This document shows positions 1 through 64,000 of a stretch of DNA of 64,000 bases, in pieces (position 1 is the stretch's first letter; the number at the start of each line of letters is the position of its first letter). Position numbers and translations under genes: made by a program. The notes under the pieces were generated by a model. The model searched no databases. It was not told the DNA's origin and saw only the letters and a list, made by a program, of their open reading frames with translations. Source of the stretch: Liolophura sinensis (taxonomy: Eukaryota; Mollusca; Polyplacophora; Chitonida; Chitonidae); the NCBI RefSeq assembly GCF_032854445.1, contig NC_088295.1, positions 16,603,385-16,667,384 of the forward strand, written 5' to 3'.

Positions 1-155
1 GGAAATGCCAGATGTGTCATAAAAACACAGCTGGAGGATAAATAAAATTGAGCATAACTTGATTGCTAGTGAAATATGTGCCAATTTGTGACAGTAACAG
101 CTACAAGCAGTTTTATCAGCAAAGCCTACGTCACACTGCCTTCTATCAAACTTTC

Positions 156-397
156 TTACAGGCTACTTTTTGGTCTTAGGTACAGATCTTTCGTCAGCAT
201 TGATGTTATACAGGGAATCTGTTTCTTGTTGGTCATGTGTGCCTTAGCGGCGTTGGACTCAAACTCATAAGCCACCTTTCTGTTGACTCTGGTCATCACA
301 GACAGCAGGTCCATGGTTTTGCCATGCTGTTTCAGCATCTGGATGAGGGCCTGGCAGAACCATGAGCCATTGGTTGAATTCCTCCAAGAGAAGAAAC
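156..397 (-). CDS. CASP3/7-like: Caspase exon 6 (p10 and stop)
   Basis: Acceptor TATTCAG. Encodes GFFSWRNSTNGSWF (S1/S3 pocket of p10), a helix region, KKQIPCITSMLTKDLY and a short basic tail, with the TAA stop at 158-156. The 3' untranslated region runs off the window; no AATAAA is seen on this strand in the remaining 155 bases. Confidence 0.93.
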
Positions 398-3300
398 CTG
401 AATATACATAAAACAATACAATGCTTTTAAAAAAAAATAGTAAAGACAATGAACCAAAAACGAAATCTTTCTAAATGCTACATTTACTTAATGACAATCA
501 GGGCTTCTGTTCAACAGTATTAATTTTGATAGGAAGATCACCATCACTACTAGTTGTTGTGATTTGTGGTCAGACTACTTATTTATCTGTTTATTTGATT
601 GGTGTTCCAAGCATTGTTGTGGGAGAGGGGTCAGACTACTGCTGACTGCTCATAAAATGGGCAGTCTATATCTAAAAACTATATTCCCTAATTCCCCTGA
701 TTTTTGGGACACCTGGCCTGCTCTTTTAAGCCAATATACATGGAATTGTAGCTGGAATATTAAGTTTCTTCTTTTCACACAGTTAGTCCATCTAATGAAC
801 AGCATATTCATATCTTTTTCCAACAAAACTGGGAGAGACATGTAATTCTTTGCTTCAGCACCACTAATATCTGTCCCAAAAATTAGAAGAATTAGGACCT
901 CTGGCAGACTGAGGAAGGTATCTGACATTGGGTACATGTCAGTATGAACAGGTTGTATGTACACACCTGTCATTAAACACACCTGCTCAACACATATAAA
1001 ACAAGTTATTTCCTTGGACTTGTTTTCAGAATATGTCATAACTTGTACCTGGCATAATTTCTGTCACAACATATAGTGATTTCATTATATTTCAGACAAG
1101 TTATACTATGGTAATATGCACCAGCTATGTTAAGTGGGTCGATGGGCTCCATTACCACCATAAAGGACATGTCATGAAACCAAAAACTGTGTAAAATTGG
1201 GTGAATAATTAAAAATAATCCTGATGTAAGAGTTAATATAACTTGGGCGAATCAGTAGTTAGAAGAGAAGCTCCAGTCATAAAAACTACCTGGCACCACC
1301 GAGTAGGCCATGAGAAAGTCTGCCTCTGACGGTATCCTGTGTACTGTAGCTGCGTCCACTTCATCCATCGTCTCTTCTCCTGCCCCGTCAGACTTCTCGA
1401 CACCATGATCTAAACGCGTCCCTCTGCAGGCCTGCATTAGGTACAGACCAATAAAACAGAGTACAACAACATCAACATGAACTGCAGCATTTTGTCAGGC
1501 AAAGCTGTGATGAAACCATAAATACAAAAAATTTTGTTATACACATCTACTTAAGACCTTCAAATTTCAAGAGTGCTACCAAAAAACTTCGAAAATGAAG
1601 GCCTGCTACTTAAATGGTGTGCTTTGTAAGCATGCAACTTGACATTCTGGAGTGTATTCATACCATCATTTCTTCTCCAGGAGGATCAGACAAAGAATTG
1701 TATACAAAAGATATCCAATGTGGATTTCAATATTAATTATAAAATACATTTCTGGACTTGTCAAACTAACATATCAGAATGTCCCACTGACAAGTTGATC
1801 AGAAGCACTTTATATTATCGTAAAATATTTCAAACCCTATCTGGTCTAAATAAAAAGGAACATATCACCACTGAAATGAATGTGAATGAAAATTCGTGAA
1901 ATGTTGACTGTAAATGTAACTTGCACGACTGTTAATTACAGTTGTTAGTACCTGAATGAAGAAGAGTTTAGGTTTGCCAATCAGACTTCTGCAGTTATGC
2001 CCCTTGAATGGCTCCACTATGTCTGTGATGGGAATTGTGCCATCCGTTGCATAGATAATCCCTTCTTCTCCGTGTGTCAAAATAGCACAGGCAAAGCAGT
2101 CAAACCGGGAATGATCAACGGCAGCAGCTAGTAAACAAACAAAGTGCTCTGTCAAACATAAGACATATTCAACAAAGATTTCCCAAACTAATCCGTCTGT
2201 ATTAAACTAACAAGTAAATTGAACAAAATATGATGGTTTTCCAATAAAAGTTAAAATTTCAAACAAATTTCTTAAAAGGTCTATGAGAAAGATCATTTTT
2301 GAGTTGCATTTTCTAAAATTTCTTTATGCATGGTCACAATGTCACCTTTAAAGTTTGGGGTCTGAACCTTCAATATTTTTCCAGATTTGGCCCTACATGT
2401 AAGTAGACCTGAGGTTAAGTCAATCAAGTCTATTTCAGCTCTCAGTCTTTAATTGTACATTGACAAGTTTAAATCAAAACTCTTATCTGTCAGGAAGCAG
2501 ACACAGGAAGCAGACACTGACTCGGATACATGTATGACTTTGACACTAGCCTTATGTGAATGACTGCACATTTATGTAGGCAATGCAAGGCATACAGGAA
2601 TATAATGAACTTTTGTTTTCAAAGGAGATCATAAACATGTGTCATTTTACTGATCAAGACTAATGGTTGCAACTTTGGCTTTGCATGGTTAAAATTCTGC
2701 ATAATTTGTGTTGGATAAATCACTAACTGTAGGTGCTGATTTCTGGAGCTTTACAAACACAATCAATTCACTAAGCTGTTCGTATATCACAACTACACTA
2801 TAACATACACAGACAAATAATAACGCGCAGTATTCTAAAGAGGCCCAACATTTGGTATCTTATTTGTACAGATGAGTGATGAGCAGGTATATACCTCTTT
2901 TAAGTAATCTAGAAGGTCTTTTTTAGACATGTTGTGTTTTAGGTCCACTTTAAACTGTAGGTCTGTGAACACCTGGTACAGTCCAGCGGCATCAACATCT
3001 GTGCCATGCCTCTCTGGCATTCTTAGGTGAGACGCGAATTTACGGTTATTAATTATGAGGGCATAGCCTCTCTCTGGGTAGTCCATTCTGTAAGCATCTG
3101 CAGGTGAAAACCCAGACTCCCCCATTTCCATTGGCGAGCCAATAAACCTGTGAGTTATTGAATATTTTGAATAAATTAAACACAAGATGTAATATATATA
3201 TATACAGGGTGTCCCAGAAGTCGTGAACCATCTTGATTTTCATTTTTTTCTGTGTTTCAGATTTAATACTGATTTAAACAATTTTCTCTCTCTTTCAGAG

Positions 3301-6286
3301 TTAATTATGGCTAATAAACTAACAGTACAAGAAAAGAGTTAAATTGGTTTTTATGTCTGGAAAAGATGGGGCAACACACCGCTCTGTAGCTCAAGCATTC
3401 AGCCTCAACCTGGATGGTGCATGACTTCTGGAACACCCTGCATAATTACAGTTGACAAAAATACACCAGAAAACATAACAGTAAAACTTAAAACATATTA
3501 TCCAGGCATACCTTATCACCAATATCAAACACTTTAGCATGAACAAATAGCCTACTGCTGTGCAGCTAAGGTAAAATTCAGAATATTTCACGGGGTGTTA
3601 TAGCCAAAATGGAAGAACCATATTTGTAAATATGAAAATGTGAGGTAGTGCTATACCTTCGTGTGGGGCCAGCATCAGGGCCGTCATCAGGTGCCCCATC
3701 GCCTTGTCTGCGGGCATCAATATCATCTCCTACAGGGGATGCGCACAGAAAACATCATCAAAAATAAAACGTCTTCTTAAAGCCAGCCATATTCAATTTG
3801 ACACAGACTAAAACCCAAGGTGAAGCCATGAAAATGCATATAAGCTTTGACTTCAGGTAAGATGACATACTTGTTATGCTTTAAGAGAACTGATAATGTG
3901 TCCAGGTAGGACACCTGTTTTAAACACATGTCCACTACTAGTCCAAATATCCAAGTACATTGTACTGCAAATACTTCTCAAAGAACACTAAATTTCCTCA
4001 AAGTCATACTCACATAATGTAGTAAGGATACATTGAATGACAGATTATTTTTATGTCCATATCCTACTATTTATCATATCTGTACCCTTCAGAAAGTACA
4101 TTTACAGTTATTTGCATTACCTTCTTCCATTCTCCAGGATAGAGGCGAAATATTGTTATTAAACAAAGTGACGACATGAAAGTCACATGCTGCAAATGTG
4201 CCAGCTCAGCAAAAGGGCTACAAGAACCTGATATGAGTGACTGGCTGACATATTCTGGCCATGCAGGTGTGAGGGGACATTCACTGGAGTGTGCGTTGTG
4301 TGTGTAAGAGATTAAGCTCATTAAGGGATTATAGCTGTCAGTCTCAGGTCACATAGTGTTGTAATGAACACCTGCTGGTAGAGAGGTTACCACAGGCACT
4401 CTCCCCAAAATACCGAATGTACATGCATACTTGGCCATGGGTTCATGATGCTCAGGGGAAATCACAGATCTTCCCTGCATCCAATCAATGTATGTCTAAC
4501 TTGTCCAATGTATGTCCAACTAATCCAATGTATGTACAATCAAGAACAGAAACAAGTTGTAAAATCCAATGCTAAACTTCAATCCCTGTACCATGTATGA
4601 GGGATGTGGGTGAAATATCCATGTACAGGAAAATGTAATACCCCAGACAGATTGGCTTTGATCAAGCAACACGTGTGTTAAACTGTACATAAAAATGGAA
4701 AAGACCATTTCAGAAATGGGTCAGAACCTGTCCAAAATCTGTTCGCACTGTTTAAAGTGACTACTGCAACCATTTTGATCAAACACACAAGTTTAAAAGA
4801 ATTTCAATCGCATTCTATTCAGATGAGTGCATCCATGCTGCACGCACACAAATGTCAGCATCTTTTTAAATGATCAAAATCTGATCCAAATTGTCAATGT
4901 ACTCATTATGTAGAGCCAATGAATTTGTCTAATATTAACACAATTACTATTATTGTATCTAACTGACCTAGATAGAAAAACCAAAGCTAAACAAATTTAG
5001 TACATGCTTAAAACTCTCTCGATGTTCTAAGTCTATAGAGTCTACAAGCTATACACATTCAATATCCCATATAACCCATCTAAAACTCACAGAATTGTTA
5101 GCAAGACAAGCTTGAAATTGATCTGTAGACATGAAAAACATGTGTTTAATCCAGATTCCAGATTGAATAACTAAGTTTGGTGGCATGCATGTTTCAAGGG
5201 ACTCAAATTAGAGGTGTGCACTAAGTAACTTAGATGATGCTTCGCTGCTAATGCTTGCAGCTGTGGTTCGGGCAGCTAGTCCAATTTCTGCAATTTTTAA
5301 TCCATGGCACCAAGGTGTTATTTAAACTCCACATGCCATGTCTGTACAGCTATTTTGACAAAAAAGAAATGTAAATTATGTGCTTAAATTTTCTGAACAG
5401 AACAAGTCTGGAATGGATTTCAACTTGCACGCATAACTTATTATGCCAGGACACACGGGCTGTTGTTTAAGGGCCAATTTTAATGTAAAATTCTTCAATT
5501 TCTTACCCTAGTATGATTATCAGCAAATATCATGTGGTCCTATACAGTATGACTCTGTATTATACATTTTGATTTTAAAATCCAATCTTGCGGTCTTTTA
5601 TTCAAGGGCGTAAATACCCACCTCTCGTCAGCAACAGCATGAGCCCTGGATATCAACCAAACCATCATAAACTTAGCACCGTACTGGAGTACAATCAAAT
5701 AGCCAAGGCATCGATTCCAATCAATCTATTCTTCAGTCATGGCACAGCACTGCTGTTTCAAGACTAACATAAAAATTTGCGACTGTTTCAGAACTACTGC
5801 GCTTTGCCATGACGGAAGAAAAAGGTTGACTGGGATCCATGCCTGAGTTGGCTATTTGGTTTTACCCTATATCAAATTTATGATGGTTTGGGCAATATCC
5901 TGGACCCATGCCGGTGTTTTGAGAGGTAGCTTTCGACCAGAAATAAAAGACCCGAATATCAGACTCTGTGCCCATTCAGATCCAGAAAGCATAAATCGAG
6001 TCATATTTTAATTTATATGACTAAATTAGTAAACATTACGGTGCTATTGAAAAACAGGCCTTGACGTATAGTTTAACTGAACATTCCTTCCTTATTCATT
6101 CTAAAGAAATAATATATGGTGTGTTATTTTTTTCAAATTGTAGGTGTAGGCCTATACTACAAAGGAAATGACATGAAAATTACAAGTAAACCGAAATCAC
6201 GAACACTTGACAGCAACAACAACATGTCTGTGTCGGAAATTATACACTTTCTTTTAGCTTTTACCTGGTTTCGAGTCATCCATCAT
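156..6286 (-). CDS. CASP3/7-like: Executioner-type caspase (caspase-3/7-like), six exons
   Basis: Cysteine protease that cleaves after Asp in apoptosis. Exons, in transcript order: 6286-6265, 3729-3657, 3147-2895, 2146-1952 (or from 2127), 1431-1290, 397-156. The protein is about 302-308 aa, normal for an effector caspase with a short prodomain and no CARD or DED. Seen directly: GYALIINN (start of p20), R-H-GTDVDA (S1-pocket Arg), LTHGEEG (catalytic His, about residue 141), FFIQACRG (catalytic Cys, about 183; the 42-residue His-Cys spacing equals that of caspase-3), a DEVD-A linker site, then SVVPGFFSWRNSTNGSWF and KKQIPCITSMLT of p10. The start ATG-ATG has an in-frame TAG upstream. The exon 3 to exon 4 junction is the only doubtful one. 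The neighbour on the other strand is a catalytically dead relative. Confidence 0.93.
711..900 (-). repeat. Dispersed repeat copy A, inside caspase intron 5
   Basis: About 190 bases here match 30603-30808 in the same orientation. Shared blocks include ATCTAATGAACA, ACTAATATCTGTCC and TTAGAAGAATTAG. The strand is arbitrary. No coding capacity or terminal repeats are visible; the family is not recognised. Confidence 0.6.
1290..1431 (-). CDS. CASP3/7-like: Caspase exon 5 (catalytic Cys and linker)
   Basis: Starts ACRG straight after FFIQ, completing the QACRG active-site pentapeptide across the splice junction. It continues through an acidic linker with DEVD-A and enters p10 at SEADFLMAYSVVP, ending in phase 1 at CCAG|GTAGTT. 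DEVD is the effector-caspase consensus and the likely auto- or trans-processing site. Confidence 0.93.
1952..2146 (-). CDS. CASP3/7-like: Caspase exon 4 (catalytic His)
   Basis: Encodes AAAVDHSRFDCFACAILTHG and then KPKLFFIQ, ending in phase 0 at CAG|GTACTA. The best-looking acceptor (TTTACTAG, exon from 2127) is off by one base relative to exon 3. The acceptor GACAGAG (exon from 2146) keeps the frame but adds six residues, HFVCLL. The 3' boundary is firm and the 5' boundary is not. Confidence 0.85.
2895..3147 (-). CDS. CASP3/7-like: Caspase exon 3 (N-terminal half of p20)
   Basis: Runs from a CACAG acceptor to AAAGAG|GTATAT. It encodes RFIGSPMEMG, then GYALIINNRKF and MPERHGTDVDA (with the S1 Arg), ending DLLDYLKE. 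It ends in phase 0, whereas the paralogous intron of the neighbouring gene is phase 1, so this junction needs transcript evidence. Confidence 0.88.
3203..3442 (+). mobile_element. Tc1/mariner-type deletion derivative (MITE) in caspase intron 2
   Basis: 240 bases with terminal inverted repeats of about 27 bases (TACAGGGTGTCCCAGAAGTC at the left; the right end, reverse-complemented, reads TGCAGGGTGTTCCAGAAGTC) and a TA target duplication at 3201-3202 and 3443-3444. The interior keeps a broken transposase N-terminus: MANKLTVQEKS, stop, then after a frame change SVAQAF. Terminal repeats, TA duplication and helix-turn-helix-like start fit the IS630/Tc1/mariner superfamily. It is inactive. Confidence 0.8.
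3657..3729 (-). CDS. CASP3/7-like: Caspase exon 2 (prodomain)
   Basis: 73 nt between a CTGTAG acceptor and a CGAAG|GTATAG donor, phase 1 to phase 2. It encodes an acidic, Gly/Pro-rich segment with several Asp residues (DDID-A, DDGPD-A) that could be prodomain cleavage sites; that is inference. No CARD or DED. Confidence 0.8.
5588..5958. mobile_element. Long imperfect palindrome (foldback or MITE-like) in caspase intron 1
   Basis: The two halves are inverted copies over almost their whole length, with the centre near 5773. Matching pairs include GGTCTTTTATT with AATAAAAGACC, ACCAAACCATCATAAA with TTTATGATGGTTTGG, and TCAAATAGCCAA with TTGGCTATTTGG. The arms are about 180 bases and imperfect. 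No open frame spans it and no clear target duplication is seen. The transcript could fold into a long hairpin. Confidence 0.7.
6265..6286 (-). CDS. CASP3/7-like: Caspase exon 1 (start codon)
   Basis: Encodes MMDDSKPG, ending in phase 1 at a CCAG|GTAAAA donor. The initiator is preceded by an in-frame TAG a few codons upstream, and -3 is G. The phase fits exon 2 exactly. The short acidic start resembles MDDSETG of the divergent pseudocaspase. Confidence 0.8.
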
Positions 6287-7888
6287 TCCTTCTCGATGAT
6301 CAGAAAGCTATATGTGTTATGAGCCACTGGGCTTCAGCGTTATTCGCAGAAATGATAACAATAGATCTTCCTAAGATGTTGTCATTTCCGCCGCTTCTGT
6401 TTTCAACATTTAAAATGGTCTACCTTCGATGTAAACTGCTCCAGACCCTAAAAGGTCGCCTGCAGTTTTCTCCCTTTGTTGAGTGGCACCTTCCACTTGA
6501 AATCGTCTTTTTGAATGAAGAAGTTTGGAGTGAAGTATCATTTATAAATAAATATTCAGCGACGAAAGAAAAAATACACAACAACAAAAATTCACATATG
6601 AACTAATATATTTTTGAGTCTTCTTACAAAAAAAAGATCGAGACACGTTGCTATCTTTTTGGATACCAATATGAATATTGTACCTGACTATAGCGTTCAG
6701 ATGCGGGAGTAAATAGTGGTGTACTGAGCATCAGACTCAAATTACAAACTTGTAGAAATAAAAATAATAAAGGCATTCTATAGCATGCTTTTGTTAGTAA
6801 ATCTTAATGATTAATGAGCAATAAAAAATGGACTGTTTTAAGAATTTAATTTACTTAATGGTACCTTTACTCTTGGTTTAATTAGGTACCGGTACCTATG
6901 TTGTGCATAACAGCAGGTATTTCCAAAAATTACAATGGACAAATATCACCAACAGCCCCGGCCCCTCCCACTTCTTACACAGTTCGGCTCAAACTACTGA
7001 TAAATTTGTAACCGGGGAATTAGAGAATTTATACAGTTTAGCACCTAGTAACACTGGGTTAGAATTTTTTATCATTTGAATTTTGATATGTTAAAATTTT
7101 AAAACATAAAATATGTTAACAGTTAAGTGAAGTAGGTGAAAACGTTGTCTTTGGTGTGCCTATACTATATATTCATTATGGGACATTCCAAAGCTGTTCC
7201 AAAACACAAAATAATGTATGGAGTCTTGACATGGGGAGTAAAAACAATATCTCGTTTGGCCATGCAAGAAATTTACAAAAGATATGTGAGAAAGTGACCA
7301 TTTCTACATACAGACTGTCTCTAAATATATTACAAAGCTCTGGTTATAATAAAATCTAGCCGAGTCAATGATAAATGAAAATTGTTCCTCTCCCACCAAA
7401 GTTTTTCAAATACCCTGACCGTAAATAAGGAATTCAGTGCCATTAGAAACCGAGATGAGGCTGATTGAAGGGAGATAATCCACTCAAAGGTTTCAAGTGG
7501 GTACAAAATCGAAGCGGGATGAACCCTTTTCCAGCAAATGCGATTTCAATCATTTGTACGTTTTTCAGAAATACAAAAACATGCATCATATTCACATGTG
7601 ACGCATCTTGTTGGGCTTTACTGTCATACTTTAGTATACCTAGCACACCGTGTAATTATGGTGACGTATGTGTTGTGTTGTCAAAGCCTGAGAATATGAT
7701 AGTGAAATATATTTGCAAACTGAAAGTGAAACTGCAGCGTGTGACTGATTTTAAAAGTGACTGAATCATTGCACCGAAATAGTAGGCCTATATCAACCAA
7801 TTTGTGTCATGTGACGTCTCAGGTAGCTTCCAACATCATCTATCTAGTGTACGCAAGTGACCTATGCAGTGCATGAAAGCAGAGTGAA
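6287..7888. promoter_or_regulatory. Divergent intergenic region between caspase and pseudocaspase
   Basis: 1.6 kb separate the two start codons, which point away from each other, so both promoters and 5' leaders must lie here, unless untranslated first exons lie outside. No TATA box or CpG cluster stands out, and the open frames (6319-6606, 7465-7764) show no recognisable domain or splice support. A shared bidirectional promoter is inference. Confidence 0.5.
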
Positions 7889-7907
7889 ATGGACGATTCA
7901 GAGACAG
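7889..7907 (+). CDS. Pseudocaspase exon 1
   Basis: Encodes MDDSETG with donor ACAG|GTAGGT, phase 1. Its length, phase and MDDS start parallel exon 1 of the divergent caspase, which supports the start choice. Confidence 0.75.
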
Positions 7908-10900
7908 GTAGGTGGACAGACCGTGCATGCTGGCTCCACTTAGGATCAGTTTATGTTAGTCTCATCTAGGTCTTGCATTCATGGACCGTGCAACCCATTT
8001 ACAACCCGTGCATGTGTGAACATGAGCATTAGGCCTAATACCAGCTGATGATATACAGTATGTGACCTATAGATGCTGTTTGCCAGCTTTATATAGGCTG
8101 ACGCACCTACATGGAATTTGTCTCATTCTGGTTGTTGATCCACTGTTCCTTACGATTATCTGTCAGTTTTCGGCAACATGAAATTAGTAAAAAGTACAAG
8201 AAATAAGGAGTTAAGCTTATCCATATGCAGATGCAAACCTACTGTTTTATTTTTTGGTAGTGGATTTCATTATCACAGACTTGTTTCAGATGTGAAAAGA
8301 TGCACTTTGCTTACAAATATGGTATCTGTTTGAAGATGTAGAACAGTTCTGTATAACAGTTCTTGTAACAAGTGTTATAATCAGGAAGCAGATAAGTAAC
8401 ATTTATATATTTATAGGGAAGTTTGAGCGGGCTGATGTCTTTGTGAACAATTATAGTTTGTCATCCAGTCATTACAAGTCATTAGTTTTGTTAATTCTGC
8501 AGTAGGGAAAAGTGATGTTAAGCTTAATATGATTGTGATGTGCCATGGGTAAACATTGTTTTTAATAACAGTTACACGTATCTTTTCAAAAATATTTTAG
8601 GAAATAAGCACATTTAAGATGCAAACTTATGTGACGAACAACATTTTGGTGCCCGGTGATGCCGGACCAACATACTGTACATACAACACATCTGTCATTG
8701 TTCATGCATATAACAACCTACTGTACACAAAAATTTAATATTTGAAAGTGATTTAGCTGAACTGTTAATATTAGTTTGTGGAAGCAAACTGATGCGACAA
8801 ATTCCTTAACTGGCCTATAAAACAGGATGAGGCGTCACCAAGGAAAAGTTTGATAAATTTCAGTCTTGTCTGTCAGACCATCTGCAGTGAGTCTGTTCCT
8901 GGCTTAGGAATGCTCTGTTGTCAGACCCTCTTTAGTGTGCCTGTTCCTGGCTTAGGAATGCTCTGTTGTCAGACCCTCTGCAGTGTGCCCGTCCTTGGCT
9001 TAGGAATGCTCTGTTGTCAGACCCTCTGCAGTGTGCCCGTCCTTGGCTTAGGAATGCTCTGTTGTCAGACCCTCTGCAGTGTGCCTGTTCCTGGGTTAGG
9101 TATGCTCTGTTGTCAGACCCTCTGCAGTGTGCCTGTTTCTGGCTTAGGAATACTCTGTTGTCAGACCCTCTGCAGTGTGCCTGTTCCTGGCTTAGGAATT
9201 CTCTGTTGGTAACTTTAAAATATCAAAGGAATGACATTGGTCATTTTCATTGGCTGGTGAAACCTGAGTGCCTGGCATAAACCACTGACATTTGGCAAGT
9301 TACTGACACTTGTGATGTATAGATTTACACCCCATTTGAGTTGAAAACAACTTGTTTTTTAACAAATGTTAGATGGGGTTTATTGTCACTAGGGTCCCAC
9401 AATCAGCCAGAATGGGTGATCGAATCTACAGATTTCCTTCCCTAGGCTCGGGTTGAATGCACACCATGAATGTCCTGGTGATTGGAAGGCAAGTGCCTTT
9501 GTACCTCAAGGTCATGGCCCACTCATTCTTTATGATTGTATTTATTCATATATTTAAACAAGTTTATATTGAAATTTGCCATGCATTTCAAGTCTGGAAA
9601 TAATTGTGGAGTTGGTGCCGGCCATACCTGCAAATCTTCCAGCTACGAATATTTACATTCTCTAAAAAGCTTACAATGTTATTTTTCTGGCAGTTTTGTC
9701 CTGTGACAAACAGCTGGCCCAGTCAAACTGCTGTTTGGTGCAGGATATTGTCATCATTGTTGCCTATTTCCAGGCTTGCATTTATTAATGCTGGTATGTA
9801 TTTACCATAGGTGAACATCAGGGTTGACTTGTAAAAAATTTTTTGCTTCCAGTCACTTGTGCTCACAGCAGAGATGTGTATTTTGAGCATTTGAACAAAA
9901 GGTAAGACTTAATTTTCTTGATATATTTCATATTGACATAATCCCAATTAAATACTTCAGACCAGTCAGTCCTGTAGTGTTGATTGTCTGTGTGTAGTTG
10001 ACATGAAATGCTGATTTAAAATTGTAAAATGAAAGTAATCAATAATAAAAATACATATTTTATTTGTGTTTTTTGTGGTTTGTAAGTTTGAACAGAATTG
10101 TCACATGTGATTGATTGTTATTTAATGTGAACATAAATGATTTGTAAAGTCAGTCCAAAATTCTTTCATTAATTTTTTAGCATTTTGGATGTGCCGTAAA
10201 AAGCATTTAAAGAAGGATAAAATATGACAACCTTTTCAGACCACATCTAAGTGATGTGACATCATATTATTGTCTTCATAAAAAAATTTGAAAATGGTTA
10301 CTTTCCTTATGAAATACCTCTGGTTGATTCTAATAAGTTTTCATGGATTTTTTATTCACTCAACAATTGATTTTTATTCTGGATTTTCAGAAAAAGGAAT
10401 TTGAAATATATCTGGACTCTGTTACACTTCATTAGAAGCAGACATGATTTTTGGCTTTATGATGTAAACTGTAATCCTACTTCAGGTCTGTTCCCGCACA
10501 GAACAGTGATGATGAATACAGCACAGCGCATCGTTATCGTGGACTTGCAGTTGTAATTAATAACAGTTCATTAGTGCGTCAAGAAAGTGCTGGTTCACAA
10601 CAAGATGCGGACTATATGGCGAAGACGCTGAAAAGTCTGCAATTTAAGGTTCAGCAAGTCAAGGACGTCAGAGGAGCTGATCTGAGCAGACTTTTGTACA
10701 AAGGTAAAATTTAATCCTGACCCATAAATCACTGATACTGGTTCAAATTTTAGAATATTTCAAGCCTTAGAAAATGATGTTTTGATCATCAGAATGCATT
10801 TTCTGTCAGTAGTTTCTCTGGTAAATTATGTAATTCACTGCATACATATGACCGGCCCGGATAGCACAGTTGGTAGAGCATCCGCTTCAGGACCAGTAGA

Positions 10901-13900
10901 TCCAGGATCAATCCTTAATCGAGTCACACCTAAGACTTTAAAAGAGGAAGTTGTAACTTCCTCGCTTGGCGTTCAGCATGAAGGGGATAGTGCAACGACT
11001 GGTTGACCCGTATCAGTATAATGGCTCGGGCGGGGCGCCTTACTTGCCTTCGGTAAGTCGTCTCAGTGAAGCAGCACTAAATAAAAGAGCGGTGGAAATC
11101 CGTCCTGCAACAAGGAGGCACATTACATGTACGTGCACCATAAGGATTCCTTCGTCGTCATATGACTGAAAAATTGTTGAGTACGACATTAAACCCCAGA
11201 CACTCACTCACTAACTCACTCTGCATACATATGTAAGGCCAGGCCAATTTCAGGCAAAAATAAATTTGTGCAAAATGCAGACTGTTTCAGCAATTGCTCC
11301 TGTTTAAACATATTTATGTGATAAGCAAGCCTTGAAAAAAAAGAAAAATCATCTGAAACATTAAAATTGGATATTTTCAATTTATTTTTTTTTAATTCCA
11401 TTTTTTGTAATTTTTAGGGTTGGCATGCCCATAGAGATAAATTTGGTTTTGCCTAAACTACAGTTATGCCTGACATGCGCTGAAGTTTAACGCTTTTATT
11501 TTTCTTATAATAATATATTATACTGTATTATTGACAGTGTCGCAAGACAGTTACCATGGCAATGCTGACTGCTTTGTGTGTGTCATAATCAAGCGTGAAG
11601 ACGGGGCAGTAAAGTCACAGCATAGCCAGATGTCTGTGACCCGAGGGCTTGATGTGGTAGACTGTACCGAAGCTACAAGTGGAAACAATAGTCATATGTT
11701 TAATGACATAAATTGTCCACAACTTTCCGGGAAGCCAAGACTGTTTTTCATTCAGGTATAAGTTAAACTTACTTGTTATTTATTTAAGCGGTTTTAGTGT
11801 GAGTCTGGACTAAGTTTATTTATTTATTTGATTGGTGTTTTATCCTGTACTAGAATATATCACTTACACAACAGCAGCCAGCATAATGGTGAGAGGAAAA
11901 AGGAGCAGAGCGTTGGAAACCCACGACCATCCACAGCTTGCTGATAGACCTTCCCATGTATGGCCAGAGAGGAATCCAGCATGAGCTGGGCTTGAACTCA
12001 TAGCGATTGGTGAGAGGCTCCTTTGTCATTGCGTCATGTTGGCATGCAAACCATGGAGGCCACGGAAGCCCCTTCTGGACAGATGCGATATACAGGGTAA
12101 TTAAGGTGCATCAGTACTGGGTGGACAATCAGTACCATTATTAGGTAGAATAGGAGTAAGATGTTATGTACTGAATATAGCTGCTTGGTAATCAGTACTG
12201 GGTGGACAATCAGTACCATTATTAGGTAGAATAGGAGTAAGATGTTGTGCACTGAACATAGCAACTTGGTAATCAGTACTGGGTTGACAAGCAGTACCAG
12301 TATTAGGTAGAACAGCAGTATGATGTTGTGTACTGAATATAGCCACTTGGTGATCAGTACTGGGTGGACAAGCAGTTCAAGTATTAGGTAGAACAGCAGT
12401 ATGATGTTGTGTACTGAATATAGCCACTTGGTGATCAGTACTGGGTGGACAATCAGTACCAGTATTAGGTAGAATAGGAGTAAGATGTTGTGTACTGAAT
12501 ATAGCAACTTGGTAATCAGTACTGAGTGGACAATCAGTACCATTATTAGGTAGAACAGCAGTGTTATGTTGTGTACTGAATATAGCCACTTGGTAATCAG
12601 TACTGGGTGGACAATCAGTACCATTATTAGGTAGAACAGCAGTGTTATGTTGTGTACTGAATATAGCCACTTGGTGATCAGTACTGGGTGGACAATCAGT
12701 ACCAGTATTAGGTAGAACAGCAGTGTTATGTTGTGTACTGAATATAGCCACTTGGTGATCAGTACTGGGTGGACAATCAGTACCAGTATTAGGTAGAACA
12801 GCAGTGTTATGTTGTGTACTGAATATAGCCACTTGGTGATCAGTACTGGGTGGACATTCAGTACCAGTATTAGGTAGAATAGCAGTATGATGTTGTGTAC
12901 TGAATATAACCTCTTGGTAATCAGTACTGGGTGGACAGTCAGTATCAGTATTAGATAGAACAGCAGTAAGATGTTGTGTACTGAATATAGCAACTTGGTA
13001 ATCAGTACTGAGTGGACAGTCAGTACCAGTATTACACAGAACAGCAGTGTTATGTTGTGTACTGAATATAGCCACTTGGTAATCAGTACTGGGTGGACAA
13101 TCAGTACCAGTATAAGGTAAAATAGGAGTAAGATGTTGTGTACTGAATATAGCAACTTGGTAATCAGTACTGGGTGGACAATCAGTACCAGTATTAGGTA
13201 GAACAGCAGTAATATGTTGCATACTGAATATAGCCCCTTGGTAATCAGTACTGGGTGGACAATCAGTACCAGTATTAGGTAGAACAGCAGTGTTATGTTG
13301 TGTACTGAATATAGCCACTTGGTAATCAGTACTGGGTGGACAATCAGTACCAGTATTAGGTAGAACAGCAGTGTTATGTTGTGTACTGAATATAGCCACT
13401 TGGTGATCAGTACTGGGTGGACAATCAGTACCAGTATTAGGTAGAACAGCAGTGTTATGTTGTGTACTGAATATAGCCACTTGGTGATCAGTACTGGGTG
13501 GACAATCAGTACCAGTACTAGGTAGAACAGCAGTGTTATGTTGTGTACTGAATATAGCAACTCAGTGGACAAGCAGTACAAGTCTTAGGTGGAACAGCGG
13601 TATGATGTTGTGTACTGAATAGATCACATGGTGAACAGTACTGTTATGTTCTGTATGGGGTAAGTTAGTTGTGGATGAACCGAAACATGTGGTTTAACTG
13701 TGATATAGTGTTGATGGCAAGTATGGTGTTCAGTACTAGTTAACAAGCCAACAGTGTAGTTGCCAATGCTGTGTGAGAAAGTGGTTATGTCGTGAAGACT
13801 CGGTCTGGTGTTCAGTGCTGTATGGATCAGTAATGTGTTGTTCAGCAGTGGGTGGGTCAGTGGTCTGGTGTTCAGCACTGGGTGTGTCAGTGGTCTGGTT

Positions 13901-16900
13901 TTCAGCGCTGGGTGGGTCAGCAGTCTGGTGTTCAGCACTGGGTACGTTAGTAGTCTGGTGTTCAGTGCTGGATGGATCAGTAGTCTGGTGTTCAGCACTC
14001 AGTGGATCAGTAGTCTGGTGTTCAGCACTGGGTGGGTCAGTAGTCCAGTGTACAGTGCTGGTTGGGCCACTAGTCTGGTGTTCAGCACTAGGTGTGTCAG
14101 TTCTCTGGTGTTCAGTGCTGGATTAGTCAGTAATCTGTTTTTCAGCACTAGGTGGGTCAATAGTGTGGTGTTCAGCACTGGGTCGGTCAGCAGTCTGGTG
14201 TTCAGCACTATGTGGGTCAGTAGTGCAGTGTTCAGCACTAGGTGGGTCAGTAGTCTAGTGTTCAGCACTAGGTGTGTCAGTGGTGTGGAGTTCAACACTG
14301 GGTGTGTCAGTGGTCTGGTGTTCAGCACTGGTTGGGTCAGCAGTCTGGTGTTCAGCACTGGAAGGGTCAGTAGTCTAGTGGTTAGTAATCTGTTGTTCAG
14401 CACTAGGTGGGTCAATAGTGTGGTGTTCAGCACTGGGTGTGTCAGTAGTCTGGTTTTCAATGCTGTATGGATCAGTAATGTGTTGTTCAGGAGTGGGTGG
14501 GTCAGCAGTCTTTTGTTCAGCACTGGATGGGTCAGTAGTCTAGCGTTCAGCACTGTGTGGTTAGTAATCTGGTGTTCAACACTACATGGTCAGTAATGTA
14601 TTGTTCAGCAGTGGGTGGGTCAGTAGTCAGGTGTTCAGCACTGGGTGTGTCAGTGGTCTAGTGGTCAGCACTGGGTGTGTCAGTGGTCTGGTGTTCAGCA
14701 CTGGGTGGGTCAGTAGTCTGGTGTTGAGCACTGTGTGGGTCAGTAGTGTGGTGTTCAGAACTGGGTGGGTCAGTAGTGTGGTGTTCAGAACTGGGTGGGT
14801 CAGTAGTGTGGTGTTCAGCACTGGGTGTGTCAGTAGTCTAGCGTTCAGTGCTGGATTAGTCAGTAATCTGTTGTTCAGCACTAGGTGGGTCAATAGTGTG
14901 GTGTTCAGCACTAGGTGGGTCAGTAGTTTAGTGTTCAGAAGTAGGTGTGTCAGTGTTGTGGAGTTCAGCACTAGGTGTGTCCGTAGTCTAGTGTTCAGTG
15001 CTGGATTAGTCAGTAATCTGTTGTTCAGCACTAGGTGGGTCAATAGTGTGGTGTTCAGCACAATGTGGGCCAGTAGTCTAGTGTTCAGCAGTAGGTGTGT
15101 CAGTGTTGTGGAGTTCAGCACTGGGTGTGTCAGTGGTCTGGTGTTCAGCACTGGGTGGGTCAGCAGTCTGGTGTTCAGCGCTGGTGGGTCAGTAGTCTAG
15201 TGTTCAGCACTGTGTGGTTAGTAATCTGTTGTTCAACACTAGGTGGTCAGTAATGTATTGTTCAGCAGTGGGTGGGTCAGTAGTATGGTGTTCAGCACTG
15301 GGTGTGTCAGTGGTCTGGTGTTCAGCACTAGGTGGGTCAGTAGTCTAGTGTTCAGCACTGGGTGGGTCAGTAGTCTGGTGTTGAGCACTGTGTGGGTCAG
15401 TAGTGTGGTGTTCAGCACTGGATGGGTCAGTATTCTAGTGGTTAGTAATCTGTTGTTCAGCACTGGGTTTGTCAGTAGTCTTGAGTTCAGTGCTGGGTGT
15501 GTCAGTAGTCTGGTGTTCAGCACTGGGTGTGTCAGTAGTCTGGTGTTCAGCACTGTGTGGTTAGTAATCTGTTGTTCAACACTAGGTGGTCAGTAATGTG
15601 TTGTTCAGCACTGGGTGGGTCAGTAGTCTGGTGTTCAGCACTGGGTGTGGCAGTGGTCTGGTGTTCAGCACTGGGCGTGTCAGTGGTCTGGCGTTCAGCA
15701 CTGGGTACGTTAGTAGTCTAGTGTTCAGTGCTGGATGGATCAGTAGTCTAGTGTTTAGCCCTAGGTGGGTCAGTGGTCCCCTGTTCAGCACTGGAAGGGT
15801 CAGGGGTCAAGTGTTTAGCACTGGGTGGGTCAGTAGTCTGGTGTTCAGGACTGGGTGGGTCAGTAGTCTGGTGTTCAGCCCTAGGTGGGTCAGTGGTCTC
15901 CTCTTCAGCACTGGAAGGGTCAGTAGTCTAGTGTTCAGCATTGGGTGGGTCAGCAGTCTGGTGTTCAGCACTGGGTGGGTCAGTAGTCTAGTGTTCAGCC
16001 TTAGGTGGGTCAGTGGTCTCCTCTTCAGCACTGGAAGGGTCAGTAGCCTAGTGTTCAGCACTGGGTGGGTCAGTAGTCTGGTGTTCAGGACTGGGTGGAT
16101 CAGTAGTCTAGTGTTCAGCACTGGGTGGGTCAGTAGTCTGGTGTTCAGCACTGGGTACGTTAGTATTCTAGTGTTCAGTGCTGGATGGATCAGTAGTCTG
16201 GTGTTCAGCACTCAGTGGATCAGTAGTCTGGTGTTCAGCACTGGGTGGGTCAGTAGTCCAGTGTACAGTGCGGGTTGGGCCAGTAGTCTGGTGTTAAGTG
16301 CTGAATAGATTTAAATCTTTGAATCCATCACCATTTTACTTAGTTGAGAGTTCTGTTTGCCTGAGTTGTTCCTTGTTTATTGTCATGTCTTGGAGGATTT
16401 CTCTTTATATAAGTCTATACAGCTTACAAGTAGAGGAATATCCACGTACCCCAACCAAGGGAGACAACCGAGAACTCAAACTTACTCACAAAAACTGAAA
16501 TCCCAGACCTTTACCTAACATCTGTGGTCCATGTAACAATTTCTTGTATTTCAGACCATTAGTGAGAGCAGCATGTACAGTGATGTCAGAGTACAAGATG
16601 GCCTTGATGAGGTGGATGCTTGTGTTGTCAGACCACCTGCACCAATTCCTCCTATTCAGGAGAAGTGCATGATCAAGACTCTCAGGGATGAGAAACTTTA
16701 CAAAGACTTCTTGTTAATGTATGCTACGTGTCCAGGTAAGTCATGTAGTGCTAGTCTGTGTGGCTAGGGTTTGTGTGTGTTGTAAGTGCTTTATTGTCTG
16801 CGTCATGCCAGTTAAACTGAATGGCCTTTCAAATCTGATAGACGATTGTCCCTTTGATTTACTGATGATTTTCCTTTGATGTGCCAGCTGATGATTTCCC

Positions 16901-17524
16901 TTTGATATGCTAACTGATGATTTCCCTTTGATATGCCAACTGATGATTTCTCTTTGATATGCTAACTGATGATTTCCCTTTCATTTGCCAATTGATGATT
17001 TCCCTTTCATAGACCGACTGATGATTTCCCTTTCATAGACCGGCTGATGATTTCCCTTTCATAGCCCGGCTGATGATTTCCCTTTCATAGACTGACTGAT
17101 CATTTCCCTTTCATATTCTTTAAGTTAACTGATGTTTCATTTTATTAGTATAACTGGTAACTGGTAACTTTCCCTATGATGTGATATCTTATGATTGTCC
17201 TTACCATATAGTGATGGATGATTTTCTCAGTCATTTGATATGGCAACTGATAATTCATTATTTTCCATATGTAGTAACTTCTGGTTGTTCACCTATTGTG
17301 TTTCCATCTAAATAATTTCCCATATTTCTCCAGGAAACGACAGTAATGGAAGAGTATCCAGGTTCACCCAGCTGTTATGCCAGGCACTCACAGAAGCCAG
17401 AGGTCGAAGTTTACTGCGTATGTTGACCTGTGTCTGTGGTCAGATGATCAAGCACAACAGTTCAGTTCCATGTATTTACAGCAAACTGACAAGAGATTTG
17501 GTCTTCAAAAACAAGCAGATATGA
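7889..17524 (+). CDS. Caspase-fold pseudoenzyme (pseudocaspase), six exons
   Basis: Exons: 7889-7907, 9874-9901, 10486-10703, 11538-11755, 16555-16735, 17334-17524; total 855 nt, an unbroken frame of 284 aa. The caspase fold is clear from RYRGLAVVINN, DCFVCVII, GKPRLFFIQ and KDFLLMYATCPG. The enzyme is dead: QACRG is replaced by QTISE (Cys to Ile163), the HG of the catalytic His is replaced by RE (His to Arg108), the R-G-TDVDA Arg is gone and the YSWRN pocket motif is absent. A DEVD-A linker site (179-182) is kept. The start has a strong context (GAAATGG) and an in-frame TGA upstream. Known parallels in role are cFLIP and nematode CSP-3; a regulatory role here is inference. Exon 2 is the least certain part. 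Confidence 0.87.
8868..9212 (+). repeat. 48-bp minisatellite in pseudocaspase intron 1
   Basis: About seven copies of a 48-base unit containing GGCTTAGGAATGCTCTGTTG and CAGACCCTCTGCAGTGTGCC. 48 is a multiple of three, so long open frames arise in two frames by chance. Copies are 90% or more alike by eye. Confidence 0.9.
9874..9901 (+). CDS. Pseudocaspase exon 2 (28 nt, probable)
   Basis: A microexon between GCAGAG and AAAAG|GTAAGA, phase 1 to phase 2, which is exactly what exons 1 and 3 require. It encodes DVYFEHLNKR. Other acceptors a few bases upstream give a stop. It is supported only by phase and splice sites, so another exon could replace it. Confidence 0.5.
10486..10703 (+). CDS. Pseudocaspase exon 3 (N-terminal p20-like)
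   Basis: Acceptor ACTTCAG, donor ACAAAG|GTAAAA, phase 2 to phase 1. Encodes HRYRGLAVVINN, equivalent to the first p20 strand, then QQDADYMAKTLKSLQFKV, ending LSRLLYK. Where active caspases have Arg before GTDVDA, this protein has GSQQDAD, so the S1 Arg is missing. Confidence 0.9.
10851..11220 (+). mobile_element. tRNA-derived SINE with perfect target-site duplication
   Basis: 370 bases flanked by the identical 13-mer CTGCATACATATG at 10838-10850 and 11221-11233. The head looks like a tRNA: GGCCCGGATAGCACAGTTGG contains an A box, and GGATCAATCC is a degraded B box. The body is non-coding (TTGGCGTTCAGCATGAAGGG and on) and the tail is a CACTCACTCACT run. A and B boxes, tail and target duplication fit a pol III SINE moved by a LINE. 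It lies in pseudocaspase intron 3. Confidence 0.92.
11538..11755 (+). CDS. Pseudocaspase exon 4 (catalytic His position lost)
   Basis: Acceptor ATTGACAG, donor TTCAG|GTATAA, phase 1 to 0. Encodes DCFVCVIIKREDGAV: the ungapped alignment with the active neighbour (DCFACAILTHGEEG) puts Arg where the catalytic His should be. It ends GKPRLFFIQ. About 13 residues are inserted between the His and Cys positions compared with the neighbour. Confidence 0.92.
11818..12000 (+). repeat. Dispersed repeat, ATTTATTTGATTGGTGTTTT family, copy in pseudocaspase intron 4
   Basis: Starts TTTATTTATTTGATTGGTG and continues AACAGCAGCCAGCATAATGG, ACCCACGACCATCCACAG and GGGCTTGAACTC. The same ordered blocks recur at least seven times in this window. 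Non-coding; family name not recognised. Confidence 0.75.
12111..13620. repeat. 81-bp minisatellite array in pseudocaspase intron 4
   Basis: About 18 copies of an 81-base unit (for example TCAGTACTGGGTGGACAATC followed by AGTACCAGTATTAGGTAGAA) spaced exactly 81 at 12111, 12192 and 12273. Because 81 is divisible by three, one minus-strand frame stays open for 515 codons as a 27-residue repeat. It lies inside an intron and has no coding support. Confidence 0.93.
13802..16308. repeat. 30-bp minisatellite array with higher-order structure, pseudocaspase intron 4
   Basis: About 83 copies of a 30-base unit such as TGGTCTGGTGTTCAGCACTG plus GGTGGGTCAG. Variant units form blocks: TTAGTAATCTGTTGTTCAGC recurs at intervals, and a block of about 150 bases near 13930-14090 reappears at 16140-16300. 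Open frames on both strands are a by-product of the period. The core AGYACTRGGTGG is shared with the adjacent 81-bp array. Confidence 0.93.
16555..16735 (+). CDS. Pseudocaspase exon 5 (catalytic Cys position lost, DEVD kept)
   Basis: Acceptor TATTTCAG, donor CCAG|GTAAGT, phase 0 to 1. It begins TISESS directly after FFIQ, so the active-site ACRG is gone. The linker keeps GLDEVDACVV, then a Pro-rich stretch and KDFLLMYATCPG of the p10 start. Confidence 0.92.
16857..17118. repeat. 26-bp minisatellite in pseudocaspase intron 5
   Basis: About ten copies of a 26-base unit ACTGATGATTTCCCTTTGAT-ATGCCA. Later copies change to TTTCATAGACCGG. It lies between the Cys-position exon and the p10-like exon. 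Confidence 0.9.
17334..17524 (+). CDS. Pseudocaspase exon 6 (p10-like, stop)
   Basis: Acceptor TTCTCCAG. Encodes GNDSNGRVSRFTQLLCQAL and ends KLTRDLVFKNKQI with TGA at 17522-17524. The SWRN substrate-pocket motif is absent. The IPCITSMLTK-like strand survives as VPCIYSKLTRDL, which secures homology to p10. Confidence 0.9.
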
Positions 17525-20500
17525 ACAAAGACATTTCCTCTTTGCATCTACAACTTTTATATTCCGAACATTAAAAAGGGTTTTATCATGGTATCATAAT
17601 TTCATCTGTCTGTTATTAGATTGGTGCCAGTCGTTTAGCATGTGCAGCTTCCTGTATATTTGTTCTGCTAGTGCAGTTTTCATCTTGACATTTGTCAGTT
17701 TCTGTTTTGTACTTTAATAATGCTGTGTTAACCAGATTGCCCATTTTGCTACATTTCTGCATATCATAAACCAAGAATATATTTGCTCGCTCTTGCATCA
17801 AACTCAGCTGAGTCCAGTGTCTCATAATGAAGTCTACAGTATTGTTTTCATAAATAATTTAGGAAGACACTGACCTCATTGAGGCATTGAGGCAAAAATA
17901 AATAAGTCACATGGTCTGTCTTGAAGCCCTGTGCACGTAAAACAAGCCCCTCCTGTATTAAGCTTTCAACTATGCTACTTGCGATCACAGTGATCTTCGA
18001 ACTGAAATGTACATACATGTATGTTTTCAATGTATCAACTATCTAGATAAAATCTCATCTGTCTTAACTTTACTTGTTCAGAATCTAAATACGATACTTA
18101 GATCTATTATTATAGAAAGCCTTTTCGTAAGGCTACGTCCCTTAACACTCTTGCACACGTGCATTGTTAAGACCAAACAGGGTACGGGAAAGGGGCCATC
18201 ACCCACTCTCTGGTTTGTTCTCTGTACATGTGTGTATGGGTTCCAGCCAGCAGGAGGGCAGTTAGGGGTCAGCAATGGGCCATCTCCCAGTACTCTACTT
18301 CTGTTGGCTGGAACAGCACTGTTGGATTGGTTGTGTTGTTGCTTTTTGTATGTATGAATGTATGTAGCTTGACTTTTCAAACTACATGACACCTTATCTT
18401 GCTTGATAAGCTGATTTTTTACTGGACTCAGAAGCTTGTATCCTGTATATTGTTTGCTGGCTGAAGGCTTTGGAGAAGAACAGTTTCATTATAAATTGAC
18501 TGAGCTACTTTCACTAAATAAAGATATTATACCCTACCAAAAACTCAATCTTCATAAAATAAACTATGGGAGAAAAAACAACAATAAACAGATAGAAATA
18601 CATCTCAATGTACACATTTATTTGTAATCTGCAATATGGTTTTATTCTCATCGTCTTTATATAATGTACATATACAGGAACTTCATAACAACTGACTGGA
18701 CTATGTATTATGCAGAGAAGCCCAGAGAAGCACCTGTTTTTCACAACCCTTTTTTCTAACAGCCAGTTACCAATGAATTCACTAAAATTACACCTTCCAA
18801 ATCTGAGGCATTAGCTTACCTGAAAAGTATAAACAGGGGATCCTTGTAGATATATAAAGAAAAAATAAACAATCAAGGTGCATATAGAGCTGCAATGGGG
18901 GCCATTATGCAGATTTCTGTGTTGCAAGAAAATACACAGTACTATTGTAGGTCCATATAAATGGGAAAAGCCGACCATTCACAAATTTAACAGAACCAAA
19001 CCAAAAATAAATTCTGCAATACAAAAACAGTGTAGTTTGCCACCATTAAACAAAAATTCAGACTTTTAAAAACAAATCAAATTATTCAAAGCTTTGTGTT
19101 AATTATTAAGAGTTTATTATTGAGGAATTGCATGGTGGTGTATGTTTATATAACCACAGTATACCAGGGAGATAGTGGCTTAACACCGCCACAACAAGGG
19201 AGATAATCCAGAGACTTAACTACATGACATTACATGAACAATCCAAACAGTCAAGAGACGTCTCACAACAATTAGAATTTATTCCTGTTTTATGTCAGCA
19301 GAAGGCTTTCTGGCAAAGAGAGATGTAGAACTGAATAAACAACAGAGCTGTTACATATGAGTTAAGAAACAAATCATTATGCTGTATGAAGATATTTGAT
19401 AGTATTAAAGCTACATACATTTGGTGTACAAAATTAAAATTTGTTTAAAAAGTTTCATTTAAAAAAAAAAAATGCAAACATCACTGGAACCTGAGAGACA
19501 AATTGTTCAATACTGTGAAACTAATGGTAATACACTAAAATAACAACATCTACGACATTGTGTAACATGAGAGCAACACTTAAAGCTGTTAGAAATATTT
19601 GTTGGGACTATGATAAAGTGCTCAAGAACAAATCCAGTTTCAAGAATGGAAAGGATGTTTTAAGTTCTTTTTCGTTTTGTCAGTCAAAAATATCATTAAC
19701 CACCGACTTGTACAAAATTATAAAAGAAAAACTTTTTCCGCAAAATAGTTCACATTTCTTTAAAGCATACTAAAGAGAATACATGTGTCAAAGATTTCCA
19801 AGTTAATTTCATTACCCCATGGCTTCCATGGTAACAGTATGCCAGGAAAACTGATCACCATAAAAGAGGACACAAAGCATACTGATATGAAAATTGGTAA
19901 TGATTTGTAAATTAAAATATCATAGCCTGTAGTATAATTGGGATTTGTTTTTAATATCATAAAAATACTTGTATGAACTCATCATATGGGTATAGGCCCA
20001 AATCTAGGCTTTACTTAACTTTAAACATTTCAGCACTATCAGATATCATTTTAACCCTCCCCAAGCTAGTTTGTGAAATATGCAGGATATTTTCAAATTG
20101 CTACTAAGATGCATGTGTATTTATATACAGCATATTTTATATACCAGTGAAATCACACATTTACATCATAACCATACACATTTTGACCAATCACATTGCG
20201 GATAATTTTCACAACCAGACATTACAAACCAGCATCATGCATTTATGCCCAATGAGAATCAGCTTTGATACAAACCTACCAATCACGACCAAACCATCAT
20301 AGGCAACATCACCAAACCCATGTGAAAGACAAAGCAGGTGAAAGTAGTCCAACTTTTAGACTATAGTCCACATACAACTATACCATATTCATGGTAAACA
20401 GTGGTATGCTTTACCACGACAAATTCAAAAATCTTTCTACACTTAACAACATATCAGCTGTCTAGCTTCTCACAGCTCACAGTACCCTGCGTTATCCATT

Positions 20501-21595
20501 CATTCCTTAATCACCCACCCTGATCACACACAGGGGCACCTGCAGATCGGATTCCCTCGTACCACAGTAGAACACAGAACCAGTGCAAGCATCAAACAAC
20601 AGTTCAAGTGCTAACAGTTAAGATGCTTCCCTGTCTCCTGCAGCTGTACTTGACCTCTGTGAATGCTGAAGGCCATCCTGTGAGGGACACCTTTCCCCAA
20701 AAGGACCACAAGAGGTCCCAGAATTGGAAAAGCTGACCTGGTGACTCACAAATAGGAATTCTTTGACACTCCTCTGACATTCCATCCAATGCCACTGAAT
20801 ACAGTGTTTTTACTGTTTAATGCTTAAAGCAACAGCATGTACGTCAAAACATTGTCACAAAATGGTACTTGCACGCCACAAAATGTCACAACAGATGGTT
20901 TAGTAGACGGCGCCGTAAGAAAGTACTCCGTTGCACATCCGTTGTTTGAGGCTGAACATTGTTTTCATTTATCTTCTTTGTTCAGATCTATGTACAGCAG
21001 AGCCCGACATCCATGATGAACAGAGTACTTTCACACTATTGTCCCACAACAAATGTGGAGCGTTAGTTGTAAACATGTGGTTCAGAAAGAGGACGATGTC
21101 ACTCAAAGTCAGACGACTGTTAACAATGAGACTCACTACAATCCAGTGTCCTGAATCCATTTATACATGAAGCTCTGGATAACATCATACAACCTTTTGG
21201 GGTTACTTGCCAAAATTTGCTCACAAGTATGTGTAAAAGATGTAAATAGTGGTGCCGAGAAGGCTTGTTTGGCTTCCTCCTAAGATTGCATGAATCCTCT
21301 TGAAATAACGTATTAGCTTATAATGTGAGAAGTACACTCTGAAAATACTGTTGGAAACAATTAATGTTTCTGCGTGGCCAAAATGCTAATCAACTGTGAA
21401 CTGTGGAATTCAAATATGTTAATCCCTCTAGTGAATTACTGCCGAGTCATCATTTTTACCACACATGGTCCATTTTGCATAAGGAAGTCACAACATCTTC
21501 CTGTAAACATCTCATGTCTACAAAGGGTTTATTAAACTTTGGAAATAATTAACAGAAATAAACGTTTAGTCCTCTAGCTATAAGAGAAGAATGGG
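17525..21595. other. Tail-to-tail intergenic region
   Basis: Holds the 3' untranslated regions of the pseudocaspase (plus; ATTAAA near 17570, AATAAA near 17893) and RASSF (minus; AATAAA at 21533-21528, about 65 bases after the stop). Around 18120-18330 there is an inverted repeat (GTTCCAGCCAGCAG with CTGTTGGCTGGAAC). No convincing gene; the short open frames lack domains, codon character or splice support. Confidence 0.5.
21528..21533 (-). terminator. Candidate RASSF polyadenylation signal
   Basis: AATAAA on the minus strand, 63 bases past the stop codon. It is the first canonical hexamer downstream; a longer 3' end cannot be excluded. Confidence 0.4.
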
Positions 21596-21650
21596 TTATG
21601 CCTGACTTTCCCGCAATCTCTTCTTCATTATATCTCTGGCCCTCTCGTAT
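21596..21650 (-). CDS. Rassf: RASSF exon 11 (SARAH end, stop)
   Basis: Acceptor TTTATCAG. Encodes [18 protein letters not shown] followed by TAA at 21598-21596. Completes the basic end of the SARAH helix. Confidence 0.95.
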
Positions 21651-24600
21651 CTGATAAAAGGAGAACATTAGCATTTGTTATACAGCATTTTCTGATCATA
21701 CTGTCATTTTTTCAACTTTGAGTTTACGGAAAATATTCATATTAAGGTATGGAGGATCTCAATATATAAAGACCAAAACTTTTGTTTTATTACTTATTTG
21801 ACTGTGTTATGCACCATACTCAAGAGTGTTTCACTTACACGATCTGTAATACCATCCGCACATTAACGGCAGATCTTCCCACATACAACACTTGTCTGAA
21901 ATCAGCTGTACATCACAACCAAGTATTGAGTCAACATGAAAGGGTCACACAAAGCAACATACATATATTTTTTCTATATTTACATGTTTTATTGTTCTAC
22001 TTACTTTTTTTGTATTCTTGAAACCTCCAGCTCTTCATCATTTCTAAACTTCTGTAACAATCCTCGAAGGACTGCCTCTGGTAAATTAACTAACTGCTCA
22101 ACCTGAAAACAGCAAAACACAACAGTACACCTATCAGGCAGTGCACCATTTGCTCGGAAAATTGTACATTATACTATCATGTAAACATCCAATACAGTTT
22201 GACACCAAGCTGGAGTAACTACCACGATGCAATGGTTCAGGCAGCTACATCATATCCTTAACACAACTCTATATCTTAGGCCTCCTTTGTAAGGTTGTGT
22301 GACAGCATACTTTCATGATCAAACTCTTTGACAGCACTAGCTCTGCTCCACTGACTTGGACTATATGATATACCACTGCCTTAAAAAACACCAATCAACC
22401 AAGCTAGATAGCTAAAGAAGCCGGAAGTTATGTCAGATAAACCAGGTACCTTCTTTTACTGCTCCAACTCCTTCTTTTCTGAAGTATTCAAAGGATGACA
22501 GTAATAAACATTTGAATCACTCTTTATTGACGAACATTTTAAAAGAGTACATTTGAAAAGTCTAACCACAAGTGATGGTGGCTATTCTAAATAAGGTCAC
22601 AGACTGTGATAAGTCCAATGGTGATCAATGCCCTGTGGAGGTGACTGAGCACATGCCACTGGGGATTTTGTCCATTAATTAGTTGCCCATATTCCTCTGA
22701 GTTACCTCCCTTGGTTGGCGGCCACTACCCCTGATAGTCTCATGCAGTTTTCCATGCTATTCACAATGAATTCTATCCACTGATCTGAAATGAGTGTGTC
22801 CCTTAATTTACTTTACCTGTCAGTGTGAAGTCTACAGTCATCGTCTGTATGTTTCAACTCAGTCAGTACAATTTAACCGTTCTGTTTAACAGTTTCAATA
22901 TTGCTAACACAACCTGTACAATCTTACAAAAGTCATTGCTTTACCTACAATGATAGACCAATGTATTAAACATTGTAAACGTTAACAGAAAGATAGAACT
23001 GTTTAAAGTGCATTATGTTCTCACCTCTTCAGGCAACTGCTCCTGTGGCTCTGCTTGTATTTCTGTCACTTCTGTAAATGAGACGTTCTCAGGCACACGT
23101 GGTTCCACCACCTCAGGTAATGGCAGTGTATTCCAGGCTTCGGTTGGCACCTCGGGAACCGTCTTCTCTTTGATAAACACCTTTCCAGCTTTTTCATCAC
23201 ATCCTAGCAACAGTTTCTCTATCAAGGGAAATTCTGATTCTCGCAAAAGTGTTGGTTCTGAAGGAAGAAAAACGCAAAAGTGTTGGTTCTGAAGGGAGAA
23301 AAACGAAAATGTGAATACCTTCATTCATTTAATTACAGGAAAGACATGGCAGTCACAAAATGTACGCACATTGTACAGAATGACAAAATCTGCTAAAATA
23401 AGTCCTATTCACTTAGGTTTCACAAAACAGTCAAGACAATTTCACCTGTGTATACACACACAACTGTCAAAATAACTCCCAAGAACTTCCAACTTCTAAT
23501 GCAGAATGAAGACAAAACTTAACAATAGCTTTGTTCTAAATAAAGCTCAACAAATTTAGTAATATATTAACTAAATATTCATAATATCAATAACAGAACT
23601 TGGTCAATATTTCTTAGCATAAACAAAGCACATTATGCTTATGACAATCATTAAACTTTCTAGGCAGTCTTGATCTAATTAAGCAGATGTGCGATACAGG
23701 CAACAGGACTTTGTGCTGAGAACCTCACCTCCTTCATCTGGGACAATGTACAGTGAATATTCTCCTGGCTGGTTTTCAACCTACGAGCAGAGAACAAAAT
23801 ATATTTAATTTCTCATCTCCTTGTTTTTCAACACATAATATGTGACAATATGCACAGAAACACTGCTTTGATAAAGCTGCATTTTATACATAAACGTTCA
23901 TACATAAATATACACATATACAAATAATGACATCGGAAAATAATTTTACAACAATGACTCAGAAATTCAACTTGTGTTCTCTGATGGGCAGCACGCAGTT
24001 TACCTTAAATTTTTCTAGCAGAGTTCTTATGACCTCGGATGTTGGCATGGCGCTGGTGACAGTCACACTGGTGCAGCTTCCTATTACAGGAACAAATACC
24101 CGTGTCTGTCAAAGCAACAAGCAAAACATAATTTCTTTCACAATTTTTTTAAACCATTAATCACCTTTCTTAAAATATTACTGTAAGCCTCACAATACTA
24201 ATGGTCAACTAATTAATAATTTTATTTTTCCCTTTTTTTTTTTGGTTTGGTAGTAATGCATTGGAAAAGCCCTAAAATTCAAATTTTGACCACCTTATAA
24301 ATGTTACCTTAAGGCAAATGTATAAAAACTTCAACCTGCAATGACGAGGTTATAAAATTTGAGGTAAGTCAGAAAGAGCTTTGTGAAACTGGCTACAAAC
24401 TTGTGAAAATGAACTTACATCATTGTTGTAAATATGACCATTAATGGAAGCCCTCTTCCAACGGTTGCCTTGGTCACCCCTGTAAGCCACCGTGTTGAAT
24501 TTCCGAATGCCTCTGTTCCGTCTCAGCACCACGGTTGTGTCATCTGAGGTGGAGGGGGAGAGTAAAGCACTGTCATCCAGGCCACGGCTAATTGTCACTT

Positions 24601-27600
24601 TGGGGGGTGTCTGATAATACAGAATCAAAATTCTTATGTTCTGCACTACCAATACGCATTCAGATTTGCATTCAGTAAATGAGGAAATATGAATTCTTTA
24701 AGCTTACAGTTATGTTTCTTTTCTTTATTCAATGGGTGTTCAATACCATTCTCAAGAATTTTTAACTCCCGTGTTTATGGATGGAGAAAACAAGGCAGAG
24801 CTTGCATGGTAGAAACCACCAACCTCCACAAGGTAACTGATGTAAAGCCACAGCCACAAGACTCCTGGCTCAAAACCGTGGTTGCACTATCCTGATAACA
24901 TATTTTATGTGCATTTTTAGCATTTCCTGGAGTTGAAAGTTGATTTCAGAAATATGCTCTTCATAACACGTAGCAGTTTTCAGCAACTGTTGTTCCATAC
25001 ATAGGTACAGGCATATCAGTGATGAAGAATTCTGCAGCAGACCAAATAAACTTTCTATACAGCCAGAATGGCAGACCTCCCTTAGAAGCTGATACCTTAC
25101 TCAAATGTTAATCACGTGCACCTGATATCACAGCTGCACAGTTTGATATGCATTACTGGGATGCAGAACAGCAGTTGTAATTCTTCACTGGTTTGTACGT
25201 TTATCGGATGTTTTTAATGAAGCAATTTAACAGGCTAAATCTCTCCATACATACTCCTTACCATCAGCCACTCCTTCACAAACTTTGCGCAAATTATTTA
25301 AAAGCGGAAACTTTACATAATGATAACTGGAAAGCTAAAGAATAGGGTACATATATACAGACTTGTGGTGCATTTAACCATGGCCAGGTTAAAGCTCTCA
25401 ACCTAAAGGTAGCTGATAGCCTAAGCCTATGCTAGTCAAACACTTCATTTCAGTTACCTACACTTATTTTACCTACAAGCATTTGACACACACTGTACTT
25501 GAATGTACAGCGATCATCTTTCAAAGCAGTCATAAGATCATGACCAGCATAACAGAAACTCAGAGGCTTGTGGAAGATATGTTTTAAAACTTAAAGAAAT
25601 TGTTACAAAGCTGAGCTCGGATGTTCTGCTTCAGTTCACAAGAGCTTGATTCATGTACCATTCAATCTTTCACTGCATCACTATACATATATATATATAT
25701 ATATACATATACACTATTCTAGGGTATACTTCCCAATGGCAATGCCCAACCACTTTCACTATACCTACACACCCTGCTTTGAAAGCAAATACTCTTACCT
25801 TCTCATAGTTTTCATAACATACATATATATGACAAACTAATACTCCTTTGAGATTCAGCCCTACAACTTCAGAGGGAACAACCATTGCTATCAAATGTCC
25901 ATTTTTGAGACCCACCCTTTATTCAAACACATGAACACACATTGGGTAGAGCCCAATTAAGTAATGGTTAGACTGTATTAAACATCTATATTGTAACATG
26001 CTAGGGGTAACATGTTTAACAGCTTAGGGTGTCACCCTCTACACCAGGTGACACACCACGGTATCTCGATTATGGGGCAAACAGGTCCCACCTGGGTTTG
26101 AGGGACACAGATTGAAGCAATATTTGTACATCTATGTTATGTTGAGAATACTTTCCATAATTCAGTATAAACATGTTCTTGGCTCTATATAAAGACAGAT
26201 CATAAATGTGTATCTTCATGACCTTCATACAATGTAGAGTTATTACAGAAATCGAGGGCAGTCACAAATGACCAGCTATAATCTTTCAAGGTACTGAAGG
26301 TACAAACTGGAAATTAAATACAAGTGACCGGTGCAAAATATACAAATGAACGGGTAAATTTTCACAAGAATGTTTATTTTCCTAGAGACATGGACATGCT
26401 TCATTACTGTCAGATGATTGGGTATTTTACAAAGGTTTTTTTGTCATAGTTGTATTCTTATCAAATCGGAATTGAAGTATAAGTGAAGATTTTCAAAATC
26501 AGTTAGAAAGCAAGTTTATCAAATTTTAGCAACTATCAAATCAACCAAGGAATCAGGTCTTTTTCTTTCTAAAGTTGATAAAAAGGTTTTTTGGTTTCAC
26601 AATAAACCTGTCTCCCATATGTTAAAATAACTCCACATAGCATCCACATGTGTTAACCACACTGTAATACACATGCACGTGCCACCCAAAACTGGAAATA
26701 TCATTTTGTATTAATTCTTTCAGACCTTCACCTTCATACACTTCAGTGCCAAACCTGCCCTATCTATCAGCCCCTTTAGCAACTGTTTCATTCTGTATAT
26801 TTTTAACATACCTTAACAATTAAAAGATATTTCAAATGAACACATGGAAACTTTTTTTTCTCTAAATTTATATATAATCAAGCCAGAACATTTCTGCTGG
26901 TCTGTAGGTTTAAAACAAAACAAAAAAACAACAAAAGTTTATAGTCAGAACAATTTTTACTATAAGAATTATTCATGAAATGCACCATTTACTTTTAAAA
27001 CTTTATGTTCTTCTAAGATTGCGATCACTATTTTCAAGATAAATTTTGTATTCTACACAGAAACGATGAGGGCTATAGCGCCATAATGTGAATCACAGGA
27101 AAAATTATGAAAAATTTCATTATGAAGTTTTGTTAAAGAGGGTTCAGGTCACTAAGACATGTAGACACATTTTCCCTTCATCACAAACCATGGAAATACT
27201 TCATTAGTAACACTGAAATAAAAACACAGGAAAAGAAAAGCTAATATCCCTGTTATGTCTTCATTATAATCATGTTATTCAACAGGTTATCTAAATCAAT
27301 TATCCACAGAAAACAGTCTCCCATAGCTATATGCCCTTAACATGACGAACTCTTTACAAAAACACTAACACAATATTAGGTCAACTATCCACACTCCAAA
27401 CTTTACAAAGTAGGCCGGCGTGCATATATGTATGCTGAACCTAAAATAAAACCCCTAATGTAGAAGGATGGAACCCCAAAAGATCAAACAACAGCTGTAT
27501 TTCTAAAAATACTAAGCCTAGATGTTGTAGTTACAAACAAACTACATCTTGCTCATCCAACAATCTGTGGGCAACAGGTTTAAATGTGGATGAATACAGC

Positions 27601-30600
27601 ATGGTGGTCGTATGTAGAAACAATATGTATACAAAAGGGTTACAACAACTCTGGAAGACACCAATAATCCACTTACAATAACGTGAAGTCCAATGATGTC
27701 AGAATAATGGAAAAAGTAACAAATCACAGACTTTAACTGAGATTTTAGAATGCTTTTGTTAGATCCTTAGAGTAGATATCTCCTGCAGGTAATGTTAGGG
27801 AATCTGGATAAACTCATTTGGGAGCTAGTGTTACCTAAGTAAAATGGAAATACTGAAAGTTCCATGGACCTATTCAGGGATCTGAACGCAGGTGCGTGAT
27901 GACGTGAATTCAAAATGAGTATTACAGCTTTTTAGATAACCCTGTTGAATTTAAACCTCTTGAAAGAGTCAGGGAATTTCAACCATAAATAGCATCACCA
28001 CAGAGAGCTCCAACACACCTTAGCCTATTTCATATGTTTTTGCATATAATGAATAATTCACGTATCTGAAAAAAACATTGCACAGTACTGTACCTTTAGA
28101 GAGATGTCTTCTTTTGTAGGGGTGAGGGCCCCATTGCGGATAGCATGGTAGTAACTGTGCCTCCATGTCCGTGAAGGTGCCGGGGACGGGATGGGGTTCA
28201 CTTCATCGCATTGCTTCAACTGTATGGGTTCTCCAAACCCCAGTAGATCCTCAGGGCCCACAGATGATTGTATCACCTTGTCATTCTTAACAGAGAAACA
28301 GGAAACTTCAGACATAATGATTTATTTGTAAGCATAGTTGCATCAGTATCCTAAAAAGGAACAGTGTAGGCCCATATGTAATTCTGGTTGTATCATAAGC
28401 ACATGTACCTCATCACCAATATATATGAGGTGACATAAATGGTCACGGGAAACTTGTACAATGAAAGTGTTCATCTAGCTTAAGATACCTGTTATCGTTT
28501 GCCACTAGACATTTCTTAAATTTTGATGACATTTTGAGATGCTTAGAATGATCTACTGGACAGAATTTATAACTCTAACAAGAAGCAGTTCTCTGAATGT
28601 AGTGGTCACATTTTCACATAAATAGACAAGTGCCATATAAACATGTAGAGAGAGAGAGAGACAAGCAAGCCTACTTAGCTGTTGAAAAGAATTGTCCATC
28701 TTGGTTTTATATTTCCATAGATATGCCTTGATAACATGTCTGTGTATAGGGAATAGATGAACAAGGGACCAAATGATTGACCAAAATTGAGTCATTAAAA
28801 TGACAATGAGGGGTAATGTAGCAAAAAAAAAAGTGCCCCACTAAAAATTATTTTTATTGTTTATTCATAATGTTGATTTCTTTAAAATACCCATCTCCTT
28901 CATTACCAAGAGATGAAAGAAAAAAACATTTCTCTATCAACCAACCCTATTTTCTTACGGGATTGCTTTCCTCTCCACAAAATTTTTTCAACGATAGCCT
29001 GAACATAGAGAATTTGAAAGTCCATGTGACATGTCACCTTACAATTACATGTAGCCTGAGAGCTGGGGGTGGACTACTGATCAGATTTCCAGCCCAACAC
29101 AGTTTTACTTGTATACCAGTACATGCAGCTTGTATGTACATGTATGTGTACAGAGAGCATGGAGACCCACAATAATGCATCCTGTACACAGCCTCATAAC
29201 CTGCCATCTGACATGTAAGTCTGACAGTTTGGACATGTTTATTACATCCCGTGGTCAGACACTGCATCTACACATATCCATACCAGAATATATAAATGTC
29301 AAAAATCCTCTTCAATCATGTAGATTAGAATACTTAATCCGGTTTTGTAACATAATTATATACTAGCACATCTATAACAGCACGAAAAAAGAAGAAACAA
29401 AGAAACTTTTGTGCTCTAAATGATGAATACTAACACACCCGTGAGCAGCTTGTACATTTTGTAGCATTAATCAGTGTCTGAAGACGAATACTGATGGTCA
29501 CAGAAGTTTTTACAGATGTACACTTTCTTTATAGGACACACTACACATGCCTTTACATGTACATGAGTGCCCATGTTGGATTGATTAACACATATCTAAA
29601 TCTAGCTTCTTGACATGACAGGTCTCTATGTAATACAAGTAATCCAATACTTCTGACAAATTGTTCTAAAAAAAATCCAGAAGAATAACACTGAAAAAGC
29701 CAGCGAATGTCACGAAATCTAATGAGGGCAACCACTGCCAACCTTTTTAATATATACCGGCACAAAAAACGGAGAAAAGTGTACACTTCATTCTGGAATG
29801 CTGACTGAACTATTTTTGAATTGAATTGAACATGAAGGTTAACAAAGACTCCTTTAATTATTACATGCATGTAAATCACCACTACTCAACTTTCCCTCAG
29901 ACCAATGTTCATTATGCATGTATGTCACTGTGTTACAAATATACAATGTACAGCTTGCTTAAAAAAGGCAATACCAACTAGGGTGGCCCAAAACTCATGC
30001 ACTACATATACATATAAATATATTTACAAGATATGATCATTACATTCATTTTTCTATAATTTTATAACATTAATGATGGAGGAGAGACATATTATAGAAT
30101 CTGCTAATTATAACCTAAACCACGGCTTTGTCAGATTTTAGACAGCCAAATATTTGGCAAGCTTGCCATTTAAAATTAATTTCAACAACAAAATGAAATT
30201 CATCGTCACTTTAAATTGACAGTAACTTTATTAACACAATGTTCACAATTATGGGAACTCTCTATGGAAGTATTTCAAGAAGTGGCTTAGAAGTTCCGAT
30301 TACTTTGTCTGTAATACTATCACTCATCATACAACTTTTAAACACCCTTGTGATAGGTCAGTAAAATCTCAATAAAGTGTTCAACTGCAGGTTTAGGTGA
30401 ACTTATATGCAAATGAGTTAACAACAAATAGACCACAGTCTTTCCTACAAAAGACTTCATACTGCACTGGTAAATAATCACTCAAATCCTGATTGGACTC
30501 TATCAACGATTGCTCCCCAATCAGGACAATCACTTGTGAGTATGTCCACATCACACATGAACTCATACACAATAAATGTACCCTATTTCTTCTAAAATTT

Positions 30601-33600
30601 GGAGCATCTAGTCTGCTCGTTTTAGCCAATATAAATGTAATTCTGGTAGGAACATTGAGTTTCTTTTATCTTACATGGTTAGACCATCTAATGAACAACA
30701 TACTCATATCTTTACTTTTCCAAAAGGCTGGTAAAGAAATGTAATGTTCTAATTCTCAACACTACTAATATCTGTCCAATATTTTAGAAGAATTAGAGTA
30801 TGCGCCACCACTCTAAATTCAGTGCTACTTTTTCTATGTACATGCAAGTCTTAATTCTGCCCATTTAAAATGATACACAGTCATATACATAACCTGTAAG
30901 TGTCTGCATAACTGAACGAATACAACAATGTATTTTATACATTACAATGAAAAGTGTTCTGTACATCTGAGATTAAAGAAAAAATGTTTATCCCAGCCTT
31001 ATACACTTGTACTCCTACACAACATGCTAATGTCTGCATTTTTTTTTTTTCACATCACATACAGTTCTACTACATTTATCCTACAGATCAGATTCCAAGT
31101 GTTAAAGGTACCCTATTCTGCTGGCGTCAACACTGGCCTGAGGTCAGATTGTGTAAACAGAGCCCTGCGTTATCAAGGTGAAAAATTAATGGCCAGCGAC
31201 CAGAGCCTTAACTCTCAGGCATGCTGTATTACCCCCAGTTAAGACACAAGCAACAACGCAAAAGTGCTGGGAAACATGACCATGTGTGCTCTTGACAGGT
31301 ACATGTAAGACTATTTTATTCAGGTAGAACAGCATACAAATGCAATATGTTTTAACCTAGAACGAAAACAATGCCTGCTTTGGTTTTTACATTTTCATGG
31401 CAAGCAACATGGGCACATGTTCATGCATATTTATATAAATACATGTACACTGTTTGCATGTAAACAATAACAAAGTAAACAATGGTTAACAATTAAGGTC
31501 ATGGTACAAGTGGATGTACATGTACACATGAGAAAAACTTGAAAACAAAAGATGAAACACATTTGCAATGAATCATGTTTCTGAGGTGTAGACTGTAACC
31601 CCCATGCACACATTGCTAACACTGTCAAGGCCAAAGATGGAGAAAATAGGTAGGATCAACAACAACAATAAACACAGCTTCCAGCACATGGCAGATCTGC
31701 GGGGCTTGTTCAAACACTGACCTCAAACAAGGGACAGTTGTGTTCGTGATTGCTGTGTTTACAATAGTCATGTAAACTTGGGAGCTTTGCACAGCACTCA
31801 TGCATGTGCTGTGTATTTTTTATGTTATCAAAGCTAAATATCTACTCTTCATACACAAGTTATGTGACTGAATTTGAATATGTGTAACAAAAGAGTTCCC
31901 TATTGTTTATAGTCTCATACTTTGACAAAATGCAAATCAAGCAGTAAACAAATCAGCAGAACACCATTATGACAATCAATAAAATGAAATTCAACATGTG
32001 AAAGTTTTTGCAATTGGATAATGGTAGATCTTCTCTGATTTATAGTAAATTTGTGTTTCATCAATATTATCATGAGATGTGGTCACTATAAATGACGTCT
32101 GAGTGATAAGACATTGACACTCACCTTTTCCTCAGACAGTCTACAGTGCGACCTCCCATTGGTCAGTTGACTGTTATAAGCCTCTAACTTGGCCTGCAGG
32201 TCCGATCTAAAAATAAGGTAACAACAACGTCTTTACTATACATGTCACATGTAACACAGGGGAACATATCACACAGGTGAAGTACTGTAGAACCTCACCA
32301 TAACTATGATTACATGTACTTACTTATTTATTGGATTTCAAGAATATTTCACATACATGTATACAACGGCAGCCAGCATTATAGGGGGTGGGGGGGAGGC
32401 AGACCCATGACAATCCGCAGGTTGCTACAAGACTTCTCCACATACAGCCTGGGAGGAAGCCAGCATGAGCTGGACTTGAACTGACTATGATTAAGATCTA
32501 GTTCAACTTAAAAAACTAAAGGTTCCACTGACATATCTTTTTGTAGTTTTTTCCCCATCCTGATCCTTAACATACAGCTACAATTAAAACAGCCAAACCA
32601 GTGTCAAATTCCAAATCTTCCCTGCATCTACACATGTACATGTATATAAAATAATTAATGATGTAAAAACATACAAATTCATGTTATTTACATGCAGATT
32701 TAGGGCTCATAAATGTGGGTAAAATATGGAGCAAGTTAATTGTAATATGTACTGCTGGAGTTTGTGGTAGTGATGTAGATTTAATCTGGCTGATGCGATT
32801 AGAACAGATTAGATGGTTGATGAAGCAACAGAGCCTGAGGCTGTGTCACCTGGACTATCAGGTAATGACTGTCAAACCAAAGAGCTTGTAAACCGAGACC
32901 CTCTAGGGACACCATGATAGTACTCTCATTAGTATAGTAGTATTTAATCATAACTCTCTAACCACTCAAATTTATTACAACCCAGGATATGATGACATGG
33001 TACATAAGTGCTTCCTGTAAAGTCCTGTACCTATAGTGTGATCCAAGCATTCCACTACATCTAATTAACAACAAAATATTTATTTATTTGATCAGTGTTT
33101 CACGCCACACTCAAGAATAGTTAACTTATATAATGGTGGCCATCATTATGGTGGGAGGAAACTGGGGAAACCCACGGCCATCCACAGGTTGTTGGCAGAA
33201 CTTTCCACATATGGTAATAACAAAATAAGACAGATCTGTTTGGATTTTAGCACATCTTATTTTAACTGCAGTGTTTTCATTCATCAGGTACTGGCTGCAT
33301 ATATAAACTATAATTCCTTATAGTCATGTTATTTTCCAGTTCCTAACTGAAAATCTACACTCAAAACAGTAAATGGCTCCTAAAATGACATCAGAAGTGT
33401 GCCAGAGACAAGTTCTTGAGGACACTGGCACAATAATGTGGACAGAGGAGTGTTTAATTACAAGCATTAGCAGTGTAATCTCAGACTTTCTACTTAAAGG
33501 TGCAGGCCTAGAGATTCAACACACGTGTGGTGAAAGACCAAACAGAACAGCTCTCTTCTCAGGCATCAGCAGCACTATCCCCTGGCTACAGAAACTGACG

Positions 33601-36600
33601 TTTCCTAAGGGAGCTACTATAATTGGTCATCATCAATCCATCACCAGTCGGTACCCCCACACTTAACCCTGGTGCCCAAGAAACTCAAAATGGATCAGTT
33701 TGCAGATTACACAGCTGTAATATGCTCTGTGAATAAGCCATTACATCACTGTCAGCCTCTGGTCTCTCAACAGCTTCATACAACCAACAGATGAGAATTA
33801 TCAATACTATCAAATCTTGGACCTTTTTTATGGCCTTGCTTTTTACCACATCACATTCTGTCTTAGCCACATGTAAAAAAAAAAAAAAAAAAAAAATCTG
33901 CTGATAATTTATGGTGCTATTTATGTAAAGCTCTGGATCAGGAAGTTATATTGAGATAGCACTGCTCCAATCCAGGGCTCTAATTTCAGGTCATATCCCA
34001 GACTACTAACATGATCCTAACTAATCTACTGTAGTATTCGTTTAAAGTTACTAGACAAGCAGAATTCCATTCAATTATAGTAATGCATGAGGATGAAATA
34101 GGCTTTGAAGCCACAGTAACAATCTCCATTTATGACTTGAATTTTCTACCAGAGAAATATTACAAAAAAAATGGTTAGATAACAATTGGATTAATATTTC
34201 CTCTGCCATCTCCTCGAAATAAAAACTGACTACTACACACGAAAGATAATGGAAATACACACAAATAAGAGCACCCTCTTTACCACATGTAGTTTGTGTT
34301 TCACTTATACAATGTAAACCAAGACAAGTATTCCTACATATACAGTTCACTTGTACACATTTATTTGAGATGCCATTAGCATCCATTCATAATCTGAGCT
34401 CAAGGAAGACATATGAAGACAACCTGGAACACCCTAGCAGTGCACATGCAAGCCTGGTTTTCATCCAGTTGCCAGTCTTTATCTTGCAGAGGTACAAGTA
34501 CATGTGTGCATGTACATGCAGGCTGCACCACAAACATCAGCTGCAGAGTTCTGCCAATCTCTTCTTGTTTACACCTGTACAGAATGTTGATCAAGTGGTC
34601 CCTAGTGGAACTATCTCCCAGGGCTCCACATTGACTACATGGTACACAAACTGCAAGCTGCGGCAGTAACACAGATTACACAGATACATGTAATCCAATC
34701 CAGAATTGTGCATGTATTAGTTTTATAGTAAAGCCCAAACCACTGGTTCATTCAAAATTCCATTTGTACTTTAATACAGCACATGGACTTCATATTCAAG
34801 TTATTCAGGCAGTGAATACAGGCATAGGAGACCTAATAAGCTACAGTGCTTTTCACAATACCATTCAAAATACAAATAGGCCTTCATCTATACAAAGCGT
34901 ATATCAACCTAAATGAATGAATTACTTTAGGGAAAGAGAGGAAGGGAAAAAAGGAAGACAGAGTATTCAAGAACTTCCACATTTATTTTTAAAGCACATT
35001 TCAATCACTTTTCTTGGTAATGTTTTATCTCCAGACACATGTGTGAAATAAAACAATTTTACTGAGGTTGGCTAATTACACCACTGTTGATGTTCACCTT
35101 GATTGACAGGTGAGCTGAAGACAGTGGTGTTTTTATTAATAAATAACTGACAGCTTAATTGTAGCACAAACGAAGAGAGTGCACTTTTTAATCAATGCAA
35201 ACACTGTCTGCTTACAGCCTGTTGAACTTTTTATGTTACTGCATAAAAAGGTGACAACAGCAGGGAATTTCATGAGCACATTTCTTCATACAGTCAACGC
35301 CAGGATAAATGGTTCACTGCAATGTTGATATAGTGTACGACATGTATTTAACAATTTCTGCACTATTAACCATAGCAGTCAGGTGTACTATTTCCCAATG
35401 TTACAATTTATAATATATTTTGAATGTACATCTACAATGTAGTGTAACATTGAAGATCTCTTACAATTCTAACATTTTTACAACCTGCATTGCGTTATTT
35501 TTCTACCCGCTTAGGTGGAAAGTAAAATAGAATTGTGGCAAATCTCGTAAAGAATCTATACTGATAATGTTAAAATAAGTTAACCTTTAATCAAATGGCT
35601 TTAATTATGTGGTGTAGATTGACACGAGGGTGGTTGGGAAAAAATAATCTTGATGGCAAAATTTTTAATCTGTGGCACCAAACTAAGGATTGTGTGGCAA
35701 ACAGATAATTAACTATGCCACATTTACAAAATGATTTCAGGAGAACAAAGACAGACCGAAGATATTATAGCTGCTTGTCTTGACATTAGAAAATGCATGC
35801 CTCACCTTATAAGCAACAATATATACTGTAGTAAGATAGAAACGATAGAAGTCCAATGGTCAGTACATGGTGTTATAAAGTAACAGGACTTGTTATGAAT
35901 ATCTGGGTTACCTATACTGGGTGTTCATGCAGGTTAACAACTGCACTACAAGATATGAATACTTATATATTTACTCATATAGAAAGCACTGTTAGTGAGA
36001 AAATCATTGGCCAATACCGCAGTCAGTGTGTGAAACACTGTAGCAAGCCAATTAGTGTTCAAATATTGTCTGTGCTTCCAATGACAGGTTATCAATATCA
36101 GCAACCACAGGAGGGTTTTTGACATGCAGCTACAAAAGCATCTGACAATAAGCTGGTCCCCAGACATAATAAAGCCTCTCCGGAATATACAAGATTGGGC
36201 TTGATGGCCAGACTAAGTCAACCTTAGAACCAGACCAGCAGCCCCCTGATGGGCAAATTGCATGTCACAATGATTCCTATACACTTCCTCAACTGACACA
36301 TACAGCCACATCATTCCATAACAGCATGCGGTAAACACATAAATTGGCGAGTCTGCATCTTGCACAGGTCAGCTACCCATATAGCCATCAATTTTCAGCA
36401 GAACTTGAGTCTTTGCTTCTCCCAAGAGAGTGTTTAGTTACAACAGACTTTTTCTCATGATCAGCTTATAAGCTGCTAAAATGTCTTCTCCACCAAAGTG
36501 GGGGTGAGTGAACTAAGGGCTCTAGACCCTAATCAAGGTGCTCAAGTGCAGGTACATGTACCATTTTGTCATTCTGAAGGGCAATGAATGGGTTGATTTT

Positions 36601-39600
36601 CTTCATTCTTTCCCTATTTTACCTCAAAATGCCACATGTGGGATAAAATTAGGAAGGACAGAATCCTGGTGGGAGACTCTGAATTAATTAACCTAGATAA
36701 AGCCCTCCGCTCACTGAGAGGCTGACAGGTGAATCTTGATTAATATCACCCCAGCGCTTTCAAATGAAAACTTGTATCATGTACTTGCATGACTGTGATC
36801 CTAGCCACACACACTTCTCCCACATTCATATCTATATGATATATTATACATATCAAAAATATCTAAAGGATTCTACTAAACTTCACACAAGTCATGGTCT
36901 TTATGTCCACAATATTTACATTCTAAACTCAAACTGTGAATTCAGACTTTAATTACATCTTAGTTCCTTTCTTCATTGTTTAAATGTGTGCTTGTTTGCT
37001 TGCTTCAAGGTTTAATGTCTCTTTTGAGCCACTTTCAGTCCCACTGAAATACCATTCCAAGATTGCAAATAGTGGAAATGTCTTAGGTTTTTTACAGAAA
37101 CCCTGTTTTTTCACATTTAGTTCTTTATGTACAAGATCCTTTGTACCAGGGTAAATGATACGTCTGTCAATTATCTACTCCAATAGTTCAGGGTAAAACA
37201 AGGGTTTCCCTGAAGCTTTCCTCTTAAAGATCAAATGCCTGGATGTAATTTATGTAAATTCCTTAGGGATAAGGAATGGCAGAAAGCAAAGAATGGTACT
37301 GCAGCTCAGTACATGGAACTCACACACATGTACTTCTCAATGTATGGAAACATCAATGGCTCTGATCAGCATCTAAAACTGAACACAGCTCTGCACATGT
37401 AAGAGTTTTACAAATGAACAGCAGTCATGCAGCTAAACCTGCTTATGGGTCATATAAACGTTACTTGTACACATATGTGGTCAAATGCATATGCCCAAAT
37501 GATTATAAAAATTCTCCCAACTTTTTTTTTCACACTACAGCTGCAAATTAAAACAAACATTTGTTTCATCCATTAGAAGTTCAAAGATTTTCAGAGGATT
37601 TCTGTTAGCGTAAGGTTTGGAGATTTAAACAAAAAAAAAACAAGAAGTATACCCTTCATCACCTACTACAAACTAGTCAACAAATAAATTTCACGAAACA
37701 TTTAACAAACACTTTCCGTCACTTTTCTTTCAAAATTAAGTGACAAGGAAATCAATGTCAAGGGATCCATACCCAGTAATATATATTAAATCAGCAAGAT
37801 GCTTCTTTACTAAACTGAGTTCATGTCCTTATAGGCCATGCAAAATGATAAGCTATGCAGTTATCCTCATAGGGCAAACAGGAGAGAATGACAAACAGGG
37901 AAAAGTCTAGTCAGTACCTCTTCATGAGGAATGTAACCTGATACAGACAGAGTGGAGACTGTCAGATGGTTGTACCTTTTTGTCATTAAGTATCTGCCCC
38001 CTTCCAGCTGGGAATCTTATGGCCCCTTCCAGCTGGGAACCTTATGGCCCCTTGGGCCAGCCTGAATTCCTACCATCAGCTGTAGTTTAGATGGGCACTT
38101 GTACAAATGAGGGTCTGCTAATAACCCTGCTAAACCATGTATGGTTTTCACAGAATCAGTCCCCCTGCTTTCAATACAGCCCTCAGATCTATTGACCTGT
38201 CTACAGGATGTTAATGAATCAGTTTTCTCAGCAGGATTTCCTAGGAGGATACATGAGTAAAGTGTTGAGGAGGTAAAACAGGTTAAATGATCAAGGCAGA
38301 GACCTAACCTAAGTAACCTTCAAGTAACATCTGCAAGAGGGCTGACTAGAGGCTATTACATTAAATGTACATGTATGTTGTTAACAGCTCTTTAACTCAA
38401 TCCTTTTGCATTAGGAAAGTCATACTTATCCGAATTTCTTCAGAAATAAGAAAATAAAAAGAAAAGACATGTAATGCAATGTTCTGGCCAAAACATATCT
38501 AAATCCTTTTGTGAATAATTTAAATATTTAGGAGTTCATTAACATTATGACGGGGGATAGGGCCATATATATCTTATTCTGACCGAGACGGTCAATCATA
38601 TTAAAACACTAATTGGTTGATCATACCATCATCATGTTGTTTTTAATTTTTTGTCTTCCTTAAATGTCACAATACAGTGAAAACAGGTCTTTAACTCGCA
38701 CAAGTTATTAATACATGTAACTCAAATGTAAGACGTAGATTATGAAGTTACTGATATCATCAGTATTATGACTCATAACCTGCTCATGTGTAAAAGGTAA
38801 TTTATTCAGTGAACTGAAAGGGTCATGTAACAGATTCACCCTTCAATGGCAGCTACTGTATTTGACATCAAATTTTGTCCGTAGATTCTGGGAGTTCTAT
38901 TAATCTTATAGGTTCCCCCTGGCTCTACCGGGTTTCCTCCCACCATAATGCTGGTGACTGTTGTAGAAGTGAAATGTTCTTGTGTATGGCATAAAACACT
39001 AAGCAAATAATAAATTAATCTTAGACAGGTGGCTTGAAGTTTCATCATCAAAGATAAATACTATTATTTTATGCCTATTTTTCTGATAAAATGCACTTTT
39101 GTCAAGTAATTTTTCAGAGCAAATACACTTGTTAATGTATAGCCTTGCCGCTCTGATATCCTAGTTTGTCTGGTGACCAAACAAGGCAGATTTCAGTATA
39201 TTATCTTAATAAAGCTAATCTATAGTTTTAAATACTGAAACAAATCTACAGGTCACTGTTTGAAACTAGGCCAATTCAGCAACTCTAGACAAATACTTCA
39301 TGCCATCATAATGTGTCATTAACATGGTTTATCCTTACATCACTGTATGTAGTCATAAATACAACGTATCTTTATAATAATATATTCCATAAAGCTGTCA
39401 ATCAAAGTATTTAACACCAAAACCAGACACCTGAATTAATGCAAATCTTTGCACAATTAGAAGTAGAAAAAATGCATCTCTTGACAGAAAAAGGGCAGAA
39501 TTCAATTCAATCAAGTTTCAAGCCACTCCGTACTTCAGCTGAGTAACTTCGCCTGAAGTCAACTCATAGCATCGTCATCTTGTACCATGTGACTTATCTT

Positions 39601-42600
39601 ACCCATACATGTATATAGATGTACAGCCACAGTAAATATGTATGGCTACAGTAAAATATGTATGGCTACAGTAAAATGTAGCTCTGTAGGCCAATATACA
39701 TGTAGCTCTGTATGTAAAAAAACTCACCTAAACTAAGTGGCTTATTATGATATTCTGTCACTGAAATCTGTAGCATGCCATGCCCTATTTCAACCTGTCA
39801 TCAGTTAGAAATGGGGTTACATTGTTTGTGGGTTGTTACAAAATGTAGTTTAACAGTTATCACAGTTAATTATTACTATAGACATTTTGACCCTTTAAGC
39901 AGTATGGAGGATTCTTTTTTTTTTTTTAATAATTTGTATTTTACAAAACATTTCATCACGATTCAAGAAGTGTTTTATGTCACAGAATATTACATCAAAT
40001 ATATATTTTCATTGGCACTTCAGCTGAGGAGCAGTATAAGCAAGATAAGGAGGAGGCCCTCGCAAAGAAAAACACATGATTTTACAGGAGCCACCAAGAA
40101 CACTGTTGAGCCGAACAAAAACAAATATGCAATTAAGATGTATGCTCAATCTAGAAACTGTCATAAAATCACTTTTTTAACAGCCTTATTTACGCGAGTC
40201 CTCACCTCCTAACCTACGCTAAACTTCTGTGACATCCACCATAACAGAAAAAATTACCTACACTGTATCTGCACAATCAATATATAATCACAAAACATAA
40301 CAAACCACTTGGCTTAAATACATGTAACCTATGTACCAGGAGAGACAACCTGTTGTGCAGTATATTTATGCTTTGCAGAATCCTACAGCCTTTGATAGTT
40401 TGTCTGTGCACTTCAATGGCCCATCATTTAGAAAACAGTACCATCTATGTACTGTCATCTACCGAATTCTGCTGATGAAAGCCGTCAGCATCCCTACCCT
40501 AAACTAGCCAGTGATGGTCTAACTTCATAGCCGCCTTTCATCTGTACAACCACAGTCCAAACACCCACATTTTTGCGGTGGGCTGTCATTCTTTACACAA
40601 GCCTCCTAGCCTAAATGGTATCTAGGGCGGGTTTGAAATAGTACAGAACGCCTAATCCACCATACACCTACGTGCAGCCTCTAGTCAAACTTCATACAGC
40701 ATCGCTCAGACAGACGCAAATACAGAGATAACCTGTCTGCTACACGCTGACATGTGTCTGCCAAGTGCTACATCAAGTATCCTCGCTCATATGGCAATCG
40801 TAAATTCTGGACAAGTGTCCTTTGGTCAGATTTAATGCCCCTTACCTAGATACTTCAGCCTGGTGGGCCATGTTTTCTGGGTCAACCATCGGACATAGGA
40901 GGATACCAACACCGCGGTACACAAGTAAACATCTTCACTATCAACCGTAGTAAAAGCTCTCAGTAGTCACAATGCGTGCTGCCCCCTGGTGAGCAAAACC
41001 GTCTTTTGAAACCAGTGGGGAAAAAACATCTCTATAAGGGAGATAACCACGCAGTACAAACCCCTGAGGAACAACGATCACTGATGATCGACTTCATAAC
41101 ATTAAAATAAAGTATTTCAGCAATAGAAGGAGATGTTTAACACATACATAAAAACATCCATAAATGAAAACAAATATAAAACTCAAACATTTTTTAAGTT
41201 CTCACCTACACCTGAAACAAATACCTTTTTTTGTTTTTTTTAATAATTAATTACCGTAAATGTCTGAAAAAGAAAAATGTTAAATCAACAACATTTTCTG
41301 ATACTTCACTATTCCACAAATACGTATAAGATTTTCTAGTTCTGTACTGCTTGCACAGCTTCATGAAACAAATATGTAGATCTATAACCATAAAAGCTGG
41401 CAGTATCATGTTTATAACAAACACAGTCTTTTTAATTTATGAATTATTTTTTACTCATTAATTTATCTACAATACTTGGTAGACTACTGTGCTGACCTTC
41501 ATAATTTTTAATGTCACTGTTACACAATATAATGATTCAAGCATTTGTCTGCCTATAAAATGGTTCAAACCAAGTACACCCGGCCACTGGATGGCATAGG
41601 TCAACAGTAATTCACAACTTGCTAAACTGAAACCTCCTAAACGACTAAAGAATGCCTCAGCTATACTGACCATATATATCACCGACTCAGCCCTCCAGGG
41701 TTTTCATGGTGGCATGAATTTATCTTCTTTATAAATCCATTTTTAATAAGAATAATTCATGACTAACTAAATTATTATACGAAGAATTAAAAGCACCACA
41801 TTTTCTCTGTAAAATTTTTTGAAAGGTGAACGCAGTGAAATTGTTGGCAATATATAAACATTTACAAAACCTCCTTTGTTTAAAATCCATATACATATAA
41901 ATACATATTTTCCACATATTACTGTTTGAGGTAAAATAGGGTTATGTGAACTTTAACCACAGTATAAACAATAAGACACTTTGTTATGAACTGCTCTGCA
42001 GCTCTACCAACAATGAACATTTTTAAACTTGGGTATAATCACAGGTGACATGACTAGTATGAAAACAACTGTTATTATACAAAAACAACATTGACTTAAA
42101 CTGCAAGTGATTCACATTATCATGCAATCTAGGGCATTAGTAATAATCATATATGCATATAGCGATGAGTAAAAAAAAAAACAGTTCAGGTAGACGTTAA
42201 ATCCGATTAAGGGGAATAACTCTTCACTGTAAAGTGATATGTATAAGCATGAAAGTATTACAGTGTAGCATAAACACACGAATATACAATATGTAACACT
42301 GACAGCCACACAGGCATATAGTGTATACATGTCGCAAGTGAAAAGAATGTAAAATATGGTTGACACCAAGTTTATATTTGTTGCCATTTTGTTGACAGAA
42401 TGCTTCAACAAAATATGTCAACCATATACTAAACCATTCAGGCTGTTCATTTTTAATTCATGTATAGTTTACAACAGCCTGCATTTTTTGTCAATTAGAT
42501 GGGTGACATGCTGAGCTGAGTACAAAATGTAATATACAAAAGCAAGGGCAAAACGATGTTCAACAGATATATTGTTACATATTTATTCAGGGTAGATCTA

Positions 42601-43679
42601 AAAACATTCTTCTATGCGGCACAACATGTGGCAGGCAGACTTGTTCAGCACTCTTATGTTATACGTTATGACATGTGCATCACCAGATACTGACATTAAA
42701 TCCTATTTCACAAAAGATGTAAATTGCCTTTGGTTGTGGCTATTCTGGGTTTTTAATGACACAATTATCAGCAAATCTTCATATATGTTTTAACGACACA
42801 AGTGTCAGAGACGTCCAGCTGTAGAACAAAAAGCTCAGAAAATGTATTCCGGTTCCATTTTGTTATTGCATAAATCCATGCATTGATATAACAAGGAAGC
42901 CAGAACACAAAGACTAAATGCTGAATTTTCTCCACTATGTTGTTCCATGCATACATCAAGTAGGGCATTTGCTTCATATTACCAGAGTATAGCATAAAAC
43001 CCCAATCAAATAAATAAATAAATGACCAGACATCCTGACCACATAAAACAACAATAACATGTCCAACCTTAAACATGCATGTATTCCTAAGTCCATTCTG
43101 CATATTGGTAAATCATTTTTCAACGTATTCAGATTCATGCGCTGTACAGCTCTACAGAATACAGACATCCAAAGAGAGTGTATACCAGTATATATAAATT
43201 ACTAAACCTTACTTTTTGTCTCTATCTGTTTCACGTAAAATCCCTTTATCCTGCACATCATTGTTGTTGTTGTTGTTGTTGCTGTTGCCATTCTGTGAAA
43301 TTCTCTTGTTAAAATTTGCTGCTGTGAACACGTTAGAACCATACCCCACCATCTGTGGTCCAAAGAAAGTCTGGTAGCATGGGTTGCAAAATGGTAATCC
43401 CTTGTGCTGAAAATAGGATTTCATTTCAGACAATTACTGTTAAACTACATAGGTCTAATTTAATCAGAAATATACACACAAGGTAAGCGAAATAATGAGG
43501 AGAAAGTAATAATCTAAATATTTGTCATCATGTTTCCAATATCTAATTACATATTAAGGTTTGTCATCAAATGCATGATTTTAAAGCTTTTGTGTGCTTC
43601 TAAAAGTGCATTTTTACAGGTTCGGCAAACTTTAGGTGAAATACAGTAAGTTTCATTGATTCACATGACTCATGACAAA

Positions 43680-43743
<64 letters not shown>

Positions 43744-44478
43744 ACACACCATGTACTCATGTTATATGCAACATGCACTCTCATATAAAGAGACAAACAT
43801 ACACGAAACAAGCTAAGACAAATTAGAAACAAAAAACTAAACAATGGTTGATAATGCAAATGAAAACAAAATATTGAAAAGAAGGACAAACACCATATTT
43901 ATATTTAGACAATCAGGAGGTATTTACAATCAAACTACTTGCCTTCAATACATGTCTAAATGACTTTCCCACACACCTCTTCACCCACCCAAACACATCT
44001 GACCATGCAAAACAGCTCATTTGTTTACAGGTCCATGTGGAGACCACTAGTGTTGGCAGTCTGGAGAAACTGCTGCTAGATCCGCAAGGTAATGCCACAG
44101 GCCGCCAAATAGCCACTGCAGAATAACATGCACTGGACACATAGACGATCGAATCTGTCTGTATTCTGATACCCCAGGGGACATAAGTCATGACCAAACT
44201 GTGAGTCAGGCACCCCTATACTAAGATCACAGACAGCAGTTAGCAGACGTTCAATATTCTTTTGACTCACCCAGGACTAAGAGGACTGATCAGCCAGCAT
44301 GTCTATAAACTTAGATGTAAACAACAAAGGCGACTAATACATAGATACCTCAAGAAATGTATTTCTTTATTTACTTGATTGGTATTTTATGCCCCAATCA
44401 AGAAAATTTTACTTACGGCAGCCTGCATTACGGTGGGAAGAAACCCCCATAAATGTAGATATAACCCATCTATAGCAT

Positions 44479-44554
<76 letters not shown>

Positions 44555-47500
44555 AATAGATGTACCATGTTATACTTTATTGACTTATGGAATCATTGGT
44601 TTTTCAAATCACTCATGAACTGTTGTACATCAGTGAGTGGTTAAATGCTTGTCTTTCAATGGCTATAGGACACGAGGTCCAGGTTGATGTCCAGCTGGTG
44701 ATCATATGTCTTCTACCAATATGGCGCCGTGAATAAACGTGTACAACACAAGTAGAAAGGTTTGTCAGTGCAGTTGACATGACAAAGGTCAATGGTTTAC
44801 CACCGACACCCCAAATTCCTGTAGCCATAAAACCTTACCCTCACTGTAAAATCTGACATCACTGTAAAAAGTGACAAATTATTGAGCATAGTTTTAAACT
44901 GTACTGAAGTAAATAAATTTTTAAAAAATTGATAGATGCTTCAGAGACACACAGATAGCTAACACTAATTAGTTCATTCAAAAAATTAATCCATTAATTT
45001 TAACAAAAAGTCAGTTGTCTTTGTGATACTAGAATGTATTCTGTTTTCATAAAATAATATTCTGTCATATTTCAACATAATATTCTGTCATATTTCAACA
45101 TAATATCCTGTTAGTCTAATAAGAATCTTTATGTTGAATTAATAGAGTATCTGCAATATTCAGATATGCATAATTTAACAGAACAATCTGCTGCAATAGC
45201 AGGATACATTCTGGCATTACTCAGACAACACCATTAATTAGAACCATTAATTAGATTGCATGGTTTAAACAACTGACCGACTGACTATTTGATGGATTAA
45301 ACCATTCATTAGTTTATTGACTGGTTGCCTGCATGACTGTTTATGCTTCACTACTGGTATTGGTTGATATACTATCATACTTAGCTATTTCATTTCTTTC
45401 ATTAATGTTCAACACCATACTCAAGACTGCCCAATGGCCAACTGGTTGAGTGGTTGACTTTTATTTAATTAAACAGTGGTGGCTGTTGAAGTGCTTCTTG
45501 GCTGAATTCCAAGTAGCACTTTAACATGCATATTCCATATATTATTCCGGGTCACGTTTTGACAGCTTGGGCGAATGTAGGCCTCTATCAATGCCTAACT
45601 TCACAGACTGATATCATTATAGCCTAACCACTCAGTAATCACCACAAAACAGGACAGACAAAAAACAGATAAAATAAAAGGGATGTTACACAATTGTCAT
45701 GTAAATACCAGGAAATCCTAAAGACAGCAATAGGTACATATTTCATTTAAACACTTTAATACAATATCAGATACAAAAAGGAACCAGAGTAACATTTACA
45801 TACAAGTATGTTTATAAGGATCTATTTGTTTATGCACATACATTGTACATCCTTCAATGGGGAATTATATAAATTTATGAGTAATGTTTGGTTGTCATGT
45901 TGTTTCTTCAAATAAGCAGATAAAGTTTTGTCTTTACAGGGTACAATTCCATGCATAGATGATGGTTTACTGGCCATTTACAGAATGGTATTTACAGAAC
46001 CTAAAATGACCCAATCATTTGGAAAAATAAAATTAGCAATTTTCATTCAGTTTTCTCAATTCCAATAACACCTTGAAAGTTCTGGTAAAAAAAACAAAGT
46101 TACTTAAGGAGAAGACAATATTTGTATTTCTGTAGAATATCATCAGTAAGAAAAGGGGAAAAAATGAATAATATGACCTGATAAATTGGCGACAGATGCC
46201 AAATTTGCATAAGGAATTTTGTGATATAGTAACTGCATATTAAATTTAAGCCTGAGGGGCTCAATGGTTTATAAGAAGAAAATTTCTTAAGCTATTTTTT
46301 ATAAAATTCAAAATCGAGGCAATACAATGTGACCAATTCGGTCAAAAACTGACAAAGCATCAAATGTTTTCCAAGGTGTTCAGTATTGTCACTTCTAAGT
46401 TACTCTACTTTTGGGAGATATAGGAACTTTAAAAGTGCAAAGAAAAATACTCCTTACAATTTCAACAGACGTCCCTGCCAGGACAGCATGGCCCCCTAAT
46501 CAATGAGTATCAGTGCAATAAATGAGCTTTATGTTTATACAGAACAGCAGGACAAAGTAGGCCTACAATGTAGCCCATACATATGTGTAATCAATTCATC
46601 ATCTATGACAATGTCAGATGGATATGTAGTAGCAATGTTACATCACCTGACAGTAATTTGAATCTTCATTACCTGAAACTTATGAAAAAATTACCTAGTC
46701 AGTATCAAATGAGCCAATCTTGTGAATACAATCAAGCCTCTTCATCCATGAAAATTAGGATGGGCCTTGGACAATGACCTGGAGCCACCAGGGAAATTGA
46801 CAGCGTTCCCTTAGCTCCACTTTTATTGCTCAATCTTCCTCACGTTTTAAACAACTATGAGGTCATCCAACAGAAGACGGCGACGACTTGTTTGCCGCTT
46901 CCCCGCTTGTATTGATTGGTATGCCAATGTTGCCATCTCTGCAATCAACTGTTTACACAGTGAAAAAAACATAATTGAACTCACAGCATTTTTCCTGGAA
47001 GCCATCCATATTTTTTTTTCAAACCTCATATTTACCGTAAATAAATACATCTGTTCTTTTCACCACAGGTCATTCATGACTGCCGTGATGAGCTTTTTGC
47101 TGTTAAAACCACTTAAGTTTAACTTTTCTGTGTTTACCATAAATAAATAAATCCATTCTTTTCACCACAATAATCCATGACTGATGGGCATTTTACTCTT
47201 AAAACCATTTTATTATAATTTAGCTTTTCTGTGTTTTCAAATCCATATTGATTTCAATACCATTCAAGAAACTGCATGTTGATGCGCTATGAAGATCACC
47301 CAGTTAACTTATTCAGTTGTTCTCTTGGAACTTGTTACTCACAAGCTTAAAAACAAGAATTGAAAATCTGATGGTCGATCATTTTAGTGATGATGTCACC
47401 GCATAAATCACCAGCTGATCCCGATAAATCTTCCGGTAGCTTTCAACCCTCAGCGAATGTTGCATCAAGGTGTGACCACTGCCCAGCAAGAAGCCATGGG

Positions 47501-50500
47501 TATCTGCTGGAATGCATGGGTCAGCCAAATGGGTCAACCCAACATAGCCAAATGGGTCAACCCAACATAGCCAAATGACCACAGAGCGACCTCATCCAGG
47601 ATGAATCATTTATTGCATGGCTTCGTCTTCAGCAGATCACTTCTCTATCAGATCTAGGTGGCTGAATCACGGCTTAAGGCCATCAATATGGGCTTCACCC
47701 CTAAACCTTTGTGAATTGACAATAAACACCCTGCTAGTGAATTAAGTCGTCTTAATGCCTTGTCCTGGATTCGGCAAGATCAACAAATATTCCTAACAAG
47801 ACTGAACGCCACTGAACTAAAAAACATGTTGAGCAAATGTGATTGTTTTTGGAGGTCATGCCCTGTGTTCCTGTAGCAATTCTACCCTGAGTCTAGCTGC
47901 TACTGTAACCACAAACATCAACTCAAATAAAAGATCAAGTAATCCTACATGTATGTCGCATTTAGTACATGCACATATTGGTGATAACACCTCTAAATCA
48001 ATCACGTTGGAATTGCTGTTTCCATTGCAGTTAAAGGGTCCTTAACCAAAATGGCTGATGTCTGAAAAATGCACCATGTTCTTGCACCTGAGGAATGTGT
48101 ACATTTTATAAATTTAGTGAGTAAAAATTTAACTTAAATTTTGGAAAGAAGAGTGAAAATTGAAACGACTGAGACTAGGTTAGTCTGATTTCAAAATCTT
48201 GCTAAACCTGTGGGTAGTGAAGGCCTGGAGCTTGCCAGTGCTGGTATCTCCATGGAATAGAGGGCAGAGTACAGTGCTTTAATGTCTGTTCAGCCATTCA
48301 GGTGAGTATCATGCCATCCCCAGGCATGACACACTAAGCCTGCTATATTTGTCTCTACTGACTACCCTCTCTCAGAGAACAAGCATCAGATAACTATAGA
48401 GTTTCAGGGCGCGGTAAAAGGGCACTGAACTCCTATCTGCCTCACATCTCTGACATTGTACAGATGAGTCTACTGAAGGCAGTCACGCAAGTCACATCAC
48501 TTCCTCCATATTCAATTTCAGCTTGAGGAGAGGCTAATTCTACCCCAACCTTTTATGTATTCACAAAGTGGGATTCTCTTATTTGTCAGTTGAACTCAAC
48601 AACTATTAATCATTTTTGTGGATAGGTCCAACTGCAAGAAATAGAGCTTGTCCTATTGTCCTTCCCAATTCCATACAACAAAATTGCATTGTGGAAATGT
48701 GTGAAGGCTTCAGAACTGTCTTATTATTTAGACCTACATATTAAATCCACTTACATTTATAACTGGATTTATTCTTTTTCAACATATAAATGACAAAAAT
48801 GGTCAGCTGTTTCATCAAACTATGAATTCTTCAATAATGAACTCAAACATTGTTTCTGCACCCCACCCACTACATTAAGTTATCTCAAACAAATTAGGTC
48901 TAATTTAGTCAATTCTTTTTAATTTTGGAAACTAATACAGTTTAAGGATATTTGTTAACATATTTTACTAATCTGTAACTATAAAAACAATGGCATTATC
49001 TGGCATGGATTCAATACCAGCTCTACTTCGTTTGTCCATCACAACATTTTACCTATATATCATGCAAGGCTCTTTATTTAAATGTATATACAGACAGCTA
49101 GATAAATAAATGCTATTTGATTAATGTGATGGCATGAGAGTATTAGGTTTTACCTCTGCATGTTGCCCCGGGGCTAGAACCTTGTTACAGTTCTCACAGC
49201 TCAGACAACTAGGGTGCCAATCCTCCCCGAGCGATGTCTTTCGTTCCGCTGAAACCGCAACATCAAACATTGATAACAACAACAATGATAATGGACATAA
49301 GCAACAACATGGCATACGTGACAATATAGGGAATAAATTCCATGTTTGGTAACTAGGTCTGCGCTGGTCTGCTGAAACTCAAACAAGCCTAGAGAACTGG
49401 AACAACATTAGTTAGCAGGCACATTTAATTATACAGCCACGAGTGGTCACTGGTAGACATATACTTCATGTAGATGTCTACCACTCACCAGCTCATCAAC
49501 CTTTGTTTTGGGTTCTGCAGTGGGTTGGAATGTGTGTCACCCAGCCTGAGTGATGTCATGATAGCTTATATTTAGAGATTTTCATGCACCTGACCAACCA
49601 GTATGCTAGTTTGGGTCGATCTACAAGAGATACAGGGATTTCGAACATTCTTGGCTCTACATTCTTGAGAAACGTAAGAGATATTTAGGGCAATCTTTGT
49701 TGGATATGTAGAGATATTTAATGTGGAATTGGGTACATAATTACTGATATTCAGTGCTCCAGAACAGACATTTATGGACACATGATTGGTTCTGTGCTCT
49801 TGGTTTGATATTTACTGATTGACAAATAATTTGCTTCTGAATGGGTGTAAATCAGTGATATATATTTATTGTTTTATGACAGTTATGTAAAATATGATGT
49901 GTCTAGACATAGGCTTAATTTCATTCAGCATCATTTTACTGCGTTCTTTGTAGCAATAATTTCGGTGATCCACACACTCAAGAGGGGCTCAGATGGCCAA
50001 CAGTAAGGTGTCTTGAAGCCTATCTAACTGATGAACACGGCAAGAAGACATTCTGGAAGTTATAGAGCTATGTTATATCCACCTTGTTGGGATCTTTGAA
50101 AGCTCAGCCACTTTTCAGTTCAGAAGATGATGAGGGTGCGACATTTAGTTGTAAGAGTGTGTAACGCTGACACAGTCATACATATAATGGGGCATAAAAA
50201 ATGTTATCCTGGCTGAACACGTACATTAAAATGAGGAATGTTGTTATGTGGGTTAATCACTTGTAGCTAATAGCCCCGGGGGAAATGCTGCAGGCCGCAC
50301 AGACTCAGCCCAAGACCTGTCCATTATCACATCAGCTGGTTATTCTTATGCACCTGTGGAAATGAGAACAATAGACCCAGACTCTGCGCTATAAAGCCAC
50401 ATTATCACCAGGGAGCTTTCTGTTTTATCAGGTGTTACACAATCAGAGCGCAAAGTGCCCCCCCGAAGTAAAACACAATGAGGCCTGGACTCTATACAAT

Positions 50501-52871
50501 GCATGACTGATTTTTTTGTAAAACATGTTCCACAGGACAGGTTCTTGCCAAGTTGGATCACTACGGTAGTCTCTAAGTTAAGCACTCTGCTTCCATCATG
50601 TCCATTTACAGCACCAGACATAAACAAAGGACTGTTTGTTCATACCAGCACACTCTTAAATTGAGAATCCTCACAGCTACCTCTCTTAATTTAGCAAAAT
50701 GACCCAGCGCTGCTACTCAAGGGTAACAAAATAATTCATTGCCAGATGCATGTAATGCCTTTGAAACCACTAAAATCCAGAGCTGATGATCACATGTACA
50801 CAGTTATTACAAGTTACACATACTGATAGCTGATTGTAGCAAAAGTAATTCTAATCCTGACCTGAGCAAACATACATAAAGGCTATGTATATGTATATAC
50901 AGTTATAAAGACATAACACTTAGGAAAGAATGCAAAAATGATTTCCTCAAATCCTTCATTTCCACATCTTTTGATACATGTCTGTATACATACTGCAAAT
51001 GTATACAAATTCAGACTAACATTAACAAACAGCACAAGCACAGGTGGAGGCCCCATCCCACTGTATATAATTTTATATGAAATATATCTCCAACCTTTTT
51101 TAAGGATTAATTTATCAATTTATGTACATCTAACACACTTGCACTCATGCCTGCATGGTTATATGCTATCCATATTCATGAATGTAATGTTATTCACATG
51201 GAAAACTTTAAGATATTACTTTTAAAAGTTCACTTCAGAGCATGTTTTATTCATATCCATGAATGCGCTGTAGTTAAAAGTGTGATATATACATTCCCAT
51301 TAGTACCTATGGTAATACACACAACTCTAAAACAGGTTTCATGTCCTGTCTCACGAGATGAAGAGACTTGATTACAGCTGAACAGAGGGCTAGTACAGGA
51401 ATGCTGGGCTATATAACAGATCAATACTAGGGTGTACAGGCGAACTGTAAATACTGTATTCATTTTATGATAGACAGCATTTCATCAGTATAATTCAATA
51501 CCCGATCAATTTTCACCAGTAATATGAAATTAAGGTTTATTTCAAAGTAGCAGAATTCCTGCACAAGAATATGCTTAAAGAAACTGACAGACTTTGAATA
51601 GCTAATTTAGGAAATTATGCATTATCTGTACAGTTAACAGAAGTCTAATAACAAAAACGTAAGTTCATTTGCATAATTATACCTCATCGTGTTCATGTTA
51701 TTGAGTATGGGTTGTATATTTATCTAAAAAATCACAGGGAAGTGATTTTTAATGGCTGGAAAATGATTTATAACAGCTATATCTGTTTCAATAAGCCATG
51801 TATTGTGCTGAACCATGTGTTCTGTTACTGTCACTTAGTTCAACTGCCATAACATGGAGAGAGAATCAATTATATAACACAGTGTATTTAATTCTGAAGT
51901 TGAGCTTTTAAGCGACATTTGATTCTGCTTGAATGTTGATTCATCCACCTTCAAGGGCCACATAAGAGATTTGTGTGAAGTTTAATCGATTTCTTATCAG
52001 GCATACTTTAGTGTTGGGAATATGAGTATAATTTCATAGCGACTGTGTGCTTCTGACAGTGTATTTTGTATGCCAAAGATGAAATACAGTATAGCTGTAG
52101 ATCATGTCCAGGACATATGACACTTGTAATCCAGTACCAACTAAGGAGGTCTGACAGCTATAAACACATAGTGAAATGGGCACAATACTAAATCAGCCTG
52201 TATACTAAGATATTTACATCGTCTTCATGAACATTCAGTACCAGGTGCAAGTTATGTGCCAAATACAAGGAAATACCACAGGAGGACTTTCAAGTCTGTG
52301 CATGTACACCTTGCAAATAACACATGCCATATGTCTAACAAATATGTGACCAAAACAAAAACAAATATTTGTTATGATACTGAGATCATCAGTAAACATG
52401 AAAAATTTGTGAAACAACATAAGAGATTCACCATGCATGGTTTTAGTGTTTCGGTAGGCCTACCTACGCTTAACATTTCCGATTTTTTATCCCATGTTAT
52501 TAATACTATATTTTGCTTTGTATCAGATATGTACTTCATCTAAATCATGCCAACCCTCGGGTCTAAGCCGGCACCTGTTCATTCCTTGGCCAATACCTGT
52601 ACATGATAAACTGAGTGAGCAATACTAACCAAACAACGCGGCATGCACGGGACAAACAGTAGGCCTGCTCTGAGCCAGTTGTTTATGAACGTGCCACCTA
52701 CCAACGACTGTCTTACTATGTAGTATAAACCACTGTCTTCATTACAATCCACACGACACCTGAAATACGACATCTGACAACGGCTACACTTTACTATAGA
52801 CCAGTTAACTTACCAAAGAAAACAGGCTTGCTACAGCGCCGGCAGGAGTTGGCCTGACCGTTGACGGGCAT
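21596..52871 (-). CDS. Rassf: LIM-RA-SARAH protein, RASSF family (450 aa, 11 exons)
   Basis: Exons in transcript order: 52871-52814, 49248-49154, 43406-43213, 32206-32125, 28285-28094, 24610-24419, 24105-24004, 23780-23729, 23257-23025, 22102-22005, 21650-21596; total 1353 nt, every junction in phase. LIM domain at residues 10-61 (C-x2-C-x17-H-x2-C-x2-C-x2-C-x17-C-x2-C), poly-Asn tract near 95, disordered middle, Ras-association domain about 256-355 (from [15 protein letters not shown] through [10 protein letters not shown] to KVFIKEK) and a C-terminal SARAH helix about 400-450 ([34 protein letters not shown]). Drosophila RASSF has the same order and binds Hippo through SARAH. The start is the first ATG after an in-frame TAA. 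A LIM-less form is also predicted. Confidence 0.95.
22005..22102 (-). CDS. Rassf: RASSF exon 10 (SARAH domain, first part)
   Basis: Acceptor GTTTTCAG, donor AAAAAA|GTAAGT, phase 0 to 2. Encodes [19 protein letters not shown] and [13 protein letters not shown], a heptad-bearing helix typical of SARAH, the dimerisation module of Hippo/MST, Salvador and RASSF proteins. Confidence 0.95.
23025..23257 (-). CDS. Rassf: RASSF exon 9 (end of RA, acidic linker)
   Basis: Encodes [19 protein letters not shown] and KVFIKEK, closing the RA domain, then a Pro/Glu-rich linker to the SARAH helix; phase 1 to 0, donor GAAGAG|GTGAGA. The acceptor is duplicated 31 bases upstream (exon start 23288), and that copy would shift the frame. 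Confidence 0.93.
23258..23288 (-). promoter_or_regulatory. Duplicated 3' splice site (31-bp tandem duplication)
   Basis: The unit CGTTTTTCTCCCTTCAG plus AACCAACACTTTTG is present twice in tandem with one base difference in the pyrimidine tract. Both copies carry a good acceptor. Only the downstream one (exon from 23257) continues the RA frame; the upstream one reaches TGA after about 27 codons. Confidence 0.85.
23729..23780 (-). CDS. Rassf: RASSF exon 8 (RA domain)
   Basis: Acceptor CTCGTAG, donor AAGGAG|GTGAGG, phase 0 to 1. Encodes [17 protein letters not shown], the central RA strand. Confidence 0.95.
24004..24105 (-). CDS. Rassf: RASSF exon 7 (RA domain)
   Basis: Acceptor TTTGACAG, donor TTTAAG|GTAAAC, 34 codons, phase 0 to 0. 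Encodes [20 protein letters not shown] and [12 protein letters not shown], the typical RA beta strand followed by the first helix. Confidence 0.95.
24419..24610 (-). CDS. Rassf: RASSF exon 6 (start of RA domain)
   Basis: Acceptor TTATCAG, donor AATGAT|GTAAGT, phase 0 to 0. Encodes [20 protein letters not shown] and, at its end, [15 protein letters not shown], the first strand region of the RASSF Ras-association domain. Confidence 0.94.
28094..28285 (-). CDS. Rassf: RASSF exon 5 (middle region)
   Basis: 192 nt, phase 0 to 0. Acceptor CTGTTAAG, donor CTAAAG|GTACAG. Encodes [36 protein letters not shown] and [10 protein letters not shown]. No catalytic motif; likely a linker or binding region. 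Confidence 0.92.
30603..30808 (+). repeat. Dispersed repeat copy B in RASSF intron 4
   Basis: Matches 711-900 along about 190 bases, with blocks TTTTAGCCAATATA, CCATCTAATGAACA, ACTACTAATATCTGTCC and TTAGAAGAATTAGAG. The strand is arbitrary. Family not recognised. Confidence 0.6.
32125..32206 (-). CDS. Rassf: RASSF exon 4 (first shared exon)
   Basis: Acceptor TTTTTAG, donor GAAAAG|GTGAGT, phase 2 to 0. Encodes [17 protein letters not shown] and CRLSEEK. It is the joining point for both first-exon choices. Confidence 0.9.
32322..32492 (+). repeat. Dispersed ATTTATTTGATTGG-family repeat in RASSF intron 3
   Basis: Contains CAAGAATATTTCACATACAT, GGCAGCCAGCATTAT, ATCCGCAGGTTGCTA and GCCAGCATGAGCTGGACTTG in the family order. 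A G-rich run (GGGGGTGGGGGGGAGG) interrupts it. Confidence 0.7.
33066..33216 (+). repeat. Dispersed ATTTATTTGATTGG-family repeat, second copy in RASSF intron 3
   Basis: TTTATTTGATCAGTGTTTCACGCC, CTCAAGAATAGTTAACTTAT, ATCATTATGGTGGGAGGAAA and ACCCACGGCCATCCACAGGT occur in order. Confidence 0.7.
38911..39020 (-). repeat. Dispersed ATTTATTTGATTGG-family repeat, minus orientation
   Basis: Read on the minus strand: GTGTTTTATGCCATACACAAG, AACATTTCACTTCTACAACA and CCAGCATTATGGTGGGAGGA. Truncated after the GGAAACC block. Confidence 0.7.
40846..40889 (-). CDS. Rassf: Alternative first exon of RASSF (LIM-less isoform)
   Basis: Encodes [14 protein letters not shown] plus two bases, ending TCTAG|GTAAGG in phase 2, exactly the phase that exon 4 (32206) needs. 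An in-frame TGA lies upstream. The second ATG (40871) has the stronger context, AACATGG. Spliced to exon 4 it opens a frame of 343 or 349 aa with RA and SARAH but no LIM. Chance is possible because the exon is short; the combination of start, stop, donor and phase makes it likely. Confidence 0.65.
40977..40992 (-). promoter_or_regulatory. CTCF-like motif upstream of the alternative RASSF first exon
   Basis: Minus strand TCACCAGGGGGCAGCA, a near match to the bilaterian CTCF consensus CCASYAGRKGGCRS. It sits about 90 bases upstream of the alternative start in a stretch with more CG dinucleotides than the surrounding intron. Binding is inference. Confidence 0.4.
43213..43406 (-). CDS. Rassf: RASSF exon 3 (end of LIM, poly-Asn)
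   Basis: Acceptor ATTTTCAG, donor AAAAA|GTAAGG. Encodes [17 protein letters not shown] (C58, C61), GYGSNVF and a run of seven Asn coded mostly by AAC, then a charged tail RETDRDK. Ends in phase 2. Confidence 0.95.
43681..43731. repeat. (TA)n microsatellite, RASSF intron 2
   Basis: About 25 uninterrupted TA units followed by TGTATGTATG. Simple repeat. Confidence 0.97.
44364..44448 (+). repeat. Dispersed ATTTATTTGATTGG-family repeat, short copy
   Basis: TTATTTACTTGATTGGTATT, ATGCCCCAATCAAGAAAATTT and GCATTACGGTGGGAAGAAAC, then truncated just upstream of a TA microsatellite. Confidence 0.7.
44485..44548. repeat. (TA)n microsatellite, RASSF intron 2
   Basis: About 31 TA units, directly downstream of a truncated dispersed repeat. 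Confidence 0.97.
49154..49248 (-). CDS. Rassf: RASSF exon 2 (LIM core)
   Basis: Acceptor GTTTCAG, donor GCAGAG|GTAAAA. Encodes [20 protein letters not shown] and [12 protein letters not shown], giving H31, C34, C37 and C40 of the LIM domain. It resembles the CRIP type of LIM. Confidence 0.95.
52814..52871 (-). CDS. Rassf: RASSF exon 1 (start, first LIM cysteines)
   Basis: Encodes [19 protein letters not shown] and ends in phase 1 at TTTG|GTAAGT. Supplies C10 and C13 of the first zinc finger. An in-frame TAA lies about 17 codons upstream with no ATG between. Confidence 0.93.
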
Positions 52872-53010
52872 CGTGCTGTTCTCGGCTACCCCGATCGCTG
52901 CGATCTGCTGACACTCATAGTATTATCCCGCAGCCGATCAACGCCGAACAGGTTCAAGCTACGATCAGTCGCGTGGAGATCGTAAAACGCTACCGTAAAG
53001 TCTAAAAAAA
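52872..53010 (-). promoter_or_regulatory. RASSF 5' leader and promoter-proximal region
   Basis: Distinctly richer in CG dinucleotides than its surroundings (CCGATCGCTGCGATC, GCCGATCAACGCCGAAC, CAGTCGCGTGG) and directly upstream of the LIM-isoform start codon. No TATA box. The promoter assignment is inference from position and composition. Confidence 0.5.
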
Positions 53011-53515
53011 AAAATAGTTACTGCATGTTTTCATCCTTCTCATGTCAAGCTTGGATTCCGTGTACATCAGTCGCTACTATATACACGAACGATAAAAATG
53101 ATAACATACACACGCAACGTGTGCATGGTTTAATGCATTAAGAGCGTTTAACATTATCCATTGATGTATTTTTAAACATAATAAACGTCTTAACATACAT
53201 GTATCTACCTTAATTAAGTTTTCTAACGGGTACGCAAAAAGATGGATTTTTAGGAAGCTTACATGTATGCAAAGTTTTTACAGCGTATTAATAAATTATA
53301 TAGACAGATTCGGCTTGCGTATACACTATCTCCTGTATTCATATAAATTTATATATATTTATTTATATAAATATATATATATAGAATCTGTTCTATCCAA
53401 ATTTTGGGGGTGAAATTTCACATGCTTTTCACAAACATGAATATTTATGTTCTCATGCAGCTAGAATGATCGCGCACTGTACTTTATTCAGCGAGATTTT
53501 GATGACTATACTGCC

Positions 53516-53900
53516 AGACTATAAAAGAAGGAAACTGCTGGAAGCCATCATGATCCGACGACACAATCCACAGCTTAACCGAGACAGCGGGTACCACCTA
53601 CCGAGCGCCTACAATGACCTCATCAGATTAAACAGTGACCGCCTTAAACCCTGAAGCCATTAAACCCTGAAGCCATTACCCTGAAGTTACTATCTATGTT
53701 ACATTGTTGCCTGTTGTTGACACCACTCACTCTCTTACTGTATATATGTTGTCTTGTATCTCTGTATGTTCATATGGTTTGATAACGATGTAAGAACCTA
53801 CATCGAAACGTCGCCAACACAATAAATCCAGGAATTGTTATCCATAAGTAATGCCTCTGTCAATCTATACCATCCCAATTCCTAAATGCCTCTGACAGAA
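53516..53900 (+). mobile_element. 3' fragment of a Penelope-like element (C-terminal GIY-YIG end)
   Basis: Flanked by a 12-base target duplication, GACTATACTGCC, at 53504-53515 and 53901-53912. It encodes the tail of a GIY-YIG endonuclease: RRKLLEAIMIRRHNPQLNRD followed by GYHLPSAYNDL and a stop at 53652-53654. It is followed by a short untranslated region with AATAAA near 53821 and a possible decayed hammerhead ribozyme. A C-terminal GIY-YIG and 5' truncation fit canonical Penelope-like elements. Inactive. Confidence 0.75.
53779..53812 (+). ncRNA. Degenerate hammerhead-ribozyme-like motif
   Basis: TTGATAAC, then a perfect 6-bp stem II (GATGTA, loop AGAACC, TACATC), then GAAACGTC. The intact core is CUGANGA, stem II, GAAA, and GUH before the cut. 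Here the 3' half is intact but the 5' core has C3 to U and G8 to A, so self-cleavage is not expected. Hammerheads are known in terminal repeats of Penelope-like elements. Confidence 0.45.
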
Positions 53901-54439
53901 GACTATACTGCCTGTTTTTATTATTCTCATGTCAAGCTTGGATTACGTGTACGTCAGTCACTACAATATACATGTTCGACAGAACTGATAGCAGACTCGC
54001 AACGTCTGTATGGTTTTTTGCAGGAAGAGCGTTTACGCTGTAGACACATCCGACCTGCGTATACACCACTATCTCATGTATTCATAAATTATCTGTTTCA
54101 TATTAGAATCTGTTCTGTAAGATTTTTCGGGTGAAATTTCACATGCATTTCTCATAATATGAATATATATGTTCTAATGTAGGTAAGACGATGGCACATT
54201 GTACACTGTACTTTATTGTGTTTTTGATTCTGAATTTAGTATCATTGTTTTACGAACAGTTTTTAGTTGTGATGAAGTCATATCGAAAGCCTGCAATCAA
54301 GCATGCAGAAAATAATCATCCATTCATCTAAACAAGTAACGCCTGTGTAGAATAATTTTTACATTTTATATCATTTTTTGTGTGGATATATAGGGACATT
54401 TGTAGACATATACTGTTTAATGCGCACTCGTGGCTACGA

Positions 54440-54861
54440 TGGCCCATATACGACATTTTCCTTTTCCCTAACTTTTGTAACTTTTTCTTAGGTTTCCACT
54501 TGGGCGAAAACCTTTTCACGTGGATGGAAACTGTTCTCACCTGGGTGAAAACTTTTTCACCTGGGTGAAATGTTTTCACCCATGTGGAAACCTTTTCACA
54601 TGGAAACCTTTTCGCATGAAAACTCACGTGATGCAAGAAACCTCGTTCTCCTTTCCGTGGGCATAATGATGATGAACTACAATGTGTAAGAACTTCAGCA
54701 TGACGGAGAAAGGCGTGGGTGAGGCAAGTCACATGGAATTCCACACGACCTCCCTACAGACTGAAAACCTTCTCACATGGGTGAAAAGCCTTTCACCCAA
54801 GTGGAATCCTAAGAAAAAGTTACAAAAGTTAAGAAAAAAGGAAAATGTCGTATATGGGCCA
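54440..54861. mobile_element. Non-autonomous inverted-repeat (foldback/MITE) element
   Basis: Terminal inverted repeats of about 85 bases: TGGCCCATATACGACATTTT at the left, and AAAATGTCGTATATGGGCCA at the right. Inside are short palindromic repeats of the type TTTTCACCTGGGTGAAA. No transposase and no clear target duplication. It could fold into a long hairpin. Confidence 0.8.
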
Positions 54862-55097
54862 CCGTGCGTGACCGATCAGTTATGTAGGGTATATAGTGTA
54901 CATGTATATGATGATGAACCTTGTATTAAAATTCAGGTCAGACGTAGGCTGTCAATATAAGCCCCATATTAATAGAATGTAAGTGAAAGTTTATATAAGA
55001 CTAAAGTTAAACCGAAACTTATCTTCTAATTCGTTTTTGGAAAACTTTATAACCATATGATTTTTGCGTTCAAACTACAACACCGCTGCAAGTATCC

Positions 55098-55227
<130 letters not shown>

Positions 55228-56228
55228 GTAAGGTTGCTTCCATGTTTATTTCATGTATATGGTTTTGCACAATGACAGAATATAGCAATATAGTGTATTT
55301 TACAACATAAAACTGGAATGTTGGGAAAATCTAATGTAAAGTACAGCATGGCCTTGATGTAATTATATACACACTGTTACATATGCATATAACTTGCACA
55401 CAGCAAACATATGGGGCCGATTCGTGTAAATTTATGTCAGCTGTGAACATGGATCGATAATAATCTTTCACGCCTTGAACATATAAGAGCAATGCATTTG
55501 TGCGTGCATCTATATGTATTTATATATACAGGTCTAATTAAGAGCGAATATATATATAATGCTTCTTTTCCATTCAGAAATAAAAGAAAGTACCGGTAAT
55601 GCATAAAAGCCACATGCGATGCAGTCACGTATAGCTTTGTCACTACAGTGTGCGAGACTAGTCATTATGCATTCTATACGGGTATTTTTAATTTTTTCCC
55701 GCCACAACTGACAGTCGTTTCTCCTTATTCTTATATATACATACATATAAAGTATCAGACAATTTTTAGTAGAGCGTTTACATCCTATTATAACTTGGTA
55801 TTTTTCTTGTTTTTTTTTTAAGTGAAAGGCGCTCTTTGTAGGCCTATGTGTCTGGGGGGATTGTCTAAGGGGCAACATACCTGCTGTATGTCCAGAGATA
55901 TTTATTACACGTTATGAAAGCCTGCGATTTTTTGTATTTAAATACATCAGTCTCACTCTTGGGTATGAATTCATCCTCAGAATTCCCAAACAACCATAAA
56001 GAATTAAAACCTGAACATTTACATACGCCCTATATAGATACTGACGTGTGTTATACGTATTTTACTTATCCCATAACAATTCTTCTATACATTTTAAAGA
56101 AAATATCAGGTCAGAGAAAGTATAGACCTTATAGAAAAACGAAGGGTTATAACCATATAGGGTCATGCGATATACCACCCGGTAAAGAAAAACTAAACAA
56201 GTACAGATCTACGCCCAATTTTTAGTTA

Positions 56229-56370
56229 TTTTTAGCTGAATGGTGTTTTACGCCGTACTCAAGAATATTTCACTTATACGACAGCGGCCAGCACTATGGT
56301 CGGAAGCAGAGCCCGGGGAATGCCACGACCATCTGCAGGTTGTTGCCAGACTGCCTTCCCACGTCTCGCA
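56229..56370 (+). repeat. Dispersed ATTTATTTGATTGG-family repeat
   Basis: One of the better-preserved copies: GGTGTTTTACGCCGTACTCA, AGAATATTTCACTTATACGA, GCGGCCAGCACTATGGTCGG and CCACGACCATCTGCAGGTTG in order. Confidence 0.8.
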
Positions 56371-57243
56371 GTGGTATAGTGCTATCCGATAAGAATTTCA
56401 GCACTACACTGACATAACACGTGTCATCTTAGCGTATATGTCAGTCCCGTCTGTTTATTGGAGTTTAAATTAACATTTACTACATATATCAAAAAGGTGT
56501 GTCTTTGTATAGCAGACCGCATAATTCAACCTCACTGGAATGTCATGAGGACACCTCGCCCCACGATGTGAGGACGGAGCAAATCGCGCGTGAACAGTGA
56601 CCGTCCTCATGCCGCAAGCCGCTGAGCTTGCTTTCTTCCACCACAATGGTGAACTATTCTTGAGTCGTTCACATGACTTTCATGGTCAGTATTTTTCATC
56701 TGAGACACATCAGCAGCACGCCAGTTCCGAAGTAAATATATTGATTACGGGATGTTTTTCATCTGCTGCCGTTTATTCAGTTTTACTGACGAGGAACATT
56801 AGTTAAGGGTTTATTGAACTGCGTGTACTGTGATATAATGGCCGCCCCTTCTCCCCACTGATTTCCCTCTGGATACAATGTTTTCCCTGCATCTTTCTGT
56901 ATCCTCCTATATCTATGTATAATGTCCATCCATGTCTATGTGTCTATGTGATATCTTTCCATCTGCACCTACAATGTATGTTAATAATGAGACAAACCCA
57001 GAATCATAATGTTTCGAAGGATTCTAAGGATGTACATTGCATATCACAGGCCCACCTCTGGGCTCTACGCGAAAATGATCAAGTCTAATTTAGATTGGTT
57101 CACAGACACTCCGCACATTGTGGGTAACTTAATCTAACGTAATGGAGACACAGGAAACGTTTGGCTTCACGATTCATTGGCATGAGGTGGCTCGAAGTCC
57201 TGCTTCAAACTAGTGCAACCCTCGTGGATTAAAAAATATGATC

Positions 57244-57317
57244 ACCCCCCCCCCCCCCGCCAACGACCCACGCACACACACACACACGCACACGCACACG
57301 CACACGCACACACACAA
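57244..57317. repeat. Poly-C and (CA)n simple repeat
   Basis: A run of 14 C followed by ACGCACACACACACACACGC. A further poly-G run lies at 58140-58157. Confidence 0.95.
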
Positions 57318-57407
57318 CCGGCATGGAATTAAAGTCAGCTATAATAAAACACTTATTAACTTAGCTTAGCTCACGACCTGAGGTAAGTATTGGCCAAGCT
57401 ATTTATT

Positions 57408-57600
57408 TTCATTGCATGGTTTTTTACGCCGTACTCAAGAATATTTCAATATTAGCCTATACGACGGCGTCAAGGATTATGGTTGGAGAAAATCGGTCAT
57501 AGTCCGGAGGAAACCCATGGTCATCCACAGGTTGATGGATCTTCCCACCACTGGAGAGGACGCCAGCATGGGCTGGAACTCACAGCGACAGCATCGGTGT
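57408..57600 (+). repeat. Dispersed ATTTATTTGATTGG-family repeat
   Basis: TTTTTTACGCCGTACTCAAG, AATATTTCAATATTAG, TATACGACGGCGTCAAGG, ACCCATGGTCATCCACAGGT and GCCAGCATGGGCTGGAACTC in order, covering both ends of the family. Confidence 0.8.
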
Positions 57601-59129
57601 GAGGGCGTACCAGTCATGTTCTTCATGTATGTCGAAATCACACTTTAAAGCGAGATTTGCAGGTTGTCAGATAGACGCGTGTTCTCGTGTCAGTCCTATC
57701 ACTTTTAATTAAATTCACGCTGAGAAACGGGATGTCGCATTACATGTCCCTGCCTCCATGGGCCATTCTGCCGCGCTAGCACGCTATAGTTACTCGACTT
57801 GTCTCATCGACAACTATAGTAATACATCATAAAGATAAAATGTGAGAGAATATCTTGATACAGATGAAAAATACAGAGGAAAGGGACATGAACTAGAATC
57901 TTTGGTATAACTAATATAAATGCCGGCTTCCTCTAAACAAACTGATGCATTTGGGAGAGTAAGTGATGGAATTATATCAAATAAATTGTTCATCAGTTCC
58001 TTACTCTCTAGAAAACTATATTTGAACTTCGGTTACCAAAATTACATGATACTGGTGGCACTGGCGGGGAAAACATTTTTTAGAATTCTTTGTATTATTG
58101 CTCTAACTGAATATGCTTCTACCCCCGCATAGTTGGGTGGTGGGGGGGGGGGGGGGGAGAATTACTAAAGCTGGTTGTCCTTCTTGGAAGCTTGCTAGTG
58201 GTTTGTTGTTCTGATTTGGTACTGGTTACGCTGATATGTTGGTGGTGTTGGTGGTGGAAGTTTATTTTCAAATACAGAGCCTGATGCATCAGTTATTTTG
58301 AATCAATAGCAGGCGATGTATGTTGCGCCGTATACGCATCTGTATCAAACCTGATTCTTCGTACAGTAGGTTAGAAACAACGCGTTTTTCTCAAGCTGTA
58401 GTGAATTTTTTAAGAGAATAAACGATTGCACCGTCCTTGTGCCGCGAGCCGGCTTCCATTATAGATTTTGCCCCAACTTTGCGGTCGCGCGTGTCCCACT
58501 CATAGCAGTCAAGACAAAGGGAGGTCACTCTCAGAGTACTTTACGTAGAGTATTGTCCCTTGCACCATATACGCGTCTATGCCAACGTAAAACAGCAATA
58601 TTGCATGTACGACAGAGAATTTTTATCTTTGGTGACGGTTGTGAGTGAGGGAGGTTGGGCTTACTGGGCAGTTTCCCAGTTGAAGACGCGCAAACACTGG
58701 AAGCTCTTGAACCCTGACCTTGCGATCACTGAATGTGTATATTGGCTGAATGCCGGTATATGAGTATCAGTTTCGACGCATGTATTCATAACATGTACTC
58801 GCCTGGACACTGCTGGTAGTTTTGACCCCGACGTTAGACCTCTACACATATAGACCTAATATTATTATGATACAAAACAATTATAAAACTAAGGCTGTGA
58901 ATCGTGGTGCTGATTCACATGGCTCACCAGCGCTAATGGCAATTACCATTCTTGAAGCTGATTTATATCACACGACAAAAAAGGGATTAATACAAAACCA
59001 TGTGAAATTCAATTAATCTATTAACTCTAAGTAACACATACTTCCCAAAATCACCCATTTACTATTTGTACATAGGTGTATGTGGACGTAAGAACTATCT
59101 AACACGCCCACTCCTCAAGTCCTCATACA

Positions 59130-61400
59130 ATTTCAGTTCATCTCTGACTGGTAAATAATAATGTGTTCAATCTGACGTTAAACTTAGTTGTAAATCATCA
59201 TATTGCATTTATTTTGTTTCATGCCAAAAGTGTGGTCAGCAGTATGTTGGAAAGACGACACAAAAATTACAACAAAGGGTAAATGACCATGGAAAATTAG
59301 TGAGGAAGAAAACAGCTTTTAATAGCAAACATTCTTCTGCATCCGAGCGTGACTGGGGCCACTTCAGTATTCCAATAATATACATGAATCATTTTTCTTC
59401 AAAGGGTAATGTTTCTGATGTCGAACGGAAAATCCGTGATCCGGGACTATTTTGGATGTTGGAGCTTGGTTCACTTTACGGCTTAAATGACAATGTTATG
59501 GGGATTGGCAACGTAACATCTAGTCAACCACACAATTCTAACATAACACAACCGTTCAAATGCCATCAACGAAGTCAACACAGCTTAATAAGGTGCCGGT
59601 TCACATTAATATAGCTCTGACCTACCTGGTAGGTTTGTCTAAAACATCTGGTAGCATACACGCTCAACGCACAGTAATATATGAACTTCCTCTTAAAGTG
59701 TTTAATATTGTAAATTACAATGATCTACTAAATGTGCTTGTGAAAAAATCCGAAGTATAGTTAGTATGCAGAGAAACATAAATATGAGAGCTAATATAAA
59801 AAAAATTGTCCTTTCGGCGCTTAAAATCTTTGCCAGAAATGGTCTAAAGATAAGAACGTAGAACATTCTGTCTTTGGCACATGGCTTGTGCTATAGTAAA
59901 GAAAAAGATTGTGTGTCAATCCACGATATCAGTACTAACTGATGCTCATGGGATTGTCAAACAAGTTCTGAGGGCTCCTATAGGGTGCGAAAGGTAATTC
60001 ATGACCTTCAGAGAAAATACCTTATTGTTCTTGCGGAAAAAGTTCCTAATAATATTATATTTGTCTGCAAGAATTATTACTATCATGATCTTGTATAGGA
60101 GCTTAATATATAACTAGAACAACTGCCGCAGCATTAACGTATTCTATAACGACCTATGCTCTGGAGGAACTATTTAAAAGACAGCAGTCCTTTCTCCAAT
60201 CGAGGAGTATATCCGTACCTTCCCGTCACAGCGACATACCACAACTTTACAGGATTCCAAAAATGCATTAATCCTCACACAAAGCTCGTTTTATTGCGGA
60301 GTCAAGAAACTGCACCACCAAACTTTTATTCATTCTCTCAAAAAATTTCACTACAGGTTTTGGAAAGAGTACTCTTGTGCAATTGCAAAAAAATTCAGGC
60401 GTCAACTGTAGGTGGATTCTTAAAAACTCCAGACGTCACATTGAAGAACTAAACACTTTAATACACGCACCGTACAAGGACATTTCTACTTGAGATTTCC
60501 CCACTGTCTACACTACTATTCCTCATACAGATTTAATTCATACAATTTTTTCACTAATTGTGTCGGTGTTTACTCAGACTGTTACTACATTAATGTCAAA
60601 GGCAATAGAGCCTTCTTCAGTTCCACTACATACAAGGGTTACCATTCAAGAGAAGTTTCCTTATTCATCGAGTATCTTGAATTTCTCATTAATAACATCT
60701 GTGTGAAATTTTGGAAAACTATATATCAGCTGTGTATAGTGTGCAGATTGTGCCCCACTTTTGCATGGTTGACCTATACCTGTTCTCGCATGAATGCGAC
60801 TGTATGCAGAAAATACGAAATGGAATAATTTTCGTCAAACTCTGTTTTTCTCGTTAACTAAAGGGTATGTTGATGGTCTGCTATATCTTTAAACAAGACA
60901 TATATAACAAAGACCGTGACAGATAAATGTTCACTTTCACTCGATTTAAAGAAAACGACAGACTCTTCAGATGGTACATTCTATCTAGGCCTATATATGA
61001 GCACAAAGACCAAAACGGTTTTTCTCTCACGCAAGCTTTGCGACAAGAAGGATAGTTTCAACTTTGATAGTGTATTCTATCCTTATTTGGACAGCAGTAT
61101 ACCGAAGGGTCGACGATTTCGATTATTGTCACAAATTATTACTGCAAAGACTAGTATGCCAATGTTAATGTCTATCAAATGCCTTCACTCTATTAAGTGA
61201 AGGCATTTAAGGGTGGGGGCTGTATATCTTCATCATGTTGAATTAAAATGGTGCGTCATGTATATGAACGCAGCGCAACTAAGACATATTGTATTATCAA
61301 CTTGTATATTAGCATGCTATATGATTTATGTCCATATGGGTTGACGGCTGGTATAACAATATCTGTTTCGAGGCATATACTCAGATGTAGGTTACCACTC
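59130..61400 (+). mobile_element. Decayed Naiad-like Penelope-type retroelement (GIY-YIG before RT)
   Basis: Order on the plus strand: GIY-YIG endonuclease start (LSCKSSYCIYFVSCQKCGQQ then YVGKTTQKLQQRVNDH, 59175-59310) with FWMLELGSLYGLNDNV (about 59451-59498); a conserved upstream block (VIHDLQRKYLIVLAEKVPNN, then IIFVCKNYYYHDLV, about 59991-60098); RT palm remnants (EYLEFLINNICVKFW, about 60669-60713); and an RT C-terminal block (LCDKKDSFNFDSVFYPY, about 61036-61086). Several stops and frame shifts; inactive. An endonuclease N-terminal to the RT is the hallmark of the permuted Naiad clade. Family assignment is from remembered motif patterns. Confidence 0.7.
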
Positions 61401-62526
61401 CCTCGTTCTATTTCCTACCCTCTTTCACCTTAGATTATTGGATCTCGCCACCCTGGTATGGTAAATCATAACATACTCTCAACGACACTGGATATCGTAT
61501 GTGAAAAGATGTCCCTCGATCGGAAACGTATCTATTTACGTTGTAATACAGCAGTCTTAGCCTTACTGGTTTCTCGCCAGTAACTGTCGGTACACTGGTC
61601 AGGAACAGCCAATCATGCTGCTACAGCTTCCGGTACACTTCTGATTCCCTAAAGGCTTTTCCCCAAATGTCCCTCCAAACCAGAGTCCATTGTGATGAGT
61701 CCTACCAGACTATCTCTAGCCAGATTCCAATATTTCTGATTTTTAAATGTAGGGGTCTACTTTATACGTTCCTCCGCATTCGTCAGCACTTGCAAAGACC
61801 CAAAAGAGGCAAGACCGGGTCTTCGTCCCATTTTAATGATCCAAATATAGCCAGATTCCAATAGTTTTACGGACTATAAATGATATTTCTAGTTTCTAAA
61901 AGTTATTCGTAAGTCAATGTGGCTGCAGTGAGCCAAAAGACTTACAACAGATTCTCTTATACTTTGGATACCTGAATCTTCTTGCTCTTACTTAAGGACA
62001 CAAATACAACCATTTCTAACTGCTCTTCGCTCTTCTTACACAGTGTATATGCGCCAAAAAAGTTCGGGACAAGTTCCACTACGTGCTGACTTCAATAACG
62101 TTCCAATACTGAAAACCAAAATTTGTTTCATATTAATAAGACAAAAGTTTCAATAGCACTTTATATTCTGTGTTCATAACATTTGTTGTTTTCACGCCTT
62201 TTCATGGGAATGTCTGAACTGAATATGCGGATTTTATGGGCAGCCCCGGCCTCTGCCTGGTTTCTTCTCGCCATAATGCTGGCCACCGTCGCCTAATGAA
62301 AGTGGATATTTATTTATAAATTTTATTATAACTTGAATAGAAAGAAAATATTATTTTGCGCTTTTGTTGGCTTTTTGCAAGCCTTTGGTAGAGTTTGAAC
62401 TGATGCGCGGTGCCAAAAACTGTAGACGTCATGCCGGGATAACAAGCAAATGTTTTAATTTGCACCATGTATCACTCAGTTAAGCGATGTATTTCAAATG
62501 GCGATATAACTATCCTAGCTGAAAAT
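61401..62526. other. Unassigned intergenic DNA
   Basis: Contains one minus-strand dispersed repeat (62236-62330). A short direct repeat TAGCCAGATTCCAATA occurs twice (near 61718 and 61849). No gene is supported. Confidence 0.45.
62236..62330 (-). repeat. Dispersed ATTTATTTGATTGG-family repeat, minus orientation
   Basis: Minus strand reads CGACGGTGGCCAGCATTATG, GCGAGAAGAAACCAGGCAGA and GGCCGGGGCTGCCC, the central block of the family. Confidence 0.7.
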
Positions 62527-63080
62527 TAAAATGGTCTCTGAAAGTTAATGTGGATAAGACAAACATTAAGATATTTAGTAAACGCAAACGTAAGAAATTG
62601 AAATTACTGATGCACATCGTTAGTTGGGTGTTCAGATGAAGTTTAATGGCTCATTTTAAATGCTAGAAAGCTCTTAATCAATGAAATAAAGCTTTGTTTG
62701 CAATGACACGAAAAATTACATATTCGTCGCGACCTGTAGGCTCCACTCTTTCAAGCTTTTTGATCAAATGACTTTCCCGATTTGTTTATATTCTTGAGAT
62801 TTGGGGTTTTAAAACATTACATTTTTTTTTTTGGACATTTTTAAAAACTATACTCGGTTTAAAATCGAGTACAGCAAATCATGTGGTTTATGGCGAGGTG
62901 GGTGTGTTATTACGCAGTGGTAGCGAAACGAAGCAATGTTATATAATATGTAGACTTTTGTTCGTCATGAATAACATTCGTAAATTTCCATAGCTGGAAA
63001 GTGTTAAAAGTATCCTCAATGGTTATATTTGGAAGAAATCAATTTGTACTCAGTGCTGTAAGTTTTTTATCATTCTTTGA
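62527..63080 (+). mobile_element. Decayed LINE (non-LTR retrotransposon) 3' coding remnant
   Basis: Broken frames give KWSLKVNVDKTNIKIFSKRK (a typical motif after the RT active site), then KARKLLINEIKLCL and ILGLKSSTANHVVYGEVG, matching in order the C-terminal region of LINE ORF2 proteins. Many stops. No poly-A tail or target duplication found. Confidence 0.55.
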
Positions 63081-64000
63081 GCGTTGCATGAAAGATCATA
63101 TTGTTCAAATTAGCACTCCGATACATCTTTATCAACTAAAGGTGTTACATACAAAATGTTTAACACAAATTTTGAATTTGAATTTTATTTGGTGCAATTT
63201 GGCTCAAAAGTACGTAAATTGTTATCTAAATTGATAGCCAGTAATTACCACTTACCTAGTGAGCGGAGACGATGCTTAAAACAGGTTAGGCGAAAGCGTT
63301 TATATGTAAAAATTGCGAAACCAACAGTGCTGGTGATGAATAACAAACACTTCAAAATGATTTGTCATACACTGCATGCATAATTTTACTCAAGAAATAC
63401 ATACCCGAAAATATTACACCCAGTGTATATAAACCGCAATAGTTAATTATTCCAGTCTACGGATATTAAAAAAAATATGTAATGTATTTAGGTTTATTAA
63501 TGAATGAATGCCTATAATATTTATAATGTCTCGTATTTGCTGTTCTGTTCCATCATCAGTGTTCAGTAGGCCAACATACATAATGTGCTTACTCCTCGTG
63601 TCATCTTGCGTGCATGATGAAGAGTGCGATAAATAAAGTTTTAAAAAGTTACAGGTCAGTTGAAACGCATAGATCTAATGTTGATTCTTCGCTTTGTATT
63701 TCATATTTCATTTACGACTGGGACATCAATCGGGAAACTTGTGCCAATCTATCCAAATGCACATGACTCGATCTATAACTGATCGTGCGTGCAGGCTGAC
63801 AGCTTGAAACAGTTAAACTTAGCCCTGGCAGGCTCACTGCCTCAGTTGCCGATAGCACGCCTACATCAATAGACCAATAGAGGGCGCTGTTGTCGTAGTT
63901 TTTCTAACATGTGAGTTTGACAAGACAAGCGAACTGCAGCAAAACAAACTGATCACAGCCTTGTGGTTGAACTTAAAAGCTCTGTGGATTTTTTACTAAT
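63081..64000. other. Gene-free right edge
   Basis: Short open frames (63001-63234, 63156-63383) have no recognisable domain. An AGAGGGCGCTGTT motif lies at about 63880-63893. A gene beginning beyond the window cannot be excluded. Confidence 0.4.

What the first reader, a model, noticed from the sequence alone, without database searches (positions are those of the whole stretch)
7889..17524. Intact pseudocaspase: caspase fold with every catalytic landmark replaced
The gene keeps an unbroken 284-codon frame over six exons with good splice sites, yet Cys becomes Ile (QTISE for QACRG), His becomes Arg, the S1 Arg before TDVDA is lost and SWRN is absent. A dying pseudogene would show stops or broken splice sites; none are seen. 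This suggests selection for a non-enzymatic role, such as a decoy or regulator of the caspase next door. Caspase homologs with this kind of role are known (cFLIP, C. elegans CSP-3), but this one appears to be an independent case.
Basis: partly seen in the sequence, partly recalled or inferred. Interest (0 to 1): 0.88.

Follow-up and report, generated by a model that had tools for sequence, protein, structure and literature searches.

The report
Chiton pseudocaspase kept by selection
A chiton (a marine mollusc) carries an intact gene for a caspase-shaped protein that has lost its cutting residues, yet natural selection still preserves its folded core, so it probably regulates the animal's real cell-death enzymes.

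Summary
Confirmed, with corrections. The window is chromosome C1 of Liolophura sinensis. The gene has six exons, GT/AG introns and 291 codons (not 284), identical to a public "caspase-like" protein. The S1 Arg, His, His-Gly, Ala-Cys-x-Gly and SWRN Arg, each present in 72 of 72 chosen relatives, are replaced or absent; Gln168 stays. No ACRG-type exon was found nearby. Translated exons 4 and 6 from one or two unnamed relatives have no stop or indel and are far more conserved than flanking codons: exon-4 core 43/44, former active-site loops 9/28, flanks 18/37. This is a selected pseudoenzyme, not a relic, in the parts tested. It is not a recent copy of the caspase next door: it groups with another molluscan caspase clade (100/98; sister-to-neighbour AU p=0.014, long branch). 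Its inter-subunit linker carries DEVD|A, so active executioners could cut it. Best guess: a non-catalytic partner of executioner caspases, working like cFLIP-L or Aedes CASPS18. Expression, partners and direction of effect are untested. Catalytically dead caspases are already listed in bivalves: a new member of a known kind.

The parts
7889..7907 (+). exon 1 of the pseudocaspase (MDDSET; the neighbour starts MMDDSKP)
9853..9901 (+). exon 2
10486..10703 (+). exon 3, p20 start; S1 Arg replaced by Ser57 (codon 10586-10588)
11538..11755 (+). exon 4, p20; catalytic His replaced by Arg115 (codon 11594-11596); conserved core with fast loops
11756..16554 (+). intron 4, mostly minisatellites, no ACRG-type exon found
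16555..16735 (+). exon 5; QTISE in place of QACRG (Gln is the last codon of exon 4); inter-subunit linker; start of p10 (LYKDFLLMYATCPG)
16606..16620 (+). codons for DEVD|A (residues 186-190), an executioner-type processing site
   Evidence: DEVD at residue 186; 1357 of 400000 shuffles of the 50-residue piece contain DEVD
17334..17524 (+). exon 6, rest of p10; the five codons for (Y/F)(F/Y)(S/A)WR are absent; stop TGA
156..6286 (-). neighbouring executioner-type caspase, head to head with the pseudocaspase (THG, QACRG, SWRN, DEVDA present; intron-3 donor out of phase)

Best explanation
The gene encodes a functional pseudocaspase. Shown by sequence: the catalytic Cys and His and both S1 arginines are gone (Gln168 stays), and exons 4 and 6 are under purifying selection on the fold, with the former active-site loops of exon 4 released. 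Inferred: it belongs with a second molluscan executioner-like clade, lost catalysis in the chiton lineage, and its surviving job is to bind other caspases. It would pair through the conserved p10 dimer strand with active executioner caspases (the neighbour, C2 or C3 of the same cluster, or others), be cut in trans at DEVD189|A, and so raise or lower the threshold of executioner activity, in the way cFLIP-L tunes caspase-8 or CASPS18 tunes CASPS19.
Against: No expression, binding or assay data. The orthologue is known only as translated pieces of two contigs of unnamed origin, so true dN/dS was not computed, and its exon 5 (Cys position and DEVD) was not recovered. In the relative the L. sinensis stop codon reads Trp and the frame runs on for 25 residues, so the C-terminus differs and that flank may be translated there. 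DEVD is in only 1 of the 9 clade members and 3 of 70 relatives whose linker could be parsed, so it may be newly gained instead of retained. The dimer strand carries Lys279 where Met is nearly invariant. Heterodimer prediction was not possible. The neighbour may itself be impaired.
Confidence: 0.48

Rival explanations
1. Selected pseudoenzyme whose role does not involve caspase pairing: a scaffold that binds some other protein through the caspase fold.
For: The same selection data fit any fold-preserving role. Lys279 in the dimer strand. End branch 3.97 against a median of 0.39 means much of the surface has changed.
Against: The DEVD|A linker site and the identical C-terminal strand in the relative are easier to explain if it meets caspases.
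Confidence: 0.28
2. Competitive substrate decoy: a monomer or inert homodimer that presents DEVD to executioners and soaks up their activity without pairing.
For: DEVD|A in a linker predicted with low confidence (pLDDT under 50 at 175-180 and 191-193).
Against: Would not need the exon-4 core and exon 6 to be preserved as strictly as seen.
Confidence: 0.1
3. Decaying gene: a duplicated caspase that lost catalysis and is drifting, still open by chance.
For: Very long branch; the exon-4 loops evolve at or above the neutral rate; intron 4 filled by minisatellites.
Against: Exon-4 core 43/44 and exon 6 53/62 identical where flanks give 18/37. Of 4000 simulations per setting, none reached the core value at the best-fit neutral divergence or at either end of its range, and at most 0.05% reached the exon-6 value. 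All splice sites and 291 codons intact.
Confidence: 0.06
4. Gene-model or assembly artefact: an alternative exon supplies ACRG, or exons of two genes were joined.
For: Intron 4 is 4.8 kb, mostly repeats, in which an exon could hide.
Against: No ACRG-type exon found on either strand (positive control). The relative's exon 4 independently lacks the His and its exon 6 lacks SWR. Public model identical.
Confidence: 0.03

Closest known systems
cFLIP-L (human pseudo-caspase, paralogue of caspase-8)
   Same: Caspase fold without activity, gene beside an active caspase (PMC11121540, passages), cut between its large and small subunits (PMC7586951, passages)
   Different: cFLIP is initiator-type and recruited through tandem DEDs; this protein has a short N-terminus with no recruitment domain detected, and is closest to executioner-like caspases
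Aedes aegypti CASPS18 (decoy that enhances CASPS19)
   Same: Effector-type caspase homologue without catalytic function, paralogue of an active caspase (seen only as described in passages of PMC4840389 and PMC3141678; Bryant 2010 itself not held)
   Different: Insect lineage, homologue of Drosophila Decay; this gene belongs with a molluscan clade and is not a recent copy of its neighbour
C. elegans CSP-3
   Same: Caspase homologue without an active site (PMC3591282, passages)
   Different: Its reported anti-apoptotic role was not reproduced in PMC3591282, and it is an independent lineage
Bivalve caspases with lost catalytic dyad (oyster Cg3/7-like, Cg3A, mussel Mg2-like and several M. coruscus caspase-3/6/7)
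   Same: Molluscan caspases lacking His and/or Cys (PMC7836458, PMC10967218, passages)
   Different: Most of the oyster 3/7-like proteins hold only p20; no test of selection appeared in the passages read. Here p20 and p10 are both kept, catalytic Cys, His and both S1 arginines are lost, and selection was tested on two exons
Second molluscan caspase clade (Haliotis caspase-7/3-like P0003, P0005, P0006, P0009; Bulinus, Biomphalaria, Arion, Plakobranchus; P0004)
   Same: Insert after the His motif, GKPRLFF or DKPRLFF, (I/L)Y(K/M/E)D(F/C/S)L-type p10 start; one side of a 100/98 branch with the pseudocaspase
   Different: All nine have the Cys, His and the Arg of the SWRN segment

Membership tests
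Caspase (Peptidase_C14) fold family | C14 domain by profile and by fold | tested here: met
Active caspase | Catalytic Cys and His | tested here: not met
   Ile170 and Arg115; 72 of 72 relatives have Cys and His
Active caspase | S1-pocket arginines for P1 Asp | tested here: not met
   Ser57, and SWR absent; Arg in 72 of 72 relatives at both places; the third S1 residue, Gln168, is kept
Pseudocaspase (functional kind) | Intact gene without catalytic residues, under purifying selection | tested here: met
   selection tested on exons 4 and 6 only; expression not tested
Pseudocaspase (functional kind) | Binds and modulates an active caspase | not testable with these tools
   No complex prediction or assay available
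cFLIP family | Tandem death-effector domains | tested here: not met
   Only PF00656 at 41-284, 40 residues before it
cFLIP family | Caspase-type site in the linker between pseudo-subunits | tested here: met
   DEVD|A at 186-190 by sequence; cleavage itself not tested
Recent tandem copy of the neighbouring caspase | Sister to the neighbour in the tree | tested here: not met
   AU p=0.0144; with P0013 p=0.0032; long branch, so some caution
Second molluscan caspase clade | Groups with Haliotis and heterobranch caspase-7/3-like proteins | tested here: met
   One side of a branch, 100/98, with 9 of 9 clade rows; these rows came from the search with this gene itself, and root and inner order are unresolved

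The most novel reading that the evidence does not exclude
Chitons turned their only copy of an ancient molluscan executioner clade into a pseudo-executioner that is cut at DEVD by active executioners and feeds back on them: a FLIP-like switch acting at the execution step instead of at death receptors, conserved between species, with its dead active-site loops free to evolve.
Probability: 0.27. Interest if true: 0.75.

Novelty: new member of a known kind. Interest (0 to 1): 0.55.

Why it matters
Pseudocaspases with a demonstrated role are few, and the best known works at the initiator step. This one keeps p20, p10 and a linker site of an executioner while losing its catalytic residues and S1 arginines, and selection separates the fold (kept) from the active-site loops (released). 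It gives a defined case for asking what catalytically dead molluscan caspases, listed in bivalves without a tested function in the passages I read, are kept for.

Tried and rejected
Alternative ACRG exon: none found in 801 stop-to-stop frames (8 residues or longer) of window 6300-19000 on both strands.

Loss of SWRN by a 15-nt downstream shift of the exon-6 acceptor: the last 15 intron bases match the codons of four paralogues no better than other intron-5 windows (best 7/15, 8.6% of windows as good). Deletion and acceptor shift stay open.

Recent tandem copy of the neighbour, or of C2/C3: rejected by AU tests (p=0.014, 0.003, 0.014), with the caution that the row is a very long branch.

Whole-genome search with an active member of the second clade (P0003) or with P0001: not completed. 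That I saw no other member of that clade in the genome rests on the PF00656 search (29 matches, 36 of 36 candidates scored) and on reading tblastn output for the fetched loci; it is not exhaustive.

Expression: no tool. dN/dS from orthologous DNA: only translated fragments were available, so a simulation against flanking codons was used instead. Left out of the flank set before counting: codons next to splice sites, the stop position, and 25 codons of intron 5 just upstream of exon 6 (1/25 identical without gaps), as not alignable; the last makes the test conservative. The core/loop partition of exon 4 was drawn after seeing the alignment.

Papers: the listings of searches (each capped or short) showed no chiton pseudocaspase; that is a claim about those listings only.

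Full report
WHAT IS THERE. The window is G000:C1:16603385-16667384 of a 609-Mb assembly. It is Liolophura sinensis: the gene's protein is in public data as 'caspase-like [Liolophura sinensis]', 291 aa, 100% identity over 100%, on a contig of 96,433,062 bases, which equals the length of C1. A genome of this species was first published as L. japonica and later corrected (PMC12441733, whole text; that this window is from that assembly is inferred). I rebuilt the gene before that search: six exons, GT/AG introns, phases 1,2,1,0,1, last base of the stop at 17524.

CATALYTIC LANDMARKS. In alignment A2 (74 rows chosen by me from the 132 proteins returned) I compared the gene with the 72 rows other than itself and its orthologous fragment. 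All 72 have the S1 Arg, His, the Gly after it, Gln-Ala-Cys-x-Gly and the Arg of the SWRN segment. The gene has Ser57, Arg115, Glu116, Gln168 (kept), Thr169-Ile170-Ser171-Glu172, and no SWR. Relatives found by similarity are biased to intact enzymes, so 72 of 72 describes what is usual, not what is universal. No ACRG-type exon was found in 6300-19000 on either strand; the same profile finds the neighbour's at E 6.6e-24. Intron 4 is largely an 81-bp and a 30-bp minisatellite.

SELECTION. Two database proteins of source 'lgn' (which I take from memory to be assembled public reads) are translated pieces of the orthologous locus in one or two unnamed relatives. P0012 (91 aa) holds exon 4 with a few intron residues on both sides; P0002 (175 aa) holds exon 6, sequence of the intron before it and sequence after the L. 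sinensis stop. Flanks next to the exons align too, so they are orthologous or nearly so. Neither piece has a stop or indel within the exon. Identity: exon 4 52/72, exon 6 53/62, flanking codons 3/6, 3/7 and 12/24, together 18/37; exon 6 against its own 3' flank, Fisher p=0.0011. Against simplicity: at the L. sinensis stop the relative reads Trp and its frame runs on for 25 residues, so the 3' flank may be translated there; constraint on it would make my test conservative. Simulating neutral change from the L. sinensis DNA, the flanks fit about 0.34-0.36 substitutions per site (range 0.20-0.56 over three ts/tv settings). At the best fit exon 6 should keep about 30 of 62 residues, not 53, and the exon-4 core about 21 of 44, not 43. 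Of 4000 simulations per setting none reached the core value at the best fit or at either end of the range, and at most 0.05% reached the exon-6 value. The two exon-4 loops keep 9/28 where 13-14 are expected (P 0.06-0.07 at the best fit, 0.001 at the low end, 0.5 at the high end). Effective rates relative to the flanks are about 0.06 for the core (the lowest step of the grid), 0.2 for exon 6 and 1.7 for the loops. The loop that held the catalytic His is KREDGAVK here and NSEDKRIE in the relative: the His is absent in both. The partition was drawn after seeing the alignment, the flank sample is small, and exons 1-3 and 5 of the relative were not recovered. Still, this rejects a relic for the parts tested: the fold is kept and the dead active-site loops are let go.

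ANCESTRY. A tree of 29 rows (25 of the 27 proteins of A1, the two fragments left out, plus four L. sinensis caspases joined by me) puts the gene with nine intact caspases (four of Haliotis, one each of Bulinus, Biomphalaria, Arion and Plakobranchus, and P0004), 100/98, apart from the neighbour, C2, C3, C5 and the caspase-3 type. Two cautions: its end branch is 3.97 against a median of 0.39, and the nine rows came from the search with this gene (they are 9 of its 11 hits, the others being itself and P0002), while the other proteins came from the search with the neighbour. Highest identity in the tree alignment was to C3 (34% over 234 columns). Characters seen in alignment A1 agree with the tree: an insert after the His motif, KPRLFF, and a p10 start LYKDFLLMYATCPG against IYKDFLLMYATPPG in several of that clade and SEADFLMAYSVVPG in the neighbour's. 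Sister to the neighbour is rejected (AU p=0.0144; with P0013 0.0032; with C2 and C3 0.0143). Among the caspase-like loci of the genome (29 exon matches) I saw none with the clade's marks in the tblastn output for the fetched loci, so the pseudocaspase may be the chiton's only member; the direct search did not complete. In Haliotis asinina (P0003, P0009, P0039) and H. rufescens (P0006, P0026) members of both clades share a contig length and so probably a chromosome.

SURROUNDINGS. The gene lies head to head with the neighbour (start codons at 6286 on - and 7889 on +). Beyond the neighbour's 3' end are two more caspases on the - strand, C2 (16592922-16594917) and C3 (16585430-16587932), both with SHG and QACQG; C3 has AWWN in place of SWRN. 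The neighbour has THG, QACRG, SWRN and DEVDA, but its intron-3 donor is phase 0 while its acceptor, and the same intron in the pseudocaspase, C2, C3 and two other paralogues, fits phase 1 (read by eye; one of these has a GC donor). Canonical splicing would shift the frame; an AG 19 nt upstream of the usual acceptor would restore it with extra residues. No row named L. sinensis and none above 65% identity was among the 120 listed of 2175 hits. Whether the neighbour is impaired, spliced differently or mis-assembled is open.

MECHANISM. Shown: catalytic Cys and His lost, caspase fold predicted, purifying selection on the tested core, no recruitment domain found, linker DEVD|A. DEVD appears in 1357 of 400000 shuffles of the piece. 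The neighbour and P0004 carry DEVDA in the same linker, but among 70 relatives whose linker could be parsed only 3 have DEVD (P0004, P0036, P0051), one of them in this clade of nine; so it may be retained or newly gained. Inferred: it meets active executioners, is cut by them, and works as a non-catalytic partner. Whether it restrains or helps them cannot be told from sequence: cFLIP-L does both, by ratio (PMC7586951, passages), CASPS18 is described as enhancing CASPS19 (PMC4840389, passages), and the anti-apoptotic role of CSP-3 was not reproduced in PMC3591282 (passages).

NOVELTY. Oyster and mussel caspases without His and/or Cys are in print: oyster Cg3A, Cg3/7-like and mussel Mg2-like (PMC7836458, passages) and several Mytilus coruscus genes (PMC10967218, passages). 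The first paper says that further research is needed on whether these unusual caspases are functional. What is added here is one case with p20 and p10 both kept, catalytic residues and S1 arginines lost, evidence of selection, clade assignment and a processing site. The search for Polyplacophora with caspase and apoptosis listed three papers, none on this by title and the start of the abstract. Hence: new member of a known kind.

Noticed in passing
window 1952-2895 (- strand), neighbour intron 3: Donor GAG|GTATAT is phase 0 but the acceptor and five homologous introns fit phase 1; canonical splicing would frameshift the neighbour unless an AG 19 nt upstream is used. No L. sinensis protein for the neighbour was among the 120 rows listed.
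   Followed up: partly
window 12110-13562 and 13803-16295: Intron 4 holds an 81-bp minisatellite (17.9 copies) and a long 30-bp array; further arrays at 8871-9208 (48 bp) and 16861-17116 (26 bp).
   Followed up: no
window 17522-17524 and P0002: The stop codon of L. sinensis is not shared by the relative, whose frame runs on for 25 residues.
   Followed up: no
L009 2400-2660 (- strand; genome C1 about 16585.5 kb): Paralogue C3 keeps SHG and QACQG but has AWWN instead of SWRN, so its S1 pocket may differ.
   Followed up: no
L012 2164-2716 (- strand; genome C1 about 11474 kb): Another caspase locus shows several QAC(R/K)-type exon starts, partly within a 70-bp tandem repeat, as if the start of the catalytic exon had been multiplied.
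   Followed up: partly
window 59162-59614 (+): ORF with a GIY-YIG domain (E 1.7e-7), perhaps part of a Penelope-like retroelement (recalled).
   Followed up: no
Haliotis asinina P0003, P0009, P0039; H. rufescens P0006, P0026: Members of both caspase clades lie on contigs of the same length, so probably on one chromosome: linkage of the two clades may be ancient.
   Followed up: no
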